A stretch of DNA of 64,000 nt from Aptenodytes patagonicus (taxonomy: Eukaryota; Chordata; Aves; Sphenisciformes; Spheniscidae), in contig NC_134963.1 of the NCBI RefSeq assembly GCF_965638725.1, positions 10,878,501 through 10,942,500 of the forward strand. Direction: 5' to 3'. Each line of letters begins with the position of its first letter. The stretch's first letter is position 1. Positions 1-64,000 of this stretch are shown here, piece after piece. Below the pieces are notes generated by a model that worked only from the letters and a program-made list of their open reading frames with translations, was not told where the DNA came from and searched no databases. Position numbers and translations under genes: made by a program.

Positions 1-33
1 TGGTGAGTGTGTTTCTTAAGTCTTTGGTCTTAG

Positions 34-16499
<16,466 letters not shown>

Positions 16500-17175
16500 C
16501 TAGCTCTCTGACAGACCTTCACTGTCTCTGTTCTCTTCCTTCCCGTCCCTTTTTAACTTCTCCAAGAAGTGTACAATGGTCCTAAAGGCACAGATGACCT
16601 TCTGTTGGCTGAACACACTTGCTGCCCAGCTCAGTGAGGAGACTTCAACGGGATGCCTGTTACTGTTATTTATTGATTATTGTCCGGTTACATTTCAACC
16701 TCTGAAAGGCAGCTTTTGTTAATGACATTGTGAGACTCTTGTCTGAAGTTAAGGCACTATTTCACTAACTCATATAGCAATAACTGCTTGAGGCCAGGGG
16801 GAAGAGAGCATATTTTTCTTTCTTTTGCAAAGCCCATTGAAGGCAGCTGGGAAATTGCCTGGCACCAAGTTGTTAAAGCTTTAGCTGAAGCTACTGAAGT
16901 AGCAGGGCTGTTGACAATTCAGTGAAGCATCTCGTTAATAACGAATTGTTGAAAGCTTGTGTACATCTGACTACCCCATTTTATTTGCAGTCTTATGTGC
17001 AAAAGAAAATGGGCTTTCTAATATTTGTGCTCTGAATGTTTAGAGGAATATTGGGAAAGTTTCCTTTTCTGGACAATAATGCTGTTGGGGTTCAATGCTG
17101 TTGGAGTCTGTTCTATATTTTCTGGAGTAGATCTGAGACTTGAAGAAAATAAATCTTCTCATGCCAGAGAGCAAA
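16500..17175 (+). other. CLTCL1: CLTCL1 3' UTR with polyadenylation signal
   Basis: AT-rich sequence follows the TAA codon with no further splice or coding signal. A canonical AATAAA lies at 17148-17153, so cleavage is expected some 15-25 nt later. A longer UTR using later signals cannot be excluded. Confidence 0.6.
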
Positions 17176-20100
17176 CATTTCCCAGATCCTTTTTGTTTAA
17201 CAAGAAGAGAGCATGTTACTTGTTGACGTTAAATGGTACTAAAGGAAACCTCAGCTATGTGTGGCAAGTGAACATAGGAGTGTGCATGGGCTGCCAAAGT
17301 ACTAGAGATGCAAGAGCACAGTGTCAGGGTTGGGGAGGGGGACATGCCGCTAAAATATTGAGGCGGTAGGGAGGGCCATAATCCTGACTTTTTATTTGCA
17401 CCTTTAACTGATTCTGGCATTGGCTTCCTGCCACACCATGTTCTGACCCTGTCTGGTGGGCAGAGTCAGCACCACCTGAATTAACAGGGTGCAGTGACTC
17501 AGTTCTGCTATGCTGCAGTAGTATCAACGGCGTGTCCATCACCCACCTCTTTGAGAATGCCAACAGGGATGTATTATTACTTTGTGCCACTCTTCAAATA
17601 CATGTATCATTAACGTTTTATGTACTTAGATAACAATGTATAATTTATGGTTATGAATCTTGTGCTAATCTGGAATATTATAAAAGTCCAACTATAAATG
17701 TAAAACTGCAGTATCCACTGTGTGGTTCTAGTCTTAATATCTTGGGGGTGGGGACCGGTTACTAGTAATACACTACCACTAACAGCATCAGATTTCTTAA
17801 TCTGGTAACTAAGGATGCCAGGCAGGAAAAAGGGAAACTTGTGCCAAAGCACCTAACATAGATGGCTTAGCAATTAACTTAAAAGGGAGTTGTGGTCTCT
17901 TCATTGGACACATCAGCACACTGTCACGTGTGGAGGTCATGCTGCAGGAGGCAGTCACATGCTTATGTGACTTGATTCACAGGACTGGAAAAGCTTCAGT
18001 CCTGTGCTGAGGGAGATGCCGCAGGTAGTGTCCTCTCCACTAAAATACATTAATACAGCAGCAGTAGTGGTAAGCTACATCTCTTCATACTGAATTCTAC
18101 TTGAACAGGGCAAAACATCTTTAAATGCCAACCAGTAGAGACTGCCGGGGTTGTGAAATCAGTAACAGCAGACTATGCTTTGGCACAATTCTAACTAGTA
18201 TATTGTCTCCCTTGGTCACTGCACTGTGATAGCAATGGCAAAGAGATGCGGTATCCGCCTTCCTGATAGAGGCCAGAGTGCTCTAAGTGTTGATGTAACG
18301 TACTAACCTCAGTTTTGTACTGATCAGCACTCAACAGCTCAGCTTGAAATACTGAGCAGCTAATGAGTTGAAGCAAATCTGCACTCTGTTCAGACTTATT
18401 CCTAGCAGGAATTAGCCAGGTAGCGTGCTATTTTCCAGACAAATGACACTTCTATTTTGTAACGAGTTCCTTGTGAGTCAAAAGGGATTTGGGTGAGGCA
18501 GCTGGAACTGAAGAACAGCTCTAGGATTAGTATGACTGTAGGAGTTTCTTTCCTCTCAACTTGAAAATTTACTGTGACTTCATAGCAACAATTACAAGCT
18601 GATGGTGGAATACAGTAAACTGCTAGATTAAATACTAGAACAGCTCATGACCTGTAGAGAATTGAGCTAGCCTGGGGATCCTTAATAGCTGCAGGCTAGA
18701 AATCTAATTACAGGAATGACTTGAGTTGTCAAGGAAAGCAAAGCTGCCAGCTCCGATGAATAGTCTTGCTGGTATCTTAAGCTCTTGCTAAGTATAATGG
18801 CTTTTGTAAGTTTTGTGATCTTGCATTCTAAAATGGATCTGGAAACAATACTCCCTGCCATTACAGTGCAGCTGTATCTAAAATGTGGAACAATCTTGCA
18901 TACCAGTGTACTTCACTGTTTAACAGTTAAGTCATTCTCAGCAGGAAATAACCCCTCTTTTGGTGGGTTAAGTGGAGAACTTAATCCAGTTTATGAAGTT
19001 GTAGTGTCCATCCAAGTTTTTGAAAACTTGGATAAGATTGTTTTGCAGAAAGCCTCCTTTAAAACTAAGCTTATCACTAATTCCCACCACTTCAGTGAGA
19101 TGGGGCTAGTGCTATCATGTAGAATGATGTGTTCATGCAGAACACGCTGCAGAGTGCAGCATCTGGAGACTAACTTCTGGGCTTATGATGTGGTCCAGTA
19201 GTAACTTCCTCGAACCTACATACAGGCTTTTACAGACTCATGCTTTTCCTGTGAGAATCAGTATGGATCTCCTTCTGTAATAGCTCTTGCTATTTGTCAG
19301 ACCTTAGGGTGATTTTCTCCAGTCTGGCAAAATTTGGACAACTATGGAACTGGCATCAGAGATGACAAGCAATTCATGAGCATTGCTGTGCAGCTGCTTT
19401 AATGTCTTGTGAGCTAGGTGGAAACTGATCTCTCCACAAACGACTGCAAGGATGTGTGCTGCTCTTGGCATAAAATTCTGACCTGCCTTCAGCTGCTCAC
19501 TCTGTGCTAGCACTTGAGCTCCTTGCACTATCCTTTGCTCCCTCGCATCTTTAAAGGTTACTGGTTTTTTTGGTACAAACACCAAGCGAAAGGAGAAGGG
19601 AGGAAGAATGTCTAACAAAGCTGCTGCTAGAAGCAGAATTCTGATGGAGGCTGCTGCTGTCTGCTCTGTTGGGCCAGATGAGCCAGCCCCGTAAACTCGG
19701 AAGGAATTAAACTCAGGAGGAATGCATCACTGGGGTAAGTTCTGTTTCTTATTGGCTACATAACGTGGTATTTTACAAGACTTCTATTTCCCTTCCTCTC
19801 ATTTTGCTTTATAATTAAATGGTAGTGTAGCAGAAGAGAATGTTCCTAAGTCATTTTGCTTTTAAAAAATAGAAATTATAAGCAGATGAAGCCTATTCAA
19901 GTTAGTACAAATTATGGGAATGATACAGGAAAGACAGTAGTAACTGTAAGGTCCAAAACTGAATTTTGATTTAATAGCTTCTTTTTTTAGCAACTGCAAT
20001 GCTAAGAGCTGGCACTTACAGGATGACGTGGATCTCTTAAGGCTGTGTGAAACAAGGAAAACTTCTTTTCACCTAGCAAAACCAGCAACAGTTACTCAAA

Positions 20101-23100
20101 AGCATAAAAGATTTCTTCTGATTTTTGAACTCTAAAACTGACAAACAAATCCTTTGTTGTCTGATGCCCACTTACATGAGCGTGGATAACTTTGGTACTT
20201 GGGCACATATGATACACTTGGGCAAAGCTGACTGTTCAACTGCTTATGTTAATGTTACGTTAATGTTTATGCTTCAATGTGTGACGTTTTAATTGGCAGG
20301 CTAGAACTTGGCCACTGAGAAACTCTTAGTGTGATTAAACCGGCATGACAGTGGATCCAATTTTTACTGAAAAAAACTGAGGCTAGAAATCTTGCAAATC
20401 TTGGAACAAGTAGCACTGCATGTACCAGGTTCCCATAACAAGCAGTTAAGCGCGTGTACTACCTTGTGACAGGGTGTATTTCTCATCTGTAGAACTTCTT
20501 TCAGTCTTTCTGGGTCCTTCCTGTTCTGCTGTAAATGGTTTGGCTTGTCACTTGTTTCCAAGCTGACTGTTTCTTTTTTTGCTTTACCGAGTACCCCAAG
20601 ACTGCTTCAATCTCATTTGTTCCCACAAAGTAAAATTGGGGCATCTTGAATTTGTGATAAAATGTTATGGAACATAAGGCTGGAAAATGCTTAATGACAC
20701 CAGAGTGCTTTGTGACACTGGAGTGTAATTAGGTTGTGGTTTGCTGAGTGAATTTACACTTGCTATAGCAACCTGCAGGTCCACCAAACCAGCTTAATGG
20801 ATCTGGAGTCTTCTTATTCTGCTACATCGCTTAATCTAGCAAGCATTCAGCCTTCAAAGAGTTTGTTGCTAGTATAGCTTTCTTGTTTTTCAATACTATG
20901 CATTTTCTATGGGCATCTTTCCAAAGGTAACGACAGATCCTGACTCATGTTTTACTACTAAAACGCTGCAAAATTGTTAGCATAGGTATGTGTTTCAGTC
21001 TAGATCTTTGTCTCGAGCCTTTGAGATCTTTCAGGAAGGTAGCAAAATCCATCCATCTTCTTCCAAGCTAAACCAGATGATAAAGTCGCCAGCTTTTAAG
21101 CATTAAGATGGTATGAATTCAAAATATAGTCTTTGAAGGGTAGGTCTTGTCTTGCTTTTATGTGTCAGAATTTAAAAATTCTGAGTAAAATTCTGAGTTT
21201 ATTGTCATGCATTCTCCTGCGTGGTTCAATGACTCAAGGAGAATTTTTTTTGTCTGCTGTGGTTTTAATCAAGATTTTAAAATATCTTCATCTAAAAATT
21301 TGTATTTCTCCTTTTCCCCCCTAGTGGTTATGAAAGGAAGGAATTACAAAGTCATCTGGTACGTTCTTTTCCACAGTGATGAGGTCTCCAATATTATGCA
21401 GAGCACAAATTCCCAAAGTGCTGGTTATCCAGCTGGGAAGCTAGGAGTGGATTCGAGTGGGAAGGGATGGTTAGAAAATCTTTGAATTGCTTTCATTTTG
21501 GAAGATACATTTTTGTTTTCAGTTAGAGGGTGGGGAAATGGTGTCATCTAGGGTAAACTGCTCGCAGGGTTTGTCAACTGGAGTAGTTTCTTTCAATAAC
21601 ATATCACGCTGTGAGGGAAGCGTGACTGTGGTCTGGTAGCAGAATGATAACCTGTAAATGCTGTATGCAGTACATGGCTTTCACTCATCTTCTGAGATGA
21701 GTCAGGCCCACTCAAATGTTAATGTAACGGGGACTTCTGCTGGGCTCTGGAGAGGCTCAGTCTTGGTAATCTCAGTGAATAATCTTGAGTATCAACAGGA
21801 GCTCTTTTTGCATGTGTGCTCAAGTGGGAATCATGCAAGTTGTTTTGGAATAGCATCATCTTTCTTACAGTCACAGTAGCTCCTGCTGCACACACTTGAA
21901 AGTGCTGGGGAAGTGTTGACTCAAATCTTCAATATGATCACTTCTCCTTGAAGCCTGTTATGCGTAGGATCTATTACGCATAAAGGAATCATCTGTTCCT
22001 GTCAGGGAACCCGAGAGGAAATGAGTTTTCTTATTTTACCGTAAGACCCCAAGTGATGTGGATTAATAATGCATGGAAAGGTTTGTAGTAGTTGATGAGT
22101 TGTAACAACTCAGATAATATAGCTGTTCGGTGAAGTAAAGAGATTCTCCGATTCAAGGGCATATAATAGGAAGTTATCTGCCCTATGTTGACCACTTACG
22201 GTCTCTGAAACTATGGTGTGCTGCTGGGTGCATCAAGCTGTGCCAATTTAAAAAAAAAAAAATCATTTTGGGGAGGGGCAAGGGAAGGATAAGTTGGAAC
22301 TGATCAAGTGGGGTCACTGTTTATGTGCTTTCTAGGATCCAGAAAGCTCTGTGTGCAGTCGGTGTTTGTGCTTAAAAAAAAAATCATGGAAGTTGCTTTC
22401 ATCTTCAGTAGTTCTCTTTTTAATTCTGATTATTAGGGCCTGGAGGGGATGCCATGAGGTGTACAGGCTGCAGTAGCACCTGACTGTATTTAATATTTCT
22501 TGTATCTTTCTATGGCAGCAGAAACAAGCACCAGCCACCAGCAATGGAAATGGGGTCAGATTGTCAGAGGGTTGTTTCCGTGAAAATTCCTGAAGTGAGA
22601 GCAGTAAGATAGAGGACTCGATATCCTGTCCGTAACAGTAGCTGCTCTTTTATGCTTTGACCACCCATTTCCTAGGAGATGCTCTTGACCATGCAAATCT
22701 GGTCAAGTCTTTACTTTCATGTAAGTCACTTATGGGATTTTAAATGCACCTTTTGCAGCCTCTGGTATTTCAGGGGTTGCTTATCTTCCTTAGATGCTCT
22801 TCTCCTTCAGGCTTTCTGCTGACAAGTGTTGTTAGCAGCTTCTTGGAGGTCAAGTTGAGATGGCTTGCAATCTGCATGTGATTAAATATGAATAATCCTT
22901 TCCCTGTTCAGCGAAGTAAGCACTGTTGTGAATCCCATTGAGGCTGATGAGAATTAAGCATGTGGCATAGTATTTTCTTGGGCAGGATGAGATTGTATAC
23001 AAGGCCTTTCTGCCTTGATTTGGGAGTCCATAAGAGCCGGTGTTTGTGAAGTTAATGATGGTCTCACAGCAGTGGGTATACGTGTCTACGAGCATACATG

Positions 23101-24380
23101 AATGTTATGGTAATTTGATGGAAAGGTAGCGAGGAGTTGCAGAGATTAATCAGAAATCCAAATGCGTTTCCATTTGTTTGCCATCTTTGAAAGGATTTCT
23201 CTTATTTTTGCCATTCCAGTACTGCTAACCTGAGCACTGCGTAGCTGCTCTTGCATCTGGGACTGGAACTGTGAATGTTCGTTCCTTCTGTGTACCCTTC
23301 ACGTGTTGTTTTTTTCCCGTTACTTCCCAGTGCTGGAGGTGGGTGGCCTTAGACTTGACATGGGACTACCGCAATGGACTTGCCTCTGTGACTGTTCTGA
23401 AACCACGTTATAGTTCTGGCATCGTCCGGGGATGAGTTCTGCAATGCAAGTACATGTTCGTTTGCTTTTGATCCTGGCAGAATAAAGGTGCTTCAGTTTC
23501 CCAGATGGTCTTTCTGCAGGCAGTTTAGCCACAAAGCCACAGCTGTATCATTGCACTGTAGCTGCGCGGTTTGTTTTCAGATGAGGCTGGCAGCCGGAAT
23601 CCAGCTGCCAGATTGCTGAGTCTTGTTAAGCAAAAATCATGTCGCAAAGCACACAGATAGCAAGTCCTGACAGGAGCATGCTCTACGTGTGGCCGGGGGA
23701 GATTTCTTACACAAAATGTTCCCTCTTACACCTGGAGCAGCCACCCTATTCCAAAGAGACACCACAGCTCTGGAGTCCAGCGCCTGTGTTCCCCGCTTTC
23801 GGTGAAATCCCAGACGGAAAGGAAAACAGTGTTGGTTTCTCTCCCCAGCATTCCTGTAAATACAGCTTTCAGACATGAAGTAGTGAAGGGCTGTCTTCCC
23901 ATGGCTGCAGATAAAGCAAAAACAAGTAGTGGTGCAATTTGCACACCCTAATTGTTTAGGAGCAATAGATAATAACCCCCCCCCCCCCCCCAAAAAAAAA
24001 ACCTAAACATTATCTGAAACAAGCCCAAAGTGATATGTGCTCACAGGCAGTCTTCTAATTTGAGAATATTTTGGTTTCTCTCCTGATTACAATGTTAGGT
24101 GTTCACGTGTGATTACTACCCTAGGAGTTTCTTTGTCTCCCTCACTGACTGAAACATAAAGATTGAAGCAAAGGGCATGAGAGGAACAAACTCACCCGTT
24201 TAAGTGCACTCGGAGCAGTAAAGGCCAAATCTACCTTCGGCCCAGAGCAGCGCGCGTACTGTTGTGCAGATCTTACAGACCGAGTGTTTTTTAGGGTGCT
24301 TTTTATAGCTAGTCCTGGCCTAAGTGCGCGCGGGGGGCTGCTGCTTGCTGCATCGGTTGCTTGCTGTTGTTCAGAGGGGA
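17176..24380. other. Intergenic AT-rich region, no supported gene
   Basis: About 7.2 kb separate the CLTCL1 polyadenylation signal from the SLC25A1 CpG island. Open frames are short; the longest, 138 codons at 18785-19201, has no domain, no recognisable family and no splice partner. Base composition matches CLTCL1 introns. The only clear simple-sequence feature is a 16-C run followed by 11 A at 23976-24002. I see no RNA gene and no transposon end. Confidence 0.6.
23976..24002. repeat. Poly-C/poly-A simple tract
   Basis: Sixteen consecutive C are followed directly by eleven A, on the AT-rich side of the composition boundary. It is a mononucleotide repeat, prone to length polymorphism and sequencing error. 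Confidence 0.9.
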
Positions 24381-24389
24381 GAAGGCAGC

Positions 24390-24775
24390 GTTAGCCAAGT
24401 CCCTGTGACTCACGCCCGTGTCCGGCAGGGCTGACATCTCCTCCTTGTACCCACGCCGAGGGTTTTTTCCACAGATTTCTGGGAGCGGGGTGAGAATTCA
24501 CCATTTTCGCGCTAGCGAAGCCCGAGCCGGGCACAAGCCGAGTTCCGCTGCCTGCCGGCTGCTCTTCCCGTCCTTTGCCCCCCGCCCCGGCGGGAGGCCG
24601 TTCCCCGCAGGCCGAGCCGCGGGATGCTCCCCCCGCCGCGCCCCGCTCCGCCCCGCCCCGCGGCGTGAGGATGTGACGCCGCCGGGGCCGCCCCTCCGCG
24701 GGCGCGGCCCTGAAATACGGCACCGGCCGCCGCCGCCGCTGCCGGGCAGCGCAGGAGCCGCGGCGCAGCGCGGCC
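24390..24775 (+). promoter_or_regulatory. SLC25A1: CpG-island promoter and 5' UTR of SLC25A1
   Basis: The DNA turns abruptly CpG-dense here. It contains several GC boxes (CCGCCCCGCCCCG near 24650, CCCCGCCCCGG near 24580) and a CRE-like TGTGACGCC near 24672, with no convincing TATA box. This is a typical housekeeping promoter. The transcription start cannot be fixed from sequence; I infer it within the 200 bp before the ATG. Mammalian SLC25A1 promoters are known to use Sp1 and SREBP; I do not see a clear sterol element here. Confidence 0.7.
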
Positions 24776-27700
24776 ATGCCCGCCCCCGCCGCGCCCCGCC
24801 GCCTGGCCGCCGCCGCCCCCGCCGGCAAGGCCAAGCTCACCCACCCCGGCAAGGCCATCCTGGCAGGTAAGCGCGCCCCCCCCCGCCCCCGGCCGCGGAG
24901 CTCCCCCCGGGTGGGGTCTCCCGGCCGCCGCTGCCAGCGTGGGCATCCGTGCTGGGCGGAGGCTGCCGTGACCCGCCCCGGGGGAGGCAGCGCGCTCCCC
25001 GCAGGTGCTCCATCCCTGCCGCCCTGTCGCTGCCACCCTGCCTGCTGGGATCGCCCGCTGCCCATCCCGCCCGGGGGTCCTCCCGCCCTGCAAGCCCAGC
25101 AGCCCTAGAGCCGGTCCGTAAAACGCCCCTCTCTCACTGCATCCTGGCAGCCGTCAGCCCCGGGGAGGTGGCCCGCGGCGAACCGGGGTTTCCCTTTGGC
25201 AGCAGCAAAAGAACTCCAGCAGACGCATCCCGAGCTCGGGCGTCAGTTCTCTGGGCTCCTGCTGCTCCTGGCCGGGGTCGCAGCGTCGCTGTGAGGCTGT
25301 TCCTGCTACCTGTGGCCTTGCTGGGAAGGTGTTGGTGTTCCTACTACAGTAATGTAGGGTAAACGCAGGGCTTGTGGCAGTCACGTTGTTTAGCAGGGTA
25401 GATTTTCATGTTAGCAGGAGGGAGTTGAACTGATGGAAGACGCAGCAGCAAGGGACCTCTTTATGCACCCCCCAAAGATGTTAAGGGAGAAAGCTGAAGC
25501 AGCAGTGCTCAGGTCGTTCCTGCTCCAGCCGTGTCTTGCACACTGCTTTGATACAGCTCTTCTTACAGCTTCTTGGTCCCTCCTTTGTGTCTCAGCATCG
25601 ATCCCCGTGGATCAGGGCGTGTTTTCCCATCCAGTTCTGACCATTTCCATAGGATTCAAATAGGCTCTAAGTGCAGCAGTAACTGCAGAGTTAACGCGCT
25701 TCCTCCTGCTTGTGGCTGGTTTGAGCTTTGAGCTGAATGGAGTCCAAGACAGTCGCAGGCTTGTTAAACTCCTTTGTAGCCGTTCGTTAGCTCCCTGGTT
25801 TCTCCTGCCACTCGCAGGACAATTCCCAGAGTGGAGATTAGTGTCTTCCCTTTGAAATGAGCCATCGCGGCCTCGACACGATTGGCATGTTTAGAGCTTT
25901 TGTGTTTTCCAGCCAATTCCCCCTCCTACGATTGTGCCTTTGTTCATCTGTTCAACTCTCCGCTCCCCTCTGAGGGCAGAGCTCCAGCCTCCTGTAGCAG
26001 GGACCCAGGAGCGAGGGTCTACCTGCCCTCCGGCTGGGTGCAGGGGGCCGAGCCCTTGCTGCTCCGGCTCTGCCCGCCAGCACTGGCCCCTGCCTCGGTG
26101 GTCGGCCTCCCATCGTGCACCTCTAGAGAACTGCCAGAGACAGCAGCGCTGTGGGAAATGGATGCAAGCGCTGGAGCATGGAAAGGGTGACGAGGCCTCC
26201 CAGTGTCACATTGCCGGGAGGGGTCTGTGCGGTCACCCGGGCTGCCTGGCCAAAGGGCTGGGGCATGAGGAGGAGGCAGCCGTGGCCAAACAAGAGGGTT
26301 CCTTCTCATTCAGATGAGACCTTCGGTGAGGCCAGGCACCTCCAGAGCTCTGTGCTCCTCAGGGGTCTGAAGACTTGCGCTGCTACCCCTTCAAAGTGGG
26401 TTGTTAGTTCAGGCCTCTTCTTATGCCATTTTATTTAGAGGTATTTTAAATGGGATTTAATCTAAGCTTAGGATGGGAAAGACAGGCAGTTTGCTCCCCA
26501 TCCAGCCTTCCCAGTCTTTCCCAACTCACTGCCCATGTGCGGTGCATCAGGTTGTCACTGCCTGGGCCAGCATACCAGGAGACTTTCATAGCCCTTGCGC
26601 AGGTCCGTAATCGGGGATCATCAGCTGTAGATGGCTTACTGGAATACTCTGAAAGAGGCTGCAGCAGACTTGCCCTGCTCTCTCCTGCCAGGAAAGTTGT
26701 CGTGCGCGTGCCTGGAAGCTGTTCTGGTGTAAAGGAAGGGACATGGTGCATATGGCCTCTGCCAGGTTTGGGCAGGTTTGCTCAGTTTGGGCAACATAAC
26801 ACAAAGCTGTACGTGCGCCTGTTTGGAGGGGCCCTTCTGGGTCCACGTGAGACTGCAGAGGTGGAAGAAGGACCCTATTGAGATGCTAGTCTTCTCCTCG
26901 CATGCAGCAAATCAGAGTAATTGGTTAATGGGCAGAAGTCCAGCTAAGCCCCTGTGGTGTCTAATTGTATTAGAGAACCACATAAATGGGAGAAAGCTGC
27001 TGTTAACTCCCTGCGCCCCGGTCTGCTCAGCCCTCTAGCCCCTTGCTGGGGACATGTAGTGCTATTTATGGCTGTCTCTGCTGACTTTAAGGGGTTTGTT
27101 GATGCTCTCAGGGTTTCTCATCTGACATCTGCCTGCACAACAGGAGTGTGTGCTCCAAAGGTCAACCTTCTGGAGAGCTGCAGGTGTTCAAGATGGACCA
27201 TCCTTACTGTGCTGTGCTTCATCTGCCTTGTGCTGGTGGAGTTAAATAAGCAGCCGTCATCCTGCCCTGGATGTATATCTGCTCCCAGACCCTGTGTGTA
27301 ATTGAGATCCTCTGCCAGGGAGGCACAGCTCCCTCACGCTGCCCAGACCTGAGCAGGCTGGGGCTGGCTTTTCTGAAGAGATGCAAGTGAAGCTCTTGCT
27401 GCCAAGAGCTCTTCTCCTTCAGTTGTCACGACAGACAAATGCAAAGTTAAAAATTAATTTGCTAATGGGCTCTCGTTTGTCCAAGCAGTTGTTATGTGCC
27501 AGGGCAGCACTTCACCTTGCTGTGACCACACAGGCTGGGCCAGTGCTGTGTCCCTGTGTGTGGCCTGAGCACATGAAGGCAGCTTGGCCGTCCTGGCCGG
27601 TTGAGCGGGTGTTGCCACTAGGACTTGGTCTTGGGGGTGCTGCATACAGACTGGGCTTCTGGAAAGGGCAGAGCTGAGTGGGTGTGGGTCCCTGCTGCTG

Positions 27701-30700
27701 TTCGACCCCTACACCCCCTTTGCAAGGGGAAGAGCCTCCTAGGTTCTGAACTGATGGTACAAAGTGGGTTTCTGGGACCTGGTACTGGGCCAGAAGTGAC
27801 TTGGCTGTAGGACGCTAAGGTTTGTCATAACGTGGCTTAGCTTAAACTTTGTTAAAAGACTGGTAAATATGCAGACTTTCTGCTGAAATGAATATTATCT
27901 GTGTCTTTCTAACTCATCTGCTGGCTCAGTTACCTGTTGTAAAGCTGGCATAATTTTCTTGTGAACTCATGAGCTAGTTTGAGGGCCAGCTCGTGTCTCT
28001 TCTGCTGGGTAATAACCTGTTAGCAGGCAGACCCGGTAGTCCAGCCGTGTCTCCAACCTCCCCACAGCCAGCTTTCAGTTTCTGTGCCGTGGTTTCCAAA
28101 CAAACCCTTTAGCCCGCCGGGCTCCTGTCCCTTCTGCCAGCCTCCTGCAGGGACGGGTGCTGCTGGTCCACTGTGCAGCTCCCAGCATGGGGCCTTGCTG
28201 CGGTGGCCAAGCGGGGAGCTCGAAATAAAGGCAGCATGCGGTGAGGCAGGAGCACTGACTGCAGAGCTGGCAGAGATGGTCGCCCCTGTGTTTTCCGGAG
28301 GGCTTCTTGGTGGGTTTTCAGGCACCGCAGCGCTGTTAGGTCAGCTCAAGCCAGCTTGCAGTGGTCTATTTAGAGCCCAGCGCGAATGGTCCTCACCATT
28401 TTGCAGGCAAAGCCCCACTCCCCTGCCCTCCTCCTGAGAACTTTGCTTCTGGTTAGCAGCAGCCGTTTGATGAAAGGCTTTGCCTGCCCTGCCCAGAGTT
28501 AAGTACAGTCTTACTCTGTTTTTAGCCAGCTTTGAAGCCTGGGGTCTGCTCCCTCCCACAGAGAATCTCCCAGCTGCCTTGGTCTTTGCATGGTACCTCT
28601 GCTCACCCGGGGGCTGGTGCACAGTTGTTATTCCTGCCTACACCTAATCCTGCCTGGTCAGGGAGGCAGGACGCCTGGATGCTGTCCTACATGGTGCTTG
28701 ATTTGGAAAGAGCTTGCAGTGGTCATGGTTGTTGCTCTGATGTTTGCTGCAAACATTGAGTACTGCTGGGAAATAGCAGTGACATGCACCGAGGTCCCAG
28801 GAGGAGCGTGGGCAGGAGGGAGAGGGACTCTGCAGGGAGAAAGAGAAGGGCCTGCAGGGTAGGGCATGAAGCACACGTTTAGCAGGGAGCCCAGGATCAC
28901 ATGAGAAACAAAGCAGTAATTAGAGCTTCAATTTCCTCTTCTTTGTTAATCTCTTGATATGATCTTTCTTAGGAAATGCTATACCTACAGAGTAGAGGAG
29001 TCAGGGACTGGGTGTGAAAGCTGCGACTTGCTTCTTGCAGAGTAGGGCTCCTTTCCCAAAAGGCCCAAGTCCACCTGGGCTTCCAGGGCCATTGCCCTCT
29101 TGGGAGGGTGGGAGGGAGGTTGTGCTGCTGGGAGTGGCCATGGTCCGGCACGCTCCCTGGCTTTTAGATGGATGCCTGGTGCTCACAGCAGAGCAGGGGA
29201 TGTTCCCCCCTTGATGCTGAGCTGGGGGAGCTGTGTGATGGGCTGAACACAGCCATGGGGGAGGATTGGTGAGCATGGAGGGAACCAGTCTTGCTAGGTC
29301 TGCTGGCCCTTGGTGCATCGTGCCTGGCTGTGGTTTCCCCTGGGATTGCCTCTTCTGGCTGTTGTCTGTTTGGGGAGTGGGGCAAAAGGAGCACACTGGC
29401 CATAAGTGCGTCCTTGCCTGCCTGTGAGCCCTCGTGGACTGCAGCTGCTGCAGAAACCTAGAGCAGCCCTAAGGCTTCTGGTGGGAGGAGGCTGTCAGCC
29501 CCGGGACTGGGAAACCACATCGGGGTGCCCAGCTTCTTCGATCTGAATGAATTCAGTGTGATCTGGGGTTAACCCCGGGCTTTGAAATGTGAGTTTCCGA
29601 GATTTTCACATGTCTGATGCTCTGCTTGACATTCTGCAGGCGACCATTTTCTCTGCGTTGACGTAAATGATCGGAAGGAGCCATCCATCTTCCTGGAGGC
29701 GATGAGCACTGCGAGCTGACAGCTCAGGGATGTTGCAGCGTCTCTTATCTCTGATGGCCTTGTACGGTGCATGCCAATGCAGCCTCCCTGCTCCTGCCTG
29801 GGCGGTGGTGGCCCTATGCTTGTGCCCTGAGGTCTCAGGTCACCTCCTGACAGCAGGGGTTGATTTTTTGCCGTCTATTCTCTCTCCCTGTGCTCCAGTG
29901 CCTGGTACAGCAGTCATTCCCCTGTGCTCGTGGCCGGGGGACCAGAGCCTGTGCCCGGGGAAGCCTCAGTCCCGGCAGTGGCTCCTTTATCCAGCTGTGG
30001 GGCTGTGCTGGAGAAGGCGTCCAGCAGCCCTGGGCTCTGACGTCGGCTCCCTGTTGCCTGTCCTTAGAAAGATTTTTGGACACTTAAAAAGTAGGTGTCT
30101 GAAGCGGGGTGATGGGTTGGCTGGGAGCCAGCTCATGGCGGTGGAGCCGGGGCCTGAGGGTGCGCAGGGCAGCGGGGAGACAGTGAGTTGAGCTGGGACT
30201 GTGGACTTGACAGTCCCCAGAGGTGGAGTCAGCACCAAAGGCAGGTGATGCTGTGGCTGCGAGCAAAGGGAAATGGCTTTTGCCATCATACTCACAGCCA
30301 AGAAGTTTAAAATATAATAATGATTTATTGCAATATTGGCCCATTGAGAAGTAAATGCAAAGAGGAGATGGAACGAGTGGGTTGTGAAAGGATGGCCTGT
30401 TGAAGCAGGACGGTTCCAGTAAGATTAGGGACAAATTACTCCATCCCATCTACAGCATTATCTACAGTGCTGTTTGCACGGGGCTGTTTACCCACCCGAT
30501 GGCACAGGGTACAGAGAGGCGCGTTTCATGTTTGTCATTCTGTGTATCCCCGGTGAGGGGATCAGACTTTTGCCAGCCTGGCCTTAGTGTGCTCCTGTGA
30601 TGAAAGCAGCCATGTGTGTATTTACTGATGGACACGCTGAACCTCCGTGTCCCCCACCGGCCTTGCCCCTAACAGATAGGAGACCTTCCAGGGCCCCTGG

Positions 30701-33700
30701 CCCCAGCGCAGCCGATGGACACTCTCAGAGAAGGGCTGGCCTGTCACAAGGACATGTTTTTCCCCTTCTAACCAAAACGCAGGTAATCCTCTGGCAATCT
30801 GGTGCATAGAGCCCTCCCCGATCTCAGCGCTGAATGAGACCTTTCCCCGAAGAGCAGCCCTGTGTTGGTTTTCCCCAAGGATGGGGCTACGGATGGGCGG
30901 TGAAGGGCTGTGCGCGGCAGGAGGAGGTGCCCAGGCAAGGGCTGCGGTGCCAGCCCTGCCAAAGGGCGGCTCTCCTGGAGAGCACCGTCCCCAGCGAGGC
31001 GCCTGCCTGCTCCTTGAGCCAGGCTCTGCCGCTGAGCCTGTTTCACAAGATGGCCTGTGGTGGGACGGTGTGGGGAGGGTGGAGCCGGTTAAACCCGTTT
31101 CGCCACTGCAGGCATGGTAGGATTTCTCCACTACCGCCTTTAGCTGGGTTATGTTAATGGCATGGCTCAAGAGCAGAGCAGTTGGCTGCCAAGAGGGGGT
31201 TGATCCCTAGGGAGCAGGCAGGCAGAGAGGTCTGTGCTGCTGACGGGGTGCTGCAGAGAACTGTGATGAGCTGGAGGTGGGTATTTCTGCCCCCCCCCCG
31301 ATTTTGGCAACTTGCTGGTCTTTGATTATTTTTATTTATTTGGTTTTTATCCCCCAGCTCTGAAGGCTATCTTGGCTAATGGGGAAGGGCACCAAGTCCC
31401 CTTGTGAGGGTAGGAACCATGAGCAGGGCATCCAGGAGGCAGGCAGGATTGCCTGCTGTGCCTCCAGTGTGTGGTCTGTGTCACAAATCTTGGCTGCTCA
31501 GCTCACCCCGTACACCTGCACCTTCTGCAAGTGGGCTGGGTGCCCTCCAAACAGGGGGGAACGTGGGGGTCAGCTTTTGCTGATGCTCTGGAGAAGAGCT
31601 GGAAGCCTGTTTGTGCCTTCCCACCGCCCTGAGCCGTGCAGCTGGCAGGAGGGGCAAGCTTCAGGCATGGGTCCTGTGAGAGCTCTGCTGCTTTGCTTCC
31701 AGGCCCTTAGGAATAATTTCCTCTGGCCTGAAAGGATCCTGCCAGATCTGAAGTAAAAGGAGCTTTTTGTATGGAAATCAGGTGCTTGTGTATCTGCATG
31801 TGAAATTACCCTTAAAATGGAGAGGCTGAAATTGCTCTCCAGGTGCTCACTTCTCATCAGAGCTGCCCAGAGACCTGCTGCTCCCTCCACAGGAGCAGGA
31901 TGCTTTTGCAGGCACAGTCACTTGCAGGAGTGGCAGAGGGCCACCTCCTGCCCCTCTGTGGCTCCCAAACAGGGCGGTGGGTGCTCGCTGGGGCACTTGC
32001 CTCCGAGTAGGGGTTTGCAGGGGGTGGCAGTGCCAGCCCCGGCTGCGCTGCCTTGGTTTGTGTCAGGCCCCGGGGCTCTGCTCATCTTCCCCATTGAGGC
32101 TGCATCCTCATGCCCTTGGCACCCACCCTGTTCTGGGTGCCAGAGCTGAGGTCCCCAGGATGGGCTGGCCGGGGGGTGGTGGCTGGTGGTGTCCCCAGAA
32201 GCTGCTCACTAATGGGATTTGAGGTCATTAGCTGAACCTTCGCACGCCAATGCCATCATGCACTGCGTGAGCATCGCAGGGGCAGCAGCCTCCTGCTGTC
32301 CCCAAAAACCCTCTTCTCCTTCCTGCCAACTCTCCCCAGCCATGCCCAAGGGCTGCGGCTGTGTCCTCGAATAACTCTGTTGGCCCCTCCACAAAGGAGA
32401 GCTAAACTTTTTCTGGGAAAACCATGCCAAGTGGCTGACAAACAGGTATTTTTCCCTTCTCTCCCTTCCTCGCTGGGCCTGCGGCGTCAGGATTGCTGGC
32501 AGCTGAGGCGCTTGCAGGCTTGATGCAGGCAGAGAGCCATTCCTGGTGCCGGGAGTGGGATCCCCCCGCTGGCAGCACCTTCTCTGGGGCTGGGCAGAGT
32601 GACCTTCCCTGAAGGACGTCCTCTCTCCTCTGGCTCCACTGCATCCAGCTAATAGCCGAGAGTCTTGGCTTGGCATCCGGGCTGCCCTGCTTGGTCTTTC
32701 ACCTCCTGAGTGCTCACTGCCAGCTGTTCCTGCTGACTCTGCAGTGTTGCAAGAGCTGGAGCTGCCGGTTAAAGTCCGGGTAAACAGGTTGCAAAGCCCT
32801 GGCGAGGGAGCAGGGTTTGGAAGGAGCTGCTGCTCATGGGCAGTGGGGTGATTTATTTGCATAGAATAAGATTTCCACTGGAATAAAACGGCATGAGGAG
32901 AGGACGCTCAATAGCAGAGTCGGACTTCTGATGGATCTTGCTTCCTGGGAGGGAGGGGGCTGCAGGTGGGAGGTTTGTGCCACCCTGTCTCTCTGCAGGC
33001 AGAGGAAAACAGGAAAAAATTGCCCCAAGTCATGGAGTGCGTCTGGAGTCCCTGCTGGGTGCCCCTTCCCAGGGGATTTGGGGCCAGAGCAACACCGGGG
33101 GGCAGGGAGGGGACCTGCCAGTGCAGGCAGCACACATCCCTGATCAGGGCGAGGGAAAAGATCCTCCTCTGGGTGCGTTTCCCTGAACAGACCTGTTCCC
33201 TCACCCTGTGATTTGTGTGTGTGCAGCTGCCGGAGGAGTCTTGGAGATGTGCAGTGGCAGGGCAGCCTTTGGGCCGGCTCCCCTCCCCTCATCTGTCCCC
33301 AGTGAGCAGTGACAGAGGTGATCAGGGCACCGGTGTCCAGCCATGCCCCTGCCACTCTGTGCAAGCCCTGGGGTGTCCCCTGCCGCAGCTGGGGCGGTGT
33401 GTGTGCTGCTGTGTGCCAGGGAGGCAGCCGCTCTTGTGGCTCTGGGATGGGGACACTTTTTACATCCAGCTCCCTGGTTTGCCGCGGGACCTTCTTCCTC
33501 CTTTCTTGGCTCGGGCGGCCCCAGTGCCCCAGAGGCTGCCGATTCCCAAGAGGGGCACGCTGTCCCTTTGCTGGGGCACCTCACAGGCTCTAGGATGCCT
33601 GTGGATGTGGCTTTGCCCACAGGATGCCAGGCAGAGCCTCCCTGCCTCCCCCTCATGGACAAACGTCCTTAATCCTGGAGGCTGCTGAGGCCGAGGGCAG

Positions 33701-36700
33701 GTTGCAGGAGGTGCGGCATCCCTCCCTGTGCCATTTGATGTGGCTGCCCCTGGACTGGTGCTTGTCCCAGGTGTTTCCCTGCTGCCCAGCTCCCGGGGGT
33801 GCTGGGGCAGCAGCTGGTGCTGGGGAACTGTGTGGGAACATTTACGGCTTTTAAAATGTCCAGCACTCCAGGACTGCAGCACAGGAGGTGGGAGGGAAGT
33901 GGCCTTGGCAGCACCTGGGGCGTTCATGTGGCTGTGGTGGCAGCGGGGCTGGTGGCACAGCGGTGTGTAGCAGTGCAGAGAGGTGCCAGCTGGTGCTGGG
34001 CCCTTCGGGGACTGTTACACCCAGCTGAAGGACACTGCTCCTCATCACACTGCTCACCGGGGACCTGCCAGCTGCTCCTGCAGGAGCTGTTTGGCTTTGC
34101 AGCAGAAATTGCAGTGCTTGGCAAGCCCTGTGCCATGGGACCGGCAGCGTCTGCCACCTCTGATGGATGTGCCAAGGATGGGAGAGGGTTGAGGGGCAGC
34201 AGGAGAGCTCTGGAGACCCTAGGGATGGTGGCTGTCCTCCCGTGCTGCCCTGGGTGAGAGCCAGCGGCTGGCCGTGGTGGTGTGAGCCGGCTTTGCTGTG
34301 GCTGCCAGCGACTTCCTCCCACGCTGCTGAAGCACAGGGTGCCGCGGAGGCGTAAAGGCTGGTGGTGGTTGCCCATCACCACCTCCCAGGAGGCGCCCGC
34401 CTGGCCTGGGCTGAGCAACTCCGGCCTCTCCTGGGAACGCAGGGGGAAACAAGGAGCCTTTTTGTGCTGTGGCGGAGCCGGGCTGGCCTTGCGCCCCGTC
34501 CCCAGCACCCCGCAAGGCCGGGATGCTGCCAGGCTGGGCTGGTGGGTCCTGCCCTGGGAATGGGGGACCAGCACTCAGTGCCATGGTGTCCCCATCCCGC
34601 TGTGCCTGCAGGAGGAGGGGGATACTGTTGGGATGTGGGGCTGGGCTTTCCTGTCGTCACAGGCTGTGCTGAGCCCTGGCACGGCTTCTTGGCTACCTCG
34701 GGGAGGACGAGCGCAGCCCGCTGCTTCTTGTGGCTGGGGGAAAAAAAATAGGATAAAGCTGTTTTAAGGTGGGTGCTACCCAGCTGCTGGAAGGAGTGCA
34801 GTGAGGCTGCTTTCCTTTCTCTCCAGAAGGACACGGCTGAGAGAAGGCAGCGGTGCCCCAGGGGATGCCAGCCTGCCCACCGGGACATCCCCGCACTGGG
34901 TGAGCGGCTTCGCCAGTGGCACTCTGCAGAAGGGAGCTGGAGGGAGCACCAGAGAGATTAAGGGCGTCTCTTGTAAATTTGGAGGCCATACAGAAGAAAT
35001 AAGACTATATGAGAAACTCCCCATGTCCAAGGAGCTGGGGCTGCCTGCTGCTGTCACGGGGAGCAGCCATGGCCCGGCTCCCCATCCTGGGGGCCACGGT
35101 GTCCCCTATCAGCATCCCCTTTCAGGGTACTTTGGAGGGTGCTGATAAGCAGAGCTGTGCTCTGCCGTGTGGTACCGGGCCTGTGCTTGGCTGCAGAGCA
35201 GGATAACTCACCACTGCACCCAGCCCCTGCGCTGGCCCTTCTTGTGATGGCAGCGCATTCCCCCCGGGCCGTGGTGGGGCTGTGCCGGCAAGGCTGTGTG
35301 CCAGGGGTGGCTGTGGCGGGAGCCGCAGAGCTGCTGAGTCACACTGAGGACACGGCCAGGCTGGAGGGGCCAGCGGAGGTGGTGAGGGAGACTGAGAGCT
35401 GGCAGCCGACCCGACTGCGCCATGCCGTGTCCTGTGGGCTGGGGTCACCCTGAAGTCACCCTCCCCAGGCAAGGAGCCAAGAGGCCTTTGGGGGCTGCTC
35501 TGGTGAGTGCCCAGCGGCAGCGTCCCAGGGCTCTCCAGCATTGCACAGTGTAGTGCCCGGTCCCAAGGAGGCTGCTGGTCGGGGGCTTTGCCACAGTGCC
35601 AGCTCGTGCCCTGGCCTGGGCTGCAGCGGGGTTTGCCCCTGCGAGGCGCGGGGGAGCTCGGCTCAGCCCCGTGCTTCCTCCTTGCACCAGCACAAAGAGC
35701 TCCCGCTGCTCGGCAGGACCCGGCTGCGCTTTGATGCAAGGAAACGAGCTGTGCGGTTGTTAGCTGGCCAGCCGGGGGTGAGCCCAGCTCCCAGGGACCT
35801 CCAGCCCAGCCGGGGTCGGCTTTGCTGCCCCCGGGCAGCTCGTGGCAGAGCCGGCTGCAGGTGCTTCAAGCGAGCCAAGGGAAGCCCAACCACCGAGAGC
35901 CGGCGTCACTCACTGCCGGGGTGCCGGCACATCCCCAGGCTGTGGCGGGAAAGGCTTCAGGCGGTGTAATCAGCGCCCAGCAGCCGCCGCTGTGTGAGCC
36001 CAGGGCGGCTGGACGGGCTTGATGATAATTGCGCTTTTGTGCTGGCACGGCCAGGTCTGCAAATGGGCTTCTGCCGGCGCTGGGTGAGTGGTGCTGAGCC
36101 TTCTGCAGCACTGTTGGGCTCCGTCGGGTTTATAAATCCCTGTGCTGACAGCTCATCTGTGGGGTGCGGGGCTCCGGAGGGGAAGAGGTGTCTTTGAGGG
36201 GGAAACGACACTGAAACAGCAGCCATGGGTGTGGTGTTTTGCCTGGTTTTCCCACCCCTTTGGTCGATCCCCTTGCCAGCTCTTGCCATGGCCAGGCGGT
36301 GATGCCTGTGCAGGGTGCCAGGTTGGCGCAGGGCCCTGCTGCCATGTGAACTCCCCAGGGGTTTGGAGAGGACAGGGACGCTGTGTCCCAGCCCAGACCT
36401 GGCTGCCAGAGGTCGCCAGGCTCAGCCGTCGTGGAGCTGGCAGCAGCCACGCGGTGCTGGACAGGCACGGTGCTGCTCCCGGCCCCAGCGTCCCCTCCTC
36501 TCCCACCAGGTGGCCTGGCCGGAGGGATCGAGATCTGCATCACATTCCCCACCGAGTATGTGAAGACGCAGCTGCAGCTGGACGAGAAGGCAAACCCTCC
36601 CCGCTACAAGGGCATTGGTGAGCGTGCGCCCGCTGCCCTGCTCCAACCCGCCGGCTGGATTCGGAGGCTCCCAGGGAGCCTGGTTGGAGCTGGGGGGGTG

Positions 36701-39308
36701 AGCAGGCTTTGGTGGGGCGGGCAGTGAGGGTGGCACAGTGGCCCTCAGTGTGGCAGGTGACGATGGCACCACTGTGCTCTGCTGCAGGGGACTGTGTGAA
36801 GCAGACTGTCCACGACCATGGCATCCGGGGGCTGTACCGGGGGCTCAGCTCGCTGGTGTACGGCTCCATCCCGAAGGCTGCTGTCAGGTAGGTGTCCCCC
36901 ATGGCATGGGGTGAGTTGGGGGGGACCCAGAGCAGCAGCAGACGGGGGGGGGTGGGTTTGCCCTCGGTGTCCCCAGCAGCACTTTGCCAAAGCTGGCTGC
37001 TTTCCCAGATGGGGAGGGTCCTCTCAGAGGATGCGCGGCTGTTCCCAGAGACAGACCCAGAGCAGGGGGTGCAGCCCCCTGGCCGGGTGCCCAGGGGTTG
37101 GCATGGTGGCTCCTTTGCAGGTTTGGGATGTTCGAGTTCCTCAGCAACCAGATGAGAGATGAGCAGGGACGGCTGGACAGCACGCGGGGCCTCGTCTGCG
37201 GGCTGGGCGCCGGCGTGGCCGAGGCTGTGGTGGTGGTCTGCCCCATGGAGACCATAAAGGTGGGTGGGAGGCAGCCGCCAGCATCCCCCCGCCCCGACAC
37301 CCCTCCCCGGGCCGGGTCGGGAGGGAGTGAGAGCCAGGGATTCCTGGCTTTTGGGGACCTGAGCGCCGTGTGGGTTTTCTTGGGCTGGTTTTGTAGGGGA
37401 GGAGCTGATGCTGGAAAGCCCCATGGAGAGGTCAGGTCCAGCAGCTGTGGCCCCTTCCCTGCTCCGGGGAGGAGCCCCCCACCCAGGAGCCATCCCGTCA
37501 CCCATTTTAGTACTGTAAAACCCATGCAATTGCTTGCAGAGGCAGTTTCCTAGGTTTTCCTCTGCAAAATGCACTGCTGGCTGTGGGTGCAGGCTTCCCC
37601 CATGGTCCCACCTGGCGTTGCCTGGCCACGTGGGTCAGCTCTGATCTCGGGACTGTCCCTGAAGCAAGGCGAGAGGTGGCCGGCAGCCCTTTGGGGCCAT
37701 CACATCTCCCCTCATCTTGGCCAGGACGAGCGTGTCATTCTCCCCGCAGGTGAAGTTTATCCATGACCAGTGCTCCCCCAAGCCCAAATACCGCGGCTTC
37801 TTCCACGGCGTCAGGGAGATCGTTCGGGAACAGGGTGAGTCCTGGGGAAGTGATACCCTGACACCCTGGGTACTCCCACGCTGCGGGGACGGGATGGGAG
37901 GTGGGGGACGGGTCCAGGCTGGGACTGGCGGCCTGGGGAGGTTTTTCTCTGCCTGGGTGAGGCTGGTGCTCCCCTCCAATGCCCTCTCATGCTGCAGGAC
38001 TGAAGGGGACCTACCAGGGCTTAACCGCAACCGTCCTCAAGCAAGGATCGAACCAGGCCATCCGCTTCTTCGTCATGACCTCCCTCAAGAACTGGTACAA
38101 AGGTACGGTGTCCCCATCCCCCCAGGCCACCCTGGCTGCACCACTGGCTCCCTCAGCCCATCCTCAGGAGCTGGGCTTGGACTTTCCATCAGCACACCCT
38201 CCGCTTCTCATGGCTCAGCCTCTCATGATGGAGGAAGATGAAAGCCAGGGCAGGGGGGCCCCAGCTTGTGGGGCTGAAGGGTCCTGGTGCTGGAGCGTCA
38301 CCTTCACCCCCACCCTGAGCCCCTCAGTGCTGTGTGGGCTCTGCGGAGCTGGTGCTGCTGGACAGTCCTCTCCAAACGCCCCAGTCCCCAGCTCAGCATG
38401 GCACAAACCCTGACCATGAGCAGCCAGACCTGGGACCTTCCTTGCAGACTTCCTCGGGGATGCCGTGCTTCATCCCCACACCACCACTCTGCCCTCAACC
38501 ACTCCTCCTTCTCAGGGGACAATCCCAACAAGGTCATCAACCCCTTCGTCACGGGGGTGTTTGGAGCCCTCGCCGGAGCTGCGAGCGTCTTTGGCAACAC
38601 CCCCTTGGACGTGGTGAAGACCAGGATGCAGGTACGGCACCGGGGCACGGTGTGGGACTGCTCTGCCTGCGGTGGGCTGGGGTCACGCGCTGTTTGGGAG
38701 CCGTTTCCTGCAGCCCCCGGGGGCAGGCGCCGGACACCAGGCAAGGTTTGGGAGATGCCTGAGATTCTCTGCCTCCTCGCAGCCGGGCGGTGGGGGTGCT
38801 GGGAAGTGTTTGCACAGAAGTGGGGATGTCCCTGCCAGGTTTGGTGGCCCGCAGGAGCAAAGGGGGATCGGTTCCTCCTGGCGCACCCCCAGCTCTCTGC
38901 CTCCCCCATGAAATCCTCCCGGGATGCACCCCTGGCTCCGGCCTCTGACCCTGCTTTCCCATCCCACAGGGGCTGGAAGCACACAAGTACAAGAGCACCT
39001 GGGACTGCGCCTACCAGATCATGAAATACGAAGGGCCCCTGGCGTAAGCCCTGCGGTGGGGGCGGGCGAGGGGCGGCAGTGGGGTCAGTCCCCCAGTGGG
39101 GGACACGGGGGGCAGCCGGGGGGGGGGGGGAGGATGGATGGGGAGGAGGCTGCGAGTGGAGCCCAGGCCCATGACCCCCTCTGTCCCCGGCAGGTTTTAC
39201 AAGGGCACGGTGCCTCGCCTGGGCCGCGTCTGCCTCGACGTGGCCATCGTCTTCGTCATCTATGACGAGGTGGTCAAGTTCCTCAACAAGGTGTGGAAAA
39301 CAGACTGA
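24776..39308 (+). CDS. SLC25A1: Mitochondrial tricarboxylate (citrate) carrier, 9 coding exons
   Basis: This inner-membrane carrier exchanges mitochondrial citrate/isocitrate for cytosolic malate and so supplies cytosolic acetyl-CoA for lipid synthesis and acetylation. The coding exons are 24776-24866, 36510-36617, 36788-36887, 37121-37259, 37750-37834, 37998-38102, 38516-38631, 38970-39043 and 39194-39308. They join in phase to 310 codons plus TGA, against 311 residues in human. Three carrier repeats carry the signatures PTEYVK, PMETIK and PLDVVK, and the C-terminus LNKVWKTD is the family's. The start is the ATG in GCGGCCATGC opening [20 protein letters not shown], which matches the mammalian N-terminus. 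Intron 1 is 11.6 kb while the other eight exons fit in 2.8 kb. No disabling change is seen. Confidence 0.97.
24867..36509 (+). other. SLC25A1: Large intron 1 of SLC25A1
   Basis: This 11.6-kb intron has a GTAAGC donor and a CCACCAG acceptor. It becomes steadily more GC-rich and is full of overlapping open frames on both strands, as expected when stop codons are rare. None shows a domain, coherent splice phases or a family I recognise. In particular I find no homeodomain (such as a GSC2 WFKNRRAKW) and no transposon end. Alternative first exons could lie here but cannot be identified from sequence alone. Confidence 0.6.
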
Positions 39309-40565
39309 GGGAGGCGGGCCGGGGCAGCCCCCCCCCCCCTCGCCCCGCGGGGCTGCAGCTGGAGAGCCGTGACCAAGCCCGCAGCTGCCCGCCGGCACTG
39401 CCCGGGGCCAAGTCTGCCCCACGCGCACACCCTCCCCCCAAACCCGGCCACCTTTATGTTTAGGAACAGGCTCTGGAGCAGGTTAAATTATCAGTTGTGT
39501 GCTGAAAGGAGCAGGGAGGGAGCAGCATCCCAGCATCCACACCCCCAGCATTCCGGTTATGCCCGCTCTGATCCCCTGGTGACACTTCCCCCTGGACCTG
39601 CATCACCTGCAAGGTTATCCAGGGTGAGGTGTCCCCCGGGACGGTGGCCCTGCACCCCCAGGGCCTCCAGCAGCCAGGAGCTGCCGGTTGCCCAGGGGCC
39701 AGCACTTTTTGGGGGTGCTGAGAGCCCCCTGGAGCCATGTGGGTGCAATGGCCAAGCTGTGCACCAGGCATCGCAGCTGGCGGAGGCTGGGAGCGATGCA
39801 ACGGGTCTCAGTGGCTCTGGGAGTCCCACCAGCCCTGCACCCCCTGGGACGGCAGGTCAGTGACCCACAGGCGCAGCCCCAGGCTCCCTCCTCCCTCCTC
39901 CGTGCCAGCACCCGAGACCCCCCCGGGGTGCACCATCCTGGCCCCCAGGTCCCACTCAGCCCCGGGCTGCTGAGCAGGCTCTGCCCAAAATTGCACATAC
40001 AGCCAGGCCTTTAGTTCTCCTCGCCACGGGGCCGGGATTGGGGTGAGCCGGGTGCCCCCATCACTTGCCGTTTACAGTCAAGATGCGTGCGCAAGCCGGG
40101 GCGGGGAGGCGCAGCACTGTGCCACAGACTTGGCCCCTTGGCCAGGGGTGCAAACCCCTTCTTCTGCCACATTCCTCCCATCTGCCCTTACCTCGCTGTG
40201 GCCCTGTAGGTAATCCCGTAGCTTTCGGAGCTTCACGCTGACCCACTAACACCCGTGGCCATGGGGCCAGAGTCCTGCCCTGCCCTGCACCGGGCTCAGC
40301 CCCGCCAGATTTGTGCCAAACTTCCCGCAAAGGAGCTGGGGGGTCGCAGGAACTGGGGCTCGCCCCGTCCCTCCTCCCTCCTGTCACCAGTGACAAACGC
40401 AGCCTTAACATGGGAGGGCGAAGGAGGAGAAGGAAAGCCCGGGCGCGGTTTACCTGTGGCTTTCTGCTCTGAAGCCAGTGAGGGTTGGGTTGGTTTTGTT
40501 TTTTTTCTTTTTTATTATTCTGTTTTACATTCGCAATTTGAATAAAATCAGTCTGGCTTTAGCAG
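39309..40565 (+). other. SLC25A1: SLC25A1 3' UTR with polyadenylation signal
   Basis: About 1.2 kb of GC-rich, non-coding sequence ends in a T-rich stretch and AATAAA at 40541-40546. This is the first canonical signal after the stop codon. The SBSPON-like gene begins about 430 bp later on the same strand. Confidence 0.7.
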
Positions 40566-40993
40566 CTGTGTTGGCGTCCAGGCAGTGCTGAGTGGGCGGC
40601 AAGTGGCTCCTGCAGTGCGGGTGGGGATTGGGGATGGGGTCCCCCATTGCACCCCAGTCCTGCTGCCCTCTGAGGCCGAGCTGGCGCTCCCGGGGGGAGC
40701 ATCAGCTTCAACCCAGCAGTGCCCCTTCACAGCTGCTCCCGGGCAGCTCCGGTGTTGCATTGTCCCATGCACAGCGTTTTATTAACCATCCCGGTTAATT
40801 TTATTAATTCCTCGTCCCGGCCGCAGAGTGAAGAGCCGGGACAGCAAGGGTCGGTGGAGCAGAAGGGAACGGGCTTTGTCCCCCCGCCCAGCCCAGGGGC
40901 GGTGCAGCCGGGGCTCCAGCCCTCACTGCTCGCCCAGCGTTTGCTGGCGTGAGGGGAAAGCTGTCATTCGGTGTTTGGTGGGGACCTGGCACC
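40566..40993 (+). promoter_or_regulatory. Short intergenic/promoter region of the SBSPON-like gene
   Basis: The roughly 430 bp between the SLC25A1 polyadenylation signal and the next start codon must hold the promoter and 5' UTR of the SBSPON-like gene. The only distinctive element is an AT-rich patch at 40779-40810 (ATTAACC, then GTTAATTTTATTAATT) resembling an HNF1-type or homeodomain site. No TATA box is clear. Confidence 0.4.
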
Positions 40994-43977
40994 ATGTGGG
41001 GCCTGCTGCTCTGCGGGGGCTGGCTGCTGGCCGCCGGCTACCTGGTGGGTGCCATGGGTGGCTGCTGGCACCAGTGCTGCCCGGGCAGGAACAACGCCTG
41101 CTGGGCCCCAGGCGCCCGCCGGGCTCGCTGCTACTGTGACTCATACTGCGAGAGGACAGGTGACTGCTGTGAGGACTACCATGCCGTGTGCCGCCGCGCC
41201 GGTGAGTATTGGGACGGGATGGCACCGGCTGGGCCCCCTGCTCGGGGGGGAGCCCCAGGGCTGGGGGTGCCAGCCTGGGCTGCTGCTTGTGGTGGCAAGT
41301 GTTTGCTATTATCTGTTAGCCCCATACTTTGAGTGGTAACAGGAGGTGTCTGGGGATGCCAGCTGAGCTGGATTTGGAGCAATATCCCAATTTTCTGCTT
41401 TTTTCCACGCTGAATGTCTGGCTGCTCTCTGTGCAGTGAGAGAGCCCGCAGGGGTGGCCTCTGGTCTGCAGCTGAGAATTACGGGATGACAGTAGCGCTG
41501 TCCTTGCAAGCCTCAGAGCTGTCAGTGTGGGACCTGGGTGGGATGAACCCTGGCATCAACCCCTGCCACTGCTGCGGGCGGTGCCTTGCACGGGGGCACG
41601 GGAACTGGGGCCGGTGGCTGCGCTGGGGGTGACAAACAGAGTGTGGGCTTGGGGGGTGCAGGGCCAGCCCACCCTGGGGACCCAAACCCGGACAGGCGCC
41701 GGCCGCGGCCCCCTGGACAATTGCAGCAGTCAGCCCTCCCTAATCTCCAGGATATTAGCGGGGTCCCAGCTCAGCGCGATGCAGAGCTGCGGCAGCGGCG
41801 CGGGGATAAAGGCCTGCGGAAGCGGTGCACAATGCCACCGCGCCGGCGGCTGGCAGGGCAGCCTCTGCCCGGGGGTTGGGGGAGAGGGGCCGCCGGGGTC
41901 ACCCTGCCCCTTCTCCTGCCTCCCCTCTCCCCGTGCTGCATCTCCCCTTCTCTCCTTCCATTTTTCATGCTATTGAAGCTCTCTTTTCCCTCCTCCATCC
42001 TGCCTGCTCCCCTGGCCCGCTGGCAGCAGTGGGCTGCGCGGTGGGGCCCTGGGGGCCATGGAGCGGGTGCAGCTCCCCGTGCGGGGTCGGCAGCAAGGCC
42101 CGCAGCCGCCAGGTCACCGTCCCGCCCCGGCACGGAGGGGAGCCCTGTCCCGACCTCAAGCAGCGCCGCGGCTGCCTGGGGGAGCACCCGACCTGCGGGA
42201 CGGCCAAAGGTAATGTGGGTCCCACGGGGATGCCCACCTCCCTCATGCGTGACCGTCTCCTGGTGCTGCCGTCCCCCCTGCCTGTCCCGGGGCGTCTTTA
42301 ACCGTCTGTGTGTGTCCCCGGCTGCTCTTCTGCCAGAGGTGGCCAAGATATTACCTGACTCCTTCAGCCGGGACTTCAGGGATCCCTGGCGAAGAGCTGG
42401 GCTGCTGCTGCTGGAGGAGCCATCCAGGTGGGTGTGGGGCTGGGGCCCCTCTGCACCCCCCCTGCCACAGCCATGGCCCCTCTGCACCCCTATACAAAGC
42501 CATGGTCCTTCTGCACCCCGTTCTAGAGCCGTGGCCCCTTTGCACCCCACCTGGAGCCATGGCCTCTGCACAACCCCCACCCCCCAAAACCATGGCCCCT
42601 TTGCACTCCCTCCTAGAGCCATGGCCCCTTTGCAACCCCCCCAGAGCCATTATCCCCCCCCAACCATGGCCCCTTTTCACCCCCCAGACCTATGGCCTCT
42701 TTGCACCCCGCCAGAGCCATTACCTTTTCCCCCACTCCCCAAACCATGGCCCCTTTGCACCCCCTCCTAGAGCCATGGCCCCTTTGCAACCCCCCCAGAG
42801 CCATTATCCCCCCCCAAACCATGGCCCCTTTTCACCCCCCTACAAAACTATGGCCTCTTTGCACCCCCCCTAGAGCCATTACCCTTCCCACCCCCCAAAC
42901 CATGGTCCCTGTGCAGCCCCCTACAAAGCCATGGCCCCTTTGCACCCCCAAAAGCCGTGGCCCCTTCTCCCCCCCCCTCCAAACCATGGTCCCTTTGCAC
43001 CCCCCAACGAAACCATGGCCCCTTTGCACCCCCCCCCGAGCCATTATCCTTTCCCTCCCCCCAACCACGGCCCCTTTGCACCCCCAAACCCATGGTCCCT
43101 TTACACCCCCATCCATCGAGAAAACACCACAACCTCATGCCCTACCCTCCAACCACCATTTTCTCACTTCCCCCCCCCCATTTTCGCCCCTCCCCAGCTC
43201 CCCCCTCCCCAGCTACTGCGGCTATTTCCGCCTGACGCAGGTAGGGCCCCCCTGCCGCGGGCAGGCCTGGAGCCGCCGGCTGCACCGGGACAAGCGGGTG
43301 TGTGTCGAGTGCCGGGGGGACGCGTCCCACCGCCACCCCCATTGCACTGGACACGGGCTGCAAGGAGCCAGGTAGGTGGTGATTTGGGGGGGGGCGCCCC
43401 TTCGGAGGCGCAACGCGCCCTTAGGGCGCGTTGCGCCTCCGAAGGGGCGCTCCCCCCATGGAGGAGCATCTCTCCGTGCCCCTAAGGCATCTTCCTTTTA
43501 TATTCTTAATTCTAAATATAATATATTTATATATAAAACTAATATTATATTATAATATGCACAATATTATAAGATAATATTGTAATATGCCATAATATTA
43601 TAGGATAATATTATAATATACCATAGTATTATAATATAAATCAATAATATGTACTATAAATCGATAATATATAATATAAAAATAAATATATTTATATAGA
43701 ATAGAATATTTCAGTTGGAAGGGACCTACGGTGATCATCTAGTCCAACTGCCAATATATGTTGTTATATATATATGATTATATATATTATATATATAACT
43801 GTATATAATTTTTAAAAATTATATTTACTTTTTAACGCTGTGCCCTAGCTTTCACCGGCTTTCCCTTCCAGGACGTTTTGGGTGGCCGCCTCCATGGCGG
43901 GGTGCCAGGGCTCGTGGGTGCAGGAAGGGCTGGAGGAGGGTTGTGTCTGCCCCCCGCCGGCTCTCATCTTCGTGTAG
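40994..43977 (+). CDS. SBSPON-like secreted protein (somatomedin B + thrombospondin type 1), 5 exons
   Basis: The exons are 40994-41201, 42030-42209, 42337-42427, 43213-43371 and 43872-43977. Phases close to 247 codons plus TAG. Exon 1 encodes a signal peptide (MWGLLLCGGWLLAAGYLVG) and a ten-cysteine somatomedin B domain ending GDCCEDYHAVC. Exon 2 encodes a thrombospondin type 1 repeat with WGPW, a typical C-mannosylation motif, and CSSPCG. Exon 4 (YCGYFRLT...KRVCVEC) and exon 5 (CQGSWVQEG...CVCPPPALIFV) match the cysteine pattern of the C-terminal domain of SBSPON. The organisation is that of SBSPON, but the locus beside SLC25A1 suggests a paralogue. The start is chosen because the ATG has a good context (CACCATG) and opens directly into a signal peptide; an in-frame upstream ATG at 40949 would bury it. 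The protein is probably extracellular; its partners are unknown. Confidence 0.88.
42024..42029 (+). other. Tandem NAGNAG splice acceptor of SBSPON-like exon 2
   Basis: The acceptor of the thrombospondin exon reads GGCAGCAG|TGGGC. Using the first AG would insert one alanine between the somatomedin B and thrombospondin domains. Both forms stay in frame. Confidence 0.6.
42470..43130. repeat. Minisatellite in intron 3 of the SBSPON-like gene
   Basis: Diverged tandem copies of a C-rich unit, core GCCATGGCCCCTTTGCACCC with spacers such as CCCTAGA or CCCCAAA, run through most of the intron in roughly 15-20 copies of about 30-40 bp. Long frames on both strands are by-products of the lack of stops in this repeat. 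The exon 4 acceptor follows about 80 bp downstream. Confidence 0.9.
43394..43450. repeat. Perfect GC-rich inverted repeat (27-bp arms, 3-nt spacer)
   Basis: The arms at 43394-43420 and 43424-43450 are exact reverse complements around TTA and begin GCGCCCCTTCGGAGGCGC. The element lies 23 nt into intron 4 of the SBSPON-like gene and would form a strong hairpin in the pre-mRNA. Confidence 0.97.
43494..43845. repeat. AT-rich microsatellite-like tract
   Basis: Degenerate TATA/ATTATA repeats fill some 350 bp inside otherwise GC-rich DNA in intron 4 of the SBSPON-like gene. A short CR1 fragment is embedded in it. Confidence 0.9.
43699..43753 (-). mobile_element. CR1 LINE 3'-end fragment
   Basis: On the minus strand this reads GGACTAGATGATC, then GGTCCCTTCCAACT, then ATTCTATTCT. 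This is the characteristic end of avian/reptilian CR1 3' UTRs, including the degenerate ATTCTATGA-type terminus. Only about 55 bp remain, a severely 5'-truncated copy flanked by AT repeats. Subfamily cannot be assigned by eye. Confidence 0.75.
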
Positions 43978-44070
43978 CATCCCCCTGGGAAGGTGAGCTG
44001 AGCCTCCCCGTGCCACTGCTCCTTGCTGGGGAGTCGGGGGATGAAATAAAAACGTGGTGTCTTTTATAAT
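43978..44070 (+). other. 3' UTR and polyadenylation signal of the SBSPON-like gene
   Basis: AATAAA at 44045-44050 lies about 70 nt after the stop codon and is followed by a GT/T-rich stretch (GTGGTGTCTTTT). The 3' UTR is therefore very short. Confidence 0.75.
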
Positions 44071-44769
44071 TTCACCCTTCTGCAGGCTTGCTGCTCGCCC
44101 TTGGAGCTGACTCCCTGCATTTTCCGTTAAGTATTTTGTTGAAGAATGGGAAGAAAACGCTGCTTATAAAGATTAAAAATAAGGGAATTGCTAAAGTATG
44201 GTGATTAATGGTGGAAGAACATCACACTGAGGTTAAACCTGGGTGAGAAGATGATGCGGTGGTGACATGGGAGGATGACGTGATGATGTCATGCTCAGCC
44301 GTGACATCACGCCATGCAACGAGCTGCCATTGGAGAGCAACATGAGGATGGAGATAGCATCCTCCCTCTCTGCGTTCGGGCCGGCCCGACTGCAGTGAGC
44401 TGTTGGGCGAGGCGTGAAGGGTGGCTCAGCTGCGTGCTGTGGTTTGCAGAGACAAATTAAATGTAGGCACCCAAAGTCTGCATGTGGGCGATGATGCTGG
44501 TGGGTGCCTGGGTCCAGCCGCGGGGCTCGGCAGCCCCCACTGGAGGGAGCGGGGCCGGGCTAGGCGATGCTGGGCTGCACTGGTGCCATTCCCCACTCCT
44601 CACCCAGCATGACGTGACCTCGCTGGTGAGGTCCCCGGTCCAGCCTTGCTGGTGGTACCCACAGCCGAGACACTGTGCTGGTGGCCTCAGCACCTGCCTG
44701 CACCCCCAAAACCACCCCCTGGGTGACTTCAGTCCCACCCCTGCCAGGCACAGCACTAGGTGCTTGTCC
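44071..44769. other. Intergenic spacer between convergent genes
   Basis: This spacer separates the 3' ends of the plus-strand SBSPON-like gene and the minus-strand Myb/SANT gene. No coding exon is recognised. Three CRE/ATF-like octamers cluster at 44276-44309: TGACGTGA, TGATGTCA and TGACATCA. Confidence 0.5.
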
Positions 44770-45327
44770 CACAGAGATCACCTTTATTCAGACACGCCTG
44801 CCCGCAGCAACCGGCGGTGCCCGAGCCCCACGCTGCTGCGGCCGAGACACCCGGGGAGCTCCGAGCTGTTAAACACCCCCAGGGAAATGGGAGTGAAGGG
44901 GCCGGAGGAGAAGTGGGTGGCAGCGGAGGGTGGCCGTGCCCGCACCCATCCAAACCCTAGCCTTGGCAGGATGAGGCTCCTGTGGCAGGATGACACGCCG
45001 TGCCGGGGCTGGCTCTCGCTGGGCTGGCCGAGGGCGTGCAGGCAGGCAGCAGGGAGCCAAAGGTGGGCACAGCCCTGGGTCTGGGAAACAAGGTGAGAAG
45101 GAGAGGGCAGCTTACGGCACTGCTGTCCCAGCCTCATCCCGTGGGACCCTGGCTGCAGGTGGGCAGCCAGTGACCATCCCCAGGGCGAGCAGGCTATCCC
45201 CATCCCCGCAGTGGGGACCATGGCCCTGGGCTGCCCCAGCGCCTGCAGAGGACTGTCAGGTGCCCAGCTCCATGTGGAGTCTGATGATTTCCAGGAGGAG
45301 CTTCTCCTTCTCCAGCAAGATCTTCTC
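44770..45327 (-). other. 3' UTR and polyadenylation signal of the Myb/SANT gene
   Basis: The minus-strand AATAAA at 44783-44788 is the first canonical signal downstream of either candidate stop codon (TAG at 45328-45330, TGA at 45256-45258). The stretch 45256-45327 still looks like coding sequence, continuing the coiled coil. Confidence 0.6.
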
Positions 45328-46881
45328 CTACAGCTGCAGGGTCTCCTTCTGCAGCTCCAGGATCGCTGTCTGCAGCTGGCTCTGCTTCTCCCACCACTCC
45401 CCGGCTGTGCCGACATGGCCCCACAGGCTGGGCTGGGACACCTCTGGTGCCGAAGGGCTGCCTGAGCAGAGCAGAGAAACGCATTAGAGCCAGCAAGGGG
45501 ACGTGGAGCTGCGGGGAACCGCCTGCTCCTGCCCTTTCTCTCCCACCACTGCCCCTGCCATTGCTGCGTGGGCCTCCCGGCCCAGCCGCTTCAGGATGCC
45601 AGGCTGCCGGGATGGGTCGGCGATGCTGAAAGCAGACCCCAGGCCCGCTCCCTGCCAACTGTACCGCAACCTCCCAAAAGCTTAACCCTGCAGGATTTGG
45701 CCTTTCCCCCCAGCCTCCTCCATGTGCTGCAGCGGCCGGTGGGAGCAGGGCAGGGCAGGGCATGGCTGCCCCAGTGTGGGAGCTGGAACAGGCAGGAAAA
45801 GCAAATGGGCTTTTCTCTTGGAAAAATGTGGGTTTTGGTCAGCTTGTCCACAGCAAAGAAGCTGCTGCCTGGGGAGGGCTGCTGCAGCTCTGCAACCCAC
45901 CCGGCCTGAGGACGGGGCTGGGAACCATGGCAAGGGTCCGGCTTGCCCGGCTGGGTGGGTGCTAGGGAGGAGGGCAGAGTCCAGCAGCAACGTGGGCACC
46001 TCACCGTTCTTCTCCGGGGCCAGGGGGCCAGGGCTGCCCGTCGCCCTGCTCTGTATCGCCAGGCTCGCTGTCGTGCCGAGGCACGGCCACACCAGTGCTG
46101 GGCTCGGCGAGCACTTGATGCGAAAGGGCGTGGGGGGCTCGGGGGAGCTGGCTGGCAGCACCGGGGCTATCCCCACTGCACCATGGCCCTGCGGTGAGGT
46201 GAGACGGGGAGCTGCCACTGGGAGCATCTCAGCCGTGGGCAGGTTGGGGGCTGCAGGGGCCATGCCAGGAGGTGTCAGTCTCTTTTCCACACTGGCCTGG
46301 GTTCCTGCCAGGAGCAAGCTCTCCTTGGAGTCGGGCTCTCCGCCAGCTGCACCAAGGAGGCTCTCCAGCATAGGGTCAGGGACTGGCAGGGCCCCTGCGG
46401 GGCAGACCAGCCCCCAGCACAGGGTGGCAGTGCTGCTCTGGCCGTGCAGGAGCAAGTCCAGGGTGACCTCCAGCATCCAGGGGGGATGGGGGGGGCCACT
46501 GGCTGCCCTCGCTCTGGAGGCCGAGGCTGAGAGCAGTGGGTCTGGCAGCCCCGGGCCAGGCTTATTGAAGAGGGTGAAGACGTTGTGGAAGAGCTCCTCC
46601 TGGGGCCGCTGGCAGAGCAGCGAGTGCTTCTCCACGGCCAGCTCCCTGCAGGCGTCAATGTTGTGCCACTTCTTGCAGATCTCATCAGGCATGCACTGGA
46701 CCAGGAGGCTGAGGGAGTTGATGGTGGCCGTGATCTCCTCCCAGGCACGCTGCCAGGCCAGCGTGTTCTTGTACCAGCCGCTCCTGGGGATCATGATGTC
46801 CTTGCGGAGGCTGAACTCCTCCAGGATGAGGAATTTCTCCTCCTTGGAGAACTTGATGTGCTTTGGCTTGATCATGCTCAT
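45328..46881 (-). CDS. Myb/SANT-like DNA-binding domain protein, in-frame TAG near the C-terminus
   Basis: Exon 46005-46881 is joined to 45328-45461 (AACG|GTGAGG donor, CTGCTCAG acceptor, phases agree) and gives 336 codons. Residues 8-75 form a Myb/SANT-like (Myb_DNA-bind_5 type) domain: KFSKEEKFLILEEF at the start, AWEEI with W47, and EICKKW with W72. A proline/serine-rich middle follows, then a C-terminal leucine-zipper-like helix (WWEKQSQLQTAILELQKETL). At 45328-45330 this helix meets TAG. The same frame continues for 23 more heptad-like codons (EKILLEKEKLLLEIIRLH...) to TGA at 45256-45258, so the stop looks recent, most simply CAG to TAG. The product is probably a nuclear DNA-binding protein that dimerises by the coil. 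This family often descends from Harbinger-type transposon Myb-like proteins. I cannot name an orthologue. The start is the first ATG, just before the domain. Confidence 0.72.
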
Positions 46882-47459
46882 GCTGCCGGCGGGCGAGGAG
46901 GGGGTGAGGATGAGGGATGATGGGTCGGGGTGTGCTCACGCCAAGCACTGCTCCATCCCCCTGTCTGGGGCACGCCGAGCCGGGGCTGTGGCACTGCTTG
47001 GGGCTCAGCAAGACTGGCTGCCCCCGGGGGTGCTGATGGTGGTGTGTCCCCCCCCGGTGCTCCCCAAGCCCAGACGCCTGGCAGGATCCCTTGCTGCCAC
47101 CGGGCCGGTGCCAGGCAGACGGCATGGGGAAGCGGATGTGGCCACATTCTGTTCCGTGCTGGGGCGGGCCTGGTACCGGGGCAGGGTGGCTCCAGTGCCC
47201 GTGGGGCTCAGCCAGGCGCTGGGTCTTCACCTGCCTGTCTGCTGCCTGCAGCCGTGAGCTGGTGGGCTGCACCTGCGGGGCTGGGTGCTTGTGGGGGTTT
47301 TGTTTGTTTGCTTTGGGGTTTGGATGTACCCGGCTGCAGCTGGTGGCTGTTGCCCATTTGCTGCCCCATGATGCATTTGGCTCCCACCCACCTCCCCCTG
47401 CCTCCCCCTCTCCTGCCGCCCCTCCTGAGCAGGGAAATTAGAAGGCTTCAACGCTGGGG
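46882..47459. other. Spacer upstream of the Myb/SANT gene
   Basis: This GC-rich sequence lies between the start codon of the Myb/SANT gene and the 3' end of the THADA-like gene; both are on the minus strand. It should hold the promoter and any 5' UTR exon of the Myb/SANT gene. I recognise no TATA box or coding exon. Confidence 0.45.
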
Positions 47460-47874
47460 ATGTTCTTGGCCTCTTTATTTGGGATAGAAGCCCAGGTTGG
47501 CCACGAAAGAAGAGCTAAAATGTTGGTTAAAAAAAAGGTGGTGGGAGTCAAGCAGCGCAAGGAGGTGTGAGGGCTCCAGGGCACATGTCCCCTCCTCCCA
47601 GCTGGACCCGAGGGCAGCGATGCTGTGGGCAGCAGTGCAGGCACGGGCCAAGGCAATGCTGCACTGGTGTCCTCGGGATGGAGAGTTACAAAACACTGGG
47701 AACAAAGGGAGCGTGTCCCACGTGGCGAGTGGGGTTCCCTGAGTTACACCACCAAACCTGTAGTCCAGGCTGGCAGCCAGAGAGAGCATCTGGCAAATGG
47801 AGGGACGTGGCAGCGTGAACCAGGAGCCTCGTGGCTGCAGGGCTTGGCATGATGCCGCTCCATGCCTGGAGCCA
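47460..47874 (-). other. 3' UTR and polyadenylation signal of the THADA-like gene
   Basis: About 400 nt after the stop codon the minus strand has AATAAA at 47474-47479. No splice site or further coding sequence is seen before it. Confidence 0.7.
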
Positions 47875-50800
47875 TCAGGCAGCCCCGGACAGTGGTCTCG
47901 GCTCCCCTAGCACATCATCCTGGCTCAGCGTGGGGGCCAGCCCATGCCGTGCCAGCAGCCCCTGCACCAGCTCAAGCTCCTGCTCCAGCTCCTGGGCGCT
48001 GCAGCCCAGCCCCGGCACGGCGGCGGCGCTTTCCCCCAGCACATGCAGCACCTGTGCCGCCAGCCGGGCCCTCACTAGCAGTACGGCCACGGCCACATGC
48101 AGCTTGGCACAGCCCAGCGCCTTCATCCCCCAGTGGGCAGCAGTCTCTGTGGAGAGAGTGGGCGAAGGAGCTGTGAGCGCAGCAGGGTCTCCCCCCAGGC
48201 AGAGCTGGCCCAGGGGACAAGGACACCAGCTTGCCTGTCCCAGGGCCTTTGCACCACCCCGCTCCCCCCCCCCGCGCCGTACCTTGGCTCCAGCGGTGCT
48301 TGCAGTACCGCAGGTCGTGCAGGACGCTGGGGCCCGTGGCTGCCAGCCAGCGCAGAGCTGAGGCATGGAGCGGGCTGCCAGCAGGCGCCTTCTCCAGGAG
48401 CTGCAGCAGGACGGGGAGCAGCTGCCGTGCCAGGACGGCCGGCTCTGCAAAAACGTTGGGTTCATCCTCCTTGTACAGGCTGGCAGCTCTGCGGGGGAAA
48501 GTCGAGGGGCAGGTGAAGCTGAGGGCCGGCCCCATGGCCCTCCGCGCTCCCTTGTACTCAGCCCAGGGGACTGGCAACTCACTTGTTGGCCTCCAGCTCC
48601 TCCACAATGGCCCTGAGATCTAGGATGGGGAGATGCTGCAGCAGCAAGTTGAAGGTTTCAGGGTGCTCCCCAAACTCTGCCAGGAGGAGCTGCAGGAGGC
48701 CCTGGAGGCCCATGTTGTCCTGCACAAAAACGCAGCTGTCTCGGAGCGGCTCGCTGGCGTCCTGTCGCAGGAGGCTGGCAAAACCTGAGGCCTCATGCCG
48801 GACCTCCTGCTCCTCGTCTTGCAGAAGGTGAATGCCCATGTTTATCAGCCTGGGGAAAGGGAAGAGAAGGGAAGGAAAGGCCACCGCACTTCCCAGCCTG
48901 CCTGGAGGGTTGGGGAAGGGTGAGACCCCTCCAGCAATGCTTCCCCGAGGGACTTTTCTCCTGGGTTGTGAAAGGCACAGCCACCACCCAAGAGCTCACT
49001 GCTTGGGAGGGCAGGGACCACGACATGGACCGAGGGACCCATCAATGCAGTTTATTGCTCATAAGGGACTGGCTGCTTCTATTAAAATGCCACCCACAAA
49101 TTTTTTGTAGGCTGCAAGCTCTTGGGTACTAGTGATTTTTGAATGAGTGGGATTTTCTTTAATGCCCTTGAATTTTTTGCGGGGAATATCGCCTTTCGCA
49201 GGGTCAGCCTATTAGTCTGCAACACGCCGGGGCTGTGGGCAGTGCTGCTCCTGCAAGGACCTACCGCAGAGCCACGGGGACGAGCGAGGGACAGGCAGCG
49301 CGCAGGGTTCGCTGCACCACATCGGCACCCGCCATCTGCAGGGAGCGGGTGGCCGCCAGCCGCAGCACCTCGGACGAAGCAGACCGGCTGCACTCCTCCA
49401 GCGCCATGCACCATCGCTCGACCAGGGTGCCGTCCTCGTCCTCAAGCCTGTCAGAGGCCGGGGAAGGAGAGCGAATTCAGGCACACCTTCCAGCTCTGCC
49501 CAGGGGTCCAAAGGCCACTGGCTGTCCTGAGACCGCAGGACCCAGGCGCAAAGCTGGCTGTGATTTACAGGCGAGAAGTTGTGGCTCTGTTTCCAGCAGG
49601 GACTAAGGAGAAATCTCCTGGAAGGGTCAAGCAGAGCCGCCCGGCAGCAGTGGGGACCTACCGGCGGGCGAGCAGCAGGCTGGCGGCACACAGCACCTGG
49701 AAGAGGAGGTCGGGGCCAGGACACTCAGCCTCCACCATGTGCAGCAGCATCTCCAGGCATGCTGCCGAGGAGCCCTGGAGCTTATGGGAAGCTTCCTGGG
49801 ACAACGACGAGGGGTCTCTGTAAAGATGCAGCAAAGCCTCAAGGTACAATCTCAGGAACTCTTTGTCCCTTCTCTCTCGCAGCACCGACCCCAAGCTCTC
49901 CTAGTTGACAACAGGAAAGAAGGTACACGGTTAGTGGCCCCGGCACCACGGGGTGGCAACCTCAGCACAACCGGGTGAGCACCCTGCACCCGTGCACCCT
50001 CAGCCCGGGGAGCACCGTGCTTCTCAGTGAGCACCCAGGATCCCCTCTGCGCAGTGCATTGGGGACCCCCTGCTTTACTCAGTGACTTTTGAGCCTCATC
50101 GTACCAGCAGTGTCAGCCTGAGAGCCTTCTCCAGCTCCTTGCACGTTCCTTCCTCCCTGGCAATCACCCAGCTCAGGACGGCAAGCTGGACGTCGGGATT
50201 TGGCTGCCGGAGAAGTGAGCAGACGGCGCCAATCCGCTCGCCGTCTGCCAGCCGGGCTGCCTCGCTGCACACAAAGCAGGCCATGGTTTGGTGTAGGATG
50301 GCCAAGCCCACCTGGAGGAAAACCAGGATCCCCCTTCCAACACTCAGCCTCGAATGGGGTGTGTGCCCCCCAAGTGGGGGGGTCCCCACCTCCCACCCCC
50401 TGGCTCGCTGTCAGGCAAGCCATGACTGTGATTTTCCCGGCAGGCAGCGGTACCTGCAGCTCGGCACATCCTGACTTTCCCCCTGGCGGGAGGCTGCCCA
50501 GCTCAGTGCTGACAGCATCACGGATGCTCTGGGCGAAGCTGGGGCTAAAGGATGCAGGCAGGAGGGCGAGGACCTGGAGGAAGGTGGCACGGACGAGCGG
50601 GCAGCGCTGGGCAGGGGTGAGCAGCCAGCCCCGTGCCTCCAGCTGCAGAGCCACGCGGCGCAGCGCTTCGGTCGACAGCCTGTGGAGAGACGCGCAGCCT
50701 CACCATGGGGCCCACAGCACAGGCGCGGGCACCGCTTTTCGGCCAAAAAGCTGCATCTCAACACAGAGCGACTGCAAGGGCCATGGGCAGGGGGGATGGC

Positions 50801-53800
50801 GTGGGACCACTCACCCATTGGTGCCTGGGGCGGGGGCCAGCAGTGCCTGCATCTGCAGCAGGTGCCCATGGACGGCGTTGTGCGAGCAGACCCGTCCAGG
50901 TGCGGCGGGGAGCTGCCGGGCCAGCTGCAGGAGGAGCCCCTGGCGCCGGGGCGGCGGGACAACCGGCACCAGTGCCTTGGCAGCCATCGCTCGCACAGCG
51001 TAGATGGGGCTCCCTGCCAGCCCCAGCAGCGGCCCCAGGAAGCGAGCAGAGGGGCTGTGGAGCAAAAAAGGGCACCACACGGTGATGCTCCAGCCAAAGT
51101 GAAACCCCCTGAGAGCCAGGGCCAGCCCTGGCACCGCAGGACCATCTCCTGCTGTAGGAGCCCTTGGCCAAGGCAGAGCATCCCTGCTGCTCCCTCACCT
51201 GCCGGGGCTGTCAGCGCCAGGCTGCAACTGGGCCAGGAGGGTGAGGACGGCGTGGAGCGCGGGACGCAGGCAGGACCCCCCTGGCACGGGCCCTGCGGCC
51301 GCCCCCAGCTCACCCAGCAGCACGGCGCCCAGCTGGGGGTGCTGCCCGAGGAAGGCTTGCAGGCTCACCCCCTCTGCCGGGCAGCCCTCCCCATGGCTCC
51401 GCTGCTGGCCCAGCAGCCGGGAGGTGAGGGCGCCTGCAGGGACAGGGAAGAAAGCAGCGTCAGGTCCCCTCTACCCCCTGCCCGGCCCACCATGCTTCAC
51501 CCCGGCCAGGCTCCGAACCCAAAGGGTTGCATCGGTCCTGCAGGGGTCTCTTGCCTCTCCCCTTCAGTACTCACTGAAGAGCTGGATGGCCGCGTTCCTC
51601 ATGGCCCAGCACGGCGAGCCCAGGCCCCGCAACGCCAGGGCCACCATTGGCGTGGCATACCGCAGCAGCGCGCTGCCCAGCCCCGCGCCGCGGACCAGCG
51701 TCTGCAGCACATGGAAGGCACACACCTGGGGAGAGCACGCAGGGCTCAGCAGCACTACGTGGGGAGGGGGCTCACGCTTCCATGCAAAGGGAAGATGGTG
51801 GGAAGAGACAGGGGAGCCAAGGGGCCGTCAGCTCTTGGGCTGCCGGGATGGGCAGCGTGGCCAGGGCTGCGTTTTTTTGCTCACCCTGAGGTCTCCGTGC
51901 TAGAGCAGCCTTGTGCTGGGGTACCCAGCGTGGTTCCCTTTAGGGGACCTTGTGCAGATCACCCTATCCCCAAATGGGCTACAGCAGCCAGGAGCTCAGC
52001 GCCCGCCGCGCTCACCTGCGGGAGGTCGAGGGTCTGGTCCCAGTCCTGCGGCAGGGCCGTGGTGGCCAAGGCCAGCAGCGTCTGGACGCACCGGGTCAGC
52101 AGCGGCCGTGCCTGTGCCGAGGCCTCCCCGCTGACGATGCAGAGGAAAAGCATGGGGAAGCCGGCGGCACGGCGCGTGATCGAGCTGCTCCGTGGTCCAC
52201 TCAGTGCTTCTAAGCCCTGAGGAACAAAACCCACCCAAGATATGGCTGGAAACCTGCCAGCTGGAGCCTGCAGCTGCTCTGCAGGGGAGGGCACTGGCTG
52301 TACCAGCCCCAAACTGTGGCGTCCCAGCTGCCAGGCGGGTGCTCACCCCAGGGTGGAGGGACACAGCCCCCGGCCTTGGGGCTCCTTGGGGCACAGGGGA
52401 AACGTGGGGCAGAATGAGTGTGGTACCTGCTCCAGCATGGTCTGCGGGATTGCCTGCAGCTCCTTGTCTGGGTGGTTCAACAGAGCAGCACAAAATTTGG
52501 TGAAGCCCATGCTGCAGCCCTCCACCGCTCCCTAGGGCAGAGCAGCGTCAGGCCCCCCGTGCCCCAAGGCTGCACCCACCGCCCCCCCCCCAACCCCCAG
52601 AAACCTCTTTGCAAAGGGGAAGGAGAAAGTGAGAAGACATCATGGTGTGGGGACATGACGGGATTTGGCACCAGGATCCCCTCTGTGTCCTGTGTCCTGC
52701 CCCAGAGCAGGCCCTGCCCCACTGCACTCACGCTCCCTGCATGCTGGCAAGAGCCCCTGACTATTGAGCCGGGGCAGGGACCGGGGCCGGAGGGGTGGGC
52801 GAGGGGCTGAGCCACCCCAGGCGGATGCACTCTTACCCAGTGCCGGCACCGCAGCAGGATTTCCTGGAACACCCTTGCGGCCATCTGCAGGGTGGGGAGT
52901 GGCAGGAGGGGACCCAATCCGGTGGGCAGCGCCGGGGCCAGCAGCAACTCAGCCAGGCCCCCCAAGAGCAGTCCTATCTCCTGGGAAGAAGTGGAAAGTC
53001 ACGGGGACCGGCAGTGGGGCTGCCCCGTTCCTGTCTTGCCCCGTTCCTGTCCTGCCCCTCCGTCGCTGCCGCAGGGAAGCACAGCAGGTGCTGCCGTCGC
53101 CCCCCAGCACAGGCGCTCTTGGTTGCTGGCGCCGTCAGGCAGCGTGGCCGGTGGGATGCCCACGAGCACACACAGCCTCCGCAGCACGGTGGTTTTCCAG
53201 CCAGCTGCAAGGCGTGCATGGCAGAGATGGCCTTTTTCCAGGCAGCCACCAGAGAGGAGAAGCCGGGATGGGTGGCTGTTGGGAAGGAGCCATGATGAGC
53301 GGCCACAGGGCTGTAAGCCCGGGAGCCTGGCTCTGCCGCAGCTGGACTCTGTCAGTGCCTGGGAACCAGCTGGGCTACATAAGGGCAGGCAGGGAGGTGG
53401 CTGCTTTTGGGGAGGGTGGTGGTTGCATCTTCCCTGGCAGAGGGTGAGGATGGCCTGTGGCAGCTCTGAGGTAAGGGCAGAGATTCCCCTTCTTTGTCCC
53501 CAGGGAGGGTGAATGCCCCAAGGGGAGCTGGAGAACCCAGCTGCTGGGGTGGGCTGGGCAGTGGGTGCTGTGCTGGGGTGTCCCTCTCCCCGGTGCTGTA
53601 GGGTGGGGTGCCTACCTTCACTGATACCCAGCAGCAGGTCAGGATCAGGCTGTGCTCTTCCGAGAGCAGGACTGAGTCCTCCTCCTCCTGCTGCCCCTGG
53701 CCTTTCCCCAGCATGATGAGGGAGCCAATGGCGTTCCCCATGTCTGCAAATGATGGGGCGGCAGCTGTGAAAGGGAGAAGCCTGGTCTGAGTGGGGCTGT

Positions 53801-56800
53801 GTGGGGCAGTGCCTGTGCAGGGCAGAGGGAGGGGGATGCTGCTGGGGGGGTGTGGGGGACCTGCTGTCCCCTGTTCAGAGTGTGCACAAATGGCAGTGGC
53901 TCCTGTCCTGCAATGTGTCCCGCTCAGGACCACAGTTGCACTTTGCCCCACTACTCTTTCTGAGACATTGCTGTAAGGGCTCCACCAGCCCCTGCTCTCC
54001 CAGCTGCTTCGATATGGCAAGTGCCTCGCTGCTTCTGGAAGGTTTTTGCCTCTACTTCTGCTGCTGTTCTCACATGCAGTTGAGAAAGGGACCCAAAATC
54101 AGGCACTAGCTGCTCTGCTCCCGTGGTTTCCAGGATCCTCTGCCCAATACCTGGAGCATCCTTGCCTGGGTGTCCTGCTTTGGACCTCACTCCCAGGCCA
54201 ACCTTCCCTGCCCAGCCCCACTGCTGTCCCCTGCTAGAGGCAGTGAACCTAAAGCCTTTCTCAGAGGCTGGAGGGCTGCTGGGTCAAGGACGGCTGCGAT
54301 GGAGGTGCCAGTGGTTCCTGGGGCTGGTCCCCTCCTGGGGACACGCTCACCTTGCTCATTGGCGCCAGGGCCTTGCTGGCTCTGCAGAGCACCCAGGAGG
54401 AAGGAGGTGATGTCTCTTGCTGTGGTCACGAGACGGGTGAGGAGCTCCTGCCAGCTCTGCACCGACTCCGCTGCCTGCATGGAGGTGGCCACCTCTGGCA
54501 CCTGGAGCAGGCACCTCCGCAGGGCTGCGATGGCTCCTGCATGAACACCCATCTCCGGTCACAGCGGTGGCCAGTGCAGCCCCAGCTCTCCTGCCTGAGC
54601 CTGCTGCTGAAATGGCTCACGGGCAGGGGAGCGAGCAGGGCCCCTAGGTGAAGGGCACGCTGGGCAGGTGGAGCAGCAATACAGGGAAACTGAGGCAAGG
54701 ACATGGCATCAGCACTGAGTTGTGGCCTCAGTCCTGCCTGTACGATTCCTGCCTGCTCCAAGTTCCCAAGGAGGAGCCCTGCCATGGGAGCTGCTTGCTG
54801 CCCTGCCAGGCTGGGGACGTACCATGCATCGGTGCGGTGGCTGCCGCCTGCAGCAGGTCCCGGCACGCTGCAGTGTACTGGGCTTGCAGCATGTGGAGAA
54901 GGTGCTGAGCGAAGCAGAGGCCTCGGTTGGGCAGCGTGGGGGCTGCTTCAGCCTCCAGGGCCAGGCTTTTCATGGTGCTGCTGTCTGACCTGGGGGAAGG
55001 GGCAGAGGCTGCTGCAAGGACGAGGGAGTTTTCTGCCCGACTCGTGCTGTGCAGCTCTTTCCTGCCTCGGCTCGGGGTCCTGCACCCCAACCCTACCCAG
55101 CTCCCCACTGCAAGGCTATTTCAAACCCAAGCCATCGCTGCCCTGAGCTGTAAATACAGCCTCTGGCAAGACACCGGTGCTGCCAACGTGCTCTCGGGGG
55201 CTGCCATGCCAGGGAGGGGGAGGCTGGGAGCTCATACTTCCGCAGGATGGTCTTTATCAGCACGGCTCCGGCTTCAGCCTCCTGCACTCGTGGGCTGCCC
55301 AGGGCGTCCTGGGCCAGCTGGAAGAGAGCCAGGGTGATGGGCTCGGGGAATGCAGCGGGGAAGTAGCGGATGAGCAGCTCCGAGGCCAAGTCTCTGATCT
55401 GCCAAGACAGGAGAGGTGGGGGGAATTGGGACACAAGATGGAGGGGAAAGTAGCTGGGGCAGGGCAGGAGGGGAAGCCCACCACCCTTCTCCTCTGAGCC
55501 TGCTTGGGGCCAAGGCAGGTGGCTTTACAACCATTAAGGATCACCTCGTTAGTATTGTCCTGCAAGCAGCTCAACAGCGCCAACAAATTGGGTTGAGAGA
55601 AGAAGTCCCAGCAGCCGCTCTGCCTGGCGTAGCTCAGCAGTGTGGCCATGGTCCCTGTGGTGGGGACACGGGGTGGTGGGACGGGGCTGGCGGGGAGCAC
55701 CCCCGCAGCAAGGGGTGATGCGCTGGGCGGGCTGTCTGTACTCACGCGGGGGCTGGCCTTTCTTCCTGTCAGGGCTCCAGGTGTCCGTGCAGGTCTCCAA
55801 AACAGCAGCCAGGAGGAGCAGAGCCGTCTTCTTCCTCTGGTAATTGGAGCCCGGGCTGAGCGAGGCGATGCTGAGCTGCAGCAGCCACTCCACAAAGCCT
55901 GCGGGTAGAGAGCATGGCAGCGAGTTATGCTGGGCTTGGACACCCACTTCTAATTCCCCCGGGGGCCGTGGTGGAGGTGCCAGGGCAGCTGCCTCACCTA
56001 CTGCCTGGGCAAGCTGCCCCACTCCCTTGCCCGGTTCGGTGCCTCGGGGCACCTTCCCTCGAAGCTGGGCCAGCGAGCTGTCCCGCAGCCGGACCAGCGC
56101 CTTCCTCACTGCTGCCTGCAGCAGCTGCCGGAATGAGGAGGAGTTGCAGTTGAGGTTGAAGGGCAGGAACTCCCGCAGCAGCCGCACCTCTGTGCTTGAG
56201 AGGGACTGGTTGGTGCTGGGGCTGCAGCAGAGAAGACCCAGCGCTGCCAGCCGAACGCCTTCCTCGCGGGCGCCCAGGCAGCAGGAGAGCCGCTCCAGCG
56301 TCTCGCCCTGCAGCAGCAGGGCCCCCACCACGCTATTCTGCGCCTTCAGCAGCGAGACCCAAGCCCGGAGCGATGCCGTGTCCCGGCCACTGAACTGGGC
56401 GGCCAGTGGTGCCCGGGTGGCCGGGAGCTGCCGCAGGGTCCAGGCGAGGAGGTGGTTGGCGGCATTGCTCTGAAGGATGGGCAGGGGGGAGCGGAGTGCC
56501 TGGGAGAGCAGGGGCAGCCAGCGCAGCACCCACTGCTCCGCCAGAGCTGCCTCTGTGCCCTGCTGCCTGTCCTGCTGCTCGGTGCACTGCTGCCGCACCA
56601 GGGCCTTGTAGACCTCGGCAGCTGCAGGACACAGGTGGTTGGTGGAGAGGCAGCTCAGGAGGTGCTGCGGCAGGTCCGGGTAGGCATCCAGCACCTGGGA
56701 GAAAGGCAGACAATCCTCATCTCCCTGCCAGGCTGAAGGCTACGTATGGTGGGGGACAGATCTGGGTACGGACCACACTGCGGGCACCCATGGCACTAGG

Positions 56801-59800
56801 CATCTCTGGTATCCCAAGCTGCTTTTGGCCAGATTTTGGTGGGCATCAACAGGCAAAGCTTCCCTCCCTGCTGGCAGTTCCCAGGGATGCATCACTGTTG
56901 CTGCAGCTTCCTACCCCACCAGGGGTACTATCCCTTGGGTGATGCTAAAACAGTCCCCCTGGCTGGGAAGGCTGCCTGCCCACACAGATGAGCTGGGCAG
57001 GGGAAGGTGACAGGCAGCAGACAGAGGCTGTGCCACCCCGGCAACAGTGCCAGCTGGGACTGAGCCTCCCCATCCCCCCCGCCTTCCCTACCTGCTGGCT
57101 GCCCACATAGGGGACGATGGCACACAGGGGCACGTATCTGGCTTTGATTTGCCACGGCATTGAGATCACCCTCTGCAGCGTCTGTTGGTAGAGGGGTCTC
57201 TCCTGGTCCTGGAAGTGCTGGCACTCAAGGTGGTAGATCTCCAGGAGCAGTCGGAAGGAGCTGTGGATGAACTCAGACACACCTTCCACCTGGGGGGGAA
57301 AAAACCAGCAAGCAGGAGAGGTTAGGGTGGACTCCCCCTCCTGTCTCGCTGCTTCAGGAAAGACCCTTTGCTTTTCTGTGGCCGTGGACTTTCAGTACTG
57401 GCTGGTAACCATGAGGTTAGGAGCTGGGGACGTGGGGATGGCAGGAGGTGAGCCAGCAGGTGTGGACTGGCTGGGACTGCACCGTGGGTGCTGTGTGGGG
57501 AGGGCGAAGCACTGGGACACGGCCCTGAAGAGGCCGTGTGTGACGAGTGCCTCAGCCTCTGCAGCATGGGTGCCCCTGCTCTGCCAGAGGAAGGCAGCTG
57601 CAGGCAAGGGGGTTGTATTTGGTTGATGGAGCTGAAACAGGTAGGGGTGTGTTATGGGCAGGGGAAGGGCAGCTGAGCCGGGCAAAGGAAGGGCTGTTTC
57701 TGGCTGCTGTAGCACAGGCTTTCAGCACCCCAGCCTTACCGGGGTCTCGGCATTGTCCCACACCAGCTGGGTGAGCTGCTGAAGGAGCTCGGCGTCCCGG
57801 GCCAGGATGCGGGTCCCCATCAGGCGCCAGACGGCAGGCAGGCTCTCCCGCAGGCGCTGCAGCCACAGGGCGCAGGCTGCAAAAGCGGAGAGCACCACTG
57901 CAGCCCTCACCAGAGACACTCGCATGCAGCAGAGCTGTCACGGGCTGCTGGGCTTAAGGACCCTGTGTGCAAGGGGAGCCGTTTGCCCATTAGATACACA
58001 AGAGCCTGAGAGGTTTAGTGTCCATCAGGCTGGAGCAGATATTAATAGCAGTTTCCAAACCAGCCACCAAGATCCAGAAAAGCATCTTCCCCAGGAGAAG
58101 ATGAAGCGCCATGGGGGCTCCATGTATCATGAGCACAGTGAATCCTTCAAACCCCCTTGCCATGGCAGGGTCATCATCTCCTACCTTGGAAGCAGTAGTA
58201 GTGGCAGTCCTTCTGCTCCTTGGTCAGGGCACACACAGCGGGAAAGACCACGTCCAGCAGCAGGCAGGCCTGTGGGAGCACAGCGGCTCAGGGAGCGGGC
58301 AGGCACGGGCTTTCCAGGGTGAGAAAACCCCACCATGAGACAGGCGAGAGCACTGCGTGGTTTTCCTGCTCTTACAGCAGCTTATTGCTAGCTTTCGCTC
58401 CCTGTCTGGAAGTCCTCAGCTCTTGAGGACTCGGGAGATGCTGCAGTTGGGCAGAGCTGGAGGCTGCGCTCTGCCCAGAGGGCAAATGCTGCTGCCGCTT
58501 CACTTGTGCAGGGGCTACTTTTGGCACCACCTGGCTTCTCGCCCCCCCGAGAGAGGGAAACCCCTGCCCAGATGTCTTTGGAAAAAGCAAGCTCCTGGCT
58601 AACGTGCTGTGCTCAGCGGGATGCGTGGAGCTGCTGGTGCGGAGCGGTGCAGCCTGGCTACGTCCCACGTGGATCCACAGCCCCTGCCGGCGGCTGCCAG
58701 CCCTGCACAAGGGGCTCTCCAAATCCCTGGCTGCTGAGTTTGTGCTCTCCTACCTTGTGGGTGAAACTCTCCAGCTGGCAGCTGAGGATGTCTGTCTTGC
58801 AGCATGTCAGCAAACCTCTGGTGAGCACCAGCTTCTCCAGCCCGTCTGGCTTCAGGACGGGAGGGGCCTCCACCACCAGCTCCCCAAACTTCAGCTCCCC
58901 TGCGCCTGGTCGGAAATGGCTGCGTTAGATGGCAGAAGGATGGCAAACCCAAATGCTGCTCTGAGAGCGAACTGCCCTAGGTCATCCCAGAGTGACCGTG
59001 GGAGGTGGCCGGTGGCAGCTGGGGCTCCTGCACCCCGAGAGTGGGACGCAGCAGCAGAGTCCGGCTTGGACTGCTGGTGAGTGGCACCGGCCTCTGTCCC
59101 CTTGCACCCAAACATGCCTGTCCCCGCCGTCCCCTTTGCCAGAGGCCATCCCCAGCTCAGGATGGAGTGCACACCTCGGTTGGGGAGATGGAGGAAGGCC
59201 AGCACGGCGCTAGCCCCGCGCTCGGGCTGGGGGGCTGTGTTCACCAGCATGCTCAGGGCCGTACCCACCAGCAGCCGCGTGTCCTTGTTCAGGGCCTGGA
59301 CTTGCAGGGGAGGCAAAGGCACAGCTCAAAACACCATTTGAAAACCAGACCCAATTTAACCCTCCCTCCATGCCCACGCAGGCAACTATGCAGGGTCCCT
59401 CGGACACCCCAGGGGTTGGGACTGCCTCTGCAGGCTCCCCTCGGGGAGGGGAATGGGGAAAGCACCTGGGAAGGACGGCAGCACTCTGCTCCTCGGGACA
59501 GGCAGCACCATCCCTCCCCAGGGCTGTACGCACCTTCCCCCATGCCACCTCCAGCAGCAGCCCCAAGAGTCTCTGCAGGGCTTCACTCTTCTCTGCTGCG
59601 CTCCACACCAGGGGGGCCACATCCTTCGGCAGCGCCTGGAAGAGCTGGAGGCAGGCCTGGAAGAGGAGGAGGGACAGGGGCCGCGGGGATGGCTGTCAGC
59701 ATCCCTCACCTCTCAAAAAGCAGCGATTCCCCAGGGATGGCCATTTGAAATGGCGCTGTGTGCCACATCCCTCCTGGACATTGCCCGGCTCAGAGGGGGC

Positions 59801-61924
59801 TCCAGCAGGTCCCTGTCCTTGCAGGGACTGATCCTTCCCCCCTCCTCTGAAATTTGGCTCTTACCTTGACAGCCAGGTAGCCCCACGTGCTGCCGGGTGC
59901 AGGCTGGCTCTGCAGCACCCAGCGCAAGGTGGTGGCCAGGCGCTGCAGCAGCGGGGCCAGGTTCTGCCGCCAGTGCTTCCGGCCCAGGCTGCTCTCCTCC
60001 ATGAACATGCACACTGTGGGCAAGGGGACAACATCAGTCCCCAGTCCTCCTGGCACCATGCCTGCAGCCGGCCCTGCTCCCGGTTAAGCCAAGGCCTGCG
60101 CTGCCGGTAAGCAAGGTAGGAACGGGGCTGGGATGCAGGGGATGCTTTGGCTTGTCTGGTTTTCAGCTGTCCTGGGTGGATGGGCAGAGACATTGGGTGC
60201 TGCTGGGACCTCTGCAGAAATCCCACGGATCCGGCTGATCCCTGCTCCCCCTCTCATGAGTGCAGAGGACTCGGTCTGGGTGGGCAGGGGGTGTCCTGTG
60301 CATTGGTGGTGTGGGCTGGGAGAAGCTGCCGGAGGGGAAGGAGCAGAGACTGACCTGACTGAAGGTCCCCAGGAGACAGCACCTGCAGGGGCAGAAGGAC
60401 AGTTTGTCCCACGTGACGACACGCTGGGGCTCAGTGCCTTGGGCAGGAGGGTCCCAGCGATGAGCAAAGGGCAGTCACATGTCGCTGGCTGCAAGCAAGG
60501 GCGAGCCCCCAGCACAATGGGAAGAGAAGCAAAGGACCCCAGGCAGCCCAAACCAGGAGGCCCCTGTCACACATGGGCTCCAGCCAAGCCCCCATGAAAG
60601 CCGGTGTCACCACACAACCAGGGTGCTCTCACCTCTCCCTGCGGCGCCAGGCCGGCCAGAAGCGCGCCCACCTCCTGGGCCAGCAGGGCTTCCTTCCCCA
60701 CTGCCAGCTGGGTCACGATCTGCCAAGAGACACCCTGAGTCAGTCAGTCTGCCCGGACCCCCGAGAGATATCAGCTTCAGTGTGCTTTTAGGGGAGCTCT
60801 GCGGTGTCACCGTGGCCCCTTTGCCAGTAAGGATGTACCACGCCGGGGCTGTGCTGGCAGCAGGCAGAGCCGGGTGAGACCATCGCTTACACTTGTGGCT
60901 AATAGAGCTCTGAAGCCGCAGCCCAGCTGGTTGCATTACGGACCTGTTCCAGTTTCTGGAAGGAGCTGGAGCTGCCGGTTGCCTCCATCTGGAAAGCCAG
61001 GATGCAGCGGAGCAGGGGCCGTGCCTCCGCCTCGCCCAGCGCCTGCAGACCCTCACTCAGCGTCCGTGACAGCAGGAGAGCCTCCTCCAGGTGCTTGTCT
61101 TTGCATCTCTTGGCAGTACTCCTGAAACGGGTGAGGATAGCCTGGCTTAGTGGGGCTTGAGGTGGGGGATACCCCAACTTGGTGGGGATTAGGGTTGGGG
61201 TGCCCCAGCTCAATGTGGATTGGGGTGGGGGTACCCCAACTCAATTTGGATTAGGGTGGGGGTGCTCTGGCTTGGTGGGGATGAGGGTTGGGGTGCCCTA
61301 GGTTGATGTGGATTGGGGTGGGGGTGCCCTGGCTTGATAGGGGTTAAGGTTGGGGTGCCCTGGCTTGGGATGCTCCTCTCTCCCAACTGCACTCAGCATT
61401 GCATGGGGTGTGGGGGGGGAGAAGCTCCTCAAAGTCCAGAGTCCATGAACTGGCCCGTTCTGGCTAACGCAAGCACTTGGCAGGGCGGCAGCGGGGGGCG
61501 GGGGGGGGGGGGGGGGAGAAGGAGGGGAGAGGCAGAAGGACCCGGAAAAATCCTAAAATCTGCTGCCCTGCTGCTGCAGCGCGGGCTGGAAGGGGATGGG
61601 GGCAGGTGGGGGTGGCTCGGTCCCCGGAGCTGAGCCTCCCTCCCTCCCTGTCGACCCCCGCCCGGGGGGATGCTCGGGAGACCCGCACCGGGTACCCACG
61701 CCCGGTGGACGCCGAGATCCGCGCCCAGGGGATGCTCGGGGGCTCCACGCCGGGGGATTCCGGGGGGACCCGCGCCCGGGGGGATGCCGGGGGCTCCTTG
61801 CCCGGGGCCCGTCCTCTTACCCCGCGAATTGCCGCAGGCAGCGCAGGCAGGAGAGCACCGGCTGAGCGATGCCCAGCGTCCCGTAGAAGGCAGCGCAGGC
61901 CCGCGCCTCCCGCTCGGCTCCCAT
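47875..61924 (-). CDS. THADA-like HEAT-repeat protein (Trm732/THADA family), complete, 31 exons
   Basis: Exons from 5' to 3' on the minus strand: 61821-61924, 60944-61121, 60633-60719, 60355-60382, 59865-60013, 59534-59656, 59175-59295, 58754-58905, 58185-58269, 57740-57876, 57092-57289, 55998-56694, 55746-55898, 55545-55654, 55238-55398, 54823-54989, 54351-54536, 53616-53764, 52837-52980, 52427-52531, 52016-52216, 51575-51725, 51199-51433, 50815-51054, 50454-50679, 50105-50311, 49662-49900, 49265-49447, 48583-48849, 48283-48488, 47875-48146. All junctions are GT-AG and phases close to 1,886 codons plus stop; human THADA has 1,953. The protein is helical-repeat throughout. The DUF2428 core carries ITRRAAGFP near residue 1092 (human ATRRSAGIP), then FHVLQTLVR (human LNILRALFR), GSPCWAMRNAAIQLFS (human TSPVWAVRNSSTLLFS) and RAMAAKALVPVV (human REMAARALVPFV). 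THADA/Trm732 proteins partner the FTSJ1/Trm7 methyltransferase for 2'-O-methylation of tRNA position 32. Much of the N-terminal half differs from human THADA, so I read this as a paralogue. A diverged THADA itself is the alternative. Confidence 0.87.
60355..60382 (-). CDS. 28-nt coding exon 4 of the THADA-like gene
   Basis: Exons 3 and 5 do not share a phase: exon 3 ends in phase 0 and exon 5 needs one leading base. A 28-nt segment between them, flanked by CCCCTGCAG and GTCAGT and reading VLSPGDLQS, supplies exactly that base. The phase argument supports it, but the assignment is by eye. Confidence 0.65.
61147..61375. repeat. G-rich minisatellite in intron 1 of the THADA-like gene
   Basis: Diverged tandem copies of a unit of about 32 bp, such as GGATTGGGGTGGGGGT followed by ACCCCAACTCAATTT or GCCCTGGCTTGAT, repeat six to eight times just upstream of exon 2. 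The alternating GGGG tracts make G-quadruplexes plausible on the plus strand. Confidence 0.85.
61491..61516. repeat. Poly-G tract
   Basis: Six G, one C and then a run of 17 G lie in intron 1 of the THADA-like gene. This is a hard-to-sequence site with quadruplex potential; the exact length may be unreliable. Confidence 0.85.
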
Positions 61925-62160
61925 GGCCGGCGCCGCCACCACCATAGAGCTCGTCCTCGCTCCTGCCGGCTCAGCGGCCCCCCCTAGCGATGCTCCCCCC
62001 CTCCCCGGCCAGCCGGGCAGGCTCCGGGGGATGGTGGAAGCTCCTGGCAGCGCCGGTCGTGCTGAAGGCTGCGGGAGAAGGCGAGCCTCCCCGCCCGGCG
62101 GTCGCCGGGCGGGGAGGCTCGCCTTCTCCCGCAGCCTTCAGCACGACGCCGGATCCACGG
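61925..62160 (-). promoter_or_regulatory. CpG-rich promoter/5' UTR of the THADA-like gene, containing a palindrome
   Basis: CpG density is high around the start codon and upstream on the minus strand. I infer a CpG-island promoter without TATA box. More than a third of it is occupied by the inverted repeat at 62056-62147. Confidence 0.55.
62056..62147. repeat. Perfect GC-rich inverted repeat (45-bp arms, 2-nt spacer)
   Basis: The arms at 62056-62100 and 62103-62147 are exact reverse complements around GT, with outer ends GTCGTGCTGAAGG and CCTTCAGCACGAC. The homology stops abruptly at both outer edges. It lies about 130-225 bp upstream of the THADA-like start codon. Confidence 0.97.
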
Positions 62161-62430
62161 CAGGCTGCGAGTCAGGGATGAAAAAGCAACATCATCTGAA
62201 CCTGTTTCCACGGTCGGTGGAGAGCGAGAGCCCCCCAGAAGGGCCGAAAACCGGGGAGATGGTGCTCGCCGCTGAGCACGGAGGAAGCCGGACAGCGTGA
62301 GGCGGTGGCTGTAAGAGCTCCGAAATACCGAATGAAAATGCTTCAGAGTGAAATAGTCGTCTCTCTCCACCGTGCCTCATTGCATCGGAGAAGGTTTGGT
62401 CCCCTGCAGTCCTCCTGCTACGCCACGGGC

Positions 62431-62478
62431 ACCATCCCTGTTAGCCAGCATCCCTGTTAGCCAGCATCACTATTAACA
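62431..62478. repeat. Short tandem repeat, 16-bp unit, three copies
   Basis: The unit CCATCCCTGTTAGCCA is repeated once almost exactly and a third time in degraded form (GCATCACTATTAAC). Confidence 0.7.
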
Positions 62479-62648
62479 TGAATAGCCAGCGGAGGGACTC
62501 CGCTTCTTCCTGCGGGATGGAACGGCCTTTGGAGAGAGGAGCAGATTTATTATAACACTTGATGTTACTTATCATTAAATCCAAATGATTTTACCTAGGT
62601 TCTTTTTGTCACTCGGCACAGGGTTGAACTATTTTAACAGGCATGATT

Positions 62649-62709
62649 TGGGGGTTGGACTAGATGGCCTTTAAAGGTCCCTTCCAACCCAACCCATTCT
62701 ATGATTTCT
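62649..62709 (+). mobile_element. CR1 LINE 3'-end fragment
   Basis: The sequence GGGTTGGACTAGATGGCC, then AAAGGTCCCTTCCAACCC, then CATTCTATGATTTCTG is the consensus-like end of avian CR1 elements in plus orientation. Only the terminal 60 bp or so are recognisable, so it is strongly 5'-truncated. Confidence 0.85.
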
Positions 62710-64000
62710 GCATCTTTATTAAACACAGTTATAACTCCTGACTAATGCATGCCACTGAACTTCACCCAGCGGCTATCAAGATAGTGCTCCTGACTGGTTT
62801 TGACCTTGAAGGATTGTTTTTCCCCTGGGTTTTTCCCTCACAGTGGCACTGGGGCGAACGATGGGCATCGGCTGCTTGGGTGAATCAGTGGCACGGGCAG
62901 CCCAGGAATGCACGGCTGGGACGGGCCAGCATCTGCGCTGGGTGACCAGGAGGATGCTGAGATGTGGCTCCCTGGGTGAGCGCTGTGCTTGGGGACAGAA
63001 AGGCCCCAGCCTGTACTTTTTGGCAACGTTTGCCAGCAGTGTCCATCTCTGTTCTGCTTTAGAAATCAACCTGGATGCCCAAATCCAGCCACGGGTCCAG
63101 GTTTGCCCTGACTGCTGCCAGTATCAACCAGTGAAACAGCCCGGGACTTACCCCAGGTAAGGCAGAGCAGTGCAGGAGGACGGTCACGTCCCTCAGACAT
63201 GCTCTTCCACTCCCCAAGCCCTGCGGTCACCCCACAGGGGTGAGGGAGTGGGGGGAAGCGCTGCCAAACCAGAGCTCCCATGGGTGCCAGCACCCAGGCA
63301 GGGGCAAGGCGAGGCAGGGTGCTCCTGTGTTTTAGGGTCTCCAAAGCTCCCGTTCCCATCCCCTTGTGCTGCCTGCAGAAGGGAGGGGCAGGGGAGGAAG
63401 AGGGGGATTTTTTTCTGGTTTCACCATAGGAAGGATTTCAAACCCTATAAATTCACTTTTGACAAGCGAACGGCTAAAGCAGATTAACCTTTTTGCTAAT
63501 CCTCTATAATGGCTTTGGAATCTCCTTAACCAATAAGAAAATGATAAGAGCCTGTTTCTTTTCTTTTTATCTATATCTATATTGTCCTCCCTTGTCTGCA
63601 TTTTTTTTCTTTCTTGTTTTATTTTCCTTCCCTTTTCTAATATGAAATAGCCCAGCGATCCTATCTCCTGGAGGCTCAGTAAACAGAACATCAATAATCC
63701 CTTTCCTTTATTCCTCTCCGGTAACAGGGTGCAGAGAAGTGTCTGCCGATTGGGATTTGATTACCAGCAGCTATCAAAAGTCTCTTTGTAAGATCTGGGT
63801 CCTAAATCCCATAATTCTTTGATAAAAGAAGTATTACCAGTCCATTTTCTGAAGTGAAAGGTACGGGAGGAATGAAAGAAAGCAATCAGCAGAGATCCTA
63901 ATAGGCTAAGTGCATGTGCGGTGGGAAGGCAGGGACGGGTAGGGGAGGCCAGGGAAAGGCGTCCTTTGTTAAGGATGGGGAAGGAGAATTAATCCGCTTC
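62710..64000. other. Non-coding region upstream of the THADA-like gene
   Basis: No exon with a family or coherent splice signals is seen; open frames here are short and featureless. From about 63480 the DNA becomes AT-rich, with GATAAG, TAATCC and ATCAAAAG/CTTTGAT motifs, which could be a distal regulatory block or simply neutral sequence. Confidence 0.4.

What the first reader, a model, noticed from the sequence alone, without database searches (positions are those of the whole stretch)
47875..61924. An intact second THADA-family gene in the CLTCL1-SLC25A1 neighbourhood
Thirty-one exons splice in phase to 1,886 codons with the conserved DUF2428 core. Human THADA is at 2p21 and, as I recall, chicken THADA is on another chromosome, whereas this copy sits in the 22q11-syntenic block. 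Its N-terminal half and some middle segments (e.g. NYQRKKTALLLLAAVLE) differ much more from human THADA than the core does. This suggests an old paralogue kept in birds, and perhaps fish, but missing from mammals. A second regulator could redirect the FTSJ1/Trm7 methyltransferase or serve another scaffold role.
Basis: partly seen in the sequence, partly recalled or inferred. Interest (0 to 1): 0.7.

Follow-up and report, generated by a model that had tools for sequence, protein, structure and literature searches.

The report
A second, ancient THADA gene
This vertebrate genome (probably a bird's) carries, besides its ordinary THADA gene, a second intact and very old relative of it; THADA helps an enzyme put a methyl mark on transfer RNA, and that enzyme was not found in this genome, so the pair is a lead on a gene loss that has not been explained.

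Summary
Confirmed: the minus strand of 61924-47875 holds an intact gene of 31-32 exons (1,845-1,909 codons in most models) with all three THADA/Trm732 Pfam domains. The same assembly has the ordinary THADA on contig C3, 64% identical to human THADA; the window copy is 25%. So it is a second THADA-family gene.

Only 2 of about 24 intron positions coincide with THADA's, whereas the neighbouring clathrin gene shares 8 of 8 compared introns with its paralogue. That resembles ancient eukaryotic paralogues rather than vertebrate duplicates.

Conserved motif residues are kept (16 of 25), but base-reading residues such as Y843 and F799 are changed. Best guess: a second tRNA 2'-O-methyltransferase adaptor with altered tRNA choice.

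A twist: FTSJ1, THADA's enzyme, was not found in this genome. Two papers report it missing, one in birds and one in chickens.

Absence from mammals, expression and function could not be tested. A gene labelled THADA already appears in a printed synteny-figure legend together with SLC25A1 and CLTCL1.

The parts
47875..61924 (-). THADA-family paralogue gene, ATG to stop, 31-32 exons
61821..61924 (-). exon 1 (start codon; 5' end not settled)
60944..61121 (-). exon 2
60672..60719 (-). exon 3 (uncertain)
60355..60382 (-). exon 4 (uncertain)
59865..60013 (-). exon 5
59534..59656 (-). exon 6
59175..59295 (-). exon 7
58754..58905 (-). exon 8
58531..58575 (-). exon 9 (doubtful; dropped in a 31-exon version)
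58185..58269 (-). exon 10
57740..57876 (-). exon 11
57092..57289 (-). exon 12
55998..56694 (-). exon 13, large, most of TPR_Trm732; holds the residue aligned to human Q680
55758..55898 (-). exon 14 (NYQRKKTALLLLAAVLE; GC donor; its 3' intron coincides with THADA's at human 771, phase 1)
55545..55654 (-). exon 15 (3' end uncertain)
55238..55398 (-). exon 16
54823..54989 (-). exon 17
54351..54536 (-). exon 18
53616..53812 (-). exon 19 (5' end uncertain); CCW of the DUF2428 core (W1054)
52837..52980 (-). exon 20, motif 1 LLRCRHW|G
52427..52531 (-). exon 21
52016..52216 (-). exon 22, motif 2 ITRRAAGFP; its 3' intron (PQ|V, human 1208 phase 0) coincides with THADA's
51575..51725 (-). exon 23, end of DUF2428
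51199..51433 (-). exon 24
50815..51054 (-). exon 25, end of TPR_Trm732_C: residues aligned to FTSJ1 contacts P1358, R1363, N1401; motif 3 NAVHGHLL
50397..50679 (-). exon 26 (either end moved in one alternative model)
50105..50311 (-). exon 27
49662..49900 (-). exon 28
49098..49250 (-). exon 29 (weak donor)
48583..48849 (-). exon 30, weak match to the C-terminal part of human THADA
48283..48488 (-). exon 31, weak match to the C-terminal part of human THADA
47875..48146 (-). exon 32, stop (other ends in two alternative models)

Best explanation
The gene encodes a full-length, ancient paralogue of THADA (the Trm732 family). It most likely works as THADA does: a hollow alpha-helical cylinder that holds a tRNA and docks an FtsJ-type methyltransferase so that it 2'-O-methylates position 32 of the anticodon loop. 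The conserved motifs are kept and several residues that read the bases at positions 36 and 38 are changed, so I infer a different set of tRNAs. Shown here: a second gene, an intact frame, the family domains, and a split much older than the human-bird split by sequence and intron positions. Inferred: the methyltransferase-adaptor role, the altered tRNA choice and expression. Open: which methyltransferase it serves, because FTSJ1 was not found in this genome.
For: All three family domains are well above their cut-offs. Motifs 1-3 are 16/25 identical to human, against 128/384 in the surrounding region (hypergeometric P 0.001; 0.004 when restricted to sites invariant between human and the C3 copy). 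Q680 and W1054 (tRNA) and P1358, R1363 and N1401 (FTSJ1 contacts in PMC12145424) are kept. Changed: Y843 to Q, F799 to T or N, E1225 to S; the paper ties Y843, F799 and T798 to A36/A38. The TPR_Trm732 region is more basic than THADA's (net +14 against -1 in human and 0 in C3). Old split: 25% identity; branch 2.2 against 0.25 and 0.21 substitutions/site for human and C3 THADA; 2 of about 24 intron positions shared, against 8 of 8 for the clathrin pair. PMC3488318 states that ancient eukaryotic paralogues lack conserved intron positions while more recent ones keep them (passages).
Against: Of 15 named contact residues outside the motifs only 4 are identical in the MAFFT alignment (12 in the C3 copy). 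Y843 and T798, whose mutation nearly abolished activity in human THADA, are changed or of uncertain alignment (T798 is N in MAFFT, T in the spliced alignment). FTSJ1 was not found in the assembly. The motifs could be kept for folding rather than methylation. The DUF2428 region itself is not more basic than THADA's (net -4 against -2 and 0), and the basic charge elsewhere may partly reflect GC-driven arginine bias. No outgroup sequence could be obtained, so the age rests on three sequences, a saturated distance and intron positions; PMC3488318 also says that poorly conserved coding segments can gain introns faster, with numerous gains in mammals.
Confidence: 0.55

Rival explanations
1. A vertebrate-era duplicate of THADA (for example from the two early whole-genome duplications) that evolved very fast on a GC-rich small chromosome.
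For: Strong GC bias (GC3 0.81 against 0.39 in C3 THADA) and an amino-acid composition shifted to A/G/P/R (0.31 against 0.19) inflate divergence; it sits in a block with a clathrin gene that has its own paralogue on C17; poorly conserved segments can gain introns (PMC3488318).
Against: Only 2 of about 24 intron positions are shared, in all 18 model/alignment combinations, while the neighbouring clathrin pair shares 8 of 8; PMC3488318 reports no apparent intron gain in conserved parts of mammalian genes and conserved positions in more recent paralogues.
Confidence: 0.15
2. A functional relative that no longer serves tRNA methylation and acts as a scaffold, for instance on the SERCA calcium pump as reported for THADA.
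For: FTSJ1 not found here; Y843, F799, E1225, F1321 and Q1400 changed; THADA binds SERCA in flies (PMC5392496, passages).
Against: The methylation-linked motifs are better kept than the sequence around them, and the ordinary THADA is kept too although FTSJ1 was not found.
Confidence: 0.2
3. A decaying pseudogene or an artefact of chance open frames.
For: No transcript evidence; a few weak splice sites.
Against: Intact 5.7-kb reading frame over 31-32 exons far above shuffles; GT/GC-AG at all 31 introns of the model; conserved motifs.
Confidence: 0.03
4. The window gene is simply the bird's THADA orthologue, moved to another chromosome.
For: A printed synteny-figure legend that names SLC25A1 and CLTCL1 also names a THADA gene (PMC9614664).
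Against: The C3 gene is 64% identical to human THADA (1753 bits) and the window gene 25% (229 bits); both are in one assembly.
Confidence: 0.01

Closest known systems
THADA / Trm732 (PF10350, PF25150, PF25151), human structure 8y2o
   Same: Same three domains in the same order (the C3 copy shows that order too), similar length (about 1,900 residues; the human chain is 1,981 with what I take to be a 28-residue tag), motifs 1-3 largely kept, alignable N-terminal part, weak matches in the C-terminal part.
   Different: 25% identity; different exon layout; base-reading residues Y843 and F799, and E1225, changed; different chromosome from the THADA orthologue.
The 'THADA' label (polygon 44) in the tetrapod synteny figure of PMC9614664
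   Same: A gene called THADA is listed among the gene names of a figure of the MIF-TOP3B region, with SLC25A1, CLTCL1, HIRA and ESS2; [quoted passage not shown]
   Different: Only the legend and other passages were seen; THADA's place in the block, the species and the sequence were not; the word THADA occurs once in the text, in that legend.
Paralogues kept in sauropsids and lost in mammals (PMC4290089)
   Same: That paper describes such reciprocal losses between birds and mammals (passages).
   Different: THADA does not occur in its main text.

Membership tests
THADA/Trm732 family | DUF2428 domain (PF10350) | tested here: met
   187.6 bits, cut-off 27, profile 2-259 of 259
THADA/Trm732 family | TPR_Trm732 and TPR_Trm732_C domains | tested here: met
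   85.4 and 106.9 bits, cut-off 27 each
THADA/Trm732 family | Conserved motifs 1, 2 and 3 | tested here: met
   5/8, 6/9 and 5/8 identical to human, 16/25 in all
THADA/Trm732 family | N-terminal tail-like domain as in human THADA (1-344) | tested here: inconclusive
   A part of similar length aligns at 66/318 identity over 27-400; fold not shown. Yeast and worm homologues lack it (PMC12145424)
THADA/Trm732 family | FTSJ1 contact residues | tested here: inconclusive
   P1358, R1363, N1401 kept; R1368 is K; F1321, C1393, F1398, Q1400 changed; the C3 orthologue itself differs at C1393 and F1398; Q1449 not seen
THADA/Trm732 family | Binds FTSJ1 and drives Nm32 | not testable with these tools
   needs biochemistry; FTSJ1 not found in the assembly
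THADA orthologue of human THADA | Closest relative of human THADA in its genome | tested here: not met
   C3 copy 64%, window copy 25%
Vertebrate whole-genome-duplication pair with THADA | Shared intron positions, as in the clathrin control pair | tested here: not met
   2 of about 24 shared; clathrin control 8 of 8. That the clathrin pair stems from that event is recalled
Gene lost in mammals | Absent from mammalian genomes | not testable with these tools
   no mammalian genome could be searched; that human has one THADA is recalled

The most novel reading that the evidence does not exclude
A second branch of the THADA/Trm732 family, older than the animals, survives in birds next to THADA. 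In a lineage that has lost FTSJ1 the two adaptors work with another 2'-O-methyltransferase, so birds carry out tRNA position-32/34 methylation with a rebuilt enzyme.
Probability: 0.12. Interest if true: 0.85.

Novelty: new member of a known kind. Interest (0 to 1): 0.6.

Why it matters
In the listings of eight literature searches (one search listed 20 of 64) I saw no paper that describes two THADA genes in one vertebrate. Studies that call a bird gene 'THADA' could therefore mix the two (inference): a goose association study reports THADA on a chromosome numbered 27 at 13.6 Mb (PMC11683055), and which copy that is was not tested. The pair also makes an open puzzle testable: FTSJ1 is named among genes missing in birds with unknown compensation (PMC4290089), yet this genome keeps THADA, whose known job is to work with FTSJ1, and a second copy.

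Tried and rejected
Outgroup search: viral contigs twice and genome contigs once gave no relative, so no rooted tree could be made. The branch lengths come from three sequences only.

Structure: AlphaFold2 of exon 13 alone, without an alignment, gave mean pLDDT 41.7; helical but not usable, and no fold search was run.

A model starting at 62575 was set aside for 61924, although its score is 3 units higher. A first model without homology missed one exon and misplaced boundaries in the core.

The C3 THADA model is sound to about human residue 1409; beyond that and in exon 1 it is not. Two of its exons are 11 bases long and probably artefacts, so its 30 introns include a few false ones. The random control placed all 31 window introns in the compared range, although about 24 truly lie there. 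In the clathrin control introns without a mapped column, or within 3 residues of the query's ends, were left out.

C3 neighbours: of five pieces upstream on the other strand one matched dynein light intermediate chain below the curated cut-off, too weak to use. ORFs at 45683-46933, 62844-63156 and 19483-19623 matched no Pfam family at E 0.01.

Human THADA letters are known for 1562 of the chain's 1981 positions, read from printouts; the rest was treated as unknown. Human residue numbers are chain minus 28, inferred from the motif positions; the paper's own numbering of the motif 1 arginine/histidine pair is inconsistent.

The FTSJ1 searches work exon by exon, and FTSJ1 has short exons (recalled), so a miss is not proof of absence; no sensitivity control with a gene of similar exon size was run.
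Full report
What was checked. The finding is a claimed 31-exon THADA-family gene on the minus strand of 47875-61924. I built gene models with a coding-plus-splice program, first without homology and then guided by human THADA letters read from PDB chain 8y2o_A printouts. The guided model has 32 exons and 1909 codons, starts at 61924 and stops at 47875; with a stricter intron penalty it has 31 exons and 1894 codons. The unguided score is 316.6, against 22.2 (sd 7.3, max 45.7) for 30 shuffles and 74 for the other strand; the guided score is 710, against 547 (sd 8.6, max 565) for 30 shuffled templates.

Family. The model carries DUF2428 (187.6 bits), TPR_Trm732_C (106.9) and TPR_Trm732 (85.4), all over their curated cut-offs of 27. 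Weak matches (E about 0.025) to two printed human C-terminal stretches fall on exons 30 and 31, so the likeness is probably not confined to the core.

Two copies in one genome. The window lies in contig C15 of a 1.35-Gb assembly. DUF2428 has 6 exon matches there, 4 on C3 and 2 on C15; TPR_Trm732 has 3, 2 on C3 and 1 on C15. The tool scores only its best candidates, so a further, weaker copy is not strictly excluded. The C3 gene is 64% identical to human THADA (1753 bits), the window gene 25% (229 bits). C3 therefore holds the THADA orthologue and the window a paralogue. The assembly is unnamed; that it is a bird is inferred, not tested.

Neighbours. Six plus-strand exons between 701 and 8392, joined, match Clathrin (201 bits), and seven between 36510 and 39290 match Mito_carr (153 bits); further clathrin exons run to 12313.

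Age. In a three-sequence tree the window gene's branch is 2.2 substitutions per site, against 0.25 and 0.21 for human and C3 THADA (LG+G4, 1221 columns). About 24 of the window gene's introns lie in the stretch comparable with the C3 gene, and 2 coincide exactly (human positions 771 phase 1 and 1208 phase 0; random mean 0.16, P 0.012); 4 lie within 9 bases, no more than chance gives (random mean 2.8, P 0.30). Six gene models times three alignments always gave 2 exact. As a positive control, the window's clathrin gene and its paralogue on C17 share 8 of 8 compared introns. PMC3488318 (passages) says that ancient eukaryotic paralogues lack conserved intron positions while more recent paralogues keep them, and that no apparent gain was seen in mammalian genes; it adds that poorly conserved segments can gain introns faster. 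I conclude that the split most likely predates the vertebrates and perhaps the animals. As a rough yardstick, the fly-human THADA match was published as E 10^-73 (PMC5392496, passages), and the window gene against human gives 2.5e-60 at a set size of 7 million residues. The databases differ and part of the human sequence is unknown, so this is only a hint. Without an outgroup fast evolution cannot be excluded.

How it may work. PMC12145424 (abstract, passages, introduction and discussion seen) shows human THADA as a hollow cylinder that anchors a tRNA and docks FTSJ1, which methylates C32. It calls motifs 1 and 2 essential and motif 3 part of the FTSJ1 interface. Motifs 1-3 are 16/25 identical in the window gene (LLRCRHWG, ITRRAAGFP, NAVHGHLL), above the surrounding 128/384 (P 0.001). 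Q680 and W1054 (tRNA) and P1358, R1363 and N1401 (FTSJ1) are kept; R199 and R1368 are K, and the C3 copy is also K at 199. Y843, F799, E1225, F1321, F1398 and Q1400 are changed. In all, 4 of 15 named contacts outside the motifs are identical, against 12 of 15 in the C3 copy. Since the paper ties Y843, F799 and T798 to A36 and A38, I infer a methyltransferase adaptor with different tRNA choice. The paper also says such residues are not highly conserved in the yeast and worm homologues, so the changes do not prove a loss of function.

The missing enzyme. FtsJ-family exons in this genome fall at C13, C11, C20 and C3 (6 matches). C13 is closest to MRM2 and C20 to FTSJ3; the C11 and C3 genes were not identified. 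Human FTSJ1 (chain 86-212) found C13 (33%), C20 (46%) and one match at E 4.8; yeast Trm7 (chain 79-202) found C13 (35%), C20 (39%) and three matches at E above 3. The search is exon by exon, so short exons could escape it. PMC4290089 (passages) names FTSJ1 among avian losses without known compensation, and PMC7841431 (passage) says FTSJ1 is absent in chickens, writing of the EBP-like locus. Either FTSJ1 lies in DNA that assemblies miss, or another enzyme has taken over. I recall that chicken tRNA-Trp carries Cm34, which would argue for a surviving activity; this was not checked.

In print. Eight literature searches bear on this gene: THADA+paralog (64 papers, 20 listed), THADA-like, 'thyroid adenoma-associated protein homolog', DUF2428, Trm732+THADA+duplicat, THADA+chicken+chromosome 15, THADA+CLTCL1 and THADA+birds+gene loss+mammals+synteny. 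Two more were on intron positions and FTSJ1. No title or abstract start in these listings describes a second vertebrate THADA gene; most of the papers were not opened. PMC9614664 lists THADA as polygon 44 in its synteny figure legend, with SLC25A1, CLTCL1 and HIRA among the names, so a gene of this name there is probably known to annotators. Automatic database entries could not be searched.

Noticed in passing
genome G000, whole (window's own assembly): FTSJ1 was not detected by family or by human and yeast protein stretches; only MRM2-like, FTSJ3-like and two unidentified FtsJ-family genes appear.
   Followed up: partly
window 61161-61368: Tandem array of a 31-base unit (6.6 copies) in intron 1 of the gene, next to the GC-rich 5' end.
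   Followed up: no
window 42444-43110: Minisatellite of 29-base units, partly also read as a 165-base unit, that yields a long open frame.
   Followed up: no
window 45682-46935, minus strand: 417-codon open frame between the carrier gene and the THADA relative; no Pfam match. It begins like a SANT/Myb-type protein to my eye, which is recalled and untested.
   Followed up: partly
PMC11683055 (goose association study): A SNP for a body-size trait is assigned to THADA on goose Chr27 at 13.6 Mb; it could lie in either THADA copy (inference, not tested).
   Followed up: no
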